Shown: positions 1-64,000 of the stretch, in pieces | Position numbering within the stretch: position 1 is the first letter of the stretch | Layout of the letters: each line of letters starts with the position of its first letter | Source: Phycicoccus avicenniae | GTDB lineage: Bacteria > Actinomycetota > Actinomycetes > Actinomycetales > Dermatophilaceae | Assembly: GCF_018139485.1 (NCBI RefSeq) | Contig: NZ_JAGSNF010000001.1 | Location: 124,001-188,000, forward strand | Direction: 5' to 3' | DNA length: 64,000 bases | The notes under the pieces: model-generated | Told to the model about the DNA's origin: nothing | What the model saw: only the letters and a program-made list of their open reading frames with translations | Database searches by the model: none | Program-made: the position numbers and the translations under genes

Positions 1-1
1 C

Positions 2-622
2 GTCGTCCTCCTGGACGTCGACTGCGTGCCCGCGGCGGACCTCGTGGAGCGCTACGTCGCCGCGCTCGCCCCCGACGTCGTCCGGGGCCGCCGCCCCGCC
101 GTGGCCTGCGGGACGGTGCGCTACCTCGACGAGGAGACGACCGCCCGGCCCCGGGACGACTGGGACGAGGACCTGCTGCTGCGCGGCTCCCGGCCGCACC
201 CGGCCCGGCCGTCCCCTCCCGAGGGGGCGGCCGTCGCCGGGCGCGACGCGCGGCTCTTCTGGTCCCTGTCCTTCGCGACGACCGTCGAGGACTGGTCGGC
301 CGTCGGCGGCTTCGACGAGGGCTACCTGGGGTACGGAGGGGAGGACACCGACTTCGGTCAGCGGGTCATCGCCGCCGACGGGCACCTCTTCTGGCTCGGC
401 GGCGGCACCGCGTTCCACCAGCACCACGGCGGGGGCGGCCTCCCGGTCGAGCACGTCGACGACATCGTGACCAACGGAGCCCGGTTCGCCGGGAGATGGG
501 GATGGTGGCCCATGCAGGGCTGGCTGGACGCGTTCGAGGACCTGGGCCTCGTCGAGTCGGACGGGCGGGGCGGGTACGCCGTCACCGGCCGGCGCTCGCC
601 GCGGGAGAGGAGCGGGCGGTGA
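2..622 (+). CDS. Glycosyltransferase family 2, C-terminal part (5' truncated by window edge)
   Basis: The reading frame is open from the first bases of the window, so the start lies upstream; 206 residues are visible. The first residues (LLDVDC) resemble the metal-binding acidic motif of GT2 enzymes. The later GGFDEGYLGYGGEDTDFG block is the typical galactosyltransferase-type GT2 C-terminal motif, with the acceptor/base acidic residues in GEDTD, followed by a His-rich stretch (HQHHGG). It should transfer a sugar from a nucleotide-sugar donor. The stop overlaps the next start (GTGA), the first of three such couplings in this operon. Donor and acceptor cannot be read from sequence. Confidence 0.85.
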   Translation, partial: VVLLDVDCVPAADLVERYVAALAPDVVRGRRPAVACGTVRYLDEETTARPRDDWDEDLLLRGSRPHPARPSPPEGAAVAGRDARLFWSLSFATTVEDWSAVGGFDEGYLGYGGEDTDFGQRVIAADGHLFWLGGGTAFHQHHGGGGLPVEHVDDIVTNGARFAGRWGWWPMQGWLDAFEDLGLVESDGRGGYAVTGRRSPRERSGR

Positions 623-1689
623 ACGGCGCGTGGCGGGCGGCGGAGTGGGCCGACCCGTCGGTCGAGGCCGTGCCGTCCGGGGTCGGGCAGGCGCTGGACC
701 TCGCACGCTCGCTCGAGCCCGCGGCCCGCGCGTTCCGGAAGGAGCCGTGGACGATGCTCTCCGTGCTCGCGACGCTCGGCGCCGGGGACCTCGGGGTCGC
801 GCGGACCGCGGAGCCGCACCTCGACGCGGTCGCCATCCGGGCCCAGGCGGGGGACCCCGACCTCACGGCCGTCGGCGTCGACGACCGCTCCACCTTCGGT
901 GTGTACGCCGCCCGGGCCCCCGGTGCCGGCCTCGCGTCGGTCTCCGACGAAGCCGGCGGGTGGACCGTGACCGGGCGCAAGGCCTGGTGCTCGCTCGCCC
1001 CCTGTGTGTCGCACGCTCTCGTCACGGTCGACGACGGGGAGCGCCCGGGGCTGTACGCCGTGGCCCTGCGCGACCCGGGCGTCGAGGTCGAGGACGGCCG
1101 GTGGGTCTCGCGCGGGCTCGCCGACGTCACGACGGGACCGGTGGCGTTCGACGCCGTGCCGGCCGTGCCCGTCGGCGAGCCCGGCTGGTACCTCGAGCGA
1201 CCGGGGTTCGCCTGGGGCGGCATCGGTGTCGCCGCCGTGTGGTTCGGCGGGGCGGCGGCCGTCGCGGGACGCCTGCTCGACGCGGCCGACCGCCGGACCC
1301 CGGACCAGGTGGCGCTCGCCCACCTCGGGACCGCCGACCGGCTGCTCCACGTCGCCCTGCTGGCGCTGCGCGGGGCGGCCGACGACATCGCCTCGGGCGC
1401 CGCGGACGGGGCCGCGGGTGCCCTGCTCGCCGGCCGGGTGCGGGCCGTCGTCGCCGACGCCGCCGAGGAGGTGCTGCGGGTCGTCGGGCACGGGCTCGGC
1501 CCCGGGCCGCTCACCGGCGACGAGGAGCACGCCCGACGGGTCGCCGACCTCACCGTCTACCTCCGCCAGCACCACGCGGAGCGTGACCTGGCCCGCCTCG
1601 GGTCGCTCGTCCTCGAGCACCGGACGTCCGCCGAGCCCTCCCCGTCGTCCGAGCGTCCTGCGTTTGCCGGGCGCCGCGGGCCGTCGTGA
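619..1689 (+). CDS. Acyl-CoA dehydrogenase-like protein
   Basis: A 356-residue protein with the layout of a divergent acyl-CoA dehydrogenase: a middle beta domain (TVTGRKAWCSLAP, matching the 'G-x-K-x-[WY]-x-S' flavin-binding stretch of the family) and an Ala/Leu-rich helical C-terminal domain. It is shorter than catabolic acyl-CoA dehydrogenases (about 380 residues) and I do not see a convincing catalytic Glu, so dehydrogenase activity is uncertain. The GTG start overlaps the upstream glycosyltransferase stop. The stop overlaps the GTG of the PIG-L/methyltransferase gene, so it is almost certainly co-translated with a glycan or glycolipid modification set rather than with fatty-acid degradation genes. 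Confidence 0.75.
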   Translation: MNGAWRAAEWADPSVEAVPSGVGQALDLARSLEPAARAFRKEPWTMLSVLATLGAGDLGVARTAEPHLDAVAIRAQAGDPDLTAVGVDDRSTFGVYAARAPGAGLASVSDEAGGWTVTGRKAWCSLAPCVSHALVTVDDGERPGLYAVALRDPGVEVEDGRWVSRGLADVTTGPVAFDAVPAVPVGEPGWYLERPGFAWGGIGVAAVWFGGAAAVAGRLLDAADRRTPDQVALAHLGTADRLLHVALLALRGAADDIASGAADGAAGALLAGRVRAVVADAAEEVLRVVGHGLGPGPLTGDEEHARRVADLTVYLRQHHAERDLARLGSLVLEHRTSAEPSPSSERPAFAGRRGPS

Positions 1690-3083
1690 GCGCGGCCGTG
1701 GCGCCCGCCGTCGCCTTCCGCCACGACGACGCGGGCACACCGGAACCGGACTGGCTCCTGGACCCGCGGTGGTCCGGCGTCGCCGCCGTGGACGTCGACG
1801 TCTTGCCGGCGCTCTTCGACGACGTCGTCGTCGCGTCGGCGCACCCCGACGACGAGACGCTCGCCGTCGGCGGTCTCGTCGCGCTGGCGCACCGCGCCGG
1901 TCTGGCGGTCCGGGTGCTCGTCGTGACGGACGGGGCGGCATCCCATCCGGACGCCTCCACCTGGACGCCGGCCGCCCTCTCCGCGGTCCGCAGGGCCGAG
2001 GTCGAGGCGGCCGTCGAGGAACTGGCCCCCGGCGCCCCGGTCGATCGTCTGGACGTGCCCGACGGGGCCGTCGCGGAGAACGAGCGGGCCGTCGTCGACG
2101 CCCTGGCCGCCCGGTGCGGACCCCGGTCGCTGCTCGTGGCCCCCACGGACGTCGACGGGCACCCCGACCACGACGCCCTCGGCCGAGCGGCTCGCGAGGT
2201 GGGACGGCGCACGGGAGCGACCGTCGCCCACTACCCGTTGTGGCTCTGGCACTGGGGTGGGCCGGACGACCTCGGATGGTCCGCGGTCCACGCCGTCGAG
2301 CTCGACCGTGCAGCGCTCGACGCCAAGGCGGCTGCCGTCTCCGCTCATGCCTCCCAGCACGGACCTCTCGGCCCGGGACCCGGCGACGGACCGGTCGTCA
2401 CGGGGCCGGTGCTGCGCCGGGCCTCCCGGCTCGTCGAGGTGCTCCTCGCCCGACCCGGTGACCTTCCCGTCCGCCCGTCCCGGACGGCCGATCACGTCGG
2501 TGCCCCGTTCGACGCGATGTACGGTTCCGACGACGACCCGTGGGCCTTCGACGGCTCCTTCTACGAGAGCCGCAAGCGCGACCTCGCCCTCGCCGCGCTC
2601 CTGCGCCCGCGGTACGAGCGCGTCCTCGAGATCGGGTGCGCCGACGGCGTGCTCACGGAACGGCTCGTCGAGCGCGCCGACTCGGTCGTCGCCGTCGACG
2701 TCAGCGCGCGCGCCCTCGACCTCGCAGCCGGCCGCGACCTCGAGGGCGTCGAGTGGCGCCGGGGTCGGGCCCCGGACGCCGTGGACGGCGGTCCCTTCGA
2801 CCTCGTCGTCCTGTCCGAGGTCGGCTACTTCCTCACCCCGCTCGAGCTCCTCGCGACCCTGCGTCGCTGCGTCGACGTCCTCGCCGACGACGGCGAGCTC
2901 CTCTTCGTCCACTGGCGGCACCCGACGAACGGGGTGCCGCTCGACGGGCCGGCGGTCCACGCCCAGGCAGCGCCCGTCCTTGCGCGTCTGCCGCACCGGG
3001 TGCACCACGACGAGGTGGACCTGCTCCTCGACCTGTGGGGCGGCGGCGTGCTGTCCCCGGCGGAGCGGGAGGGCCGCGCGTGA
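1686..3083 (+). CDS. PIG-L family deacetylase fused to SAM-dependent methyltransferase
   Basis: A two-domain protein of 465 residues. Residues ~1-250 are a PIG-L/LmbE zinc deacetylase: AHPDDE near residue 55 and DGHPDHDAL near residue 158 supply the zinc ligands and catalytic Asp. Residues ~275-465 are a NodS-like class I methyltransferase, with the SAM loop VLEIGCADGVLTERL and an acidic strand end (VVAVDVSA). Family knowledge points to N-deacetylation of an amino sugar followed by methylation of the same product. The GTG start and the stop both overlap neighbours, so the operon is translationally coupled. The fusion of two consecutive modifying steps is the notable point. The substrate is unknown. 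Confidence 0.88.
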   Translation: MSAAVAPAVAFRHDDAGTPEPDWLLDPRWSGVAAVDVDVLPALFDDVVVASAHPDDETLAVGGLVALAHRAGLAVRVLVVTDGAASHPDASTWTPAALSAVRRAEVEAAVEELAPGAPVDRLDVPDGAVAENERAVVDALAARCGPRSLLVAPTDVDGHPDHDALGRAAREVGRRTGATVAHYPLWLWHWGGPDDLGWSAVHAVELDRAALDAKAAAVSAHASQHGPLGPGPGDGPVVTGPVLRRASRLVEVLLARPGDLPVRPSRTADHVGAPFDAMYGSDDDPWAFDGSFYESRKRDLALAALLRPRYERVLEIGCADGVLTERLVERADSVVAVDVSARALDLAAGRDLEGVEWRRGRAPDAVDGGPFDLVVLSEVGYFLTPLELLATLRRCVDVLADDGELLFVHWRHPTNGVPLDGPAVHAQAAPVLARLPHRVHHDEVDLLLDLWGGGVLSPAEREGRA

Positions 3084-3781
3084 CGGCCGTGCGGCACGTC
3101 GTCGTCGCCGTCCCGGCCCGCGACGAGGAGGCGGTCGTCGGGGCGTGCCTGGCGTCGGTCCGGCGTGCGGTGCGACATCTCGCCGGTGGTCGTCCCCGGG
3201 TGCGCGTCGAAGTCGTCGTCGCGCTCGACCGGTGCCGGGACGCGACGGGCGACGTCGTGGCCCGCCACGGGGTGGCGGCCGTGCGCTGCGACGTCGGGTG
3301 CGTCGGCGCAGCCCGAGCGAGCGCCGTCGGCGCCGGTCTCGCCCGGGTCCGGGCCGCCGGAGGCGCGGAGGCCACGACGTGGGTCGCGAGCACCGACGCC
3401 GACGGCGTCGTCCCGCCGGACTGGCTGCACGGACAGCTCGCCCTCGCCGAGAGCGGGGTCGACCTCGTCGTCGGGACCGTGGAGCCGGGGGACGGCTGCG
3501 ACCCGGCCCGGACCGCGGCCTGGCACGCTCGCCACGTGCTCGCCGAGCACCACGGGTACGTCCACGGCGCGAACCTCGGGATCCGGGCCGACGCCTACGC
3601 CGAGGTCGGGGGCTTCGCGCCCCTGCCGCTCCACGAGGACGTCGCACTCGTCGCCGCGGTCCGCGCACGCGGGCGGCCCTGGGTCGCGACGGACACCGTG
3701 CGCGTGAGGACCTCCGGTCGCACGGTCGGGCGCGCCGACGGCGGGTTCGCGAGCTACCTCGCCGGGCTGCCCACGGCCTGA
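3080..3781 (+). CDS. Glycosyltransferase family 2
   Basis: A 233-residue GT-A fold enzyme. The N-terminus VVVAVPARDEEAVVGACLASV is the usual GT2 first strand and nucleotide-binding helix. STDADG near residue 105 is the DxD-like metal site, and LHEDVALV near residue 190 carries the C-terminal acidic residue. No membrane segments are visible, so it acts at the cytoplasmic face. Its GTG start overlaps the stop of the deacetylase/methyltransferase gene, and it ends the coupled set. Together with the upstream GT2 it suggests assembly of a short modified glycan or glycolipid. Confidence 0.85.
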   Translation: MTAVRHVVVAVPARDEEAVVGACLASVRRAVRHLAGGRPRVRVEVVVALDRCRDATGDVVARHGVAAVRCDVGCVGAARASAVGAGLARVRAAGGAEATTWVASTDADGVVPPDWLHGQLALAESGVDLVVGTVEPGDGCDPARTAAWHARHVLAEHHGYVHGANLGIRADAYAEVGGFAPLPLHEDVALVAAVRARGRPWVATDTVRVRTSGRTVGRADGGFASYLAGLPTA

Positions 3782-3856
3782 GGTGTACCGGCGCACCCAC
3801 CCGGGTACGCCCCACAGGACGACGGAACGACGGACGACGAGCGAGAGGAACCGGCG

Positions 3857-5059
3857 ATGCGCGCAGTGGTGTGGAACGGGACGAAGGACGTCCGGGTCGA
3901 GGAGGTCCCCGACCCGCGGATCCAGGAGCCGGGTGACGCGGTCATCCGGGTGACGAGCACGAACATCTGCGGGTCCGACCTGCACCTCTACGAGCCGCTC
4001 GGGGCGTTCATGACCCCCGGGGACGTCCTGGGGCACGAGGCGATGGGGGTCGTCGAGGAGGTCGGTCCCGGCGTGGACGGCCTCGCCGTCGGGGACCGCG
4101 TCGTCGTGCCCTTCCAGGTCTGCTGCGGATCGTGCTGGATGTGCGAGCGCGGCCTGCAGAGCCAGTGCGAGCGCACGCAGAACACCGACCAGGGCACCGG
4201 CGCGACGCTGTTCGGCTACTCGCAGCTCTACGGCGCGCTGCCCGGTGGCCAGGCCGAGTACCTGCGGGTGCCGCACGCGTCGTACACCCACGTCCAGGTC
4301 CCGGACGGACCGGGGGACGAGCGCTTCGTCTACCTCTCCGACGTCCTGCCCACCGCGTGGCAGGCCGTCGCCTACTCGGGCGTGGGGCCGGGGGACACCC
4401 TCGTCGTCCTCGGGCTCGGCCCGATCGGGGACATGGCGTGCCGCATCGCGCAGCAGCAGGGCGTGGAGCGGGTGATCGGCGTGGACCGGGTCGACGCCCG
4501 GCTCGCCCGCGCCAGGGACCGGGGCGTCACGACGCTGGACCTGCGCGACGTCGACGAGGTCGGCGACGCGGTGCGGGACCTCACCGGGGGGCGCGGCGCG
4601 GACGGGGTCGTCGACGCCGTCGGGATGGAGGCCCACGGGTCCGGGGTCGCCAAGCTGTCGCACAAGATCGTCGAGGCGCTGCCGTCGGCGGTGACGAAGC
4701 CGGTGATGACGCGGATGGGCATCGACCGGCTCGCGGCCTTCTACACGGCGGTCGACGCCGTCCGCCGCGGCGGGACCGTGTCGCTGAGCGGGGTCTACGG
4801 TGGGATGACCGACCCGATGCCGATGATGACGCTCTTCGACAAGCAGGTGACGATGCGGATGGGCCAGGCGAACGTCAAGCGGTGGGTGCCGGACATCCTG
4901 CCGCTGCTCACCGACGAGGACCCGCTGGGCGTCGACGGCTTCGCGACGCACCGGCTCCCGCTCGACGCCGCCCCGGAGGCGTACGCGACGTTCCAGGCCA
5001 AGGAGGACGACATGGTCAAGGTCGTCCTCAAGCCCTGGGAGCGGGGTGACGCGGCCTGA
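3857..5059 (+). CDS. Zinc-dependent alcohol dehydrogenase (formaldehyde-dehydrogenase-like)
   Basis: A 400-residue medium-chain dehydrogenase. CGSDLHLYE and GHEAMGVVEEVG supply the catalytic zinc Cys, His and Glu. CGSCWMCERGLQSQC holds the four Cys of the structural zinc site. GLGPIGDMA is the NAD(P)-binding glycine motif. The long insert before the cofactor domain and the length near 400 resemble glutathione-independent formaldehyde dehydrogenase-like members, but the substrate cannot be fixed. It starts 75 bases after the glycosyltransferase operon with GAGAGGAACC as ribosome site, and its stop overlaps the start of the next flavoprotein gene. Confidence 0.88.
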   Translation: MRAVVWNGTKDVRVEEVPDPRIQEPGDAVIRVTSTNICGSDLHLYEPLGAFMTPGDVLGHEAMGVVEEVGPGVDGLAVGDRVVVPFQVCCGSCWMCERGLQSQCERTQNTDQGTGATLFGYSQLYGALPGGQAEYLRVPHASYTHVQVPDGPGDERFVYLSDVLPTAWQAVAYSGVGPGDTLVVLGLGPIGDMACRIAQQQGVERVIGVDRVDARLARARDRGVTTLDLRDVDEVGDAVRDLTGGRGADGVVDAVGMEAHGSGVAKLSHKIVEALPSAVTKPVMTRMGIDRLAAFYTAVDAVRRGGTVSLSGVYGGMTDPMPMMTLFDKQVTMRMGQANVKRWVPDILPLLTDEDPLGVDGFATHRLPLDAAPEAYATFQAKEDDMVKVVLKPWERGDAA

Positions 5060-6672
5060 GCACCGCCGACGGGCCCTCGACGACGTGCGACGCCGTCGTC
5101 GTCGGCGCCGGGCCCAACGGGCTCGTCGCCGCCACGGCGCTCGCCGACGCCGGGTGGGACGTCGTCCTCCTCGAGGCGCAGGACGAGGTCGGGGGAGCCG
5201 TGCGCAGCGCCGAGGTCACCGCCCCGGGGTTCGTCACGGACCTCTTCAGCGCCTTCTACCCCCTCGCCGCCGCGAGCCCCGTGATCCGTGGGCTCGACCT
5301 CGAGCAGCACGGCCTGCGGTGGTCCCGGGCGTCCGACCCGGTCGGGCACGCTCTGCCGGACGGGCGGGGCGCTGTCGTCCGGGCCGACGCGCAGGAGACC
5401 GCGGCGGGTCTCGACGCGGCCGCGCCCGGCGACGGCGCGGCCTGGCTCGCGATGGTGGAGCAGTGGTCGCGCGTGCGGGACCCGCTGCTCGACGCGCTCT
5501 TCACCCCCTTCCCCCCGGTGCGGGCGGCGACCCGGCTGCTCGCCCGGACCCGCACCCGCGGGGCGCTCGACCTGGCCCGGCTCGCCGCCCTGTCCGTGCG
5601 CCGCCTCGGCCACGAGCGGTTCGCGGGCGAGGAGGCGCGGGTGCTGCTCACGGGCAACGCCATGCACAGCGACCTGCCTCCGGACGGCGCGGGCAGCGCC
5701 CTCTACGGCTGGCTGCTCGCCATGCTCGCCCAGGACGTCGGGTTCCCCGTGCCCGAGGGCGGGGCCGGCGCCCTCGCCTCGGCCCTGCGACGCCGGGCCG
5801 AGGCCGCCGGGGTGCGGGTGCGGTGCTCTGCGCCGGTGTCCGAGGTGCTCGTCGAGCACGGGCGCGCGACCGGGGTGCGGACCGAGGACGGCTCGCGGGT
5901 CCGCGCCCGGCGCGGTGTGCTCGCGGACGTCCCCGCCCCCGTCCTCTACGGCGAGCTCCTGTCCGCGGTCGACCTCCCGCCGCTGCTGCGCTCCGACCTC
6001 GACCGCTTCCAGTGGGACCCGGCGACGCTCAAGGTGAACTGGGCCCTGGACGGCCCCGTCCCCTGGGTCGCCCCGGAGGTCCGTGGCGCGGGCACCGTCC
6101 ACCTCGGCGCCGACGACGACGGGCTCGTCGACGTCGGGGCGGACCTGACGGTCGGCCGGATGCCGCGGCGGCCGTTCCTCCTCTTCGGCCAGATGACGAC
6201 GGCCGACCCCCGCCGGTCCCCGGCCGGCACGGAGTCCGCGTGGGCCTACACGCACCTGCCCCGCGCGCTCGCGGGGGACGCCGACGCGGTCCACGAGCAG
6301 GTCGGCCGGGTCGAGGCGGCGGTGGAGGAGGTGGCGCCAGGGTTCCTCGGGGCCGTCGTCGGGCGGCACGTCCAGGACCCGTCGGCGCTCGAGGCGGGCG
6401 ACCGCGCGCTGAGCCTCGGGGCGCTGAACGGGGGGACCGCCGCCCTGCACCAGCAGCTCGTCCTCCGGCCCACGCCGGGCCCGGGGCGCCCCGAGACGCC
6501 GGTGCCGGGCCTGTTCCTCGCCGGCTCCTCGGCGCACCCGGGCGGCGGGGTGCACGGGGCCTGCGGCTGGAACGCGGCGCTCGCCGCCCTGCGGCAGCGG
6601 GGCCCGCTCGGGACCGTCCGGGCGGCGCTCGCCCGGACCGTCTGGTCCCGGGTCCTCAGCGACCCTCGGTGA
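5056..6672 (+). CDS. Phytoene-desaturase-like FAD oxidoreductase (probable CTG start)
   Basis: About 538 residues with an N-terminal dinucleotide fold (VVVGAGPNGLVAATALADAG followed by a GGA-R motif) and the C-terminal flavin-binding block PGLFLAGSSAHPGGGVHGA typical of the CrtI/PYROXD2 family. The start is unusual. The frame is closed by a stop at 5047 and holds no ATG, GTG or TTG before about 5200, which lies beyond the FAD motif. The only plausible initiator is CTG at 5056, which overlaps the upstream TGA as CTGA and would be translationally coupled. The gene ends tail to tail with the SDR gene, overlapping by 17 bases. A carotenoid role is possible but no other crt gene is nearby. Confidence 0.82.
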   Translation: MSTADGPSTTCDAVVVGAGPNGLVAATALADAGWDVVLLEAQDEVGGAVRSAEVTAPGFVTDLFSAFYPLAAASPVIRGLDLEQHGLRWSRASDPVGHALPDGRGAVVRADAQETAAGLDAAAPGDGAAWLAMVEQWSRVRDPLLDALFTPFPPVRAATRLLARTRTRGALDLARLAALSVRRLGHERFAGEEARVLLTGNAMHSDLPPDGAGSALYGWLLAMLAQDVGFPVPEGGAGALASALRRRAEAAGVRVRCSAPVSEVLVEHGRATGVRTEDGSRVRARRGVLADVPAPVLYGELLSAVDLPPLLRSDLDRFQWDPATLKVNWALDGPVPWVAPEVRGAGTVHLGADDDGLVDVGADLTVGRMPRRPFLLFGQMTTADPRRSPAGTESAWAYTHLPRALAGDADAVHEQVGRVEAAVEEVAPGFLGAVVGRHVQDPSALEAGDRALSLGALNGGTAALHQQLVLRPTPGPGRPETPVPGLFLAGSSAHPGGGVHGACGWNAALAALRQRGPLGTVRAALARTVWSRVLSDPR

Positions 6673-8101
6673 GTCGCTCCGCGGCGTCGGCCGGGGCGTC
6701 CTTCCCGTCGGCGTCCTGCTCGCGCTGACGTCCCTCGGCGAGCAGCCCGAGGCGCCGCAGCGTCTCGCGATTCCGCGGCAGGATCGCCAGCTGGCGCAGC
6801 GGCAGCGGGACGAGGCGCCCCGGTCCGGTCGCGGCGTCCTCGCCGATCGAGACGGTGCAGGTGCGCGGTCCGTCCGGGACGACGTCGATCTCCACCGTCG
6901 CCTCGCCCGCCGGCCAGCCCCGCGCCCGCAGGACGAGGTGGTGCGGCGGGTGTGCCTCCTCGGCGACCGTGACGTCGGAGAGCATCGCCGGCCAGGGACC
7001 GACGCTGTGGTGCACCCGGCTCTCCGCGTTCGGCCAGCCGGCGTCGACCTCGCGGACCCGGGCCGCGCCGACAACCCACGTCGAGTACTGCCAGCCGTCG
7101 GCGAGCACCTCCCAGACGGTCTCCGCGGACGCGGCGACGGTGCGGGACACGCGCGGACGGTGCAGTCGGCGGCGCTCGGACACGGGGTCCTCCGGGGGGT
7201 CGGACGGGGCGGGGTGGCGGGGCTCGTGCACGTTGCCGGGCGACGGGTCCAGGCCGGACCACGGGGTGAGCCCGAGGGCGCGCATGAGCGGGGTGACGAG
7301 GACGTCGTAGACGGGGGGCAGCAGACGGAAGCCCGTGATGGCGAGGGCGTTCGCGGGGCCGACGTGGGTCTGGCGCCGGGGGTGGCGCAGGACGTGGACG
7401 ACCCGCCGGGCGACGGCGTCGGCGGACCGGACCGGTGGGGGCGGCGACCCGTGGCGGCCCATGACCGTCGCGGCCTGGCGGTAGACCGGCGTGTCGATGC
7501 CTCCGGGGGAGACGAGCGAGACGGACGTGCCGGCACGGTCGCGCGTCTCGATCTGCAGCGTGCGCACGAGTCCGTGCACGGCCCACTTCGAGAGCACGTA
7601 GCCGCTCATGTACGGCGTCGCGATCTGGCCGAGGAGCGACCCGACGACGACGAGGTGACCGCCGCCCTCGCGGCGGAACGCCCGCAGCGCGGCCCGGCAC
7701 ACGGAGACGGTGCCGAGGACCCCGGCGGCGACGACCTCGTCCATCACCTCGTCGGGGACCTCGTCGAAGGGCCCGTAGGCGACGACCGCGGCGCTGTGCA
7801 CGACGGCCAGCCCGTCCCCGAACCGGCGGGCGGCGTCGTCGACGACCTCGCGGACCCGGGCGTCGTCGCGGACGTCGAGCGTCGCAACGTCCGCCTCACC
7901 ACCCCGGTCGCGGCACGCGTCGGCGACCGCGGCCAGGGCGTCCTCGTCGCGTCCTGCGAGCACGAGGGGCACGCCCTCGCCCGCGAGGCGCAGCGCGGTG
8001 GCGCGGCCGATACCGCTGGAGGCGCCGAGGACGAGGGCGCCGCGGGCCGGTGGGGTGTGTCGCTCCATGGGGTCCGGATACCCCGGCCTGCGGTCGGTCA
8101 T
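6656..8101 (-). CDS. SDR oxidoreductase fused to SRPBCC domain
   Basis: A 481-residue two-domain protein. Residues ~20-250 form a short-chain dehydrogenase: LVLGASSGIGRATALRL is the cofactor motif and YVLSK holds the catalytic Tyr and Lys. Residues ~310-460 look like a START/SRPBCC lipid-binding domain (VSRTVAASAETVWEVLADG, then a Trp/Tyr-rich pocket). Separate SDR and SRPBCC proteins are common neighbours; a covalent fusion suggests that the bound hydrophobic molecule is the SDR substrate. An internal ATG at 8068 is an alternative start, because the longer start has its purine run directly against the codon. Confidence 0.85.
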   Translation of the reverse strand: MTDRRPGYPDPMERHTPPARGALVLGASSGIGRATALRLAGEGVPLVLAGRDEDALAAVADACRDRGGEADVATLDVRDDARVREVVDDAARRFGDGLAVVHSAAVVAYGPFDEVPDEVMDEVVAAGVLGTVSVCRAALRAFRREGGGHLVVVGSLLGQIATPYMSGYVLSKWAVHGLVRTLQIETRDRAGTSVSLVSPGGIDTPVYRQAATVMGRHGSPPPPVRSADAVARRVVHVLRHPRRQTHVGPANALAITGFRLLPPVYDVLVTPLMRALGLTPWSGLDPSPGNVHEPRHPAPSDPPEDPVSERRRLHRPRVSRTVAASAETVWEVLADGWQYSTWVVGAARVREVDAGWPNAESRVHHSVGPWPAMLSDVTVAEEAHPPHHLVLRARGWPAGEATVEIDVVPDGPRTCTVSIGEDAATGPGRLVPLPLRQLAILPRNRETLRRLGLLAEGRQREQDADGKDAPADAAERLTEGR

Positions 8102-8112
8102 CCCCCCGGGAC

Positions 8113-8150
8113 ACGAGAAGGGCCGGAGGCGAACCTCCGGCCCTTCTCGT
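8113..8150 (-). terminator. Long perfect hairpin after tRNA-Asp
   Basis: A 17-bp perfect inverted repeat (arm ACGAGAAGGGCCGGAGG) closed by a CGAA tetraloop. It lies 7 bases past the tRNA-Asp 3' end on the minus strand and just before the SDR start. There is no U-tract, which is common for GC-rich actinobacteria. It most likely terminates the tRNA transcript. Confidence 0.7.
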
Positions 8151-8157
8151 GACTGGG

Positions 8158-8231
8158 CGACCCCGACGGGACTCGAACCCGCGACCTCCGCCGTGACAGG
8201 GCGGCGCGCTAACCAACTGCGCTACGGGGCC
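8158..8231 (-). tRNA. tRNA-Asp (GTC)
   Basis: The minus strand folds as a cloverleaf. Acceptor arm GGCCCCG pairs with CGGGGTC, with one G-U pair. The anticodon arm CCGCC-CTGTCAC-GGCGG gives anticodon GTC, and the T-arm has the GGTTCGAGTCC core. The discriminator is G and CCA is not encoded. It is paired with tRNA-Glu 18 bases upstream, probably in one transcript. Confidence 0.95.
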
Positions 8232-8249
8232 TTGGCTGGTGCAAGACCG

Positions 8250-8322
8250 TATCCCCAACGGGATTCGAACCCGTGCTACCGCCGTGAAAGGGCGGGGTCC
8301 TGGGCCGCTAGACGATGGGGAC
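8250..8322 (-). tRNA. tRNA-Glu (TTC)
   Basis: A cloverleaf on the minus strand. Acceptor arm GTCCCCA pairs with TGGGGAT. The anticodon arm CCGCC-CTTTCAC-GGCGG gives anticodon TTC, and the T-arm contains GGTTCGAATCC. CCA is not encoded. It is first in a tRNA-Glu/tRNA-Asp pair. Confidence 0.95.
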
Positions 8323-8386
8323 CCGACTCTCGTCGGACCCTCCGTCGTCACGCTGACCGGCGTTCGGATCCGTCGAGGACTCCGAA

Positions 8387-8416
8387 AGCATAGGGGAGAG
8401 GTGCGCGCGTCACCAA
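8387..8416 (-). promoter_or_regulatory. Probable promoter of the tRNA-Glu/tRNA-Asp pair
   Basis: On the minus strand, TTGGTG (8411-8416) and TATGCT (8387-8392) sit 18 bases apart. They form a housekeeping-sigma promoter about 65 bases upstream of mature tRNA-Glu, leaving room for a 5' leader. The rest of the 8323-8457 gap holds nothing else I can support. Confidence 0.5.
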
Positions 8417-8457
8417 AACGGGTCGGTCGTGCCGCTCAGAGGGGTGGTGCAGGCCGG

Positions 8458-9510
8458 TCAGGCCGGGGCCGCCCACTCCCGGACGCGGTCGACGTCCCAC
8501 GTCGTGACGACGCGCTCTGCCGGGACGCCGAGCCGCTCCGCGCGCTCGCAGCCGTAGGCCTTCATGTCGAGCTGGCCGGGGGCATGGGCGTCGGAGTCGA
8601 TGCTGAAGAGGCAGCCGATCTCGAGCGCGAGGGTCACGAGCTCGTCCGGGGGGTCGCAGCGCTCGGGGCGGCTGTTGATCTCGACGGCGGTGTCGTGCTC
8701 GGCGCACGCCTCGAAGACGGCGCGGGCGTCGAACTCGGACTGCGGCCGGGTGCCCCGGGAGCCCTCGACGAGCCGGCCGGTGCAGTGCCCGAGGACGTTG
8801 ACCCGCGGATTCGAGACGGCGGCGACCATCCGGCGGGTCATCGGCTCGGCGTTCATCCGCAGCTTGCTGTGGACCGAGGCGGTGACGAGGTCGAGGCGGC
8901 CGAGCATCTCGTCGGTCTGGTCGAGCGAGCCGTCGTCGAGGATGTCGACCTCGATGCCCTTGAGGACGGTGATGTGCCCCGCGAGCGACCGGTTGACGCC
9001 GTCGACGACCTTCAGCTGCTGGCGCAGCCGCTCGACCGACAGCCCGTTCGCGACCCGCAGCTGCGGGCTGTGGTCGGTGAGCACCATCCAGTCGTGGCCG
9101 GTCTCGACGGCGGTGAGGACCATCTCGTCGACGGGGGACCCGCCGTCGCTCCAGTCGGAGTGCAGGTGGCAGTCGCCGCGCAGCGCCGCGTAGAGGTCCT
9201 CGCCGCCGTCGACGAGCGGACCGCCCGCCCTTTCCTGCAGCGAGGCGAGGTAGTCGGGGACGTCGCCGGCGAGGGCCTCGGCGATGACGCCCGACGTCGA
9301 CTTCCCGATGCCGGGGATCTCCTGGAGGGTCCCGGCGTCGGCCCGCTCGCGCAGCTCGTCCTCGTCGACCTCGCGGAGGGTCTTCACGGCCTTGCGGAAC
9401 GCCTCGACGCGGTAGGTCCCGGCCCGGGTGCGCTCGAGGAGGAAGGCGATCCGGCGCAGCGCGTCGACCGGCTCGACCGGGGCGGTGAGGGGCGTCAGCA
9501 GCGCGACCAT
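8458..9510 (-). CDS. PHP domain protein with N-terminal helix-hairpin-helix (PolX C-terminal-like)
   Basis: A 350-residue protein. The N-terminal ~100 residues contain a DNA polymerase beta-like helical region with an HhH motif (LQEIPGIGKSTSGVI). From residue ~115 a PHP phosphoesterase domain follows: GDCHLHSDWSDGG, LTDHSP, a KGIEVDI strand and FSIDSDAHAPG supply the metal-binding His and Asp residues. This is the C-terminal half layout of bacterial PolX without the polymerase palm, so a nuclease or phosphatase role in base-excision repair is likely. The start is the ATG at 9510; the frame stays open further upstream but loses family resemblance. Confidence 0.85.
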   Translation of the reverse strand: MVALLTPLTAPVEPVDALRRIAFLLERTRAGTYRVEAFRKAVKTLREVDEDELRERADAGTLQEIPGIGKSTSGVIAEALAGDVPDYLASLQERAGGPLVDGGEDLYAALRGDCHLHSDWSDGGSPVDEMVLTAVETGHDWMVLTDHSPQLRVANGLSVERLRQQLKVVDGVNRSLAGHITVLKGIEVDILDDGSLDQTDEMLGRLDLVTASVHSKLRMNAEPMTRRMVAAVSNPRVNVLGHCTGRLVEGSRGTRPQSEFDARAVFEACAEHDTAVEINSRPERCDPPDELVTLALEIGCLFSIDSDAHAPGQLDMKAYGCERAERLGVPAERVVTTWDVDRVREWAAPA

Positions 9511-9616
9511 GGCTCGATGCTGGCACAGCCGCCCGTCACCGTCCCCCTGCTGCCGCCACTGCCCGCTGCGATCTCGCTGGGTCGGTGCGATCCCGCCGGC
9601 CCACCGCGACCCCGCG

Positions 9617-9644
9617 CGGTCGGTGCGCCATGGAGCACCGACCG
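9617..9644. terminator. Intergenic hairpin between two minus-strand genes
   Basis: A perfect 10-bp stem (CGGTCGGTGC/GCACCGACCG) with an 8-base loop lies in the 194-base gap downstream of the cysteine-desulfurase-like gene. Its position suits termination of that gene's transcript before the PHP gene. No T-tract is present. Confidence 0.5.
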
Positions 9645-9704
9645 AGCGAGCGCGCACCGGGCGAGCGAGGCTCACGGGGACGCGAGCACGGAGCGCCCCG
9701 TCGC

Positions 9705-10925
9705 TCAGGTGACGATCTCGCGCAGGCCGGTGAGGAGGCGGTCGACGTCGTTTTCGCTCGTGTAGGGCGCCAGACCGACTCGAACGCCGCCGGCGTCGCC
9801 GAGCCCCAGTCGGCGGGACGCCTCGAGCGCGTAGAAGTGGCTCGCGGGGGCGTTGACGCCGCGCTCGGCGAGCGCGCGGTACACGTCCCCGGGCTCGCGG
9901 CCGTCGACGGTGAAGAGCAGGGTCGGGGTGCGGCGCCCGGCGTTGGAGTACACCGTGACGCCCGGCAGCGCCCGCAGCTCCGGCTCGAGCCGGGCGAGCA
10001 GCCCCTCCTCGTGCGCGCCGAGCTCCGCCATGGACGCGGTGAGCCGGCGCCGACGGTCCTCCGGCGTCACGGGGCGGTCGAGGTCGCCGATCCCGGCGAG
10101 GAAGTCGACGGCGGCGGTGACGCCGGCCATGAGCTCGTAGGGCAGGGTGCCGAGCTCGAAGCGCTCGGGGACGGCGTCGGAGGACGGGGCGAGCTTGTCC
10201 GGGCGCAGGGTCTCGAGCAGCTCCGGGTCGGCGGCGAGGACCCCGCAGTGCGGTCCGAGGAACTTGTACGGCGAGCACGTCCAGACGTCGGCGCCGAGCG
10301 AGTCGACGTCGACGAGGGCGTGCGGCGTCGCGTGCACCCCGTCGACCCAGTGCAACGCGCCGACGGCGTGGACGGCGTCGCTGATCTTGCGGGTCTGCGG
10401 GCGGGTGCCGATGAGGTTCGACGCGGCCGTCGTCGCGACGAGCCGGGTGCGGTCGGTGAGGACCGCCTCGACGTCCTCGGCCATGAGCTCGCCGGTCGTC
10501 GGGTCGAAGTCGACCCAGCGGACGGTGGCACCGCCGGCCTCGGCGACCTGAACCCAGGGCCGGATGTTGCTGTCGTGGTCGAGCCGGGTCACGACGACCT
10601 CGTCGCCCGGCCCCCACGTCTTCCCGAGCGCCCGGGCGACCTCGTACGTGAGCGCCGTCGCACTGCGCCCGAAGACGACGCCACGTGGGTCCGCGGCGAG
10701 GAGGTCGGCGAGGGCCTGGCGGCACGCCGCGACGACGTCGGCCGAGCGACGCTCGGCGGCGGTGACGGTACCCCGGTTGCTGATCGCCGAGGTGAGCGTG
10801 GCGGCGACGGCCTCACCGACGACGTCCGGCACCTGGCTGCCGCCGGGGCCGTCGAAGTGCGCGGCGGCGTCGGGACCCGTGAGGGAGGGGAAGTGCGACC
10901 GGATGCGTGCGACGTCGTAGGCCAT
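9705..10925 (-). CDS. Cysteine desulfurase-like PLP aminotransferase (class V)
   Basis: A 406-residue fold-type I PLP enzyme of the SufS-like class V group. WVDGVHATPH supplies the PLP-ring Asp and a His, and CSPYKFLGPHCGVL holds the Schiff-base Lys. HDSNIRPW and the TASNLIGT-like stretch match the subgroup often annotated as 'cysteine desulfurase-like'. No sulfur-acceptor (SufU, SufE) or Fe-S gene is adjacent, and the mobile catalytic Cys loop of SufS is not obvious, so desulfurase activity is not established. It lies 9 bases downstream of the GuaB1 gene on the same strand, so the two are probably co-transcribed. Confidence 0.82.
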   Translation of the reverse strand: MAYDVARIRSHFPSLTGPDAAAHFDGPGGSQVPDVVGEAVAATLTSAISNRGTVTAAERRSADVVAACRQALADLLAADPRGVVFGRSATALTYEVARALGKTWGPGDEVVVTRLDHDSNIRPWVQVAEAGGATVRWVDFDPTTGELMAEDVEAVLTDRTRLVATTAASNLIGTRPQTRKISDAVHAVGALHWVDGVHATPHALVDVDSLGADVWTCSPYKFLGPHCGVLAADPELLETLRPDKLAPSSDAVPERFELGTLPYELMAGVTAAVDFLAGIGDLDRPVTPEDRRRRLTASMAELGAHEEGLLARLEPELRALPGVTVYSNAGRRTPTLLFTVDGREPGDVYRALAERGVNAPASHFYALEASRRLGLGDAGGVRVGLAPYTSENDVDRLLTGLREIVT

Positions 10926-10934
10926 GCCCCATGC

Positions 10935-13770
<2,836 letters not shown>

Positions 13771-13798
13771 GCCGCTGCTGCGCCCGTACGCTCGAGCC

Positions 13799-14248
13799 AT
13801 GACGACCGGAGCCACCCGTCCGAGCACCGACCGCCCGCGCACGGGCCCCCGGCAGGTCGCCGTCGTCCTCGGCCTCACCGCGCTCGTCTTCGGCGTCCTC
13901 GACGCGCTGTGGCTCGGCGTCGTCTCCCGCGACCTCTACGAGCAGCAGATCGGCCACCTCCTCGCCGAGCGGGCGAACGTCGGCGCCGCGGCCGCGTTCT
14001 ACGTCGTCTACGTCCTCGGGCTCACGCACTTCGTTGTCCGGCCGAGCCTGGACCGCGCGCTGGGCCGTTCGCTCGTCGACGCCGCAGCGTTCGGGCTCGT
14101 GACGTACGCGACGTTCGACCTCACGACGATGGCGGTGATGCGCGACGTGCCGCTCGTCGTCGTGCTCGTCGACCTCGCCTGGGGCGCGGCGGTCTGCACC
14201 GCGACGACCGCGGCCGTCGTCACCGTCCTGCGCCGCCGCTCCCGCTGA
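13799..14248 (+). CDS. DUF2177 family membrane protein
   Basis: A 149-residue protein with four predicted transmembrane segments. It has the family features LDALWLGVVSRDLYEQQIGHLL near the first helix and TYATFDLTTMAVM in the third. DUF2177 proteins have no known reaction but commonly accompany DUF1295, DUF1365 and CFA-type genes, as here (the next two genes on the opposite strand). It ends tail to tail with DUF1295, 3 bases apart. Confidence 0.82.
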   Translation: MTTGATRPSTDRPRTGPRQVAVVLGLTALVFGVLDALWLGVVSRDLYEQQIGHLLAERANVGAAAAFYVVYVLGLTHFVVRPSLDRALGRSLVDAAAFGLVTYATFDLTTMAVMRDVPLVVVLVDLAWGAAVCTATTAAVVTVLRRRSR

Positions 14249-14251
14249 CCG

Positions 14252-15070
14252 TCAGGCCGAGGCGCCCTGCGTCCTCTGCTTCTTCGGCGGCAGCGGGAAG
14301 AACATGCTCGTCCGCTCCATGTACTCCGGGTAGCCGGGGCGCTTGGCCATCTCGGACTCGAGCAGTCGGGCGCCGGTCGCGAACGCGAGGAAGTACGTCA
14401 TGACGACCGGCGACAGCACCGTGAGCACCCCGGGCCACGCCCCGGCGGCGACGACCCACATGCCCCACCAGACGGCGGAGTCCCCGAAGTAGTTGGGGTG
14501 GCGGGTGTAGCGCCACAGCCCCCGGTCCATGACCTTGCCCTTGTTCTCCGGGTCGGCCTTGAACGCCGTGAGCTGGGCGTCGCCGACGGCCTCGAAGGTC
14601 ACGCCGACGAGGTAGACGACCACCCCGAGGGCGGCGACCCAGCCGAGCGCGGAGTCGGTGGCCGCCGCGACCTGCAGGGGGAGCGAGACGAACCACGCCG
14701 CGACGCCCTGGGTGCCGAACACCCGGACGAGCGCGTACCGGAAGCGTCGCTCTTCGGGCACCGCCGACAGCATCTTCTCGTAGCGGGGGTCCTCCCCCTG
14801 ACCGAGCGCCCGGCCGCGGATGTGCCACGCGAGCCGCCCGCCCCACGCCGTGACGAGCAGCGCGAGCAGCAGGGAGCGCCCGGACTGCTGCCCCAGCAGG
14901 TAGGCGACCCACCCGATGAGGACGAAGACGAGCCCCCACGTGACGTCGACGACCGCGACCTTGCCGGCGCGCTTCGCGACGACTGCCGTGACGGCCATCG
15001 CGACGAGCGACGCGAGCGCCGACCCGAGGAGGACGACACCGAGCGTGCCGAGCGAGAACCCCTCGCCCAT
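14252..15070 (-). CDS. DUF1295 family membrane protein (steroid 5-alpha-reductase fold)
   Basis: A 272-residue polytopic membrane protein (about six to seven hydrophobic segments). LWRYTRHPNYFGDSAVWWGMW in the C-terminal third is the NADPH-binding signature of the DUF1295/steroid reductase/isoprenylcysteine methyltransferase superfamily. It likely reduces or modifies a lipid double bond in the membrane. Its ATG overlaps the stop of the upstream CFA synthase gene (ATGA), so the two products probably act on the same lipid. Confidence 0.86.
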   Translation of the reverse strand: MGEGFSLGTLGVVLLGSALASLVAMAVTAVVAKRAGKVAVVDVTWGLVFVLIGWVAYLLGQQSGRSLLLALLVTAWGGRLAWHIRGRALGQGEDPRYEKMLSAVPEERRFRYALVRVFGTQGVAAWFVSLPLQVAAATDSALGWVAALGVVVYLVGVTFEAVGDAQLTAFKADPENKGKVMDRGLWRYTRHPNYFGDSAVWWGMWVVAAGAWPGVLTVLSPVVMTYFLAFATGARLLESEMAKRPGYPEYMERTSMFFPLPPKKQRTQGASA

Positions 15071-16371
15071 CAGCGGACCGGGTCCGTGACGACGGGCTCG
15101 CCGCCGGGGCGGCGCAGGAGCAGCTGGTCGACGCCCATCCGGTTGTCCCGGAAGGCCTGCGAGCCGCCGACGAGGTAGAGCCGCCACACCCGGGCGCCCT
15201 CCTCGCCGATGAGCTCGACGGCACGGTCCCACTGCTCCTCGAGCGTGCGGTGCCACGCGTCGACCGTCCACACGTAGTGCTCGCGCAGGGCGTGCACGCC
15301 GCGCACCTCGAGTCCGGCGTCCTGGAGGAAGTTCAGGGTGTCGCCGACGGGCCGCATCGTCATGTCCGGGGCGATGAACTGCTCGATGAACGGGCCGCCG
15401 CCGGGGTGGACGCCGCGGCGCGACATCTGCTGGACGAGGACGTATCCGCCCGGCGTGACCGACCGGTGCAGCATCGCGGCGTAGGTGTCGTAGTTCTTCT
15501 CGCCGACGTGCTCGCCCATCTCGAGCGAGGCGACGGCGTCGAACGGCTCGTCCCGCACCTCGCGGTAGTCCTGGAGCCGGATCTCGACGCGGTCCTGCAG
15601 CCCGCGCTCGCGGATCCGGGCGTCGATGAACGCCTTCTGCTCGGCCGCGATCGTCACCCCGGTGACCTGCGCGCCGAAGTGCTCGGCGGCGTAGAGGGAC
15701 AGCGAGCCCCAACCGCAGCCGACGTCGAGGAACCGCGAGCCCTCGGTGAGCCCGACCTTGCGGCAGACGAGGTCGAGCTTGGCGGCCTGAGCCGCCTGGA
15801 GGGGCATGTCGGGACCGTCGACGTAGTACGCCGACGAGTACGCCATGTGCGGGTCGAGGAGGAACTCGTAGAACTCGTTCGAGAGGTCGTAGTGGTGGCT
15901 GATCGACGCGCGGTCCCGGGCGAGGGAGTGCAACCGCCCCTTGATGACCGCCTGCGTCGCCGGCGGGGCCGGCGGCCGGGCGAGGGCCCCTGTGTCCTTG
16001 GCGAGCCGGACGAGGTCGGGCAGCAGCCGGGCGACCCGGGCCGGGGTGAGCCGGGGGATCTCGCGGGCGGCGACGGTCGCCCGGACGAGGTCGAGGGCCT
16101 CACCGACGTCACCGTGCACCTCGAGCTCACCGGTGACGTAGGCCTGGGCGGCGCCGAGCTCGCCCGGGGCCCAGAGCATCCGGGTCAGCGCCCGCGGCGT
16201 GCGCAGCTCGACGACCATGCCGTCCACGGGCCCGGCCTCGGACCCGTCCCACGCCCGCAGCCGCACGGGCAGCGCGCCGGCGAGGAGCGGGCGCAGCGCC
16301 GCCTCGATGCGGGCCGCGACACCGCCCGCCGGCTGGTCGGTCGAGGGGCGGGCGGCATCGGTCAGCGTCAC
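15070..16371 (-). CDS. Cyclopropane-fatty-acyl-phospholipid synthase family protein (paralogue 1)
   Basis: A 433-residue CFA-family methyltransferase. Residues 1-140 are the lipid-binding N-domain (LGAAQAYVTGELEVHGD). HYDLSNEFYEFLLDPHMAYSS is the family signature, and FLDVGCGWGSLSLYAAEHFG is the SAM loop. ASLEMGEHVGEKNYDTY carries the active-site Glu and His. It methylates or cyclopropanates unsaturated phospholipid acyl chains at the membrane. The GTG start at 16371 lies 46 bases downstream of the CarH-like regulator on the same strand, so it may be co-transcribed with it. A second paralogue at 19591 is on the divergent arm. Confidence 0.9.
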   Translation of the reverse strand: MTLTDAARPSTDQPAGGVAARIEAALRPLLAGALPVRLRAWDGSEAGPVDGMVVELRTPRALTRMLWAPGELGAAQAYVTGELEVHGDVGEALDLVRATVAAREIPRLTPARVARLLPDLVRLAKDTGALARPPAPPATQAVIKGRLHSLARDRASISHHYDLSNEFYEFLLDPHMAYSSAYYVDGPDMPLQAAQAAKLDLVCRKVGLTEGSRFLDVGCGWGSLSLYAAEHFGAQVTGVTIAAEQKAFIDARIRERGLQDRVEIRLQDYREVRDEPFDAVASLEMGEHVGEKNYDTYAAMLHRSVTPGGYVLVQQMSRRGVHPGGGPFIEQFIAPDMTMRPVGDTLNFLQDAGLEVRGVHALREHYVWTVDAWHRTLEEQWDRAVELIGEEGARVWRLYLVGGSQAFRDNRMGVDQLLLRRPGGEPVVTDPVR

Positions 16372-16417
16372 GAGAGCTCCTGGGTGCGGGGCGGAGGGCG
16401 GCCGGTGGCCGCTCGGG

Positions 16418-17467
16418 TCACGAGCGGGATTCGGAGTCCGAGCGGTCGCCGGATGCGCGGACGCCGCGCTCGGCGGCCCGCTCCGTGATCTGCTCGGCGT
16501 CCTCGACCGGCGGCAGGCCCCGCTCCCGGCGGCGCTCGCGCGCCGTCTCGGTGAGCGTCTGGACCGCAGCGACGAGGTCACCGCCGAGGCTCTCGGCCCC
16601 GATCTCGTCGAGCACCCGCGGCGTCGTGCCACGGCCCGCGAGCCACAGCGGGTGCTGGTCGGCGAGCGAGCGCAGCTGCGAGGCGTGCCCGCGGAAGCCG
16701 GAGGGCCGGCGCGATGCGAGCACGACGGCGTCGGGCTCGGTGAGGTCCGCGGCCTGGCGCAGCGACACGACAGGGGTGTCCGGGCCGAGGTAGCGCACCC
16801 GCCACCCCGAGCGGCCGAGGAGGACGCCGAAGCTGAGGAGGATGATGTCGTGGAACTCGCCGGGCGGGCAGGCGAGGACGGCGACCGGCCCCGTGCCGAG
16901 CCCCCAGGTCATCGACAGCGCACCGAGGCGCCGCCGGACGAGGCTGCTCGCGAAGTGCTCCTGGGCGATGCCGATCTTGCCGAGCTCCCAGTGCTCGCCG
17001 ACCTTGACGAAGAAGGGGACGAGGACGTCGACGACGGCACTCTCGACCGAGCGGTCGAGGAAAGCGGTGTCGAGGACGGCGTGCGCGCGGTCCTCGTCGA
17101 GGGCCGTCACGGCGTCGAGGAGCTGGGCGACGAGGAGCGGCGGGTCGGCCCGCATGCCGGAGCGCTCGTCGCCGTGCTCGGGCGACTCGTCCGCGACCGA
17201 CTCACCCTCGGTCGCGGCGATGCCGTTGCGCTCGGCGGCCAGCACCTGCCGGGCCGCCTCCATCGCGCTGACGCCCTGGTCGCGCAGCGAGCAGACCTCG
17301 CGCACGCGCCGCTCGTCGTCCGCGCCGTAGAGTCGATAGCCGCCGGGGGACCGTGTCGGGCTCAGCAGGCCGTACCGCGACTCCCAGGCGCGCAGGACGT
17401 GCGTGCTGACCCCGGTACGGGTGGCCAGCTCGCCAATCCGCATCGAAGGGGGAACCGAACGCCTCAT
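16418..17467 (-). CDS. CarH/LitR-type MerR regulator with cobalamin-binding domain
   Basis: A 349-residue protein. Residues ~8-75 are a MerR winged helix (MRIGELATRTGVSTHVLRAW, then ESRYGLLSPTRSPGGYRLY). Residues ~110-200 are a four-helix B12-cap bundle containing W-x9-EH (WELGKIGIAQEH), the CarH photoreceptor signature. Residues ~200-310 are a B12-binding Rossmann domain. GEFHDI retains the axial His, but the final Gly of the usual D/ExHxxG is Ile, and YLGPDTP follows. CarH proteins repress DNA in the dark and release it when light breaks the adenosylcobalamin bond. An alternative start is the ATG at 17443. It is divergent from the FAD-oxidoreductase/photolyase arm. Confidence 0.9.
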   Translation of the reverse strand: MRRSVPPSMRIGELATRTGVSTHVLRAWESRYGLLSPTRSPGGYRLYGADDERRVREVCSLRDQGVSAMEAARQVLAAERNGIAATEGESVADESPEHGDERSGMRADPPLLVAQLLDAVTALDEDRAHAVLDTAFLDRSVESAVVDVLVPFFVKVGEHWELGKIGIAQEHFASSLVRRRLGALSMTWGLGTGPVAVLACPPGEFHDIILLSFGVLLGRSGWRVRYLGPDTPVVSLRQAADLTEPDAVVLASRRPSGFRGHASQLRSLADQHPLWLAGRGTTPRVLDEIGAESLGGDLVAAVQTLTETARERRRERGLPPVEDAEQITERAAERGVRASGDRSDSESRS

Positions 17468-17494
17468 TCCTCCAAGGTACGACCTGCCGTCACA

Positions 17495-17516
17495 TTTGAC
17501 AAACCTTTGACGGCCT
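17495..17516. promoter_or_regulatory. Putative CarH/LitR operator: two 11-bp direct repeats
   Basis: In the 70-base divergent promoter, TTTGACAAACC (17495-17505) is followed directly by TTTGACGGCCT (17506-17516). CarH tetramers are known to bind 11-bp-spaced direct repeats containing a GACA/TACA-type core. TTGACA at 17496 could itself be a -35 element, so a bound repressor would block the promoter. The spacing was read directly; binding is inferred. Confidence 0.6.
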
Positions 17517-17537
17517 CACGTGGAAGGTTCTAGCGTC

Positions 17538-18842
17538 ATGACCATGCCGAGCAGCCCCGACCCCTCCGGCGCGCCCTCGCACCGGGGACGTCGCGACCGC
17601 GTCGCCGTCGTCGGGGCCGGTGTCTCCGGGCTCACCGCGGCCCACCTGCTGAACCGCACCCACGAGGTGACGCTCTACGAGGCAGAGGACCGCCTGGGGG
17701 GTCACGCGCACACGCACACCGTCCCCACGCGGACCGGGGAGCTCGCGGTCGACAGCGGCTTCATCGTCCACAACGACCGCACCTACCCCCACCTGCGACG
17801 TCTCTTCGCCGACCTCGGCGTCCGCGCTCGGGACACCGAGATGTCGATGAGCATCCGGGACGCCTCGACCGGGCTCGAGTACGCCGGCGGCCGCGGCCTC
17901 AAGGGGTTCGTCGCCCGCCCCCGGCAGCTCCTCGACCGGGAGTACGTCGGGATGCTGCGCGAGGTGAAGCGGTTCCACACCGTCGCGGGGGCCTTCCTCG
18001 AGCGCACCGACGACGAGGACACGACGACCTTCGGCGCCTTCGTCGACGAGCACTGCTTCTCCGACGCGTTCGTGCGGCTCTACGCCGTGCCGGTCGTCGC
18101 GTGCGTGTGGAGCAGCGGCGGCGGCGACGCCCTCGACTACCCCGCGCGCTACCTCTTCCGCTTCCTGCGCCACCACGGGATGCTCTCGGTCGGCGACTCC
18201 CCGCAGTGGATGACCGTCGTCGGGGGCTCACGCAGCTACGTCGACCTCCTCGCGGCCCGGCTGTCCGACGTCCGGGCCGGGGACGCGGTCGCCTCCGTGG
18301 CCCGCACGCCCGACGGCGTCGAGGTGCGCACGGTGTCCGGTCGTGTCGACCGGCACGACCGGGTCGTGGTCGCGACCCACGCCGACGACGCGCTGCGCCT
18401 GCTCGCCGACCCCACGCCCGACGAGAAGGAGGTGCTCGGCGCGTTCCGCTACTCGCGCAACGAGACCGTCCTGCACCGCGACGGCTCGCTCATGCCCCGG
18501 GCCCGGCAGGCCCGCGCGTCGTGGAACTACCTCGTCGGTGACGACCCGTCGCAGGGCGCCGTCGTCACCTACTGGATGAACCGGCTCCAGGGGCTGCCCG
18601 CCGCCGAGCCGTTCTACGTCACGCTCAACGCGAGCGACCGGATCGACCCCGGTAGCGTCGTCGCCACGATGCAGTACACCCATCCCCTCTACGACCTCGC
18701 GGCCGTGCGCTCCCAGCGCCGCCTCCCCGAGCTCACGACCGACCGCACGACCTTCGCCGGGGCCTACCACGGGTGGGGCTTCCACGAGGACGGCTGCCGG
18801 TCCGGCGTCGAGGCCGCCGCGGCGTTCGGGGCCGGCTGGTGA
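17538..18842 (+). CDS. NAD(P)/FAD-dependent oxidoreductase of the light-lipid cluster
   Basis: About 434 residues with an N-terminal FAD motif (VAVVGAGVSGLTAAHLL, then YEAEDRLGGHAHTH) and DSGFIVHNDRTYP, characteristic of the COG2907-type amine-oxidase-like flavoproteins that accompany DUF1365 and CFA genes. In Rhodobacter such clusters belong to the singlet-oxygen response and make furan-containing fatty acids, so acyl-chain desaturation or oxidation is the best guess. The ATG at 17538 is preferred; GTG at 17520 is in frame but lies in the promoter. It is the first gene of the run, and its stop overlaps the DUF1365 start. Confidence 0.88.
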   Translation: MTMPSSPDPSGAPSHRGRRDRVAVVGAGVSGLTAAHLLNRTHEVTLYEAEDRLGGHAHTHTVPTRTGELAVDSGFIVHNDRTYPHLRRLFADLGVRARDTEMSMSIRDASTGLEYAGGRGLKGFVARPRQLLDREYVGMLREVKRFHTVAGAFLERTDDEDTTTFGAFVDEHCFSDAFVRLYAVPVVACVWSSGGGDALDYPARYLFRFLRHHGMLSVGDSPQWMTVVGGSRSYVDLLAARLSDVRAGDAVASVARTPDGVEVRTVSGRVDRHDRVVVATHADDALRLLADPTPDEKEVLGAFRYSRNETVLHRDGSLMPRARQARASWNYLVGDDPSQGAVVTYWMNRLQGLPAAEPFYVTLNASDRIDPGSVVATMQYTHPLYDLAAVRSQRRLPELTTDRTTFAGAYHGWGFHEDGCRSGVEAAAAFGAGW

Positions 18843-19594
18843 CGACCGTCCAGGACCTGCCGGCGCTGCCGGCGCTCGTCGTCGGGCGGGTGCACCACAC
18901 CCGGCACCGTCCGCTGCACCACGCGTTCACGCACCGGCACACGCAGTGGCTCGTCGACCTCGACGCGATGCCCCGGCTGCCGCGGTGGCTGCGACCCGTC
19001 GCGACGTTCCGCGGCGAGGACCACCTCGCGGGCAACCCCGGCATCGCCGCGCTCAAGGCGAACGTGCTGCGGGTGCTCGAGCGCGAGGACGTCGCCACCT
19101 CCGCCGCCGACCGGGTCGTCATGCTCGCCCACGCCCGGGTCCTCGGCCACGTCTTCGACCCGATGAGCGCGTTCTGGGTCTTCGCCCCGGACGGGTCCCT
19201 CCGGGCGGTCCTCGTCGAGGTCCACAACACCTACGGCGGCCGGCACGCCTACGTGCTGCGCCCGGACGCCGGCGGTCGGGCGGACGTCGAGAAGACCTTC
19301 CACGTCTCGCCGTTCAACGACGTCGAGGGCGAGTACGCCATCCGGCTCACCCTCACCCCGGGCAAGGTCGGCGTCGCCATCCGGCTCCGCACCGGCGACG
19401 AACCCCTCGTGACCGCCACCGTGACCGGCGAGCCGCGGCCGGCGACGACCGCGGCGGTCGCCCGGTCGGCGGTGCGACACCCGTTGATGCCCCAGCGGGT
19501 CAGCGGGCTCATCCGCGTCCACGGCGTCTGGCTGTGGCTGCGGAGGCTGCCCGTCCGACCCCGACCCGCGAACGACCTGGAGAGTGTGCGATGA
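18839..19594 (+). CDS. DUF1365 domain-containing protein
   Basis: A 251-residue protein with the DUF1365 hallmarks: an N-terminal GRVHHTRHRPLHHAFTH, the central LGHVFDPMSAFWVF (the FNPVSFW motif of the family) and VEKTFHVSPFNDVEGEY. No biochemical reaction is established for the family. It nearly always sits between a flavoprotein and a CFA-type methyltransferase, as here. The GTG start overlaps the upstream stop (GTGA), and the stop overlaps the next ATG. Confidence 0.9.
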   Translation: MTTVQDLPALPALVVGRVHHTRHRPLHHAFTHRHTQWLVDLDAMPRLPRWLRPVATFRGEDHLAGNPGIAALKANVLRVLEREDVATSAADRVVMLAHARVLGHVFDPMSAFWVFAPDGSLRAVLVEVHNTYGGRHAYVLRPDAGGRADVEKTFHVSPFNDVEGEYAIRLTLTPGKVGVAIRLRTGDEPLVTATVTGEPRPATTAAVARSAVRHPLMPQRVSGLIRVHGVWLWLRRLPVRPRPANDLESVR

Positions 19595-20844
19595 CCACCG
19601 ACAGCCCCCGACTCGAGCTCGCCGCACCGCGGCTGGGGTTCCCGCGCGTGCTCACCCGCGGCGCCGTGGCCAAGGCGATCACCGAGGTCGCCGTGAAGCC
19701 GATGCCGGTCCGGATGCGCTACCCCGACGGCACGGTCGTCGGCGCGGGCGGCCCGGACAGCCCGGTCCTCGAGGTCGTCCGACCGCGGGCGATGTTCCGC
19801 CGCCTCGAGGCGCACCCGAAGATCGGCCTCGGCGAGGCGTACATGGCGGGCGACTGGCGCGCCGCCGACGGCACCGACCTGGCCGTCGCGCTCATGCCCT
19901 TCGCCGCCCGGATGGGCGAGCTCGTCCCGAAGCCGCTGCTGTCGTTGCGCGGGCTCGTCGACCGGGCCATCCCGAAGACGATGCGCAACACCCTCGAGGG
20001 GTCGCGGGCCAACATCAGCGCCCACTACGACCTCTCCAACGACCTCTTCTCCGCGTTCCTCGACCCGTCGCTGTCGTACAGCTCGGCGATGTTCGACCCG
20101 GCCCTGCCGGTCCGCGAGCAGGACCTCCACGAGGCGCAGGTCCGCAAGGTCGAGGCCATCCTCGACGCCGCCGACGTCGGCGCCGGCAGCCGCGTGCTGG
20201 AGATCGGCACCGGCTGGGGCGAGCTCGCGATCCGTGCCGCGGCCCGCGGCGCCACCGTCACCTCGGTCACCCTGTCCTCTGAGCAGCGCGACCTCGCCCT
20301 CGAGCGGATCGCCGCCGCCGGGTACGCCGACCGGGTGCAGGTGCTCCTCCAGGACTACCGCGAGACGACCGGTCAGTTCGACGCGATCGTGAGCGTCGAG
20401 ATGATCGAGGCGGTCGGCGAGGAGTACTGGGACACCTACTTCTCCACGATCGACGACCTGCTCGCCCCGGGCGGGGCCGTCGCGATCCAGGCGATCCTCA
20501 TGGAGCACCACCGGCTGCTCGCGACGAAGGGCTCCTTCGGCTGGATCCAGAAGTACATCTTCCCGGGCGGGCTCATCCCCTCCCTCCAGGCGATCCGCGA
20601 CGTCACGCGTGACTCGACCGACCTGCGGGTAGAGCGGGTGCAGACGTTCGGGACGGACTACGCCGAGACCCTGCGTCGCTGGCGCGAGACCTTCACCGAC
20701 CGGTGGGACGAGATCCAGCGGCTCGGGTTCGACGACACCTTCCGCCGGATGTGGGAGTTCTACCTCGCGTACTGCGAGGCCGGCTTCGCCACCGGCTACC
20801 TGGACGTCGCCCAGATCCGCTTCACCCGGAAGGACACGCCATGA
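19591..20844 (+). CDS. CFA-family SAM-dependent methyltransferase (paralogue 2)
   Basis: A 417-residue relative of cyclopropane-fatty-acid synthase. The N-domain has GLGEAYMAGDWRAAD. HYDLSNDLFSAFLDPSLSYSS is the family signature and VLEIGTGWGELAIRAA the SAM loop. SVEMIEAVGEEYWDTYF replaces the GEH of true CFA synthases with EAVGE, placing it in the divergent subgroup that accompanies DUF1365, which may methylate without ring closure. It is co-translated with DUF1365 upstream and SRPBCC downstream (overlapping start and stop codons). The paralogue at 15070 keeps the classical motif. Confidence 0.9.
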   Translation: MTTDSPRLELAAPRLGFPRVLTRGAVAKAITEVAVKPMPVRMRYPDGTVVGAGGPDSPVLEVVRPRAMFRRLEAHPKIGLGEAYMAGDWRAADGTDLAVALMPFAARMGELVPKPLLSLRGLVDRAIPKTMRNTLEGSRANISAHYDLSNDLFSAFLDPSLSYSSAMFDPALPVREQDLHEAQVRKVEAILDAADVGAGSRVLEIGTGWGELAIRAAARGATVTSVTLSSEQRDLALERIAAAGYADRVQVLLQDYRETTGQFDAIVSVEMIEAVGEEYWDTYFSTIDDLLAPGGAVAIQAILMEHHRLLATKGSFGWIQKYIFPGGLIPSLQAIRDVTRDSTDLRVERVQTFGTDYAETLRRWRETFTDRWDEIQRLGFDDTFRRMWEFYLAYCEAGFATGYLDVAQIRFTRKDTP

Positions 20845-21272
20845 CCACGACCGTCGAGCGCACGGTCCGCACGACCGCCTCCCCCGACGCCGCCTTCGCC
20901 TATCTCGTCGACTTCCGCTCGGCGCCCGACTGGGACTACGGGACGATCTCGTGCGAGCGGACCTCCGGCGACGGCGGCCCGGGCACCACGTACGCCAACG
21001 TCTCGAAGTTCGCCGGCAACACCGTCGAGCTCGAGTACACGACCGAGAAGGTCGAGCAGCCGGAGTTCGTCATCGTCGGCCGCAACGAGACGACGACGAG
21101 CCGCGACACGATCACGGTGCGCCCCGAGGGTGAGGGGTCGGTCGTCACCTACCGCGCCGACTTCGACTTCAGCGGCGCGGTCCGGTTCCTCGGACCGGTC
21201 ATGACGCCGCTGCTGAACCGGCTGGGCGACAACACGGCCCGCACCCTCAAGGAATCCCTGGACCGCCTGTGA
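20841..21272 (+). CDS. SRPBCC family protein
   Basis: A 143-residue single START-like domain: N-terminal TVERTVRTTASPDAAFAYLVD, a central Trp-Asp-Tyr segment and a C-terminal amphipathic helix (LLNRLGDNTARTLKESLDRL). It likely binds a hydrophobic ligand such as the oxidised acyl chain or a polyketide-type lipid. It overlaps both neighbours by 4 bases, so expression is tightly coupled in the light-lipid operon. Confidence 0.85.
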   Translation: MTTTVERTVRTTASPDAAFAYLVDFRSAPDWDYGTISCERTSGDGGPGTTYANVSKFAGNTVELEYTTEKVEQPEFVIVGRNETTTSRDTITVRPEGEGSVVTYRADFDFSGAVRFLGPVMTPLLNRLGDNTARTLKESLDRL

Positions 21273-22294
21273 CCGAGACCTCCGGCTCCGGCCGCCGCGC
21301 CCTCGTCACCGGGGCCACGGGCTACATCGGCTCGCGGCTCGTCCCCACCCTGCTCGACGAGGGCTGGACCGTGCGCGTCCTCACCCGGGACGCCGACAAG
21401 CTCCAGGACCGGCGGTGGGTCGGCCGGGCCGAGGTCGTCGAGGGCGACGCGACGTCCAAGACCGACCTCGCCGACGCGCTCGCCGACGTCGACGTCGCCT
21501 ACTACCTCCTGCACTCGATGGACTCCGAGGGCGGGTTCGTCGAGCGCGACCGCGAGATGGCCCGCACGTTCGGGCTCGCGGCGTTCGAGGCCGACGTCGA
21601 CCGGATCGTCTACCTCAGCGGGCTGCACCCCGACACCGACGGCCCGCTCAGCGACCACCTCGCCTCGCGGGTGGAGGTCGGCGACCTCCTCATGGCGAGC
21701 GGGGTGCCGACGGCGGTGCTCCAGGCCGCGATCATCCTCGGGTCCGGGTCGGCGTCCTTCGAGATGCTCCGGCACCTCACCGCGCGGCTGCCCGTCATGG
21801 TCACCCCGAAGTGGCTGATGAACCGGATCCAGCCGATCGCCGTCCGGGACGTCCTGCACTACCTCGTCGCCTGCGCCGAGCTGCCCGCCGACGTCAACCG
21901 GACGTTCGACATCGGGGGCCCCGAGGTGCTCACGTACAAGGACATGATCGCCCGGTTCGCGAGGATCGCCGGGATGTTCCCCCGCACCGTGCTCACCGTC
22001 CCGGTGCTCACGCCGAAGCTCGCGAGCCGCTGGGTCGGCCTCGTGACGCCGGTGCCGACCGGGCTCGCCCAGCCGCTCGTCGAGAGCCTGCTGCACGAGG
22101 TCGTCTGCCACGAGCACGACATCGACGACCTCGTCGGTGGCCCGCCCGGGGGGGCGCTCGGCTTCGACCAGGCCGTCGAGGACGCCGTCGCGGGCGACGG
22201 CGCCGACCCCCGCCCCGAGCCGGGCACCGTCGACCCCGCGCGGGTCACGGCCGCCGACCCCTCCTGGGCCGGGGGCGGCCAGAGCGGGTCATGA
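21269..22294 (+). CDS. NAD(P)-binding atypical SDR (NmrA/YbjT-like)
   Basis: A 341-residue protein with the extended-SDR cofactor motif ALVTGATGYIGSRL and VRVLTRD (NADPH preference from the Arg). It has a YLLHSMDSEGGF middle segment and no classical YxxxK, as in NmrA-like members. The last ~50 residues are disordered and Pro/Asp-rich. It may reduce an intermediate or sense redox state. The GTG start overlaps the SRPBCC stop. Confidence 0.85.
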   Translation: MTETSGSGRRALVTGATGYIGSRLVPTLLDEGWTVRVLTRDADKLQDRRWVGRAEVVEGDATSKTDLADALADVDVAYYLLHSMDSEGGFVERDREMARTFGLAAFEADVDRIVYLSGLHPDTDGPLSDHLASRVEVGDLLMASGVPTAVLQAAIILGSGSASFEMLRHLTARLPVMVTPKWLMNRIQPIAVRDVLHYLVACAELPADVNRTFDIGGPEVLTYKDMIARFARIAGMFPRTVLTVPVLTPKLASRWVGLVTPVPTGLAQPLVESLLHEVVCHEHDIDDLVGGPPGGALGFDQAVEDAVAGDGADPRPEPGTVDPARVTAADPSWAGGGQSGS

Positions 22295-22331
22295 CGGGCG
22301 GGACACGGCGGAACCGGCCGGGAGGAGCGCG

Positions 22332-23054
22332 ATGAACGTCGTCAGCGAGCTGCGGGCCTTCGTCCGTGCGGCGCTCGTCGACCCCGTCCCGCGCGACCAC
22401 CTGCAGACCGACCGGGCCTTCCACCGGCGCCGGGTCGTCGCCGTCGTCACCCTGCTCGTCGGCGCCGGCTTCCTCGCCTGGGCGCTGCGGATCGAGCCGG
22501 GAGACCCGACCTTCTACGTCGCGACGTTCGCCCTCGCCGGCGTCTGGGCGCTCGGGGCCGTCGCCTCCGGGCCGCTGCACCTCGGGTGGGGCTGGACCCG
22601 CGGCGGTGGGGAGCACGCCCGGCCGATCGTCCAGTCCCTCGCCCTCGGTGCGCTGCTTCTCGCGGTCTTCATGGCGGGGGCGGTCGTCGTCGCCCAGGTC
22701 CCGTTCCTGCGCGACCCGGTGCAGCAGCTGCTCGACCACGCGACGGCCGGGTCCCTCGCGATCGTCACCGTCGTGACGATCGTCAACGGCGTCGCGGAGG
22801 AGCTGTACTTCCGTGGGGCGCTGTACGCCGGGGTGGGGCGCCGGCACGCGGTCGCCGTCACGACCGTCGTCTACGCCCTCGTCACCGCGACGTCGGCCAT
22901 CCCGCTGCTCGTGCTCGCCGCCGCCGTCGTCGGGCTCGTCTGCGGCCTCCAGCGCCGGGTGACCGGCGGCATCCTCGGGCCGATCGTCACCCACCTCACG
23001 TGGTCGCTCGGGATGCTCTACCTCCTGCCGCTCGCCCTCGACCGCCTCTCGTGA
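22332..23054 (+). CDS. CPBP family intramembrane glutamic endopeptidase
   Basis: A 240-residue protein with about six membrane segments. EELYFRG (Glu-Glu at ~156-157) and the later THLTWS supply the catalytic Glu and His of the CPBP/Rce1 (ABI) family; a VYALVTATSAIP helix lies between them. The start ATG follows GGGAGGAGCG. It sits 37 bases after the SDR gene and 30 before photolyase, so it is in the light operon. Its substrate there is unknown. Confidence 0.87.
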   Translation: MNVVSELRAFVRAALVDPVPRDHLQTDRAFHRRRVVAVVTLLVGAGFLAWALRIEPGDPTFYVATFALAGVWALGAVASGPLHLGWGWTRGGGEHARPIVQSLALGALLLAVFMAGAVVVAQVPFLRDPVQQLLDHATAGSLAIVTVVTIVNGVAEELYFRGALYAGVGRRHAVAVTTVVYALVTATSAIPLLVLAAAVVGLVCGLQRRVTGGILGPIVTHLTWSLGMLYLLPLALDRLS

Positions 23055-23084
23055 CCGCAGACCCCTCGTGATCGGAGACCGCCC

Positions 23085-24452
23085 GTGACGTCCGTCCTCT
23101 GGCTGCGCCGCGACCTGCGCCGCCGTGACCACCCCGCGCTGCTCGCCGCCCGGGACGCGGCGGGCGACGGCGACCTCGTCGTGGCGTTCGTCGTCGACCC
23201 GCGGCTCTGGGACGGGGGAGGTGCCGTCCGGAAGGCCTGGCTCGCGGCCAACGTCAAGGCGCTCGACGAGGCCCTCGACGGCAACCTCACCCTGCTGCAC
23301 GGTGACCCGCGGTCGGTCGTCCCCGAGCTCGCGCAGCGGGTCTCCGCCACGTCCGTCCACGTGTCGCGGGAGACCAACCCCGCCGGCGTCCGCCGCGACG
23401 AGGCGGTCCGCGACGCGCTCGCCGAGCGCGACGTCGAGTGGGTCGAGACGGGGACGCCGTACGCCGTCGGCCCCGGGCTCGTCGTCAACGGGTCCGGCGA
23501 CCCGTACAAGGTGTTCACCCCGTTCTCCAAGGCCTGGCGGCAGCACGGCTGGCCCGAGCCGGCGGCGACCCCGCGCGAGCTGCCCCTGCGGCACGCCCGC
23601 AACGACGCCGACGCCACCGCCGCCCTGGACGCCGCGCTGTCCGCGTCCGACCTGCCCGACCTGCCGGAGCCGGGGGAGGAGGCGGCGCTGCGGCGCTGGC
23701 GGCGCTTCCGCGACGAGCACCTCACCGAGTACGACGACGACCGGGACCGCCCGGCCCTCGACGCGACGTCGAGGATGTCGCCGTACCTCAAGCTCGGCGT
23801 CGTCCACCCGCGCACCCTGCTCGCCGACATCGCCGACGAGCGGGGGAAGGGCGCCGACACCTTCCGCGACGAGCTCGCCTGGCGGGAGTTCTACGCCGAC
23901 GTGCTGCACCAGAACCCGCGCAGCGCCTGGCACGACCTGCGACCGGCGCTGCAGGGGATGCGGTACGACGAGCCCGAGGACGCCGTCGAGGCGTGGAAGA
24001 AGGGCGAGACCGGCTTCCCCGTCGTCGACGCCGGGATGCGCCAGCTGCTCGCCGAGGGCTGGATGCACAACCGGGTGCGGATGATCACCGCGAGCTTCCT
24101 CACCAAGGACCTCCACGTGTGGTGGCCGGTCGGGGCGCGGCACTTCCTCGACCACCTCGCGGACGGCGACGTCGCGTCGAACAACCACGGCTGGCAGTGG
24201 GTCGCCGGCACCGGCACCGACGCGAGCCCCTACTTCCGGGTGTTCAACCCCGTGACCCAGGGGGAGAAGTTCGACCCGTCCGGCGACTACGTGCGGCGGT
24301 GGGTCCCCGAGCTGCGCCACCTCGAGGGCAAGGCCGCGCACGAGCCGTGGGCCCACGACGGCGGCTACGACCACGGGTACCCGCAGCGGATCGTCGACCA
24401 CAAGGAGGAGCGCGAGGAGGCCCTCGACCGCTACCAGGCCGTCAAGGGCTGA
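23085..24452 (+). CDS. phr: Deoxyribodipyrimidine photo-lyase
   Basis: A 455-residue class I cryptochrome/photolyase. The N-terminal Rossmann antenna domain begins SVLWLRRDLRRRDHPAL. The C-terminal FAD domain contains RMSPYLKLGVVHPR, WREFYADVLHQNP, DAGMRQLLAEGWMHNRVRM and NNHGWQWVAGTGTDASPYFR, the last two being the photolyase flavin-binding and electron-transfer Trp region. It repairs cyclobutane pyrimidine dimers with light. It is the last gene of the CarH-controlled arm, consistent with light-induced repair. Its initiation codon is GTG. Confidence 0.95.
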   Translation: MTSVLWLRRDLRRRDHPALLAARDAAGDGDLVVAFVVDPRLWDGGGAVRKAWLAANVKALDEALDGNLTLLHGDPRSVVPELAQRVSATSVHVSRETNPAGVRRDEAVRDALAERDVEWVETGTPYAVGPGLVVNGSGDPYKVFTPFSKAWRQHGWPEPAATPRELPLRHARNDADATAALDAALSASDLPDLPEPGEEAALRRWRRFRDEHLTEYDDDRDRPALDATSRMSPYLKLGVVHPRTLLADIADERGKGADTFRDELAWREFYADVLHQNPRSAWHDLRPALQGMRYDEPEDAVEAWKKGETGFPVVDAGMRQLLAEGWMHNRVRMITASFLTKDLHVWWPVGARHFLDHLADGDVASNNHGWQWVAGTGTDASPYFRVFNPVTQGEKFDPSGDYVRRWVPELRHLEGKAAHEPWAHDGGYDHGYPQRIVDHKEEREEALDRYQAVKG

Positions 24453-24537
24453 CACCGGAGGCGTCGGGCCGGTGTCGAGGGTGCGACGGCTCGGGGTTGG
24501 GGAACACCGTCGTCCGCCGGTACGCTGTGCACCATGA

Positions 24538-24655
24538 GGGGAGTACTTCCCAAGATCGTTCCGGTCAGTACGAGCGCCCCATGGCGCTCCCGGTGCGACG
24601 CCGCCCGCGGGCGGTGAAGGAGACCTCAGGACGCACCATCACGCCCTGAGGAGAC
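24538..24655 (+). promoter_or_regulatory. yybP-ykoY-type manganese riboswitch upstream of terC
   Basis: The 206-base leader before terC begins its structured part with GGGGAGTA (24538-24545), the conserved 5' element of yybP-ykoY aptamers. GTCAGTACG, a GGCGCTC/GAGCGCC-type hairpin and GGTGAAGGAGACCTC follow. The final GAGGAGA just before the ATG could be the ribosome site, opposite the earlier CCTCAGG. A TACGCT -10 box lies at 24521. TerC/Alx Mn exporters are the classic targets. The identification is from memory of the motif. Confidence 0.75.
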
Positions 24656-24658
24656 TCG

Positions 24659-25723
24659 ATGTCCACCCTTGCCACCCTCCAGGCCGCCGCCGAGCCCGCG
24701 GCCTCCGGCGACTCCGTCGGCACGCCCCTGCTGTGGGGCGTCACGATCGCCGGTGTCCTCCTGCTCTTCGCCCTCGACTTCGTCCTCACCCGCAAGCCGC
24801 ACGAGGTGTCGATGAAGGAGGCGGCCGGCTGGTCGGCCTTCTACATCGCACTTCCGCTCGCCTTCGGTGTGTTCGTCTGGACCCAGTACGGCGGCGACCG
24901 GGGCCTGGAGTACTACACCGGCTACCTCGTCGAGAAGTCGCTGTCGGTCGACAACCTCTTCGTCTTCATGCTCCTGCTCGCCGCGTTCGCGGTCCCGCCG
25001 GAGCTCAAGCAGCGGGTGCTGCTCATCGGCGTCGCCGGCGCCCTCATCCTCCGCGGCATCTTCATCGCCGTCGGCGCGCAGCTCATCTCGATGTTCTCGT
25101 GGACCTTCCTGCTCTTCGGCGCGATCCTCCTCGCCACGGCCGTCAAGGTGCTCAAGGACGCGATGTCCGACGAGGAGGACCACGTCGACATCGGCGCCCT
25201 GCGGACGGTCAAGCTGCTGCGCCGGTTCTTCCCCGTCACCGACGACTACCGCGGCCCGCGGATGACCGTCACGGAGAACGGCAAGCGCGCCCTCACCCCG
25301 TTCGCCCTCGTCGCCGTCGCGATCCTCGGCACCGACATCGTCTTCGCCGTCGACTCCGTCCCGGCCGTCTTCGGCATCACCGGCGACGCCTACCTCGTCT
25401 TCGCGACGAACGCCTTCGCCCTGCTCGGCCTGCGGGCGCTGTACTTCGTCCTCGAGGGCCTGCTCGGGGCGCTGGCACACCTCGGCTACGGCCTCGCGGC
25501 GATCCTCGCCTTCATCGGCGTCAAGCTCGTCCTGCACTGGGCGCACGGCATCTGGCCGGCCACCCCGGAGGTCCCGACCGTCGCCTCGCTCCTCGTCATC
25601 GTCGGCATCCTCGCCCTCGTCACCGTGACGAGCCTGGTGTCGAACAAGCGGGCCGAGACCCGGCGTGCCGTCGAGGAGGACAGCGAGCAGCGCCGCGAGG
25701 CGATCGACTCCGAGCTGTCCTGA
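24659..25723 (+). CDS. TerC family integral membrane protein, probable Mn(II) exporter
   Basis: A 354-residue polytopic protein with about eight to nine membrane segments. The two inverted-repeat acidic motifs of TerC/Alx are present: VEKSLSVDNLFVF near residue 95 and GTDIVFAVDSVPAVFG near residue 225; their Asp and Glu residues line the ion path. The cytoplasmic loop between them holds an acidic MSDEEDHVD segment. Family members export Mn2+ or load Mn onto secreted enzymes. The upstream riboswitch-like leader supports this. A strong hairpin terminator follows. Confidence 0.9.
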   Translation: MSTLATLQAAAEPAASGDSVGTPLLWGVTIAGVLLLFALDFVLTRKPHEVSMKEAAGWSAFYIALPLAFGVFVWTQYGGDRGLEYYTGYLVEKSLSVDNLFVFMLLLAAFAVPPELKQRVLLIGVAGALILRGIFIAVGAQLISMFSWTFLLFGAILLATAVKVLKDAMSDEEDHVDIGALRTVKLLRRFFPVTDDYRGPRMTVTENGKRALTPFALVAVAILGTDIVFAVDSVPAVFGITGDAYLVFATNAFALLGLRALYFVLEGLLGALAHLGYGLAAILAFIGVKLVLHWAHGIWPATPEVPTVASLLVIVGILALVTVTSLVSNKRAETRRAVEEDSEQRREAIDSELS

Positions 25724-25748
25724 CCCGGACCGTCCCCGGACCAGACGA

Positions 25749-25782
25749 ACGGGGCCGGGTCCCTGTGTGGGCCCGGCCCCGT
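25749..25782 (+). terminator. Rho-independent-type hairpin after terC
   Basis: A 14-bp stem (ACGGGGCCGGGTCC/GGGCCCGGCCCCGT, one G-U pair) with a 6-base loop, 26 bases past the terC stop. Only a weak T-content tail (CGTCATCC) follows, as is usual in GC-rich genomes. Confidence 0.7.
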
Positions 25783-25834
25783 CGTCATCCGGTCCGGCGA
25801 GCACGACGCGGGTCGCCGTCACTAGGTTGGACGG

Positions 25835-26662
25835 GTGAGTGCGACACCGAGGTCCAGGGCCACCGACACCGGGACGGCCGCCGTCGAGGTGCTCGACGAG
25901 GGCGCGCTCGTCCTGAGATGGGCCCCGGCGGGACGGGACCCCGTGCTGTTCGTCCATCCCGAGGTGCCCGTCCGGTCCGGGCGGCCGCCGCACGCCGGCG
26001 TCCCCGTCTGCTGGCCGTGGTTCGGGGCGGGACCGCAGCCAGGGGCGCCGAGCCACGGGTTCGCCCGCAGCGCCACCTGGCGGCACCTCGCGACGACGAC
26101 CGAGGGGGGAGTCGCCACCCTCGCGTACCGGCTGACGCCCGACGACGTGACGCACCCCGCCTGGCCGCACCCGTACCGGCTGGACCTCGCCGTGACCTCG
26201 GGGGAGGACCTCGAGCTGTCCCTCCGGACGACGAACACCGGGGACGCCCCCGTGTCCCTCGGCGAGGCGCTGCACGCCTACCTCGCCGTCGGCGACGTCC
26301 GGCAGGTCACGGTGCGCGGTCTCGACGGAGCACCCGTCCACGACAAGGTGACCGGGCGGGACGGCGTCCACGAGGGGGACCTCGTCCTCACCGGCGAGAC
26401 CGACCGGGTCTTCCGCACCGACGCGGCCGTCACGGTCGAGGACCCGGTGCTCGGCCGCCGGCTGGTCGTCACCGCGGAGGGGGCGGGCGACCGCGTCGTG
26501 TGGAACCCGTGGGCGGACAAGGGCGCCGGGATCGACGACGTCGGCGACGCCTGGCCGGGGTTCGTCTGCGTCGAGGCGGCGAACGCTGCCCCCGACGCCG
26601 TCATCGTCGCCCCGGGTGACACGCACGCCCTGACCTACCGGCTCCGTGTGGAGGACCTGTGA
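25835..26662 (+). CDS. D-hexose-6-phosphate mutarotase (YeaD-like aldose 1-epimerase)
   Basis: A 275-residue beta-sandwich epimerase. GVPVCWPWFG, the SHGFAR His, the LGEALHAYLAVGD His and the FVCVEAAN Glu are the active-site positions of the YeaD group, which interconvert alpha and beta glucose-6-phosphate. The GTG start at 25835 follows a TAGGTTGGA leader. Its stop overlaps the GTG of an AGE-type epimerase, so it forms a two-gene sugar-isomerising operon. Confidence 0.88.
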   Translation: MSATPRSRATDTGTAAVEVLDEGALVLRWAPAGRDPVLFVHPEVPVRSGRPPHAGVPVCWPWFGAGPQPGAPSHGFARSATWRHLATTTEGGVATLAYRLTPDDVTHPAWPHPYRLDLAVTSGEDLELSLRTTNTGDAPVSLGEALHAYLAVGDVRQVTVRGLDGAPVHDKVTGRDGVHEGDLVLTGETDRVFRTDAAVTVEDPVLGRRLVVTAEGAGDRVVWNPWADKGAGIDDVGDAWPGFVCVEAANAAPDAVIVAPGDTHALTYRLRVEDL

Positions 26663-27825
26663 CCGCCTGGCTCGACACCCCCACCCACCGGGCCTGGCTG
26701 CAGCGCGGGTTGTCGGACGTGCTGACCTTCGCGCTCGGCTCGATCCGGCCCGAGGGCGGGTTCCACCACCTCGACGGCGCCGGGTCGCCGCTGCCCGGCC
26801 GCCGCCCGCAGCTCTTCCTCACCGCGCGGTCCGCCTACGTCGGCGCGCTCGGGGTGCGGCACGGCATCCCGGGGGCGGGCGAGCTGCTCGACCACGCGAT
26901 GACCTCGCTCGCCGGTCTGCACGCCGACCCGGTGCACGGCGGCTGGCTGTCCGAGCCGGGCACCGAGACCCGGAAGATGGCCTACGACCACGTCCACGTG
27001 GGGCTCGCGGCGGCGACGGCCGCGACGGTCGACCACCCGGGCGCGGCGGCGCTGCTCGAGCAGGTCGCCGACGTCGTCGACACCCGGCTCTGGGACCCTT
27101 CGACGGAGACGCTGCTCGAGTCCTTCGGGTCGGACTGGACCGACCCCGAGGACTACCGCGGGGCGAACGCGAACATGCACGGTCTCGAGGCGTTCCTCGC
27201 GATGGGGGACGCGACCGGCGACGCGGTGTGGCACCGGCGGGGGCTCGCGATCGCGGAGCGGCTGGTCGACCGCGCCGCCCGCGAGCAGGACTGGCTGCTG
27301 CCCGAGCACTTCACCGCCGACTGGCGGCCGCTGCTCGACTACAACCGCGACGAGCCCAACCACCCGTTCCGGCCGTACGGTGCGACCTTCGGGCACTCGC
27401 TGGAGTGGGCGCGCTTCCTCCTGCTGCTCGACGCGTCGCCGCTCGTCGACTCCCCGGCCTGGCTCGTCGAGGGGTCCGAGGCGCTGACCCGCCGGGCCCT
27501 GGACGGCGGCTGGGCGCTCGACGGCCGGCCCGGCCTCGTCTACACCGTCGACTGGGACGGCACGCCGGTCGCCGACGTGCGACTGCACTGGCCGGTCTGC
27601 GAGGGCATCCAGACGAGCGCGGTGCTGCTGCGGCGGACCGGGGACGCGCACTGGGAGGGCTGGTACCGGCGGCTGTGGGACCACGCGGCGCGCTGGTTCG
27701 TCGACGAGCGCGGCACGTGGCGCAACGAGCTCGACGCGGACCTGGCCGAGGCCGGCACGATCTGGCCCGGACGCCCGGACGTCTACCACTCCGCGGGTGC
27801 CTACGTGACCCCCCTCGAGGCCTGA
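26659..27825 (+). CDS. AGE family epimerase/isomerase
   Basis: A 388-residue (alpha/alpha)6-barrel protein of the N-acylglucosamine 2-epimerase/mannose isomerase/cellobiose epimerase family. YDHVHVGLAAA, NANMHGLEAFLAM, LLPEHFTADW and FGHSLEWARFLL carry the family's conserved His and Arg/Glu cluster. No signal peptide. Mannose-fructose isomerisation is the commonest activity for actinobacterial members of this length, but cellobiose epimerase cannot be excluded. It is translationally coupled to the mutarotase. About 190 bases without a gene follow. Confidence 0.85.
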   Translation: MTAWLDTPTHRAWLQRGLSDVLTFALGSIRPEGGFHHLDGAGSPLPGRRPQLFLTARSAYVGALGVRHGIPGAGELLDHAMTSLAGLHADPVHGGWLSEPGTETRKMAYDHVHVGLAAATAATVDHPGAAALLEQVADVVDTRLWDPSTETLLESFGSDWTDPEDYRGANANMHGLEAFLAMGDATGDAVWHRRGLAIAERLVDRAAREQDWLLPEHFTADWRPLLDYNRDEPNHPFRPYGATFGHSLEWARFLLLLDASPLVDSPAWLVEGSEALTRRALDGGWALDGRPGLVYTVDWDGTPVADVRLHWPVCEGIQTSAVLLRRTGDAHWEGWYRRLWDHAARWFVDERGTWRNELDADLAEAGTIWPGRPDVYHSAGAYVTPLEA

Positions 27826-28014
27826 CCGGACGCCGTCGCCGACGGTCCAGGGTCCCCTCACCCCCAACCCCTCCGGCCCACTCTCATCCCCCTCCGGATC
27901 GCGTGCTACGGCGCAGTACTGGTCGCGATCACGACCCGTCCGGCGACCTGGGCTGCGACCCGGGCCGCGACAGGATGGGCGTCCAGGGCGCCGCAGGTGG
28001 TCCCGCCGCGGGCG

Positions 28015-28842
28015 TCAGGGGAGGGCGACGAGGGCGCCCGGATCCTCGGGCGGCAGGTCGGGGTCGACGGTGGCGGTCACCTGCAGCTCGAACGGCCCGG
28101 TCGTGAACGCCCCGAGGGTCGTGAGCAGCGCGACGTCGGCCGCGTCCCGCCCGGTGCCGACCCGCACCATCGAGCGACGGGGCGCGAGCCGGGTGGCGTC
28201 GACCATCCGCCAGTGCCCGTCGACGACCGCCTCGACGACGGCGTGGGCGTCCATCGGGGACAGCCCGGGGGCGTAGACGGAGACGTACCGCGCGGGGATG
28301 TCGAGGGAGCGCAGGATCGCCGCGACGAGGTGCGCGTAGTCCCGGCAGACCCCGGCACCGGTGAGCAGCGGGGTGAGGGCGTCGTCGGTCGGCCCGCTCG
28401 TTCCGGCCTCGTAGCGGGTGCGCTCGAAGACCCAGTCGACGACGCGGAGGACGCGAGCGGCGTCGTCGCCGGTGCCGAACTCGTTCGCCGCCCAGCCGCC
28501 GATGCGGTCGCTCGGGCAGAACCGGCTCGGGAGGCTGAAGGTCAGCCGCTCCGCGTCGGTCACGGGAGCGTCCCGGGCGACGGTGGTCCGCACCGTCGCC
28601 TCGTACGTCGCCTCCAACCGTCCGACGGGCGCCTCGACGAGGTGCATCCGGGTGTCGTGCGGCATCGCGACCGGGCGCGACGCGAGCGGGCCCGCCGGCC
28701 CGCGGACGGTGAGCGCCTCGTCGGCGTCGAGCCGCCCGGCCACGGCGAGCGCGAGGACGAGCCTCCCCGCGGTCTCGACCTCCGTGGCGAGGTCGACCCG
28801 CACCCGGACGGACTCGGGCGCGCCGCCGCTGTCCACGGTCAC
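28015..28842 (-). CDS. Transglutaminase-like domain protein
   Basis: A 275-residue protein with an N-terminal beta domain and a C-terminal papain-like transglutaminase domain. GAGVCRDYAHLVAAILR carries the nucleophilic Cys, DAHAVVEAVVDGHW the His and VDATRLAP the Asp. Such soluble cysteine proteases often occur with ATP-grasp or alpha-E genes, but none is here. The GTG start at 28842 overlaps the stop of the S10 carboxypeptidase gene upstream, so the two peptidase-like genes are co-expressed. Confidence 0.86.
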   Translation of the reverse strand: MTVDSGGAPESVRVRVDLATEVETAGRLVLALAVAGRLDADEALTVRGPAGPLASRPVAMPHDTRMHLVEAPVGRLEATYEATVRTTVARDAPVTDAERLTFSLPSRFCPSDRIGGWAANEFGTGDDAARVLRVVDWVFERTRYEAGTSGPTDDALTPLLTGAGVCRDYAHLVAAILRSLDIPARYVSVYAPGLSPMDAHAVVEAVVDGHWRMVDATRLAPRRSMVRVGTGRDAADVALLTTLGAFTTGPFELQVTATVDPDLPPEDPGALVALP

Positions 28843-30326
28843 GGGGTGCTCGCGCGGGTGACGAAGTCGGCGAGGTCGGCGCTCTGGCGGACCCGGCTCT
28901 CCTCGTGGACGTACATCATGTGGCCGGCCGGGTAGTACGCGTGCTCGATGTTCGCCGTGAGCTCCGGGGGCAGCCCGAGGTGGGCCAGCGTCTCCTGCGC
29001 CGCGTAGTACGGCGTCGCGCCGTCGTGCCACCCGTAGGCCACGTGCACCTTGAGGTCGGGGTTGGCGCGCATCGCCCGGGCGAGCCGGCCCGACACGTCG
29101 ACCGAGCGGCCCTCGAACTCCTTGAAGGACCACTCCTGGTTCGCGGTCATCGACAGCTGCTCGTACGGAAGGTCGCTCTCGTAGCCGAGCTCGGTGCGCA
29201 CGTAGTGGTTCCACCCGGCGCTGTACGGCCCCGTGATCGCGTCCATGCTCGGGTCCGCGGCGATGGTCTCGGCCACCCCCGAGGCGGCCGGGCCGGTGAA
29301 GCGCCCGTCGAGGCGGCCGACGACCCGGCGCTCGGTGCGCAGCAGCTCGGCGAAGAAGTGCAGGTGCTCGACGCGCAGGTCGGACAGGTCGACGTACTCC
29401 TCGCTCAGGCCGGTGAGCCGGGCGAGGGTGGCGACGGCCTCGGCCCGGTCGGCCGCCGTCAGCCGGTCTCCCCGGGAGAGGACCCACGGGTAGGTCCGCT
29501 CGGCGTACTCCTCGGCCTCGGCGAGGACGTCCTCGAGCGGGCGGTCGCCGTGCTTGCCGTGGTGGTGCGCGATGGCCGCGTACGTCGGGAGGAAGCCGAC
29601 GTGGCCGCGGTCCTCGGGCTCGTGGAGGCCGATCGAGCCGAGGTCGAGCACGCTCGAGATGAGCATGACGCCGTTGAGGTACATCCCGCGGCGGGTCTGG
29701 AGGTGCTCGGCGAGGGCGGCGGCCCGGATCGTCCCGTACGACTCGCCCGCGACGAACTTCGGCGACAGCCACCGGTCGTTGCGCGTCGTCCACAGCCGGA
29801 TGACCTCGCCGACGCTCTCGATGTCCCCGGTGAACCCGAGGTAGGGCGCGGCCTTGCCTCCGCTCACCGCCCGCGAGTACCCGGTGGCGACCGGGTCGAC
29901 GAAGACGAGGTCGCTCACGGCGAGGAGGGTCTCGAGGTTGTCGGTGAGACCGTACGGCGGCGCCTGGAGCGACCCGGCGTCACCGCTGACGACCCGGCGC
30001 GGCCCGAGGAGGCCGAGGTGCAGCCACACCGACGACGACCCCGGGCCGCCGTTGAACGCGAACGTCACGGGGCGCGGGGTGTCGCCGCTCGGCTCGGCGA
30101 CGTACGCCGTGAGGAACATCTCGGCCTTCGGCTCGTGGCCGGTGAAGGTGCCGTCCTCGAAGACCTCCTCGCGCAGGACGACCCGTCCGGTCGTCGCGGT
30201 GTACGCCAGGCGCCGGCGGCCGAGCCGCAGGGTGTGCTCGGTCGTGACGAGGTGGTCCTCCGGCGGCGCCGGGGTCGTCGTGCGCGTGGGCTCGCGGTCG
30301 GCGTCGGGGGTGGGGCTGTCGGCCAT
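28839..30326 (-). CDS. Peptidase S10 serine carboxypeptidase
   Basis: A 495-residue alpha/beta hydrolase. FAFNGGPGSSSVW is the oxyanion-hole motif of S10, FVAGESYGTIRAA holds the nucleophilic Ser, YGWHDGATPYYAA the Asp and YYPAGHMMYVH the His. It lacks an obvious signal peptide: the N-terminus is polar and Pro/Thr/Asp-rich, so it may be cytoplasmic or exported by another route. GTG at 30329 and ATG at 30326 are adjacent starts; I used the ATG. It is coupled to the transglutaminase gene downstream. Confidence 0.9.
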   Translation of the reverse strand: MADSPTPDADREPTRTTTPAPPEDHLVTTEHTLRLGRRRLAYTATTGRVVLREEVFEDGTFTGHEPKAEMFLTAYVAEPSGDTPRPVTFAFNGGPGSSSVWLHLGLLGPRRVVSGDAGSLQAPPYGLTDNLETLLAVSDLVFVDPVATGYSRAVSGGKAAPYLGFTGDIESVGEVIRLWTTRNDRWLSPKFVAGESYGTIRAAALAEHLQTRRGMYLNGVMLISSVLDLGSIGLHEPEDRGHVGFLPTYAAIAHHHGKHGDRPLEDVLAEAEEYAERTYPWVLSRGDRLTAADRAEAVATLARLTGLSEEYVDLSDLRVEHLHFFAELLRTERRVVGRLDGRFTGPAASGVAETIAADPSMDAITGPYSAGWNHYVRTELGYESDLPYEQLSMTANQEWSFKEFEGRSVDVSGRLARAMRANPDLKVHVAYGWHDGATPYYAAQETLAHLGLPPELTANIEHAYYPAGHMMYVHEESRVRQSADLADFVTRASTP

Positions 30327-30355
30327 CACCCGACCCTAGTCGCGGGCCGGTGGCG

Positions 30356-30934
30356 TCAGAACCAGCCGAGGCCCTCGGCGATGAGGAGGAGGCCGAAGAC
30401 GACGAACGCGGCCGCGGCGCCGTACCTGATGGCCTTCTCGGGCAGCTTGCGGCCGAGGACGGCGCCGACGCCGATGGCGAGGGCGTCGGCGGCGACCATG
30501 CCGACGGTCGAGCCGATCCACGTCCCGAGCCAGCCCTCCTGCGTGGCCAGGGTGATCGTCGCGAGCATCGTCTTGTCGCCGAGCTCGGCGAGGAAGAAGG
30601 CCGAGCCGACGGCGATGAGCGCGGTGCCGGTGCTGCGGCGGGCCTTGTCGGCCTCGTCGTCGGTCAGCTCGTCGCCGCGCAGGGTCCAGGCGGCGAAGAT
30701 CAGGAAGGCGATGCCGGCGACGATGCTGATGATGCCCTGGTAGGACTCGAACGCGGTCCCGACCCAGGCGCCGAGGCCGACGGAGATGAGGTGGACGACC
30801 GCGGTCGCGGCGGTGATCGCGATGAGGACGTCGCGGACGCGGTAACGGGTCGCGAAGGTCATCGCCATGAGCTGGGACTTGTCGCCGAGCTCGGCGACGA
30901 AGATCACGGCGGTGCTGAGCAGGAACGCGTACAT
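30356..30934 (-). CDS. GDT1/TMEM165 (UPF0016) family Mn exporter
   Basis: A 192-residue membrane protein with six predicted helices in two repeats. Each repeat carries the E-x-G-D-[KR] signature: VAELGDKSQLMAM near residue 14 and LAELGDKTMLATI near residue 113. Bacterial members (MneA-type) export Mn2+. The start at 30934 gives MYAFLLSTAVIFVAELGDK, the family N-terminus. The leader upstream on the same strand contains a second yybP-ykoY-like element. Confidence 0.9.
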   Translation of the reverse strand: MYAFLLSTAVIFVAELGDKSQLMAMTFATRYRVRDVLIAITAATAVVHLISVGLGAWVGTAFESYQGIISIVAGIAFLIFAAWTLRGDELTDDEADKARRSTGTALIAVGSAFFLAELGDKTMLATITLATQEGWLGTWIGSTVGMVAADALAIGVGAVLGRKLPEKAIRYGAAAAFVVFGLLLIAEGLGWF

Positions 30935-30959
30935 GGTGGTTGAGGCTCTTCCTCGTGCC

Positions 30960-31112
30960 GGACGAGGAGTGCCGCTGGACGCACGTCTCGGCCGGCACGC
31001 TGCGTCGATGGACAGGTGCACTGGCCGAGAGTCTCGTCCGCCACTCGGGGTGGCCCGCCGTACCGGACCCGGGGGTCAGTGTGTCGACACGGCGATCGGG
31101 GACTACTCCCTC
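30960..31112 (-). promoter_or_regulatory. yybP-ykoY-type manganese riboswitch upstream of the GDT1 gene
   Basis: On the minus strand, GAGGGAGTAGTCCCC (31112-31098) matches the 5' GGGAGUA element of yybP-ykoY aptamers. Downstream are GACACACTGACC, a paired GGGTCCGG region and GGACGAGACTCTCGGCC, similar to the conserved 3' internal loop (GAC-AGACC). A TAGCAT -10 box is at 31130-31125. The aptamer ends about 25-30 bases before the GDT1 ATG. With the terC leader this makes two Mn-sensing leaders 6.5 kb apart. Recognition is from the motif; no covariance search was run. Confidence 0.68.
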
Positions 31113-31151
31113 TCGATGCCACCGATGCTAGCGGGTGTCCGGCCGGCGCCG

Positions 31152-31197
31152 CGAACCCGTCCCACCCGCCTCCACGAACCCGTCCCACCCGCCTCCA
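31152..31197. repeat. 23-bp tandem repeat, two exact copies
   Basis: 31152-31174 and 31175-31197 are identical 23-mers beginning CGAACCCGTCCCACC and ending GCCTCCA. They lie between the Mn leader and dispersed repeat B in the 450-base gap between the GDT1 and aldo/keto reductase genes. Confidence 0.85.
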
Positions 31198-31199
31198 CA

Positions 31200-31276
31200 T
31201 TTCGGGGTCACCCCGAAATGTCCGGTGAAGCAAGGGATCGGTTGTCCTGTCTCGGCGGAGGATGTCTTGTCTCGAT
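31200..31276 (+). repeat. Dispersed intergenic repeat, copy B (inverted to copy A at 12404)
   Basis: It begins with the 19-bp palindrome TTTCGGGGTCACCCCGAAA, then TGTCCGGTGAAGCAAG and a diverging tail with repeated TGTCTCGA motifs. It is the inverted partner of 12404-12480. The gap 31277-31384 holds nothing further that I can support beyond the promoter of the aldo/keto reductase. Confidence 0.7.
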
Positions 31277-31384
31277 CATCGACGGAGTCGTGTCTCGACG
31301 ATCGGCGGCGGCGACGTCCTGCTGTCCGCACCAGGATCGGCACCGACGACGAGACCACCGCCCGGCCCGTCGTAGGTTGGCGGG

Positions 31385-32356
31385 ATGAGCGACATGCGCC
31401 ACACGCCCCTCGGTGACTCCGGCCTCATGGTGTCGGCGGTCGGAATCGGCTGCAACGCGTTCGGATCGCGGATCGACGCCGATGCCACGCAGGCCGTCGT
31501 CGATGCCGCGATCGAGCACGGCATCACCCTCTTCGACACCGCCGACTCCTATGGCGACGGCGCGAGCGAGGAGCTGCTCGGCCGCGCGCTCGGCTCCCGC
31601 CGCGACGACGTCGTCCTCGCGACGAAGTTCGGGATGGGCGACCACGACGCCGAGCACCACGGCGCCTGGGGCTCGCGCCGCTACGTCCGCCGGGCGGTCG
31701 AGGCCAGCCTGCGCCGGCTCGGGACGGACCACATCGACCTCTACCAGCTGCACCGCCCGTGCCCGGTCACCCCCGTCGAGGAGACGCTCGCGGCGATGAC
31801 CGACCTCGTCACCGAGGGCAAGGTCCGCTACATCGGGTCCTCCAACCTGTCCGCCTGGCAGGTCGTCGACGCCGACTGGACGGCGCGCTCGTCCGGCCTC
31901 GAGCGGTTCGTCTCGGCGCAGAACGAGTACTCGCTCTACAACCGCCTCGCCGAGGACGAGCTCGTCCCGGCGTGCGAGACCGTCGGGGTCGGCCTGCTGC
32001 CGTACTTCCCGCTCGCCTACGGCCTCCTCACCGGAAAGTACCGCCGCGGCGAGTCCGCCCCCGAGGGGACCCGGCTCGCGAGCCCGTCGCAGGCCCAGCG
32101 GCTCGACGGCGCGAACTGGGACCGGATCGAGGCACTGCAGGCCTTCGCCGACGAGCGGGGTGTCTCGATGCTCACCCTCGCGATCGGCGGGCTCGCGGCG
32201 CAGCCGGGCGTCGCGTCGGTCATCTCGGGCGCCACCCGACCCGAGCAGGTCGCCGGCAACGTCGAGGCCGGGTCCTGGGAGCCGAGCGCCGAGGACCTCG
32301 CCGCGCTCGACGCCATGCGCGAGGACCCCGCGTTCAGCTACACGACGTTCGCGTAG
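31385..32356 (+). CDS. Aldo/keto reductase
   Basis: A 323-residue (beta/alpha)8 NADPH oxidoreductase. LFDTADSYGDGASEELLGRAL supplies the catalytic Asp and Tyr, VVLATKFG the Lys, and DLYQLHRPC the His. IGSSNLSAWQ and SVISGATRPEQVAGN bind NADPH. It belongs to the general 'L-glyceraldehyde-3-phosphate reductase/YajO' branch; the substrate is unknown. It is the last intact core gene before the accessory region, and the truncated oxidoreductase follows 116 bases later. Confidence 0.9.
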   Translation: MSDMRHTPLGDSGLMVSAVGIGCNAFGSRIDADATQAVVDAAIEHGITLFDTADSYGDGASEELLGRALGSRRDDVVLATKFGMGDHDAEHHGAWGSRRYVRRAVEASLRRLGTDHIDLYQLHRPCPVTPVEETLAAMTDLVTEGKVRYIGSSNLSAWQVVDADWTARSSGLERFVSAQNEYSLYNRLAEDELVPACETVGVGLLPYFPLAYGLLTGKYRRGESAPEGTRLASPSQAQRLDGANWDRIEALQAFADERGVSMLTLAIGGLAAQPGVASVISGATRPEQVAGNVEAGSWEPSAEDLAALDAMREDPAFSYTTFA

Positions 32357-32472
32357 TCCTCGGCGCTCCCGGCCGCCGTCGAAGGCGAGGGTGAAGGACG
32401 TCACGGCATAGCGGCCGGCGCATGCTCGTTGGACCCGGGCGAGCCCGATCCCGAGCACCACGAGGAGCCCCG

Positions 32473-33075
32473 ATGACCGACCCGACGACCACGAGCGCCC
32501 CGACCGGTACGCCGACCAAGCCCCGCCGGTGGCGGCTCGCCACCCGCCCGACCGGCTGGCCGACGCCCGACGACTTCGAGCTCGCCGAGAGCAGCGTGCC
32601 CGACCTCGCCGACGGCCAGATCCGGGTGCGCAACACCGTCCTGTCGGTCGACCCGTACATGCGCGGCCGGATGAGCGCCGCGAAGTCGTACGCCGCCCCG
32701 TACGAGGTCGGCGAGGCGATGACCGGCGGGGCCGTCGGCGTCGTCGAGGAGTCCCGGGCCGACGGGTTCGCCGCCGGTGACCACGTCCTGCACGGCCTCG
32801 GCTGGCGCGAGGTCGCGGTCGTCGACGAGAGCGCCGCCCGCACGGTCGACGTCGACGCCCCCGAGTCTGCCTACCTCGGCGACTCCTACGACAACGCCCT
32901 CGCCGAGGCGTTCAACTCCCTCTTCAAAGCCGAGCTGGTCCGTAACCGCGGCCCCTGGAAGAACGTCGACGACCGCGAGATCGCCGTCGCCGAGTACATC
33001 GACTGGTTCAACTACCGCCGCCTCCACGGCGAGATCGGCATGGTCCCACCCGCCGAGCACGAGGAGAACCACTAA
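32473..33075 (+). pseudogene. NADP-dependent oxidoreductase N-terminus fused in frame to IS3 transposase tail
   Basis: Residues 1 to ~134 are the start of a medium-chain NADP-dependent oxidoreductase (leukotriene B4 dehydrogenase/curA-like): WRLATRPTGWPT, LSVDPYMRGRM and AMTGGAVGVVEESR are family motifs. At the point where the family continues YLGVLGMTG, the sequence switches after YLG to DSYDNALAEAFNSLFKAEL, the C-terminal D-D-E part of an IS3 orfB. The frame is preserved, giving a 200-residue chimera. The cofactor domain is missing, so the enzyme is dead. The junction (~32,872-32,885) is the left edge of the accessory region. Confidence 0.88.
32878..33075 (+). mobile_element. IS3 family transposase orfB C-terminal remnant
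   Basis: The last ~65 residues encode the catalytic Glu region (EYIDWFNYRRLHGEIGMVPP) of an IS3 orfB different from the IS3 copies at 46 and 58 kb. The matching upstream half of the element is absent. The 33076-33266 gap to dhaK has ACGGCACGGGACACGG, which could be the IS terminal repeat, and no gene. Confidence 0.85.
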
Positions 33076-33266
33076 CAGCACCACCCCGCGCCGACTACTG
33101 TCGACGCGTCAGAACCGAGCCTCCACTGAAGACGGCACGGGACACGGTATGAGGAGGCGTTCCCGACCCCCAGGTGTCTGGTGCGATGCCTACGTATCAG
33201 ACGTCGGTAGCGATTCGGTGAGGGCGCCTCCTCTCGCCTGAGGTCGGCACCCGGGGGCTAGTTTGC

Positions 33267-34262
33267 TCAGAAGACGCGGGCGGCGATCTGGGCCGGCGCC
33301 GCCAGCAGGCTCTCGATCTCGCTGTCCAATTTCACCAGGGTGATGGACATTCCCACCATGTCGAGAGCAGTGCAGTACTCGCCGACATAGCTGCTGGTGA
33401 CTTTAATGCCATGCTTTGCCAGGCGCTCGTGCGCGTTGCCGAAGAGGATGTAGAGCTCGCTGATGGGGGTACCTCCGAGCCCGTTCACCATGAGGGCTAC
33501 GTCGTCGCCGTCTTCGTAGGGAAGATCCGAGATGAGTGCCTCGACGACTTCTTCGACAATCTCGGCCGCGGGTTTGATCTTCTCGCGACGCCGGCCGGGC
33601 TCGCCGTGGATGCCGATGCCGACTTCCATCTCGTCTTCGGCGATCTCGAACAGTGGGGTCCCCTTGGCCGGAGGGGTGCAAGCGCTGAGCGCGACGCCCA
33701 TCGTGCGAGTAGCCGCGTTCACCTTCTTACCGATGCGCTCAACCTCGTCAAGGTCTGCGCCGGCCTCGGCCGCGGCGCCGACAGCCTTCATCACAAAGAA
33801 GTTCCCGGCGACGCCGCGGCGGCCGATCGTGTACAGCGAATCCTCGACGGCAATGTCATCGTTGATGAAGAGAGTGCGGACGTGGATGCCCTCAGCGGTG
33901 GCGAACTCTGCCGCCATCTCGAAGGCCATCTTGTCGCCGGTGTAGTTGTTCACTAGTAGCAGGACGCCCTTGTCGCTGGCGAGACGGCGGGTGGCCTCGA
34001 CGATGTAGTCGGTGGGCGGTGCGGCGAAGACGTCGCCAGGGCAAGCACCGTCGAGCATACCCTTGCCGACCGCCATCACGTGGGCAGGTTCGTGGCCGGA
34101 GCCCGACCCCTGAATGACGGACACTTTGTTCTGGCTTGGGCTGTCGGAGCGCATGATGAGGTTGAACTCGGGCAAGTAGGTAAGGGTGTCCGGGTTCGCA
34201 AGGGCGATCCCTCGCAGCATGTCGGGGACGAACGCCTTGGGGTCGTTGACGAACTTCTTCAT
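33267..34262 (-). CDS. dhaK: Dihydroxyacetone kinase subunit DhaK
   Basis: A 331-residue DhaK-type protein. VIQGSGSGHEPAH is the substrate-loop signature, LLLVNNYTGDKMAFEMA binds the triose phosphate region, and GIGIHGEPGRRR carries the His that covalently binds the ketose as a hemiaminal. DhaK with a separate DhaL and no DhaM points to either an unlinked phosphotransferase partner or an ATP-using relative acting on DHA or a tetrulose. It is the last gene of a GntR-linked operon, 43 bases after dhaL. Confidence 0.92.
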   Translation of the reverse strand: MKKFVNDPKAFVPDMLRGIALANPDTLTYLPEFNLIMRSDSPSQNKVSVIQGSGSGHEPAHVMAVGKGMLDGACPGDVFAAPPTDYIVEATRRLASDKGVLLLVNNYTGDKMAFEMAAEFATAEGIHVRTLFINDDIAVEDSLYTIGRRGVAGNFFVMKAVGAAAEAGADLDEVERIGKKVNAATRTMGVALSACTPPAKGTPLFEIAEDEMEVGIGIHGEPGRRREKIKPAAEIVEEVVEALISDLPYEDGDDVALMVNGLGGTPISELYILFGNAHERLAKHGIKVTSSYVGEYCTALDMVGMSITLVKLDSEIESLLAAPAQIAARVF

Positions 34263-34305
34263 GTCAGGTCCTTGTCTGCCTCGATGTAGAGCTGAACGGG
34301 TTGGG

Positions 34306-34935
34306 TTACCAGGTGTCTGCGATGCGCTCGGTGAGCAGAGCGATGGCGATCGCGCCGGGATCGGGTGAACCGATGCTGCGCTCTCCGGTGTAGGAGGCCC
34401 GGCCGCGGCGGGCGACGAGGGCGCTGGTGGCCTCGGCGGCCTCGCGCGCGACGGTGGCGGCTCTTCCTACGATCTCCTCGGGCGCGTCTCCTGCTTTCAT
34501 CCCAGCAGCGACGGATTCGGTCATCGGCACGAGTGCGTCTAGCAGTGTCTTGTCGCCGACGTCTGCACCGCCACGGAACTTGATGCCTTCAATCGCTGCC
34601 TGGAGCATCTTGACAACGTCCTCGCCGGTGAGTTCCTGCTTGCCGCGCGCAACCGCCGATGCGCGGATGAAAGCAGTCCCCCAGATCGGGCCCGAGCTGC
34701 CCCCGATGCGGCTGGACATCGTCAAGGCGACTGCGCCGAGGAACTTGCCGAGATCGGAACGGTCAAAGCCGTCCCAGGACTCCAGGACGATCTCGAATCC
34801 GCGGGCGAGGGAGTAGCCAAAGTCGCCATCGCCGGCGACGGCATCGAGGTCGCAGAAGTAGGTCTCGTTCTCAACGCACGTCTCGGCGACGAGCTTGACG
34901 ACGCTTTCGACTCGTGCTGCGGTGTCGGTGTTCAT
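34306..34935 (-). CDS. dhaL: Dihydroxyacetone kinase subunit DhaL
   Basis: A 209-residue all-helical nucleotide-binding subunit. DLDAVAGDGDFGYSLARG carries the Asp residues binding two Mg ions, GGSSGPIWG the phosphate-binding glycines, and GDKTLLDALVPM and GSPDPGA are further family motifs. It phosphorylates the ketose held by DhaK. It lies 11 bases downstream of the HAD phosphatase gene. Confidence 0.92.
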   Translation of the reverse strand: MNTDTAARVESVVKLVAETCVENETYFCDLDAVAGDGDFGYSLARGFEIVLESWDGFDRSDLGKFLGAVALTMSSRIGGSSGPIWGTAFIRASAVARGKQELTGEDVVKMLQAAIEGIKFRGGADVGDKTLLDALVPMTESVAAGMKAGDAPEEIVGRAATVAREAAEATSALVARRGRASYTGERSIGSPDPGAIAIALLTERIADTW

Positions 34936-34946
34936 GAGTGAGCTCC

Positions 34947-35729
34947 TCAGGGAGTAGGACGGGCGTTGAGAAGGGCGCGGAGATCATCGAGTGTCACGGT
35001 CGCGTCGATGTCTAGCTGGTGCGGGTTCGTTACGACCCTGGTGGGGTACGCAGGAAAGTCGCCGAGGGTGTCCACAACGAGAGCGGCGCCGGTGAAGTCT
35101 TCGTCGATGGTGTAGCTGCTCTGGGTGATGACCGTGGTCAGGCCGGCACCAAGCGCAGCCCGGAGCCCGACGGAGCTGTCTTCGACGACGATCGCCTCAG
35201 AGGGGTCTACCTCAAGGCCGCGTAGGGCAAGCACGTAGATGTCAGGCGCGGGCTTCTTCCTTGGCACCATGTCGCCGGCAAACACCGAGAACTTCTCCGC
35301 GAGCTCGGTTCCGACCACGTGCCCGAGCACAGCCTGGACGGACTGTTCTGCGGAGGTGGAGGCGACAGCAAGTTGCCAGCCGGCGGCCGACGCCGCCGCG
35401 GCGATGCGGGCGATCCCGGGGCGAGGCGGAAGATCGCCCGCGCGCACCATTGTGGTGTACTGCGCGGTCTTGTATCGGTGCCACTGGGCGATGAACTGCT
35501 GCTGGAGGGTTTCCTCGGCCGGGAGGGCGACGCGGGCGATGAACCCCGGGGTCAACAGAGAGGCGAGCCGCTCCTTCCCGCCACCGATGCGAAGCTTCTC
35601 GGCATAGTCCTCTTCGGTCCAGCGAACAGGAAGACCGAAGTGCTCGAATGTGGCGTTGAACGCCGCGAGATGACCGTCGCGTTCGGTGTCGGACAGAACC
35701 CCATCGCAGTCGAAGATGAGGGCGGTCAT
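34947..35729 (-). CDS. HAD superfamily sugar phosphatase/phosphomutase (CbbY-like)
   Basis: A 260-residue HAD hydrolase. LIFDCDGVLSDTE is motif I (Asp nucleophile and acid/base Asp), VASTSAEQS motif II, KKPAPDIYVLAL motif III and VVEDSSVGLRAALGAG motif IV; the cap is helical, of CbbY/PGMB type. In this operon (aldolase, DhaL, DhaK) it may dephosphorylate a pathway sugar phosphate. Its ATG overlaps the aldolase stop (ATGA). Confidence 0.88.
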   Translation of the reverse strand: MTALIFDCDGVLSDTERDGHLAAFNATFEHFGLPVRWTEEDYAEKLRIGGGKERLASLLTPGFIARVALPAEETLQQQFIAQWHRYKTAQYTTMVRAGDLPPRPGIARIAAAASAAGWQLAVASTSAEQSVQAVLGHVVGTELAEKFSVFAGDMVPRKKPAPDIYVLALRGLEVDPSEAIVVEDSSVGLRAALGAGLTTVITQSSYTIDEDFTGAALVVDTLGDFPAYPTRVVTNPHQLDIDATVTLDDLRALLNARPTP

Positions 35730-36595
35730 CGCGTCGCCGTGTGGGCTCGCCCTGCGGCGCCGAACTGCTCAATGAGGTCGGTGATCTCTACACGGATGGC
35801 GACGGTGATGTCCTGGAAGAGGCTCGGCGGGTCCCATTTGTCGCGCCGGCTCGCAGTGTCGAGGTGCTGAGCTGCGCTCTGCATATACGCGTGCTTTACA
35901 GCAGTCGAGATGTTGATCTTCGACACGCCAGCCTGGATGAAGGACTGGAAGTCTTCCGCGATCAGACCGGTGCCGCCGTGGAGCACGATGGGGCGATCGA
36001 CGAGCGCGGCCAGATCCCGCACGCGACCGGGCAGCAGCTTTGGCGGTGTCTTGAACGCTCCGTGGCTGGTGCCCAATTGCGGTGCGAGCAGGTCGGCGCC
36101 GGTCGCCTCGGCGGCCTTTGCGAGTTCCTCGACGGTGTACGCGTGTCGGGCCTCGGCAGAGCCAACGCCATCTTCCACGCCGAGGATGTTCTCGATCTCG
36201 GATTCGACGTCCACGCCGACCGCGTGCGCCTGGGAGACGACCTCAGTGGTTTCGCGGAGCGCGTCGTCCATGTCGCGGTCGGATGCGTCGAACAAGACCG
36301 AAGACCAGCCGGCAGCGATGACCATGCTGATAACAGCGCGATCAGGGCAGTGATCCAGGTGCAGCGCAATAGGCACCGTCGCGTCTTTCGTCACCGCTTC
36401 GAACGTTGCACCGACCAGCGGCGTGCCAAGAGAGCGCAGCGTCTTCACTGACACCTGCACAATGAGCGGCGCCGCGGCCACCTGCGCGGCCTCGACGACT
36501 GCCCGCATGCTGACCTCGTCGAAGACGTTTACCGCTGGTACGGCGTACCCCTGATCCCGGGCGGCCCTTGTCAGTTGCACAGTGGATGCGAGCAT
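35726..36595 (-). CDS. Class II fructose-bisphosphate-type aldolase
   Basis: A 289-residue zinc aldolase of the FbaA/GatY/KbaY/IolJ group. ALHLDHCPD supplies the catalytic Asp and a zinc His, ESEIENILGVEDG a metal-site Glu, LGTSHGAFK and PIVLHGGTGL further zinc His residues, and SKINISTAV the phosphate site. It would cleave a ketose phosphate to DHAP plus an aldehyde, which fits with downstream DhaK/L. I chose the ATG at 36595 (MLASTVQLTRAA), the usual family start. It is divergent from the GntR regulator and the first gene of the operon. Confidence 0.9.
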   Translation of the reverse strand: MLASTVQLTRAARDQGYAVPAVNVFDEVSMRAVVEAAQVAAAPLIVQVSVKTLRSLGTPLVGATFEAVTKDATVPIALHLDHCPDRAVISMVIAAGWSSVLFDASDRDMDDALRETTEVVSQAHAVGVDVESEIENILGVEDGVGSAEARHAYTVEELAKAAEATGADLLAPQLGTSHGAFKTPPKLLPGRVRDLAALVDRPIVLHGGTGLIAEDFQSFIQAGVSKINISTAVKHAYMQSAAQHLDTASRRDKWDPPSLFQDITVAIRVEITDLIEQFGAAGRAHTATR

Positions 36596-36662
36596 GCCTC
36601 GTCCTTCACCTCGTCGTGTCGCATGGTGCTCTTCTTCCAGACCCGTCACCGCCGAGCAGGAA

Positions 36663-36697
36663 GTATTCTGAGTGTACATGTCTATACCGCAGAATAC
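36663..36697. promoter_or_regulatory. Putative GntR operator: GTATTCTG-N19-CAGAATAC
   Basis: Perfect 8-bp inverted arms GTATTCTG (36663-36670) and CAGAATAC (36690-36697) flank a partly symmetric GTGTACATGTCTATAC core. The site is in the divergent region between the aldolase operon and the GntR gene, where an autoregulating repressor would bind. Confidence 0.65.
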
Positions 36698-36739
36698 AAG
36701 TGCGGGGTGAGCTACGGTGAGGCGAGAGGAGGCTTACTG

Positions 36740-37474
36740 ATGACTGATGCTTTGGAGCGAGATTCGGCGGTCCCGCTGTACCAGCAGCTCGAGGAGATTC
36801 TGGTGGGGAAAATTTCCGCCGGCGTATGGGCCCCGGGGCAGCGCATTCCGTCGGAGAACGAGCTGAACCGTACTTACGGACTGAGCCGAATGACGGTGCG
36901 CGGCGTGCTCAGCAAGCTGACCGCGGACGGCTTGCTCGTCCGCGTCCCTGGCAAGGGAACCTTCGTCTCTTCGACCAAGATCAGTGCGGTCTCTCCCGCC
37001 TATAAGGGCATTCGCGAGCAGCTGGAGGCGCAGGGGTACGACACGTCGACGGAGCTGCTGTACCTGGAGATGACCGACCCGTCGCCTCGGGTGCGAGAAA
37101 AGCTCCGGCTCGGCGCGGTCGACAAGGTGTACGCCATAGTGCGACTGCGGAAGGCGAATGGCGAACCCTTGAGCCTGCACAGGTCCTTCATCCCCGCCGC
37201 CCTGGCCCCTGCTCTGGAGACTCATGATGTCGTGGGTGAGCAACTGTGCGTCGTGCTCGAAGGTCACTACGGTCTGCCGATGAAGACGGTTGAAGAGAGT
37301 CTGGAGGCGGTGGCCGTAGACACGACGGAAGCTAAGCAGCTTGGTTTGCGCCGCGGCGACCCGGCCCTGCTTCTGACGGATATCATCTCCGATCGGCGAG
37401 GCCTCGCTTTCGAATACTCGTCGATCGTGTTCCGTGGCGACACGATGCAGCTCAAGTTCGACTATCAGCTGTAG
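36740..37474 (+). CDS. GntR family transcriptional regulator (HutC/UTRA type)
   Basis: A 244-residue regulator. Residues ~10-75 are a GntR winged helix (PLYQQLEEILVGKISAGVW, PSENELNRTYGLSRMTVRG, VPGKGTFV). Residues ~90-240 are a UTRA effector domain ending in YSSIVFRGDTMQLKFDYQL. Ligands are usually phosphorylated sugars or amino acids. AGAGGAGGCTT gives a strong ribosome site 7 bases before ATG. It is divergent from the aldolase/HAD/DhaLK operon and presumably represses it. GC content is visibly lower than in the core genes. Confidence 0.92.
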   Translation: MTDALERDSAVPLYQQLEEILVGKISAGVWAPGQRIPSENELNRTYGLSRMTVRGVLSKLTADGLLVRVPGKGTFVSSTKISAVSPAYKGIREQLEAQGYDTSTELLYLEMTDPSPRVREKLRLGAVDKVYAIVRLRKANGEPLSLHRSFIPAALAPALETHDVVGEQLCVVLEGHYGLPMKTVEESLEAVAVDTTEAKQLGLRRGDPALLLTDIISDRRGLAFEYSSIVFRGDTMQLKFDYQL

Positions 37475-37639
37475 TCGATCCGCGCCCGAGAGCGGAGTCG
37501 GCGGAGTGCGAGCGGTACTGGTGGCAAACCCGCCTTCCCCGTTTGGGCGCAGGAAGCGGGAAGCCGCGCCACGCCAACTGCGTTGCCCTCTAGCGCACCC
37601 GAGCTTCATGTCAGGAGCTCAGGGCTTTCTGTAGCTGTT

Positions 37640-38215
37640 TCAGGAGGCCGCCGCATCCAACCGGTAATGCCGCAGCAGGCCGCTGTCGGTGCCGGTGACA
37701 ATGTGCTGGTAAGGCAGCCCGATCGCGACCTGTCGAACGGCGAACGGAGCGAGGACCTCCGCGATGGCCGCGGACAGTCCTCCACGGATGAAACGTTCTT
37801 CGACGGTGATGACCAGCCCAGTTCGCGCGGCCGACGACGCGATCAGTTCGGCGTCGGCGGGCTCGACGATGGGCATGCCAATGAGGTCCAACCCGGCGCC
37901 GTCTTGGGTGATCTGGTCCACCGCTTGGATCGCCTCCGCAGTGACAGTACCGGTTGTGACCACTGTGGCGGCGGGCCCTTCGCGAATCCTCCGGCCCTTA
38001 CCGATGACGAATGGGGCTTGGTCAAAGAGGTTTGGGATCAGAGGGCCTCCGATGCGCATGTATACGGGTCCGTCGTGAGCGCGCATCGCCGACACTGCGC
38101 CGCGGATCTCGCCCGGCTCTTGGGGAGAGAGAACGGCCACGCCCGGCAGCATCCGAATGATCGCGTAGTCTTCGAGTGAGTAGTGGGTGGGGCCCAAATC
38201 CGAGTAGGTGATACC
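37640..38215 (-). pseudogene. Transketolase C-terminal subunit, 5' end removed by ISL3
   Basis: About 190 residues of the transketolase pyrimidine and C-terminal region: ITYSDLGPTHYSLEDYAIIR contains the family His-rich loop, followed by SPQEPGEIRGAV, VYMRIGG and a complete C-terminal domain (VITVEERFIRGGLSAAIAEVL). The N-terminal ~120 residues are missing, and the frame ends in a stop within the ISL3 terminal repeat. It was presumably half of a split transketolase serving the DhaK/aldolase sugar pathway. A TTG could initiate at 38197 but the product would be inactive. Confidence 0.85.
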
Positions 38216-39693
38216 GGCTCTTCGTACCTGAGGGTGGGGTCACAGGGGTAGGCCGCCGGCGATGAGGAGCATGCGGAGGCGGTAGTTGTCTCGGTTGCGG
38301 AATCCGCGGGCGATGCGGCGGTGGAGCTCGATGAGCCCGTTCACGGCTTCGGTGCCCCCGTTGGATGCGCCGTTGGTGTCGAAGTAGCCGAGGAACTCGC
38401 TGCGCCACCGGCGCAGGGTCTTGCCGAGGCGGGCGACCTCGGGGATCGGGCAGGTGGGCAGTGTCGCGACGATTCGTTCGGCGATGGCACGCCCGGCGGC
38501 GTGGGTGTCCTGGTGGTAGGCGGCGCGGACCTGTTGGGCGCATTGGTAGGCGACCTCGACCTCAAGGTGCTCCTCCCGGGCGGTGAACGCGGTGGTCAGG
38601 CGAGCGCGTTGCCGGTCGGTGAGGTGCTCCTGCCCGGCGCGCAGGGTGTTCCGGACGCGGTACAGCGGGTCGTTCCGGCGGCCGCGGTGGCCGGTGGTGT
38701 CCTGCTGAACGCGGCGGCGGACGTCGTCGACGACGGCGGTGGCGAGCTTGACGACGTGGAAGGCGTCGAGCACCGAGCGGGCGTCTTCGAGCTGGTCATC
38801 GATGGCGTTCTTGTACTCGTGGAACGGGTCGAGCGTGGCGATCTCGACGCCGGCCCGGAAGGGCTCGCCGCGTTCGGTCAGCCACGACGTGTAGGCCTGG
38901 CCGGAACGGCCCGGGACCAGGTCCAGCAGCCGCGCCCGCACCCGGCCATCGCTGTCGCGGGTGAGGTCGACCATCCCGGTCAGCTCCTTCGGGCCCCGCC
39001 CGCCGTCCTCGACCGGCTTGGTGGACACGTGGTGCCACACGTGCTCGTCGACGCCCAGGATCGTGACCCCGTCGAAGCGGGACTCGTCCGCGGCGGCCGC
39101 GGCCAGCATCGGTCGGATCGACTCCCACACCGTGCGCCACCCGGTGCCGAGCTGCCGGCGGACCCCGTTCACGGACGCGTGCTCGCGGCGGATCTGCTCG
39201 ATCGCCCACCGGCACGCCCTCGTCGTCAACGACGAGCGGGGTGCGGCGACCCGATCGTCCTGCTCGACGAAAGTCACGACCGGGCAGCCGGGATCCGGGC
39301 ACACCCACCGACGCTTGCGCCAGCGGATCCGCACCGGAGCACCGAACGCGGGCGCGTCGACCAGTCTGACCGTGACCCTCCCGTGGCCGTGCGCGACAAC
39401 ACCGCAGGCCGGGCAGCCCATCACGGTCGGTTCGGACTCGACCTCGATGACGAGGCGGCCGCCGTCGTCCCGCTGGACCGCAGTCACTCGCAGCCCGTCC
39501 AGGCCGACCAGCACGTCGCAACGCTCGCAGTAACCGCCGCGGGCACGGCAACACGACGTAGGCTCGCTCATCGTCGAGGTCCTCGCGATCAGGAGAGGTG
39601 AGAGTCCTCTGATCCTCGGGGACCTCGACCCATCCCACCCTCACCCAGCCCGTCGGCGCGTCGTGCTCACCCCACACTCATCGGTGAAGAGCC
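38216..39693 (-). mobile_element. ISL3 family insertion sequence
   Basis: About 1478 bp with imperfect ~27-bp terminal inverted repeats: GGCTCTTCGTACCTGAGGG at the left, and on the right end's reverse strand GGCTCTTCACCGATGAGTG, both followed by TGGGGT. The 8 bases flanking the left end (GTGATACC) and right end (CGTTTACT) do not match. The expected target duplication is therefore absent, which suggests deletion or recombination at one end after insertion. Confidence 0.85.
38240..39571 (-). CDS. ISL3 family transposase
   Basis: A 443-residue DDE transposase. The N-terminal zinc-binding domain has CCRARGGYCERCD and CPACGVVAHGHG. ILGVDEHVWHHV holds the first Asp of the triad, VLDAFHVVKLA the second and GGTEAVNGLIELHRRIARGF the Glu region. 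It looks full-length and intact, so the element could be active. It ends 24 bases from the left inverted repeat. Confidence 0.93.
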   Translation of the reverse strand: MSEPTSCCRARGGYCERCDVLVGLDGLRVTAVQRDDGGRLVIEVESEPTVMGCPACGVVAHGHGRVTVRLVDAPAFGAPVRIRWRKRRWVCPDPGCPVVTFVEQDDRVAAPRSSLTTRACRWAIEQIRREHASVNGVRRQLGTGWRTVWESIRPMLAAAAADESRFDGVTILGVDEHVWHHVSTKPVEDGGRGPKELTGMVDLTRDSDGRVRARLLDLVPGRSGQAYTSWLTERGEPFRAGVEIATLDPFHEYKNAIDDQLEDARSVLDAFHVVKLATAVVDDVRRRVQQDTTGHRGRRNDPLYRVRNTLRAGQEHLTDRQRARLTTAFTAREEHLEVEVAYQCAQQVRAAYHQDTHAAGRAIAERIVATLPTCPIPEVARLGKTLRRWRSEFLGYFDTNGASNGGTEAVNGLIELHRRIARGFRNRDNYRLRMLLIAGGLPL

Positions 39694-39754
39694 CGTTTAC
39701 TAGCCTGCCCGCCGTGACCTCGCTCCTTCGGGATCGAGACAGTGCAATCAAATC

Positions 39755-39768
39755 GGGGGGGGGGGGGG
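39755..39768. repeat. Poly-G tract (14 G)
   Basis: A run of 14 G between the ISL3 right end and the aspartase stop. A similar 12-G run occurs at 62612. No other homopolymer of this length is present. It may be biological slippage or an assembly/sequencing artefact. Confidence 0.9.
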
Positions 39769-39774
39769 CAGAAT

Positions 39775-41301
39775 CTATCGCCTCATGCTTCGGGAGCCCA
39801 CACCGGGGACATCAGCGGCGCGTTCCTCGCCGCACTCGGATGCCAGTACGTGCTCGTTGGACACAGGCTTCTCCCCTACTACCGGGATTGGGGCCGTCAC
39901 GGTCTCCAGCCCCGTCAGGCGGGCGGGCGAGAGCTGCTTGTCGACCTCCTCGCGCGACATCAGCCCCGCCTCGACGACCAGGTCCGCGACGTTGCGCCCG
40001 GTCAGGAGCGCGGTCTTCGCGAGCGCGGCCGCGGCCGCGTAGCCGATGAAGGGAGTAAGGGCCGTGATCACGCCCACCGACGACCCGACCATGGCGCCCA
40101 GCCGTTTCCGGTTGGCGGTGATGCCGTCCACGCAGTTGACCCGCAGCGTGTACATCCCTCGGCGCATCCAGGTGATCGACTGGAAGACCGAATGCGCGAT
40201 CACCGGCTCGAACGCGTTCAACTGCAACTGACCGCCCTCGACCGCCATGGTGACGGTGAGGTCGGCGCCGGCCACCGCGAACGCGACCTGATTCACCACC
40301 TCGGGGATGACCGGGTTGACCTTACCCGGCATGATGCTGGACCCAGCCTGCCGGGCAGGCAGATTGATCTCCCCGAGCCCCGCCTGCGGCCCCGACGACA
40401 GCAGCCGCAGGTCGTTGCAGATCTTCGACAGCTTGATCGCGTTGCGCTTCAGCGACGCCGAGAACGACACGAACGCACCGGTGTCGCTGGTGGACTCGAC
40501 CAGGTCGGTCGCCAGCTCGAGATCCAGCCCGGTGATCTCGCGCAGGTGCCGAAGCACCGCGGGGCTGTAGTCGGGATGGGTCGTAATGCCGGTGCCGATG
40601 GCTGTCGCGCCCATGTTGACCTCGCACAGCAGGTACGCATTCTCCTTGAGGCGGCTGTGGTCCTCGCCGAGCGTCGTCGCGAAGCCGTGGAACTCTTGAC
40701 CGAGCGTCATCGGCACAGCGTCCTGCAGCTGCGTGCGACCGACCTTCAGCACGTCGTGGAACTCGACGGCCTTGTCGAGGAAGGCCTTCCGCAGCAGATC
40801 GAGCTCTTCCAGCAGCGTCAGCAGGTCTAGCCCCAGACCCACCTTGATGGCCGTGGGGTAGACGTCGTTCGTCGACTGGCTGCGGTTGGTGTCGTCGATC
40901 GGCGATAGGAAGGCGTAGTCGCCCTTGTCCCGTCCGGCCATCTCGAGCGCGATGTTGGTGATGACCTCGTTGGCGTTCATGTTGGTCGACGTGCCGGCGC
41001 CGCCCTGGATCACGCCGACCACGAATTGGTCGTGGAATTCGCCGTCGATGACCCGCTGCGCGGCCCGATCGATCAGATCCGCCTTCGCGGGATCGAGCAC
41101 GCCGATCTCGCGGTTGGCTCGCGCCGAGGCCTGCTTCACCATCGCCAGCGCCTTCACCAGGTCCTTGTAGACCGAGATGGGCCGCTTCGAGATCGGGAAG
41201 TTCTCCAGCGCGCGGGCGGTGTGGATTCCCCAGTACGCGTCGGCGGGGATCTCCAAAGATCCCAGGGAGTCGGTCTCGATGCGGGTTCGTCCGTCATTCA
41301 T
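39775..41301 (-). CDS. aspA: Aspartate ammonia-lyase (aspartase)
   Basis: A 508-residue member of the fumarase/aspartase superfamily: GAGTSTNMNANEV, RSQSTNDVYPTAIK, VGRTQLQDAVPMTLGQE and the signature loop GSSIMPGKVNPVIPEVVNQV with the catalytic Ser. It converts L-aspartate to fumarate and ammonia. I chose the ATG at 41301. The last ~25 residues (after VVGEKPVSNEHVLA) are unlike the family and end near the poly-G tract, so the C-terminus may have been replaced. It follows the ABC permease gene by 31 bases and is probably in the same operon. Confidence 0.9.
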   Translation of the reverse strand: MNDGRTRIETDSLGSLEIPADAYWGIHTARALENFPISKRPISVYKDLVKALAMVKQASARANREIGVLDPAKADLIDRAAQRVIDGEFHDQFVVGVIQGGAGTSTNMNANEVITNIALEMAGRDKGDYAFLSPIDDTNRSQSTNDVYPTAIKVGLGLDLLTLLEELDLLRKAFLDKAVEFHDVLKVGRTQLQDAVPMTLGQEFHGFATTLGEDHSRLKENAYLLCEVNMGATAIGTGITTHPDYSPAVLRHLREITGLDLELATDLVESTSDTGAFVSFSASLKRNAIKLSKICNDLRLLSSGPQAGLGEINLPARQAGSSIMPGKVNPVIPEVVNQVAFAVAGADLTVTMAVEGGQLQLNAFEPVIAHSVFQSITWMRRGMYTLRVNCVDGITANRKRLGAMVGSSVGVITALTPFIGYAAAAALAKTALLTGRNVADLVVEAGLMSREEVDKQLSPARLTGLETVTAPIPVVGEKPVSNEHVLASECGEERAADVPGVGSRSMRR

Positions 41302-41332
41302 TGCGTTAGAGGTCGGTCGCGCCGCCTCCGCA

Positions 41333-42148
41333 TCACGTGCGCTCCCACGTGATGATCCACTTCCTGGCAAGACGTACGAAAAGATTGAGGAAGATTCCGA
41401 GAGCCGAAAGAATAATCAACAGTGCAAACACTGCTGGTGTTTCCATCCGCCCCTGAGCCTGCAAAATCAGCACGCCCAGGCCCTGCTGCGCGCCGACGAA
41501 CTCTGCCACAATCGCGCCGATCATCGCGTTTGCAACCGCAAGCTCCAGCCCACTGAAGATCTGCGGCATGGCTGCGGGGATCATCAGCCGCACTTGAATT
41601 TGCATGCGCGACGCACCATTCACGCGGAAGAGATTGATCAGGTCCCGGTCGACATTTCGAAGGCCATGGATGGTGTTGACCAGCACGGGGAAGAACGCGA
41701 GAAGCACAACGACAACCACCTTGGACGGCAGGCCGAAGCCGAACCAGATGACGAACAACGGCGCGATCGCCACCTTGGGAATCGACTCGATCGCCACGAT
41801 GTACGGAAACACGATTCCATACACGCGCGGGAGCTGAGTAAGCGTGATAGCCAATGCAAGCCCGAGCACGACGCCGATGAGCAAACCAAGGCCCACTTCC
41901 GTCATCGTCGCGGCGGCATTCTGAACGTAGCGAGGGAACGCAACAGGATCCGTGAGAGCCACGAGTACCTCGCTGAGCGGAGGGATGACGTAGCGCGGCA
42001 CGTTGAGAGCACCAGGCAGGATCTGCCACAAGATGAGCACGACGGCGAGCACGGCGAGCGCGCCCACCATCTGCACATTGCGGCCAGATGCGGTCCTACG
42101 ACCGGTCCTGGATCCGCGCGTGCGGAGGGGGACTGTGGTTTCACTCAT
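41333..42148 (-). CDS. ABC transporter permease (SsuC/TauC type)
   Basis: A 271-residue permease with six membrane segments. The EAA loop around residues 170-190 reads FRVNGASRMQIQVRLMIPAAMP, which matches the nitrate/sulfonate/taurine/pyrimidine-precursor importers. The N-terminal tail is Arg/Thr-rich. The ATG overlaps the ATP-binding gene's stop. It works with the NMT1-type lipoprotein and the ATPase of this operon. Confidence 0.9.
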   Translation of the reverse strand: MSETTVPLRTRGSRTGRRTASGRNVQMVGALAVLAVVLILWQILPGALNVPRYVIPPLSEVLVALTDPVAFPRYVQNAAATMTEVGLGLLIGVVLGLALAITLTQLPRVYGIVFPYIVAIESIPKVAIAPLFVIWFGFGLPSKVVVVVLLAFFPVLVNTIHGLRNVDRDLINLFRVNGASRMQIQVRLMIPAAMPQIFSGLELAVANAMIGAIVAEFVGAQQGLGVLILQAQGRMETPAVFALLIILSALGIFLNLFVRLARKWIITWERT

Positions 42149-42909
42149 GCGTGAGTCACCTCGAAGTGTGTACGGATTCGGGAGGTGAGTGCAGCGAACT
42201 CGGGATCGCCGAGCAGGTCGAGACTGCGTTCTCGGTCGAAGGGCACGGTGATCTCGTCCACAATGCGCCCTGGCCTCGCGCTCATGACGAAGATCCGTTC
42301 GGCGAGGAACACGGCTTCAGAGATCGAATGGGTGATGAGGACAGCGGTTGTTCCCGTCTCTCGCCAAATACGATTGACTTCGACATTGAGCGAGTCGCGC
42401 GTCATGGCGTCCAGCGCACCGAAGGGCTCGTCCATGAGCAACAAGGATGGCTTGTGCACTAGCGCCCTGCAGATGGCCGCGCGCTGCTGCATGCCACCGG
42501 ACAGCTCATGTGGTCGCTTGCGCGCGAAACCCTCGAGATCAGTCATGCGCAATAGAGCCGCCGCCTTCTCGCGATCCTGGGATGTGGGTCGCCGTCGCAA
42601 GCTCAGAGGTAGGAGGACGTTGGCTGCGATATCTTGCCAGGGAAGGAGGGTGGCCTTCTGGAAGACCATGCCGACGTCGCCATTTCCGGTGCGGATCGGG
42701 TGGCCACCGATGCTCGCGGTCCCCGCGGTGTGATCCTCCAACCCGGCGAGAATTTTTAGCAGGGTTGTCTTTCCGCAGCCGCTGGGACCGACGATGGCTA
42801 CGAATTCGCCCTTGCTGATGTCCAGGTCGACTGCGCTGAGGGCGTGCACGTCTCCAGTACGCGTGGCGTAGGTCTTCTCGAGACCGCTCAGTTCGACGAG
42901 CGCGCTCAC
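42145..42909 (-). CDS. ABC transporter ATP-binding protein (SsuB/TauB type)
   Basis: A 254-residue ATPase. The Walker A motif is GPSGCGKTTLLK, followed by a Q-loop (MVFQKATLLPW), the signature LSGGMQQRAAICRAL, the Walker B motif LLLMDEPFGALDA and an H-loop (VLITHSISEAVFLA). It belongs to the sulfonate/nitrate/taurine-type importers. The GTG start overlaps the amidohydrolase stop. Confidence 0.93.
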   Translation of the reverse strand: MSALVELSGLEKTYATRTGDVHALSAVDLDISKGEFVAIVGPSGCGKTTLLKILAGLEDHTAGTASIGGHPIRTGNGDVGMVFQKATLLPWQDIAANVLLPLSLRRRPTSQDREKAAALLRMTDLEGFARKRPHELSGGMQQRAAICRALVHKPSLLLMDEPFGALDAMTRDSLNVEVNRIWRETGTTAVLITHSISEAVFLAERIFVMSARPGRIVDEITVPFDRERSLDLLGDPEFAALTSRIRTHFEVTHA

Positions 42910-44234
42910 GGCTCGATCCCGTACACGTCGCAGAGGTTGCGGTGTAGCACGCGCTCCGTGAGCCAACCGGCCTGCCTCATTGTCCATAGCCCGTCGCGAA
43001 CGCCTTTCTCAAGAACTCCGTCGAGAGCCCGGCGTGCGCGTGCGGTTGAGGCAACGTGAATCTCAGGCGCCCCTGTGTCCGTGCCGAACATCACTCGGTT
43101 AGCGGGAAGTAGTTCGAGCCATTCTTCGAGCAACCGGCTCATTGTGTGGTGCTGCAGGTAGGGCATCCAGGAGAAATCCACGTGTACGTTGCCGTGCATC
43201 TGCGCCAGGGCTGTGAGATGGGAGCTGTACGGAAAGCCGCCGTGGATAAGGATGATCTGCAGAGTGTTTAGCCGCGGATCCCCGATGAACTCCTCAAGAA
43301 GGAGCGGATCAGCGGTGCTGATTCTCAACCCGGGCTCGGTATGTCCGAATCCGGTGTGAATCTGCATAGGCATGCGCTCGCCCACCGCCCACTCTGCGAT
43401 CAAGAATGCCAGGTGGTCGGCGAGGGCCTTGTGTGCGGCCGGTTGGACGTCAGTCGAGCTGGACAAGGTCGCCCATGCAGCCTCGGCCGATGCGCGGTCT
43501 GTGCGCTCGAACTGCAGCGTCCGGACATAGGCGGAGGCGATCTTTAAGCCCACGAACCCCTCTTCTTTCCGCCGCTGCAAGGACTCGAGCACGAACTCGA
43601 CATACGAGGCAAGCGTGCTCGGCAACTCGGTCCCAGCAATCTCCAGCTGCCGCGCCAGCACGTTTGAGAAGATTCGTCGGAACCGGGGCGCGTCTGTACC
43701 CCGCCCCGTCCAGTCGGGATGGCCGAAGGGGAACAGGTAGGGGTCGATGCGCGCAATCGGCCGGTACCGAGAATGCGGCCAAACCGTCGCGTCAATCTCG
43801 GGAATGTCAGTGAGCACGCTCGTGGTACCAGACAGGAGTAGCGCTTGATCGTACAGACCGACAAAGTCCTGCTGTCGCGCCTCCAGGCTCAGCCTGTCGA
43901 CCGTGGCCGCGTCGTGCTTGCCATACAGAGCTTCGGAGCCCTCACGTATGGCGATGGCATTGACTGTGGTCTGCTGGAATTTGCGGCTCTCGGCGATGAG
44001 TTGGGGGATTTTCAATGACGCGCCGAGTGCATTCGCCTGCTCGCTGTGCCCAGTCTCGGTAAGTCGCATCCACTCCTGGTAGTCATCATGGTTGGTGTGA
44101 CCTTCGACGTGACCGAGGGCGTTCTCGATTTCCCACGACGAAACGGGCTCGAGGCGCTGACCGGGGCGGACATATCCAGCGTGCGAGTGATGGTCGACGG
44201 CGGGGACCCCGTCGCTGTACGTAAGGCGGTTCAT
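42906..44234 (-). CDS. Amidohydrolase family protein (FluG N-domain-like)
   Basis: About 442 residues of a TIM-barrel metal hydrolase. VDHHSHAG is the first metal-binding HxH-type strand, MQIHTGFGHTEPGL and ILIHGGFPYSSHL the later metal His residues, and MFGTDTGAPE the catalytic Asp at the end of strand 8. This set resembles the amidohydrolase domain of FluG and related gamma-glutamyl/amide hydrolases. It sits inside the ABC-importer operon with aspartase, so it may deamidate or hydrolyse the imported compound. Its ATG overlaps the lipoprotein gene stop. Confidence 0.87.
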   Translation of the reverse strand: MNRLTYSDGVPAVDHHSHAGYVRPGQRLEPVSSWEIENALGHVEGHTNHDDYQEWMRLTETGHSEQANALGASLKIPQLIAESRKFQQTTVNAIAIREGSEALYGKHDAATVDRLSLEARQQDFVGLYDQALLLSGTTSVLTDIPEIDATVWPHSRYRPIARIDPYLFPFGHPDWTGRGTDAPRFRRIFSNVLARQLEIAGTELPSTLASYVEFVLESLQRRKEEGFVGLKIASAYVRTLQFERTDRASAEAAWATLSSSTDVQPAAHKALADHLAFLIAEWAVGERMPMQIHTGFGHTEPGLRISTADPLLLEEFIGDPRLNTLQIILIHGGFPYSSHLTALAQMHGNVHVDFSWMPYLQHHTMSRLLEEWLELLPANRVMFGTDTGAPEIHVASTARARRALDGVLEKGVRDGLWTMRQAGWLTERVLHRNLCDVYGIEP

Positions 44235-45331
44235 TCGACACTCCAACCTTCGGCATCGGCGATTACTACGTTGGCGTCGAAATCGTTGTACGTCTTCTCG
44301 TACTCATCGGTGACGTGCGGGGCGAGTGCAATCTTTTCGGTAACGATGCCGGCTTCGGCCGCGAACTTCTCCCAGGCCGCGACGGCGTCCGGCGCATATG
44401 CACCCCATGTGCCCGTGTCCTGTGGGTCGCCGGCAGTAAGTAGTTCGACGCGGCGCTGAAGCGCGACGATGTCGGTCTTGAGTTGTTCGTCCGCAGTCGA
44501 TCCCGCGAGGAGCGTATTCGGGTAAGACTCGTACATGATGCGCAGCGCGGCTTCCGGGTTCGTGGCGGTAAAAAGAGTGGCCTTGGCGACCGCGCGCCCG
44601 AAGCCCGCGACTGTGTCGGCGTGCTCCTCAAGGTAATCAGGTGAAGTGAAGTAGGTCGTTGAGAACAGCGAGGCGACGTCCTCAGTGGTGAAGTAGTTGA
44701 GCTCGACCCCGGATGCCTCGAACGCGGCGTATTCGGTGTCCCAGAGGGACAGCGCCTGAACCTGTCCAGTCTTCAGTGCCTGGAGGGCTGCTGCTCCCGT
44801 TCCGACAGCGAGGTTAGTGAAGTCGACGTCCTCCTTCAGCCCGACCGAAGCGAGAATCCCGTTGGAGAGGAGAAGGTTGCTTGTGCCAAGACTGGCCTGG
44901 CCGACGATCCCACCTTCCAGGTCTTCAAGCTCCTGTATCGGACCGTCTGCGAGCGATGCGACTGAACCGGTCTGCCTGCGGATGTAGTTGTAGACGAGAG
45001 TGACGTCGCTGCCTTGCTCGATTGCCTGCAGCAGCGGCTCAGGCGGCGTGCTGCCGAGTTCGAGGCTCCCGCTGTCGACGCCCTGGATGATTGAGGTCGC
45101 GTCGGTTGTGTGCACGAGCTCCACCTGCAGGCCCTCCGCTTCGAAGTAGCCCATTGCCTTTGCGACTGCCATGGGCGAGTTGTTCGCGCCCATCTGAGTC
45201 GGAATGCCGAAGCGGACGGTTGTGAGTTGCTGGCCGTCATCGCCGGGAGCAGATGCTGCGCAACCGCTCAATGCGATTCCGACGATTGCCGCGGCAGCCG
45301 CGAGGCCGGTGGCGCGGGTCGTAGTGATCAT
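44231..45331 (-). CDS. ABC transporter substrate-binding lipoprotein (NMT1/SsuA-like)
   Basis: A 366-residue protein. The lipoprotein signal peptide ends in the lipobox ALSGC near residue 22. The mature part has the NMT1/THI5-like fold (FGIPTQMGANNSPMAVAKAM near its start, SGSLELGSTPPEPLLQAIEQG in domain 1). Such proteins bind sulfonates, nitrate, thiamine precursors or pyrimidine precursors. It is first in the operon with amidohydrolase, ATPase, permease and aspartase. I chose the ATG at 45331, which gives a normal signal peptide. Confidence 0.9.
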   Translation of the reverse strand: MITTTRATGLAAAAAIVGIALSGCAASAPGDDGQQLTTVRFGIPTQMGANNSPMAVAKAMGYFEAEGLQVELVHTTDATSIIQGVDSGSLELGSTPPEPLLQAIEQGSDVTLVYNYIRRQTGSVASLADGPIQELEDLEGGIVGQASLGTSNLLLSNGILASVGLKEDVDFTNLAVGTGAAALQALKTGQVQALSLWDTEYAAFEASGVELNYFTTEDVASLFSTTYFTSPDYLEEHADTVAGFGRAVAKATLFTATNPEAALRIMYESYPNTLLAGSTADEQLKTDIVALQRRVELLTAGDPQDTGTWGAYAPDAVAAWEKFAAEAGIVTEKIALAPHVTDEYEKTYNDFDANVVIADAEGWSVE

Positions 45332-45455
45332 GGTTTGTCCTGTTCCGTTTGTGTTAGTGGTTTTTCGCGGATGCACGTTTCCGGGTCTCCCAAGAGGAGC
45401 CTTGGTGCAGGCGGTTGCACGCTACGGAGGGGAACTCCGCACGATGATGGGCTTC

Positions 45456-46049
45456 TTAGGCGGTCGGTGGGATGGCGACAGTGCGTCCCACACCCGTGGA
45501 GGGCGGCGTCACGATCCAGACGGCTTCTGCCGTCTCGGGACCGACGTTGAGGATGGCGTGTGTCGACGAGGTGCGGTACTCGATGCTGTCGCCAGCGCGA
45601 AGGTCATGATTCTCGCCATTGACCGTAATTCGCAGGCAACCGCGTTGAACGATGCAGATCTCCTGCGAGTCGCCATGCGTATAGTCGGGGCCGCCCGTGC
45701 CCTGCCCGGGGGCATAGACCGAGATCAAGACCTCGACATTGCCTACTGGCGGCTGCGTGATCCCGTAGTGCACCACACCGCCCTCCGAAGCCAGTCGAGG
45801 TCGCGCGTCGTAACGCAGAAGGCGTCCGTGCTTCGGAGCAGGCCCAAACAGCTCCAACCATTGAATCCCGAAGGCTTCGGCGATCGAACGGAGGACCGCC
45901 AGGCTCGCATTTGCTTGCCCGTTCTCGATCTGGCTGATGTAGCCGGCGCTCACCCCAGCTCTTGAGGCCAGCTCTCGCATGGAAAGCCCCGCGGTGCCTC
46001 GCAACTCACGCACACGAGCGCCAAGCTCCGCTGCCTCAGACTCTGTCAC
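45456..46049 (-). CDS. XRE family regulator with C-terminal cupin domain
   Basis: A 197-residue regulator. Residues ~10-65 are a Cro/CI helix-turn-helix (LSMRELASRAGVSAGYISQIENG). Residues ~115-185 are a cupin (YTHGDSQEICIVQRG, LRAGDSIEYRTSSTHAI) that may bind a small ligand or metal. The GTG start at 46049 has GGAGGGAGG as a ribosome site; longer starts have none. This PuuR-like class often controls amine or amino-acid uptake genes, which fits the operon 124 bases downstream on the same strand. Confidence 0.88.
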   Translation of the reverse strand: MTESEAAELGARVRELRGTAGLSMRELASRAGVSAGYISQIENGQANASLAVLRSIAEAFGIQWLELFGPAPKHGRLLRYDARPRLASEGGVVHYGITQPPVGNVEVLISVYAPGQGTGGPDYTHGDSQEICIVQRGCLRITVNGENHDLRAGDSIEYRTSSTHAILNVGPETAEAVWIVTPPSTGVGRTVAIPPTA

Positions 46050-46064
46050 GCGTCCTCCCTCCGT

Positions 46065-46087
46065 TGGGTAAACACTATGCTTACCCA
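46065..46087. promoter_or_regulatory. Putative XRE operator: TGGGTAA-N9-TTACCCA
   Basis: A perfect 7-bp inverted repeat (46065-46071 and 46081-46087) lies 16 bases upstream of the regulator's start, overlapping its likely promoter. It is a good candidate autoregulatory site. I did not find a second copy in the 124-base gap before the lipoprotein gene. Confidence 0.55.
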
Positions 46088-46275
46088 TAGACGACGAAAT
46101 GTAAACCCCCCATCGCGCTTCCACGGACCGAGCCAGTTGCCCTACCGGCTACGCACAGTCGCGAGCCTGATCCACACGACAACAAGCGCCCCATGCTGGG
46201 GGTGTCAGCTGCGCATGTCGGGAAACCACCCTGAGGGCTGCTCGGCGTATGGCAGCGGTTTGAACCGCCCCGGGT

Positions 46276-46596
46276 TCAGTGCACGATCAGTTGTCCCGGC
46301 AGCGGCTGCTGTCGGGGGTTGATCTGACGGTAGTGGTCGTCTTCGTACTCGGTCGGCGGGACGTAGCCGAGGGCGGAGTGCAGGCGGGCGGTGTTGTACC
46401 AGTGCACCCACGAGAGGGTGGCCAGCTCGAGCTCGTCGACGGTCTTGAAGGGTCCGTCGAGGCGGACGCACTCGGTCTTGTACAAGCCGATGACCGACTC
46501 GGCTAGGGCGTTGTCGTAGGCGTCGCCCACGGTTCCGATAGAGGCCAGCGCGCCGGCGTCGGCGAGGCGCTCGGTGTAGCGCAGCGCGACGTACTG
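46276..46596 (-). pseudogene. IS3 transposase orfB, C-terminal fragment
   Basis: It encodes YVALRYTERLADAGALAS, the DAYDNALAES block (third catalytic region) and WVHWYNTARLHSALGYVPP, to the natural stop. It is continuous with the fragment at 48107 once the IS30 and its 3-bp duplication are removed. Confidence 0.9.
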
Positions 46597-48833
<2,237 letters not shown>

Positions 48834-48835
48834 CT

Positions 48836-49696
48836 TCAGCCCTTGAGTCCAGAGGAGGCAATTCCGTCGATAACACGACGCTGCATGATGATGAAAAGAA
48901 TGAGAATCGGTGCTACCGCCATCGTGCTCGCCGCCATGAGCACCGCATAGTCGGTCGTGTACTGCCCCTGGAGCGACGCGAGACCAACTGTAAGAGGCAT
49001 TTTGGTGGTGTCCGTGGTGACGACCAATGGCCAGAGCAGATCGTTCCACGACCAGACGACCGTCAGCACCGCCAAAGCGGACAAGCCCGGTTTCACCAAC
49101 GGCAACATAACTTTGATGAAGATCTGCCAGGGGTTGCAGCCGTCAAGCCGTGCTGCCTCTTCTAGTTCGACCGGGATCCCACGGAAGAACTGGGTCATGA
49201 AGAATGCGCCGAAAGCACTGAAAATGCCGGGGAGCACAACTCCCGTCGTCGTGTTGAGGAGGCCAAGGTTCTGGATGATCTGATACTGCGGGATCATGAA
49301 CACCTCGGGTGGGACCATGAGGATCGACAAAGTGAGCCCGAAGATCACGCGCCGGAACGGGAAGCGCATCCGCGCAAACGCATATCCCGCGAGCGAGCAC
49401 AGGAGCAGCTGTCCCGCCGTCCGAAGGACTGTGATGCTCACTGACACCCAGAACTGGTCGAGGAAGGGAATCGACTCGAACACCCTTCCGAAGTTCGCCC
49501 ACTGGAGCTCGCCGGGCCAGAACGTCGGAGGGATCGACGTGACCTGGCTGTTGGTGCTGAGGGACATGACGAGCTGCCAGACAAAGGGGAAGACCATGAT
49601 CACGCCCCCTACCGCGAGGAAGAGGTGGACTCCTGCGTCCTTTGTCGCTCTGCTGCGAGGGACACGCGAAGTACGTGTGGTCGATCTACTTGACAT
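48836..49696 (-). CDS. Carbohydrate ABC transporter permease (MalG type)
   Basis: A 286-residue permease with six membrane helices. The EAA loop EEAARLDGCNPWQIFIKVMLP near residue 195 is typical of MalG-group sugar permeases. It is the last gene of the sugar-uptake operon and overlaps its MalF-type partner by 11 bases. Its 3' end abuts the IS3 remnant. No ATPase gene is in this operon, so a shared MsiK-type ATPase elsewhere is probably used. Confidence 0.92.
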   Translation of the reverse strand: MSSRSTTRTSRVPRSRATKDAGVHLFLAVGGVIMVFPFVWQLVMSLSTNSQVTSIPPTFWPGELQWANFGRVFESIPFLDQFWVSVSITVLRTAGQLLLCSLAGYAFARMRFPFRRVIFGLTLSILMVPPEVFMIPQYQIIQNLGLLNTTTGVVLPGIFSAFGAFFMTQFFRGIPVELEEAARLDGCNPWQIFIKVMLPLVKPGLSALAVLTVVWSWNDLLWPLVVTTDTTKMPLTVGLASLQGQYTTDYAVLMAASTMAVAPILILFIIMQRRVIDGIASSGLKG

Positions 49697-50603
49697 AATG
49701 CACCCACCTCTTTTCCCAGCGGAATTGCAGGCTGGTGAAGATGCCGATCAGGACCAGAATGAGCATCGCGATCGTCGCGCCGTACCCCTTATCATTCACG
49801 ACGAAAGACTCGTTGTAGAAGAGGAAGACCAGCGACTGTGTCTCCGGCATGACGGGGTTGGTGGGTTCCAGCAGGATGTACAGCAGGTCGAACAGCTTGA
49901 ACCCTGCGATGACGTTGATGACGAGTACGAAGAAGATGGACGGTGTCAGGAGTGGCACGGTGATGTGGCGAAACTGTGTCATGCGTCCCGCGCCGTCGAG
50001 CGCGGAGGCTTCGTACAGCTCTTTCGGGATCCCGCGAAGACCAGCGGCCAGAATGATGATGTTGAATCCCAACGCGATCCACAGTCCGACGATTGACACG
50101 GCAAAGAGCGCGTACCATTCGGTGCCGAGCCAGAACGGCCCGTCCACGCCGATCAGTGACAAGAACCAGTTGACCACTCCGTAGTCGCCCTTGAACATCT
50201 GCCTCCAGACGAGGGCGATCGCCACGGGCATGGCGATGTAGGACATCAGGAAGATGACCCGATAGCCGCCAGAGAAGCGCAGGCCCGGTCGAGAGATGAG
50301 CGCGGCCAGCACGACGCCGAGAGGTATGCCGAGGAGGACGATGCCGGTGTACACCACCGTGTTGACCAGAGCGCGAACGACGTCGGTGTCTTCGAGGAGT
50401 CTTCGGTAGTTGGTGAGTCCAGTGAAGCTAGCCCCTCCGAACACCTCCCAGCTCGTGAAGCTGTAGTAGGCGGTCGACGCCACGGGGTAGAGATAGAACA
50501 CGGCGATCCCACTGAACATCGGAAGAATGAACAGAAGGGGCCACCACCCTTCTGAGAGGGCGCCTTTCGACTTCCTGTTCCAGTTCACACCTACCCCTCT
50601 CAC
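49686..50603 (-). CDS. Carbohydrate ABC transporter permease (MalF type)
   Basis: A 305-residue permease with six membrane helices. The EAA loop YEASALDGAGRMTQFRHITVP near residue 205 matches MalF-group permeases, and the N-terminus WWPLLFILPMFSGIAVFYLYP is the usual first helix. It sits 3 bases downstream of the binding-protein gene and forms the transport channel with the MalG-type partner. Confidence 0.92.
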   Translation of the reverse strand: MRGVGVNWNRKSKGALSEGWWPLLFILPMFSGIAVFYLYPVASTAYYSFTSWEVFGGASFTGLTNYRRLLEDTDVVRALVNTVVYTGIVLLGIPLGVVLAALISRPGLRFSGGYRVIFLMSYIAMPVAIALVWRQMFKGDYGVVNWFLSLIGVDGPFWLGTEWYALFAVSIVGLWIALGFNIIILAAGLRGIPKELYEASALDGAGRMTQFRHITVPLLTPSIFFVLVINVIAGFKLFDLLYILLEPTNPVMPETQSLVFLFYNESFVVNDKGYGATIAMLILVLIGIFTSLQFRWEKRWVHYVK

Positions 50604-50606
50604 GAC

Positions 50607-51896
50607 TCAGTCGGCCTCGGCCGCGAGGAGGTCGTTCATTCTCGAAGCGAGCTCACCCGCGACGTCGGCGACAGGGCGATCACCCGAGAAGGCCGAGGGA
50701 AGCAGCTCGGTCTCGAGCAGGTTCCATGCCGTGGTGTCACCAGATGTGGGGTAGGGGGAGGCGTACTCGCTCGCATCCGTGAAGGCCTCGATGTTGTACT
50801 GCGGGGCAGAGTCGACGAACACCTGCTGCGACTCGAGGAAGGCAGGGTTTCCGAGTCCTTCACCGGCCAGGATCTCCTGGCCTTCCTGGGAACCCAGGAA
50901 CGCTTGAAAGGCGCGAGCGGCCGGCAGCTCTTCGCTGGCTCGACTCACGACCGCAGCGGTGCCGGCCACGACGACGCCGCGCTCCTCGCCCTGCGGCAGC
51001 GCTGCGATGTCGGCGACGTCGGCGACGGGCGAGTCCTGGACCTCCGCCACGGACCAGGCCCCATTGAACATCATGGCTGCCCTTCCGCTGTTGAACATCT
51101 GCGGAGCAGGCGTATCGGCCAGCTGGCGCACCGACGGGGAAGCCCCCTCGGCGATCAGGTCGGTCCAGAACTGCAGGCCCTCGATGCTGGCGGGGTCGTC
51201 GAAGCCGGACGTCTCCTTGTCATCGGAGAGGATGTACCCGCCGGCCTGCAGGATCGTGTTGTAGTAGGCCTGCTGTCCGGTCAGATCGGTGGCGATGCCG
51301 AAGACTCCCTCGTCCCCCAGCTCGTCGCTGATGGTGCGGGCAGCCGTCCGAAGGTCGTCCCACGTCCAGTCGCTGGTGGGGGTGTCCACTCCGGCTTCGG
51401 CGAAGAGCTGCTCGTTGTACCACATCGCGATGGTCTGCGAGTTCTGCGGAACACCGAGCAACGTGTCATCGAATGTGTAGGAGTCGATCAGCGCTTGCGG
51501 GTAGTTCGAGGGGTCGAGCTGTCCGTCTTCCACGAGGGGAGTGAGCGGGGCCAGGAGCCCGTTCTCGGCGTACGTCTCGAAGTTCAGCGAGTTCATCGTG
51601 AAGACGTCAGGCAAGGTCTGCGAGGAACCCTGCGTCTGGAGCTTGGTGAAGTACTGCTCGTACGGGGTCACCTGAATCTGCACGTCGATGTTGGGGTAAG
51701 TGCCGTTGAAGGCGTCGATGACTTTCTGCAGAGGTGGTTGCTGCTCGGCGTTCCAGATCGCGTAGTCGATCGAGGCCTGCGTGGTCTCATCGGCCAGGGG
51801 CTCCTCGGAGGCGGACTGCTCGTTACCGCCGCCGCCGCAGGCTGACAGGCCGAGCGCCGACAGGACGAGCACCAGGGGGATACGGCTGGTCTTCAT
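50607..51896 (-). CDS. Extracellular sugar-binding lipoprotein
   Basis: A 429-residue family 1 solute-binding protein. The signal peptide ends in the lipobox GLSAC near residue 20, then GGGG. The mature domain has the FNGTYPNIDVQ segment, GVPQNSQTIAMWYNEQLFAEAGVDTP and a C-terminal AFQAFLGSQEGQEIL helix typical of MalE-like proteins. It captures an unknown oligosaccharide for the two permeases. The ATG overlaps the stop of the Gfo/Idh gene. Confidence 0.92.
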   Translation of the reverse strand: MKTSRIPLVLVLSALGLSACGGGGNEQSASEEPLADETTQASIDYAIWNAEQQPPLQKVIDAFNGTYPNIDVQIQVTPYEQYFTKLQTQGSSQTLPDVFTMNSLNFETYAENGLLAPLTPLVEDGQLDPSNYPQALIDSYTFDDTLLGVPQNSQTIAMWYNEQLFAEAGVDTPTSDWTWDDLRTAARTISDELGDEGVFGIATDLTGQQAYYNTILQAGGYILSDDKETSGFDDPASIEGLQFWTDLIAEGASPSVRQLADTPAPQMFNSGRAAMMFNGAWSVAEVQDSPVADVADIAALPQGEERGVVVAGTAAVVSRASEELPAARAFQAFLGSQEGQEILAGEGLGNPAFLESQQVFVDSAPQYNIEAFTDASEYASPYPTSGDTTAWNLLETELLPSAFSGDRPVADVAGELASRMNDLLAAEAD

Positions 51897-53188
51897 TCGA
51901 AGCACTCCTTTGTGCGGGGTTGATCAGTGAGTTCTCGTGAGCTGAATGGGTGTTGGACCATTTGGGAAGGGTCTCGATCGGTGGCGTCCCGGAAGTACGC
52001 GGAGAGCTCCGGAGAAACCGTCGCAACCGGCTGGGGTGTGGCGCCGTGGCGCAAGGAAAGGGTCGCGGCTACGGCTGCGGCGACTGCGTTCCTGGCCGAG
52101 ACTGGCGACGCCTGCGTGGACGTTCCGCAGCTCAAGGACGACATGAAGTCGGCGACTGCGCGAGCGTCGGCCTCCGCGTGGCCCTCCGACGCGCCCGGGA
52201 TCGGGTACTGCGCGTTTCCGTCGGCGAGGTAGGTCGTTCTCGCGGTCCAGACCTTCACGACGCCCCCGACCGTGTCACCGAAGTTCTCCAGGCGGCCCTT
52301 GGTGCCGATGACGGTGTAGTTCCGCCAGTAGTCGGGGGTGAAGTGGCACTGCTGGTAGGACGCGAGCACGCCGTTGTCCAGCGTCATGAGCATCATCGAG
52401 AGATCCTCGACATCGATCACCGGGTTGAGCTCACGCTGTGACTGAGGGGGCCAGGTACTCAGGGAGAACCAGTCCGCAAGCCGCCGGTCGGCATTGATCC
52501 GCCGGTCCTTCACGTCTCCGTACACGGCCAGGTCTCCGATGGCGGTGACGCGTGAGGTCGTACCACCTGCGAGCAGATGGATGACGTCGATGTCGTGCGC
52601 ACCCTTCTGGAGCAGGAGGCCCGTCGACAGAGAGCGCTCGGCGTGCCAGTCCTTGAAGTAGTAGTCACCACCGTTGCCGACGAAGTGGCGACACCACACG
52701 GCCTTGACGTCACCGATGTCACCCCGACGGATGATGCTGTGCATCAGCTCCACGACCGGCATGTAGCGCATGTTGTGACCCACGAACAACGAGGTGCCGG
52801 TGGCGGCTGCCGTCTCGAGCACAGCATCCGCGTCTTCGACCGTGGTGGCGATCGGTTTCTCCAGGTACACGGCGACGCCGGCCTCGAGGAGGTCCCTGGC
52901 GATCTCTGCGTGAGTGTGGTCGGGCGTGGTGACGAAAGCCGCGTGGACAGGCATCCCACTCTCGAGGAGGGCACGGTGGCTGGCGAACGTGGCCACCCCG
53001 GACCCGAAGGTCTCAACGGAGCGCCGCCGCGCAGCGAGGTCGGGGTCGACTGCCGCCACGATGGTCGCCGTGCCCCCTTCGACGGCGTGCAGCGCGATGG
53101 ACGAGCGTTCGCCGACACCCAGCACGGCGACGCGCAGTCCCGCCGGCGCGCTGGGATCGGCGAGCCGGGGGCGCGGCCCGGACGTCAT
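51893..53188 (-). CDS. Gfo/Idh/MocA family oxidoreductase
   Basis: A 431-residue NAD(P)-dependent sugar dehydrogenase. The Rossmann start is VAVLGVGERSSIALHAVEGG. TTPDHTHAEIARDLLEAG and VYLEKPIAT (the EKP motif with the catalytic Lys) follow, then HNMRYMP and DIDVIHLL in the substrate domain. It probably oxidises or epimerises a sugar derived from the imported glycan. It overlaps the ROK repressor gene upstream and the binding protein gene downstream by 4 bases each. Confidence 0.92.
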   Translation of the reverse strand: MTSGPRPRLADPSAPAGLRVAVLGVGERSSIALHAVEGGTATIVAAVDPDLAARRRSVETFGSGVATFASHRALLESGMPVHAAFVTTPDHTHAEIARDLLEAGVAVYLEKPIATTVEDADAVLETAAATGTSLFVGHNMRYMPVVELMHSIIRRGDIGDVKAVWCRHFVGNGGDYYFKDWHAERSLSTGLLLQKGAHDIDVIHLLAGGTTSRVTAIGDLAVYGDVKDRRINADRRLADWFSLSTWPPQSQRELNPVIDVEDLSMMLMTLDNGVLASYQQCHFTPDYWRNYTVIGTKGRLENFGDTVGGVVKVWTARTTYLADGNAQYPIPGASEGHAEADARAVADFMSSLSCGTSTQASPVSARNAVAAAVAATLSLRHGATPQPVATVSPELSAYFRDATDRDPSQMVQHPFSSRELTDQPRTKECFE

Positions 53189-54375
53189 GAACGTCCTCCC
53201 TGCTGGGCCGACGAGCGTGCGCCGGCGACGTCGATGCTGACGGCCGGCAGACCGCGAACGCCCAGTCGCACGTCCGTGGCCTCATTGCCGGCCAGTGCAA
53301 GAGCGCCGAGGACGACCGCCTCGGTGCCGAGCTCGGACCCCCTGATGGCAGGACGAACAGGGACGCGGATCTGAGCGTTGATCGAGTCCCGTAGGGGTTC
53401 GAGCAAGACGTCGCCTGCGCCGGACAACCCCCCGCCGATGACCACGATGTCCGGATCGATCGCCATCGTCACCAGGGCCATCCCGGCAGCCAGCCCCTCG
53501 ACGAACTCCGCGACCTCGGCCTGGGACCCGGCATCTCCAGCTGCAGCCTGACGGAAGACCTCCTCACCCGTGGCAGCCGCTCGCCAGGTCAGGTCGCCCG
53601 ACGCGTTCAGCATCGTGCCGAACGCCATCTCTCCGATCTCGCCGGCGGCGCTGTTGTGACCGCGTCTGAGCTCACCGTCGATGAGCAGGCCCATCGCGAT
53701 GCGGTGTCCGGCAAAGAAGAAGACGACGTCGTCCATGAGTCGGGCGGCCCCGAAGCGATGCTCGGCCAACGCGGCCAGGCGCATGTCGTTCTCGACGATG
53801 ACGGCACAGTTGAACTCCGCGCGCAGGTGCCCTGCGACATCGACCCCTTCCCATTCGGAAAGAAGGACCGAGGCGATGAGCCGTCCCTCGGCATTCACCA
53901 TTCCCGACACGGCTGCCGCGAGGGCGACGACATCGGACACTGAGACGTCGGCCGAGTGCAGAGCCTGATGAACGAGGTCCTTGACCATCGACAGACGAGC
54001 CGGACCGCTCATCCCGGTCGGCGCTTGCTCGTCCACCCAGGAAACCACGCCGCCGGCCAGGTCGGCCACGGCCACGCGGATGCGGTGGATGCCGATGTCG
54101 ACGCCGATGAAGTAGCCGGCGGCGTTGTTGAAGGCGAAGAGTCTTGCGGGTCGTCCGACCCCGCGCCCCCCCGCGGTGTGACCGTCTGTCTCGACCACCA
54201 TGGCGCGCGCGACCATCGCGGACAGCCCGGCCTCGACCGTCGGGCGTGACAGCCCGAGCCGGCGAGCGACGTCGGCGACGGTCGCGTGACCGTGATCTCG
54301 CAAGGCGACTGCGCATCGAGCGGCGCTGACGTCCCGAATGGCGAGCGAGGTCTCCCCGACACTTCGATGACTCAT
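53185..54375 (-). CDS. ROK family transcriptional repressor
   Basis: A 396-residue protein. Residues ~15-75 are a winged helix (ATVADVARRLGLSRPTVEAGL). Residues ~85-370 are a ROK sugar-kinase-like domain with FIGVDIGIHRIRVAVAD (phosphate loop), NDMRLAALAEHRFG and IVVIGGGLSGAGDVLL. The ROK zinc motif CxCGxxGCxE, expected after HNSAAGEIGEMAFG, is absent, so it is a zinc-less regulator. It heads the minus-strand operon with Gfo/Idh and the importer, and probably represses it via the CTTnTTArTAGAG site upstream. Confidence 0.9.
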   Translation of the reverse strand: MSHRSVGETSLAIRDVSAARCAVALRDHGHATVADVARRLGLSRPTVEAGLSAMVARAMVVETDGHTAGGRGVGRPARLFAFNNAAGYFIGVDIGIHRIRVAVADLAGGVVSWVDEQAPTGMSGPARLSMVKDLVHQALHSADVSVSDVVALAAAVSGMVNAEGRLIASVLLSEWEGVDVAGHLRAEFNCAVIVENDMRLAALAEHRFGAARLMDDVVFFFAGHRIAMGLLIDGELRRGHNSAAGEIGEMAFGTMLNASGDLTWRAAATGEEVFRQAAAGDAGSQAEVAEFVEGLAAGMALVTMAIDPDIVVIGGGLSGAGDVLLEPLRDSINAQIRVPVRPAIRGSELGTEAVVLGALALAGNEATDVRLGVRGLPAVSIDVAGARSSAQQGGRS

Positions 54376-54436
54376 GACACCTCCGATCTGTCCTGTCCGA
54401 CCATCATCCAGACACTTGGGCTATAACGCAAGATAC

Positions 54437-54449
54437 CTTCTTAATAGAG
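54437..54449. promoter_or_regulatory. Putative ROK operator 1 (CTTCTTAATAGAG)
   Basis: This AT-rich 13-mer lies 62 bases upstream of the ROK gene, in the 91-base gap before the SGNH gene stop. It matches CTTATTAGTAGAG upstream of the FAD oxidoreductase at 11 of 13 positions in the same plus-strand orientation. AT-rich TTA-TA cores are usual for ROK repressors. Confidence 0.6.
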
Positions 54450-54466
54450 GGACGTTTTCCCTGCCC

Positions 54467-55483
54467 TCAGCACGACGCGCGGTCCAGAACCGCGATAAGA
54501 CGACGAGCCATGAGTGCGTAACCCTCGGCCGTTGGGTGCAAGCCGTCCAGGAGGAGATGAGCATCGTCATGGCCGAGAACATCCCGTCCGTCAACGTAGG
54601 TGACGCGGGCGTCGGGCATCGCGGTGACGACGTCGCAGATGGTGTCGCGTACCTCGACCAGGGTGAGGCCCGACTGGTTCCGTACCGACTCGCGGCTGGG
54701 GGAGATGACGGGCGAGACGACGTGGATCCTCGACGTGTGCGAGCTCCCGCGCGCGACGTCCAGGAACCGGCGCAGACGTGCGGCCAACGTGGCCGCCGAC
54801 CACGTGCCGGCGTTGTAGACGTTGATTCCCGCGCAGATGGTGACGATGTGCGGCTCGAGCCGGCGAATGGTCAGCGCAACCACCTCGTCGAGGAAGCACT
54901 CTCCGCTGAAGCCCAGAGACACGAGGTCCCAACCGGCCTGCGCGGCGAGCAGCGATGGCCAGGTCTCCGATGGGCCGTCCGCCTCGCAGCACTGGGTGAT
55001 CGAGCTGCCGTAGGCGACCCACCGCCGACCCCGAGCGGGCGAGGAGGTGAGGACCTTTGCGCCGGTGAGGACGAGGCGGCCGACCCGGGTGATCCCCACT
55101 TGGGGTAGCCAGAGCTGGACGTCGGCAAGGACACCGGGCAACCTGCACTCGACAACCCCGGGTCCTCGCCCGAGCCTCACCCGACGCGCGAGATGTCCGT
55201 CGACGACCACGTCGACGTAGCCCGAAGCGTCGCCGACCCGATCCACGAGCAGGCGGAGAGACCTGGCGTCCGTGCAGAACTCCGCGCGCACGCCCGCTCC
55301 CTCTTGGGCAGCGTGTGACAAGCCAGGTCGAACGCCGTGCCTCACTCCTCTGTCCAGCCGCCAAGGCGTCCTGCTGTCGTCCGACCACCCGACAGCGCCC
55401 CGCCAGACGCTGTCCTCACCGCCGGGCGCGAGGATGGACGACGCGCCATGACTGTCGAAGATCGGGCCGCTTTCACGAACCAT
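54467..55483 (-). CDS. SGNH/GDSL-type esterase with N-terminal beta domain
   Basis: A 338-residue hydrolase. The N-terminal ~130 residues are a beta-rich carbohydrate-esterase-like module. The catalytic domain begins WVAYGSSITQC (Ser in block I), then GFSGECF (block II Gly), ICAGINVY (block III Asn) and DGLHPTAEGYALMA (block V Asp-x-x-His). It probably removes acyl groups from a sugar substrate. No signal peptide is visible. The ATG lies inside the 3' end of the FAD oxidoreductase gene, so the two are coupled. Confidence 0.88.
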   Translation of the reverse strand: MVRESGPIFDSHGASSILAPGGEDSVWRGAVGWSDDSRTPWRLDRGVRHGVRPGLSHAAQEGAGVRAEFCTDARSLRLLVDRVGDASGYVDVVVDGHLARRVRLGRGPGVVECRLPGVLADVQLWLPQVGITRVGRLVLTGAKVLTSSPARGRRWVAYGSSITQCCEADGPSETWPSLLAAQAGWDLVSLGFSGECFLDEVVALTIRRLEPHIVTICAGINVYNAGTWSAATLAARLRRFLDVARGSSHTSRIHVVSPVISPSRESVRNQSGLTLVEVRDTICDVVTAMPDARVTYVDGRDVLGHDDAHLLLDGLHPTAEGYALMARRLIAVLDRASC

Positions 55484-57728
55484 GCGCGCCCGGGACCCCG
55501 GAGGGAGTGTCGAACACCCGGACGGCGACGATCCGGGCCTGCCGACAACCGTTCGTCTCGTGGACCCTGACCCTCAAGCGGTCGGTCAGAACAGGGGAGT
55601 CCAGGGTGATCGAGCACCGGCGGACGCGGTTGTCCTCGACAGCGGCCACCTGTTGCCAGCCGGCAGTCCCGAGAACGTCGAGGGTCGCCCGTCGAACCAG
55701 GGTGGGCATGATCTCGTCAGGGGTTCGATGATGATGCAGGTTGATGAGGTCCTCGTTCAGGTCGTCGTCGAAGATCAGGTCGATCTCGCGGAACCTGACG
55801 TGCTCGTCCCAGGCCAGCGTCACGGTCGGTTCGGGATCCCGGGCCATGTCATCGGAGGCCCACATGTTCGGCCCACCGTAGGGGCGTGCGAAACCACCGA
55901 GGACCTGCCGGGGCGAGAACGCTTCCGTCGTGCCCAGTTTGAAGCAGAGCCCTTCCCGCAGAAGCACCTGCTTCCAGTGCCTCCAGAGCGTGGGATCGGG
56001 TTCTGCCGGAGGCACCGGTCGGAACGACAGCGTGACCGAGCCGGGCGGCGAGCTGGCTCCCGCGTGAAGCCGGAGGTGCCTGTTCGCGCGGATCACGACG
56101 AAGGCATTGCACGGACTCGCGGGATGCCACACCACGGGAACGTGCGTCCAGGATCGCCCTCGACCGACGCGCACCGTCGCTGACCCGACCTGCTCGGACG
56201 GGAGGTAGTTCTGCGGCTTGCTCGTCGTGTGCACCTCGACCACCAGTGACGTGTCCTCATCGGCGTCGAGGAGCAGATCCAGTCCGTCGAGGGCCGGATC
56301 GACCGGCACCACCAGGCCGTAGTCATCGTCCAGAGGGATGAGTCGGGTGGAGACGTCGTGGGCGATCTCGACAAGGCTCGAGGAAGCGCTCGCCGACGCT
56401 GACAGGGCGAGATCTCGGGCGTCGGTGTTCTCGACGCCGAGCAGTGAGGCGTCGGCACGCACCATGGCGTGGTGTAGCTCCTTGACGTGGTGTTCGGAGA
56501 GGTTCCGGGGGGTCACGTCCAAGCGGAGCGCCGTGGCCGCAGCGATGCCGGCGGCCTCTCCCAGGGTGGCGCACGTGGCCATGACCCGAGTGCTTCCGAA
56601 CGCGACGTGGCTCGCGCTGATCGTTCGCCCCGCCAGCCACAGGTTCTCGACATTGACGGAGAAGAGCGAGCGCAGCGGGATGTGGTAGTTGCCGTCGGGG
56701 TGCAGGTGGCGGGACCCCGGTTCCGAGGCGTAGACGCCGCCCGGTGGGTGGAGGTCGATGGACCAGCCGCCGAAAGCGACGCGGTCGGCGAACTCGGTCT
56801 GGTCCATGATGTCCGACTGAACCAGTACGTGATCGCCGAAGAATCGCCTGTACTCCCGCTTTCCCGGAACCGAACCAACCCACTCGAGCGACAGGTTCTC
56901 GGCAGGGAACTCTCCAGAGTTCTTGATGTAGTCCCACAGGCCGTAGACCACCGCGTGCAGCTCGTCACGGATGGTCTCGTTGTCGTGCAGGACGTCGAGT
57001 TCTCCACCCCACTCGATCCACCAGAAGTCGCAGCCGTTCATCTCGTGACTGATCTCGCGACGACGGGGGATGGCCGTGCTGCGGATATCCACGGCGAACG
57101 GGGGAGGGACGAACTTCGAAGGCCTGCCCACGTCCTTCGTGTGGAACAGGATGGTGCTACCCAAGGTGTTCGAGTCCGGAACCTCCGGCGCTGACGGCTC
57201 TCGATACATCGAGCGTGACTCACGACCCGAAGCGAAGGACGCCCCGGCCAGGTATCCCACAAGGCCGTCACCGCTGCACTCGACGAAGGAAGACGCGGTG
57301 ATGCTCACCCTGCGCTCCGAGCCCGACACCCACCCCGCGATGGACCGGATCACCCGGCGATCGGGGCCGCCGTGCGCGTCTACGTCGGTGATCTCGGTAT
57401 TGAGCAGAAGAGTGATGTTGTCTTCGGCGCGGACTTTCTCCAGCAGGAGCAGGTCCCAGTAGTAGGGGTTGCCTTCCGGATTCCGGTACTGGTTCTCGAC
57501 GAACAGCTCACCCATGATCCCCGTCTCGCGAGCGAAGGGGTGAACGCCGTGTGCCGTCGCGCCGCAGACCCAGACGCGTACCTCGCTGGACGAGTTGCCA
57601 CCGAGGACCGGCCGGTTCTGGACGAGGACGACGCGGGCGCCTTGGCGGGCTGCGCCGATCGCGGCGCTGACGCCGGCAAGGCCACCACCCACCACCGCAA
57701 TGTCGGCTTCGAGGGTCTCCTCGCGCAT
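55473..57728 (-). CDS. FAD-dependent oxidoreductase (FAD_oxidored type) with C-terminal beta domain
   Basis: A 751-residue protein. The N-terminal FAD motif reads IAVVGGGLAGVSAAIGAARQG, followed by LVQNRPVLGGNSSSE. The flavin domain closes near residue 430 with NLWLAGRTISASHVAFGSTR. From ~440 to the end is a beta-rich region ending in a sugar-binding-like sandwich (Trp-rich, RVRVHETNG). It likely oxidises a sugar hydroxyl before further processing. No secretion signal is seen. It is first in the operon with the SGNH hydrolase and has its own promoter with the second ROK-like site. Confidence 0.88.
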   Translation of the reverse strand: MREETLEADIAVVGGGLAGVSAAIGAARQGARVVLVQNRPVLGGNSSSEVRVWVCGATAHGVHPFARETGIMGELFVENQYRNPEGNPYYWDLLLLEKVRAEDNITLLLNTEITDVDAHGGPDRRVIRSIAGWVSGSERRVSITASSFVECSGDGLVGYLAGASFASGRESRSMYREPSAPEVPDSNTLGSTILFHTKDVGRPSKFVPPPFAVDIRSTAIPRRREISHEMNGCDFWWIEWGGELDVLHDNETIRDELHAVVYGLWDYIKNSGEFPAENLSLEWVGSVPGKREYRRFFGDHVLVQSDIMDQTEFADRVAFGGWSIDLHPPGGVYASEPGSRHLHPDGNYHIPLRSLFSVNVENLWLAGRTISASHVAFGSTRVMATCATLGEAAGIAAATALRLDVTPRNLSEHHVKELHHAMVRADASLLGVENTDARDLALSASASASSSLVEIAHDVSTRLIPLDDDYGLVVPVDPALDGLDLLLDADEDTSLVVEVHTTSKPQNYLPSEQVGSATVRVGRGRSWTHVPVVWHPASPCNAFVVIRANRHLRLHAGASSPPGSVTLSFRPVPPAEPDPTLWRHWKQVLLREGLCFKLGTTEAFSPRQVLGGFARPYGGPNMWASDDMARDPEPTVTLAWDEHVRFREIDLIFDDDLNEDLINLHHHRTPDEIMPTLVRRATLDVLGTAGWQQVAAVEDNRVRRCSITLDSPVLTDRLRVRVHETNGCRQARIVAVRVFDTPSGVPGAHGS

Positions 57729-57782
57729 AGCTGCCTCCATCTGAGCAAGGACGAACTGTCCGGACTTTACAACGAAATCCGT

Positions 57783-57795
57783 CTTATTAGTAGAG
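57783..57795. promoter_or_regulatory. Putative ROK operator 2 (CTTATTAGTAGAG)
   Basis: It lies 55 bases upstream of the FAD oxidoreductase start and matches operator 1 (54437) at 11 of 13 positions. It links the oxidoreductase/SGNH operon to the ROK regulator. The rest of the 57729-57872 gap holds only this promoter region. Confidence 0.6.
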
Positions 57796-57924
57796 CAGAT
57801 CCCGTCCGCCTGCGGTCATGGGCCATGCGAGCGCGAGAAAGAGTCGGCCGCGCGGGTGATGGGGGCGATACCGTGAACCGCCCCGGGTCTCGTGCAGGGT
57901 CTGATTTCCCGAGAGGATCAGGTC

Positions 57925-58251
57925 ATGCCAGCACCGAGGAAGTACCCGCAGGAGCTGCGGGAGCGGGCGATGCGTCTGGTGCAGGAGGCGCGTCAGGAAG
58001 ATCCGGAGCTGTCGGTGACGGCTGCGGTGCACCGGATCGGCACGCGGGTCGGGGTCAACCCGGACACGTTGCGCGGGCGGGTCAAGCAGGCCGACATCGA
58101 CGCCGGGAAGCGGCCAGGGACCACCACGGATGACGCCCAGCGGATCAAGGCGCTCGAGGCCAAGAACCGTGAGCTTAAGCGGGCCAACGAGTTCCTGTTG
58201 GCGGCCTCCTCGTTCTTCGCGCGGGAGCTCGACCCGCGACTTCCGTGGTGA
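57925..58251 (+). CDS. IS3 transposase orfA
   Basis: A 108-residue protein. The helix-turn-helix is VTAAVHRIGTRVGVNPDTLRG, and a leucine-zipper-like helix KALEAKNRELKRANEFLLA follows, the usual IS3 orfA layout. OrfB begins in the -1 frame with a 7-base overlap, as expected for programmed -1 frameshifting to make the OrfAB fusion. Confidence 0.92.
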   Translation: MPAPRKYPQELRERAMRLVQEARQEDPELSVTAAVHRIGTRVGVNPDTLRGRVKQADIDAGKRPGTTTDDAQRIKALEAKNRELKRANEFLLAASSFFARELDPRLPW

Positions 58252-58850
58252 ACGCGTTCATCGACGCGCACCGGGCCCGGTTCGGGGCCGAGCCGATCTG
58301 TCGCGTGCTGAGCGAGCACGGCGTCCAGGTCGCCCCGCGGACCTACTACACCGCCAAGACCCGCCCGCTGTCGGCGCGGGCGGTCCGGGATGCGGAGCTG
58401 GTCGAGACGATCCGGGCGGTGCACACCGACCGGTCCAAGGGGCGCGGAGTGGCCGGGTACCGGAAGGTGTGGCGCCTGCTGAAGAGGGACGGGGTGGAGG
58501 TCGCTCGCTGCACGGTGGGGCGGCTGATGCGCCAGGAAGGGCTGCACTACACCGAGCGCCTCGCCGACGCCGGCGCGCTGGCCTCCATCGGAACCGTGGG
58601 CGACCTATACGACAACGCCCTCGCCGAGTCGGTCATCGGGCTGTACAAGACCGAGTGCGTCCGCCTCGACGGACCGTTCAAGACCGTCGACGGGCTCGAG
58701 CTGGCCACCCTCTCGTGGGTGCACTGGTACAACACCGCCCGCCTGCACTCCGCCCTCGGCTACGTCCCACCAGCAGAGTTCGAGGGTGACTACTACCGTC
58801 AGATCAACCCCCGACAGGCGCCGCTACCGGGACAACTGACCGTGCACTGA
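58245..58850 (+). pseudogene. IS3 transposase orfB with internal deletion
   Basis: A 201-residue product instead of about 290-300. The N-terminal part is normal (FIDAHRARFGAEPICRVL to VGRLMRQEGL), then it jumps directly to HYTERLADAGALAS. The first two catalytic Asp blocks (DFTYV and HHSDAGSQ, still present in the 46-48 kb copy) are missing. The deletion is in frame, near 58,548. The protein cannot catalyse transposition, but could bind DNA or the intact transposase. Confidence 0.9.
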
Positions 58851-58979
58851 GCCCGGGGCGGTTCAGTACCGGGCCGTGGCGTTGAGCTATCGATCTTGGT
58901 GGTCGCCAGGACCGCATTCACCGCGGCTTCGACTCGTCAACGGCGAGCAGGTCGACCTCGTGGCCGGAGAGCAGCTCGA

Positions 58980-60713
58980 TTAGACGTCACTACCTGCTTC
59001 TTCGACGTCGGTCGGATCGTGGCGACGCCACCGGATCGTCCGGTCAGGGGTCGTGAGCGCGTGCGTCACCTGGCCCCCTTCCAATCGCCGGTCAAGGACC
59101 TTGGGGGAGTCGAGAACGGCTTCGCACTGACCGAGGTCGATCGACTGTCCGCCCACCTTGGCAGTCAGGGGCAGGAGGATGCGCGCCGGCTGGCTTTCGT
59201 CGAACGTGACATCGCTACCGAGGACGACCATGAGGGCGTGTCCTTCGGGGTGCGTCCCCGTGATCTCGTCGCCGTCCAAGACCGCAGCGACGCGCTGCCA
59301 TCCCGCCATGTCCTTTTGCGTCACCCCCTCAAGGTCGGGGGTCCGGATCGGCGTGCTCGTGTGCTCCTGGAGTCGCGTCAGCGGCTCCAGCATCTGGAGG
59401 ATGGCCTCAAGCCACTCGAAGATGTCGTGGTCCGGGTCAAAGACGCCGTCCGAGTCGACCACCCCCCGTGAGGGTGGGGTGTTTCTGACGCTGACCCGGA
59501 TCTTGTTGGGGCGGTGCAACAGGCTGAGAAAGTGCAGGGACGCATAGACGGTCGCGACCGGCTTACCGGACCAGTCGCCAAACCGTAAGGTCCGGTTGAG
59601 GCGACGATCCGGCAAGTCGACCCTGTCCTCGGTGGTGAACACGCCGTGAATCTCCTCAAGGACGACGCGGATTCCACCGCGAAGACCCTCTGTGCGCTCG
59701 ACCCTGCGGACGTCGACCCCAGCGAGTGACACTCCCGCCGGGTCGAGGACCTCGACGTGGAGATCCGGGTTCTGGCCCAAGTCGTGGTCCTCGGTCGGGC
59801 CAACCCAGAGGGTGCCGCCCTCCAGAGCACCACCGATCCCACCCGGTGCGGCTAGCTCCCCGGTGAACGCGCCCTCAGGGCTCGTGAACGGTGCGCCGTA
59901 GGTGAACCACGCGTCCAGCTGGCCAGCGAACTCACTGCCCGGCTCGGCCGTGAAGGCTCCCTGAATGGTGATGGGCCGCTCCTGAACCGACGCAGCACAC
60001 CTAGCGATGATATCGACGGTGCTCCAGCGACCTCCGTCGGGCTCGATGAGCTGGGTGTGCATCACCATCCCTGGGCGTTCGCCTTGCCGCGGGTACGGCG
60101 GCGGGTCGCCCTCGCCGAAGCGGTGTTCGTAGCGGTAGTGCGGGTCGTGGTCCAACACCTGGAGAGCGTCGTGCAAGCGACGCTGGACCTCCTGAACCGA
60201 CAGACCCTCGGGCAACTTCTCGGCGCCCACCAGAGTCATGACCTGAGCGTGGGTGGTCTCGATTAGAGCGCGTCCGCCGTGAAGGTAGTAGTCGATGACG
60301 TCGTCGTACTTCGCTGCCTGCTGGTCGGCCCACGTCAGGCCGTGCCAGATCTTGCGGATGTCGGGGTATCCCAATCCCTGGAGCCAGTCTTCTGCTTCCG
60401 GCGTGGGGTCCCACGGGGTGACCAGCCGCCACTCGCGCACGGACAGGCTCTTCCACCGGTCGTCGGACATCAGCCTGTTCAACGAGCCCTTGATATCGCG
60501 CTCCTGCTTCGCGGTCAGCTTCTCCGTGTAGCGCTTCACCTGGTAGACCACGTCCGTTCCGTCCGGACCGGCGCCGCGGTCGAGGATGTCGACACCGCCG
60601 TCACCCTTGGAAGGGGTGATCCTCACCGACTCTGGCCGTTCGCGGTTGACGAACATTGCCACAACCGCCTCGACCTGACCGCCCTCAAGCCGCGTCCACT
60701 CCACCGATCCCAT
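58980..60713 (-). CDS. Mrr-like PD-(D/E)XK nuclease-domain protein of unknown function
   Basis: A 577-residue protein. The first ~130 residues look like a restriction-endonuclease fold: GGQVEAVVAMF (leading helix), ITPSKGDGGVDIL (catalytic Asp) and VVYQVKRYTEKL (the QxK motif), then a helix KQERDIKGSLNRL. The remaining ~440 residues are uncharacterised, Asp/Gly-rich and beta-predicted, without known motifs. Such proteins are found singly in actinobacterial genomes; an anti-phage or anti-plasmid role is an inference from the nuclease fold and the neighbouring IS elements and Fic gene. The ATG is at 60713 with no clear ribosome site. Confidence 0.75.
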   Translation of the reverse strand: MGSVEWTRLEGGQVEAVVAMFVNRERPESVRITPSKGDGGVDILDRGAGPDGTDVVYQVKRYTEKLTAKQERDIKGSLNRLMSDDRWKSLSVREWRLVTPWDPTPEAEDWLQGLGYPDIRKIWHGLTWADQQAAKYDDVIDYYLHGGRALIETTHAQVMTLVGAEKLPEGLSVQEVQRRLHDALQVLDHDPHYRYEHRFGEGDPPPYPRQGERPGMVMHTQLIEPDGGRWSTVDIIARCAASVQERPITIQGAFTAEPGSEFAGQLDAWFTYGAPFTSPEGAFTGELAAPGGIGGALEGGTLWVGPTEDHDLGQNPDLHVEVLDPAGVSLAGVDVRRVERTEGLRGGIRVVLEEIHGVFTTEDRVDLPDRRLNRTLRFGDWSGKPVATVYASLHFLSLLHRPNKIRVSVRNTPPSRGVVDSDGVFDPDHDIFEWLEAILQMLEPLTRLQEHTSTPIRTPDLEGVTQKDMAGWQRVAAVLDGDEITGTHPEGHALMVVLGSDVTFDESQPARILLPLTAKVGGQSIDLGQCEAVLDSPKVLDRRLEGGQVTHALTTPDRTIRWRRHDPTDVEEAGSDV

Positions 60714-61198
60714 GCACTTAGTATCGGCCGTTCGCGTCCTCGACCAACCAGATCAAAAGATCCACGAGGCGGGTAGGCGACGCTCCGTTCGAGTCTCCGA
60801 CCGAAATCGGAAGCTCGGCGGTTCGACCGACCCTGACTGCTACCGAGGCCGAACGCAGAGCCCCAGTGACCTGCAACTTCTTCACGTCTTGGCTTCTTCT
60901 ATCAGCACCACGACTCACCCTTGTTCACCGAAGTGTGCCGCTGCTAGCCAAGAGATGTCGCACAGTTCTTGCACGGCGTACCGGCTACGTGGGAGAGGCA
61001 AGGCGGGGGTCGTCGTGACCGGCTTCGCCGTCGCTCAGGAGGGAGAGTGGCCTCGGGAAGTTGTTAGGGGGTCCCGTGCGGTGGCCCTGACTTGTAACGT
61101 CACCTGGCGACAGGCAGAAAATTCCAAGCGTGTTCTTTAGGAGACTGCTGCCCTGGGGGGCCTAGATGTTAGGTCTGGTGCCAGTAGACTTAACAACT
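60714..61198. other. Divergent intergenic region with a possible small ORF
   Basis: This 485-base spacer lies between the minus-strand nuclease gene and the plus-strand Fic gene. On the minus strand, 60918-60718 could encode 66 residues ending SPTRLVDLLIWLVEDANGRY, stopping 4 bases before the nuclease ATG. It might be a leader peptide or an upstream exon-like remnant; support is weak. A TAGACT box at 61185-61190, 8 bases before the Fic ATG, suggests leaderless transcription. No RNA gene or repeat was seen. Confidence 0.35.
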
Positions 61199-62401
61199 AT
61201 GGATACGGCAGCCCTTGAGAACAGTCCCGTCGGCCAGCTCGTCCCCATCAGTGGGCATGACGAGCGGCAGCGTCCGTTCTCTCACGTCGCCTTCCTCCCC
61301 AAGCCACTCCCCACCACTCTCGAGTTGTCGAGCGCAACATGGACGGGGGTCGCGGCAGCGACCGAAGCCCTCGGGCGGCTCCACCAAGCATGCGCGAGCA
61401 TCCCAAATCCACGCTTGCTGATCGCGCCGGCATTGGCGAAGGAGGCGGTCGACACCTCTGCCCTGGAAGGAACCTACGGAGCTCTTGCCGATGTGCTCGA
61501 GTCTCGGCTGACAGACGTTCGCCCGAAGTCGGCCGAGGTCGCCGAGATCCGCGCCTACGAGCAGATCGCCCAACTTGGCTTCGAATGGGTCCGCCATCAG
61601 CCCATCACGATCGGGCTGCTCGAACACCTGCAGGGAATCTTGGCGAAGGATTCGCGCCAAGCTCAACGGGACCCGGGCAAGGTTCGAGAGCATCAAGTGG
61701 TGATCGGTCCTGAGGGCTGCACAGTGTATGAGGCGCGCTACATTCCCCCGCCCCCAGACGATCGCCTACGTGCGGGGCTTGACCAGTGGCAGGAGTGGCT
61801 CGCGGCTGACGTGCCGTTGCCCGCCCCGGTCAAGGCCGCGATGGCGCACTACCAGTTCGAGTCTCTCCACCCCTTTGGGGATGGAAACGGCCGAATCGGA
61901 CGCCTCGTCATCGTCCTCCAACTAATGCGCTCGGGCATACTCAACGAGCCCGCTTTGACGATCTCGCCTTGGCTGCGAGCTCGGCGGGACGAGTACCAGG
62001 GCCACCTTCTGGCCGTGAGCCAGACCGGCAACTGGGACCCTTGGGTTGCCTTCTTCTGCCGTGCGATCTGCGAGCAGTCCATGGCTTCCGTGCGAGTTGT
62101 CGATGCCCTCAACACCTGGCTCACGACTCAGCGGCAGACACTGAACGACCGCTACTGGACCGGGACTATCGCCAAGCTCGTCGAAGATCTGGTTGATTGG
62201 CCTGTCATCACGGCCTCCTTCGTGCAGGAGAAGTACGAAGTAAGCGCTCCGACAGCGAAATCCGCGATCGACCGCCTCATGGAGAGCGGCGTACTCCGAG
62301 AAACCACGGGCAAGTCCTACGGCCGCGTCTACGCCGCCATGGACGTCATCAACGCAGTGGAGTCGTTCGGTACATCGGGCGAGTCACGTCCGTCTGCGTG
62401 A
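61199..62401 (+). CDS. Fic family protein (predicted AMPylase) with inhibitory helix
   Basis: A 400-residue protein. The N-terminal domain holds TSALEG (the [ST]xxxE[GN] auto-inhibitory motif) near residue 95. The Fic core HPFGDGNGRIGRL lies near residue 220, with the catalytic His and phosphate-binding residues. The C-terminal ~120 residues include a winged-helix-like region (ITASFVQEKYEVSAPTAKSAID). Members transfer AMP from ATP to target hydroxyls. I chose the ATG at 61199, with a TAGACT -10 box right before it (leaderless); ATG at 61166 would add 11 residues. Confidence 0.9.
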   Translation: MDTAALENSPVGQLVPISGHDERQRPFSHVAFLPKPLPTTLELSSATWTGVAAATEALGRLHQACASIPNPRLLIAPALAKEAVDTSALEGTYGALADVLESRLTDVRPKSAEVAEIRAYEQIAQLGFEWVRHQPITIGLLEHLQGILAKDSRQAQRDPGKVREHQVVIGPEGCTVYEARYIPPPPDDRLRAGLDQWQEWLAADVPLPAPVKAAMAHYQFESLHPFGDGNGRIGRLVIVLQLMRSGILNEPALTISPWLRARRDEYQGHLLAVSQTGNWDPWVAFFCRAICEQSMASVRVVDALNTWLTTQRQTLNDRYWTGTIAKLVEDLVDWPVITASFVQEKYEVSAPTAKSAIDRLMESGVLRETTGKSYGRVYAAMDVINAVESFGTSGESRPSA

Positions 62402-62611
62402 TCGTGCAAGCATGGTGCGCGATCGCTTCACGCTCCCATTGGAGCGCGTCGAGGACGGCGCGCCAGCGCCGCCCGCAGGTGGAGGCCGAGCGCGGCGAGG
62501 CCCTTGACTACAAGGAGGTCAACGCGGCAATCACGAGCCGCGTGCTCACGACCCCAGCACCTCCGCATTGGGGGCATGTAGCCACACATATCGCCACACC
62601 GGCCCAATTCC

Positions 62612-62623
62612 GGGGGGGGGGGG
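62612..62623. repeat. Poly-G tract (12 G)
   Basis: Twelve consecutive G, 37 bases from the tRNA fragment, comparable to the 14-G run at 39755. Both are in the accessory region next to apparent breakpoints. Confidence 0.9.
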
Positions 62624-62659
62624 CACGCGATCGGCTGCACCCTCGCTGACCTGCAGTGA

Positions 62660-62704
62660 TGGTGGGCCCCGTGGGGCTCGAACCCACAACCTACGGATCA
62701 AAAG
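62660..62704 (-). other. 3' half of a tRNA gene, likely attachment-site (att) remnant
   Basis: On the minus strand the sequence runs from CTTTTGATCCG (anticodon loop onward) through the T-arm GTGGG-TTCGAGC-CCCAC and acceptor strand GGGGCCC to ACCA. The bases 5' of the anticodon loop cannot pair with its 3' stem, and no GGGCCCC acceptor partner or D-arm is present, so only the 3' half exists. This is the footprint left by a tyrosine-recombinase element that integrated in a tRNA 3' end. Anticodon TTT (Lys) or TTG (Gln) are both possible. Confidence 0.65.
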
Positions 62705-63450
62705 GTCACGGCACCCCGTGCCAGACAGGCTCAACCAGTCGCTTGACCTGCGCTTTCGCGTCTAGCTTACGTGCGTGAGACGCCGAGCGACATCCTGCAA
62801 CTGCACCAGAACTGCACCAGTGCGATGGTCAGCGTCTTGGCGCGCTCAGGTGTGGGCGGTGATGGGGTCGGCAGGTCGAGCTGGTGATCGTGGCTTGTCG
62901 GCGGCAAGCCGCGAGTCGACGCGGAAGCACTCGTGCACGACGCCGCCGGTGGAGCATGGTCGGTTCCCCTCCCCTGTGCGGGCCGGGTCGCCCTGAGCCG
63001 CACCCGGCGGCGACGGGCTCGGCCGCGCGCGGCTGATCGAGCCACGCCGCGCATACGACGAAGGCCACTCATAACGTTGGCGCCCGCCGGTGCTGGTCAG
63101 TCAACGAGCGAGCCGACCTCACCAAGCGGAACCTCGCGCAGCACGTGGAGCGGCTCCACGGTGTGGAGCTGGAGCTGGCAGGGGACCACCTGTCGATGAG
63201 CGATATCGCGGCATCCTGTCCTGGGAGCTCGGGACGTGTCTGCGCGCACCCGAGATGACCGCTGACGAGGCGATGGCCGCGGTGCGACCTGTGCCTTTCC
63301 TGGCTCACGAGTGGCTCAATGTGGCCGGTCAGCCTGGACGTCCGGAGGACGGCAGGAGCCTGGGCATCGAGGTCACCTCGTTCGCCGCCTGGGCGAGGGC
63401 CGTCCTGCCAGGCGCTTCCTGAGAGTCTCACCCGCAGGAACCGGGCTGGG

Positions 63451-64000
63451 TCAGTTCATGGACCGGGCCGCGCCCGCGTAGGGGCTGAGCCGCTGCACCT
63501 GGGCCATGACGTCGAGCTGCGCTGGGCCGTACAGGTTCCTGATGGCGGCGTCGATGGTGCGCCGGCCTGGCTTGGCTCCGGCCTCCAGGAGCTCGAAGCG
63601 CGGCCACTGCGCAGCGGACAGCGTGCGGAGATGGGCTGCGAGGTCGACGGCGACGTCCGCCCGGGTCTGCTGCTCGACACCATCGCCCAGGTGGTCGAAG
63701 GCGATGACCGACGGGTCGTCACGGTAGGGCACCAGGAGGTGCACGTAGGCCTCGAGAGCCGCGGGGTCGAGGACGCGGCTCAGGACGACGACGAAGGCTC
63801 GCTCGACGTCCGGAAGGTCGCGGACGTGGGCGGCGATGTCGAGGGGCAGGTCCGTGGGGGCGGCACGTTGCAGCATCACCGCCAGCTCCGTCCGCGTCGC
63901 CTGCAGCTCCTCGATCCGGGCAGCCAGCTCAGCGTCCAGTCGGCGCAGGGCCCCGGCCGGGTGCTCGTCGGTCTCGTCCAGGGCGGCGATCTGCGGCAGC
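63451..64000 (-). CDS. MerR-family-like regulator, C-terminal part (5' end beyond window)
   Basis: The frame is open to the window edge, so the protein continues upstream; about 182 residues are visible. The first ~50 (IAALDETDEHPAGALRR, then LDAELAARIEELQATRTEL) form the dimerisation coiled coil that follows the winged helix in MerR regulators. The rest (LPLDIAAHVRDLPDVERAF, LDPAALEAYVHLLVPYRDD) is a helical effector-binding-like domain. An internal GTG or ATG at 63879/63876 would give a headless 142-residue protein and is unlikely to be the true start. Confidence 0.65.
   Translation of the reverse strand, partial: LPQIAALDETDEHPAGALRRLDAELAARIEELQATRTELAVMLQRAAPTDLPLDIAAHVRDLPDVERAFVVVLSRVLDPAALEAYVHLLVPYRDDPSVIAFDHLGDGVEQQTRADVAVDLAAHLRTLSAAQWPRFELLEAGAKPGRRTIDAAIRNLYGPAQLDVMAQVQRLSPYAGAARSMN

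Follow-up and report, generated by a model that had tools for sequence, protein, structure and literature searches.

Gene content and surroundings of the cassette

The window, that is, the whole stretch of 64,000 nucleotides from Phycicoccus avicenniae that was analysed, carries at positions 48836-57795 seven genes that appear to form a horizontally acquired set serving the import and chemical processing of a sugar compound, perhaps of the galactose or galactosamine type (Table 1). The seven genes that an earlier note on this DNA had assigned to the span were all recovered as open reading frames, each on the minus strand, and are transcribed in the order flavoprotein, SGNH hydrolase, ROK protein, Gfo/Idh enzyme, solute-binding protein (SBP) and two permeases. 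Packing is tight, with overlaps between the flavoprotein and SGNH genes, serially between those for ROK protein, Gfo/Idh enzyme and SBP, and between the two permease genes; gaps of 3 bp and 91 bp separate SBP from permease A and SGNH from ROK, respectively. A gene for an importer ATPase is not among the seven, and sharing of the ATPase is common in sugar importers of such type. The flavoprotein, previously given as 751 residues long, comprises 755 when read from the first ATG, and the shorter length results from a start at the fifth codon, in line with where many relatives begin. That a glycoside hydrolase is missing was borne out, as none of the seven proteins matches a Pfam glycoside hydrolase family (E up to 0.001). 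The cassette is a new combination of known parts.

Table 1. Genes, putative sites and insertion sequence remnants at the cassette (positions in the window)
Feature	Position	Strand	Remarks
Inverted remnant of the IS3-type element, left flank	46261..46585	-	93% alike to the right-flank element over 325 bp
Sugar ABC importer permease B	48836..49696	-	Pfam scan
Sugar ABC importer permease A	49686..50603	-	Pfam scan
Sugar ABC importer SBP	50607..51905	-	Pfam scan
Gfo/Idh/MocA enzyme	51893..53188	-	Pfam scan and alignment of relatives
ROK-family protein, presumed transcriptional regulator	53185..54375	-	PF00480
25-bp imperfect inverted repeat	54422-54446	-	TATTAAGAAGGTATCTTGCGTTATA; overlaps 13-bp site upstream of ROK
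13-bp site upstream of ROK	54437..54449	-	CTTCTTAATAGAG (plus-strand reading); overlaps 25-bp repeat
SGNH/GDSL hydrolase	54467..55483	-	PF13472; ORF overlaps flavoprotein ORF by 11 bp
FAD_oxidored (PF12831) flavoprotein with CBM32/discoidin-like C-terminal domain	55473..57740	-	755 aa (751 from fifth codon)
25-bp imperfect inverted repeat	57768-57792	-	TACTAATAAGACGGATTTCGTTGTA; overlaps 13-bp site upstream of flavoprotein
13-bp site upstream of flavoprotein	57783..57795	-	CTTATTAGTAGAG (plus-strand reading); overlaps 25-bp repeat
IS3-type element, right flank	57874..58865	+	orfB only 201 aa, middle part apparently missing (by eye)

Remnants of insertion sequences border the cassette on both sides, and on the left an IS30-type transposase within ORF 46503-48428 adjoins the IS3-type remnant. 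A composite IS3 transposon was considered and rejected, as the left copy is a remnant, orfB of the right copy is short and the outer flanking bases differ, no target duplication being seen. The right copy found no match when compared with plasmids by megablast. GC content is 64% from the ROK to the permease genes and 67% for flavoprotein plus SGNH, compared with 71% for positions 1-46000; the right flank, at 66%, has the same value as the cassette, which we count against acquisition. Among 186 genomes of the host's family, the flavoprotein is found in one, the host's own (E up to 1e-60), and the ROK protein is likewise restricted to the own genome. Compared with plasmids, the ROK protein yielded distant matches only, the best listed having 39% identity. 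Further IS3-like coding pieces were seen by eye in the region 46261-48480, around 48060-48360 and close to 48420. Beyond the IS remnants on the left side, at 42906-45376 on the minus strand, an Amidohydrolase_2 protein is encoded beside an ORF that by eye resembles a solute-binding lipoprotein. Right of the cassette reside genes for an Mrr-type restriction-endonuclease-like protein (58980-60713, minus strand) and a Fic/DOC protein (61166-62401, plus strand).

The Gfo/Idh enzyme and the SGNH hydrolase

The solved structures nearest to the Gfo/Idh enzyme, 8QC2 and 8QC3, are NAD-dependent sulfoquinovosidases (SqgA) of family GH188, with a match that spans residues 18-219 only. A single-sequence model of the enzyme (mean pLDDT 38) was set aside. 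The available text of PMC10755693 names Lys107, Tyr136, the sulfonate-binding Arg166, Glu189 and His193 as key residues of ArSqgA, and by hand mapping their equivalents in the cassette enzyme are Lys, Met, Gly, Gln and His. Within an alignment of the cassette protein and 35 distinct others, kept of 52 matching, all 36 sequences retain K111 and H198, which correspond to Lys107 and His193, and Q194, K195 and H337 are equally invariant; Gln occupies the Glu189 position in all 36, and Met, Phe or Leu is found at that of Tyr136. Identity with the GH188 sulfoquinovosidases was rejected, given that the binding residues equivalent to Tyr136, Glu189 and Arg166 of the enzyme as described in that text differ. 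A BT_2158-type glycoside 3-dehydrogenase (NF058561) was likewise dismissed at 55.4 bits against a cut-off of 750.

It is possible, if rather unlikely, that the Gfo/Idh protein is nonetheless a true NAD-dependent glycosidase with a GH109- or GH188-like mechanism, the flavoprotein then acting later on the freed sugar or aglycone. Apart from the structural matches and the retained Lys and His, the conserved loop His is consistent with this idea: GH109 enzymes carry their catalytic His within a GGHGG loop and use a Tyr as acid/base, and a loop His, H337, is invariant in our alignment of the cassette protein and its relatives. Some relatives moreover reside in galactosamine-type clusters. The replacement of Tyr136, Glu189 and Arg166 argues against it, as do the limited extent of the structural match and the occurrence of Lys and His residues of this kind in ordinary Gfo/Idh dehydrogenases. 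Our best guess for the enzyme is an NAD-dependent oxidation, probably at C3. If oxidative cleavage takes place at all, it would be better assigned to the Gfo/Idh enzyme than to the flavoprotein, as the nearest solved structures of the former are NAD-dependent glycosidases.

Of 396 genomes sampled from the order, 91 contain a relative of the Gfo/Idh enzyme (E up to 1e-60, own genome included), as do 4 of 396 sampled from the phylum; a scan of viral contigs gave 17 pattern matches and no relative. Twenty loci were inspected, five of which (L123-L127, all from one genus) had been preselected for an SBP gene beside that for Gfo/Idh, the other 15 being taken from the 91 genomes, mostly by score. 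A Gfo/Idh-SBP-PermA-PermB order occurs in seven of the 20, namely the preselected five plus L131 and L132 (2 of 15 without the five), and L133 has a ROK-SBP-PermA-PermB-Gfo/Idh arrangement, bringing the importer context to 8 of 20. AgaS-like genes were found in nine loci (4 of 15 without the preselected five) and are absent from the remaining eleven; aldolase-like genes occur in the same nine. NagA-like genes are present in eight (seven of the nine AgaS loci and L134) and PfkB-like genes in six of the 20. In L123, the neighbours comprise genes for DeoR/AgaR-like, SIS, ROK kinase, NagA-like, PfkB, class II aldolase and GH2 proteins, names that are given by similarity because the NagA-like protein, at 203 bits, stays under its cut-off of 226. 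These arrangements resemble clusters for N-acetylgalactosamine/galactosamine (aga type) in related actinobacteria, in which Gfo/Idh-SBP-PermA-PermB lies beside DeoR/AgaR-like, AgaS-like, NagA-like and aldolase-like genes, an arrangement counted in 7 of the 20 loci, including the five preselected ones. The cassette differs in containing no aga enzyme, and the aga-type cluster of the host, with relatives of DeoR, AgaS, ROK kinase, PfkB and aldolase together, is situated on another contig (C11).

The SGNH hydrolase matches PF13472 with 69 bits (cut-off 32.9) and, weakly and under the Pfam cut-off, an SsfX3 N-terminal domain. GSS, GIN and DGLHP can be read in its sequence as blocks I, III and V, which are marks of the SGNH family. 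Of 297 genomes, 22 including the own contain a relative (E up to 1e-25), and the 21 others all belong to the 91 Gfo/Idh-containing genomes, a co-occurrence that is weak because 16 of the 21 are from one family. In L142 the SGNH and Gfo/Idh relatives are about 1 kb apart, and in L192 the distance is about 4.5 kb, with a sulfatase and a GH35 gene in addition. An aminotransferase-like neighbour, one member of which was identified by Pfam, is common to five of ten SGNH loci inspected. At L191:10628-13276, a gene for a PL8-type polysaccharide lyase adjoins that of an SGNH relative, and genes for ROK and sugar ABC proteins follow on the other side. Outside the window, the own genome encodes another SGNH relative (C8:80870-81469, locus L183), which is more distant (E 7.6e-27).

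Paired upstream sites and the ROK protein

The earlier note had pointed at near-identical 13-bp sites upstream of the two operons. Both are located as described, on the same strand, and agree at 11 of 13 positions, but the likeness is only modestly above chance: a same-strand pair of 13-mers agreeing at 11 or more positions arose in 20 of 300 shuffled pairs of the two intergenic regions with dinucleotides kept. A chance expectation of 0.14 calculated for the 13-mer pattern is circular because the pattern was built from the same two sites. The likeness extends over a 28-bp local alignment with 19 of 28 positions identical, and 61 of 2000 shuffles under one scoring scheme, or 45 of 2000 under another, did as well or better. 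The sites start 74 bp (ROK) and 55 bp (flavoprotein) from the first start codon, a difference of 19 bp that shrinks to 7 bp with the fifth codon taken as the flavoprotein start. A same-strand match with start-codon distances within 20 bp of each other was obtained in 6 of 600 shuffles, the tolerance of 20 bp being our own choice, which the observed difference barely passes.

Each site overlaps a 25-bp form, TAYTAAKAAG-N5-TTNCGTTRTA, that may be read as an imperfect inverted repeat. In the 3.54-Mb genome this form, which like the 13-mer was read off the two sites themselves, occurs with up to three mismatches at these two places only (control 0). For the 13-bp motif, with which a regulon prediction had been proposed earlier as a check, there are over the whole genome two exact sites, none with one mismatch and five with two, compared with ten in all for the reversed control. 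No enrichment was seen in related loci, and a reading of the site as a conserved operator was rejected on these grounds. Over 87 flavoprotein loci, the 25-bp form (up to four mismatches) gave nine matches versus 14 in the reversed control and the 13-mer (up to one mismatch) one versus two; over 21 Gfo/Idh loci, both forms gave none, as did the control. A sigma-70 scan of positions 53000-58000 revealed no promoter-like site. The site pair is a plausible candidate for a local operator.

The ROK protein itself matches PF00480 with 120 bits (cut-off 22.9). ROK transcriptional regulators carry a winged-helix domain at the N-terminus, and residues 18-62 of the cassette protein score 24.2 bits with MarR_2 and 19.3 bits with HTH_IclR, both under the Pfam cut-off. 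Mlc/NagC-type ROK regulators feature a CxCG zinc motif. The CxC motif is absent from the cassette protein and also from seven of ten relatives listed (six genomes), being present in the other three, and we take its absence, as judged from these sequences, as variation within the ROK family.

It is unlikely, yet conceivable, that the cassette does not represent one pathway and that two unrelated pieces, flavoprotein-SGNH and ROK-Gfo/Idh-importer, were joined by IS activity, with a coincidental likeness of the sites. The pieces do recur separately elsewhere, IS remnants are present on both sides, and the 20 of 300 shuffles as well as the related loci without the site fit a coincidence. The distance-restricted match in the 6 of 600 shuffles fits it less well, and so do the confinement of the 25-bp form to these two places in the genome and the common orientation of the pieces at their spacing of 91 bp.

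The flavoprotein and the proposed pathway

The flavoprotein matches PF12831 over residues 13-424 with 310.7 bits (cut-off 27), and the residues invariant among its close relatives are kept (38 full-length aligned sequences, the cassette protein being the first). Its structure model (mean pLDDT 82, with stretches such as 49-70 and 233-243 under 50) joins an FAD-Rossmann part to a C-terminal CBM32/discoidin-like part. A C-terminal beta domain had been predicted from the sequence, and its fold indeed matches CBM32 modules with Z values of 16-17 (4zz5, Z 17.4, rmsd 1.7 over 127 residues; 2xqx, Z 16.7, rmsd 2.4 over 139), such that carbohydrate binding by the modelled domain is plausible. Best Foldseek matches of the flavoprotein are fumarate reductase and GidA; no carbohydrate oxidase is among the 50 VIA matches listed, an absence that we count as no evidence.

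Relatives of the flavoprotein range over Actinomycetota, Bacillota and plasmids of Rhizobium and a haloarchaeon. The best 80 of 90 confirmed relatives were analysed for their neighbourhood; the scan needs exact short conserved words and hence retrieves close relatives. Neighbours were counted with reference proteins (tblastn, E up to 1e-10, 40% of query length), and hydrolase counts are lower bounds as only families with a reference protein were counted. Some loci are truncated at contig ends, gene calls in all related loci stem from a simple ORF picker, and only part of the neighbours was scanned. Importer genes are frequent, with permease B represented in 63 and permease A in 59 of the 80 loci. 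Regulators are IclR (35), RpiR (14), LacI (13), AraC (11) and ROK (4), and other neighbours comprise BNR_4 (20), MFS (13) and AXE1 (7) proteins and a 457-residue protein without Pfam or NCBIfam match (11). SGNH and Gfo/Idh genes are each present in two of the 80, with weaker Gfo/Idh matches in further loci, and GH35, GH42 and GH43 occur once each. The BNR_4 protein of L038 matches the solved structures 5muk, 4irt, 5mum and 5mvh, which we take to be linked to rhamnosidase family GH145. Seven plasmid loci were fetched, three of them (L143, L184, L186) without annotation. On two Streptomyces plasmids (L145, L146) the gene for the flavoprotein relative adjoins GH35 and GH42 genes, on a further plasmid (L144) it shares a locus with rhaA, rhaB, BNR_4 and GH95 genes, and on a Rhizobium plasmid it lies beside relatives of RpiR and the permeases.

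The earlier note had taken the parts, among which a glycoside hydrolase is missing, to point to oxidative instead of hydrolytic cleavage of an acylated glycoside. With the flavoprotein as the cleaving enzyme this step is not supported, since the missing hydrolase is not a trait of the family: some relatives share loci with GH35, GH42, GH43, GH95 or BNR_4 genes (20 of 80 for the latter), and the flavoprotein is thus not a hydrolase substitute in its family. Oxidative cleavage of an acylated glycoside by the flavoprotein, standing in for a glycoside hydrolase, with SGNH deacylating and Gfo/Idh oxidising or reducing the product, is quite improbable in view of these neighbours, of the general FAD enzymes returned by structure searches and of the better suited Gfo/Idh enzyme, notwithstanding the lack of a hydrolase family among the seven proteins, the CBM32/discoidin-like domain, which makes carbohydrate binding plausible, and a flavoprotein-SGNH order on one strand that recurs in L045 and L050.

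We tentatively favor, at somewhat less than even confidence, a horizontally acquired cassette for carbohydrate catabolism that includes a dedicated ROK repressor. A small glycoside or oligosaccharide, perhaps of the galactose/galactosamine type, would enter through the SBP and the two permeases, powered by an ATPase whose gene lies elsewhere. Within the cell, the SGNH enzyme may strip off an acyl group, whereupon the Gfo/Idh enzyme would use NAD to oxidise the sugar, C3 being the most likely position, and would do so either in the manner of a dehydrogenase or as a glycosidase that oxidises, eliminates, hydrates and reduces. The flavoprotein may carry out a further redox step on the sugar-derived compound, and the ROK protein, presumably bound at the ~25-bp site upstream of each operon, would repress both until the inducing sugar is present. 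Of the ROK-regulated sugar module originally suggested, the ROK-type regulator, the sugar ABC importer and the two oxidoreductases in one cassette stand, together with a plausible shared operator; the cleavage role of the flavoprotein is not supported. AgaS-type neighbours of the Gfo/Idh relatives and the C11 cluster of the host speak for a galactosamine context, and GH35/GH42 genes near flavoprotein relatives along with GH2 (L123-L127) and GH35 (L192) near Gfo/Idh relatives for a galactoside context. Against the favored reading we count that the cassette itself contains no aga gene, that loci were preselected, that the site likeness is weak and that five of the ten SGNH loci have an aminotransferase-like neighbour. 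Flavoprotein relatives seldom have Gfo/Idh or SGNH relatives nearby, so that the combination in the cassette is unusual and its parts may serve different substrates.

That no characterised system has these parts, as had been stated, is too strong for the importer and Gfo/Idh portion. In the available text of PMC10066097, loci for levoglucosan utilization pair ABC importers with Gfo/Idh enzymes and have ROK regulators among the neighbours, features that the cassette has in common with these LGDH loci; the term 'fad' does not occur in the main text as available, indicating that no flavoprotein is described there. The cassette deviates in that none of its seven proteins belongs to PF01261 (LgdB1 type) and in the addition of flavoprotein and SGNH hydrolase. 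A levoglucosan pathway was rejected, the Gfo/Idh enzyme reaching 62.3 bits against the LGDH NCBIfam cut-off of 650 and a PF01261 gene being absent. Among the papers listed by searches of the open-licence PMC library, none describes the flavoprotein reaction in its title or the opening of its abstract.

PF12831 loci of Kribbella, Brachybacterium, Streptomyces and Paenibacillus encode the same two-part flavoprotein, and the majority of the 80 loci include sugar ABC permease genes; unlike in the cassette, regulators there are mostly of the IclR, RpiR, LacI or AraC type, and frequent partners are BNR_4 proteins, the 457-residue protein or MFS carriers. It is a speculative and quite unlikely possibility that the flavoprotein represents a new class of intracellular sugar oxidoreductase that would oxidise a galactose-type residue of imported oligosaccharides and so ready them for cleavage, with partners (BNR_4, glycoside hydrolases, here an NAD-dependent Gfo/Idh enzyme) varying by bacterium. 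Should the flavoprotein prove to oxidise sugars in place, a step in how soil bacteria degrade glycans is being overlooked, and the compact cassette offers a small gene set for probing sugar oxidation by the flavoprotein. A distant flavoprotein relative (40% identity) is encoded near sulfatase-like, beta-galactosidase and GH97 genes on a plasmid of the haloarchaeon Halomontanus rarus (L185). The 457-residue protein (L007:7701-9074), which by eye is beta-propeller-like, has its gene next to that of the flavoprotein, or a short way off, in the closest flavoprotein relatives.
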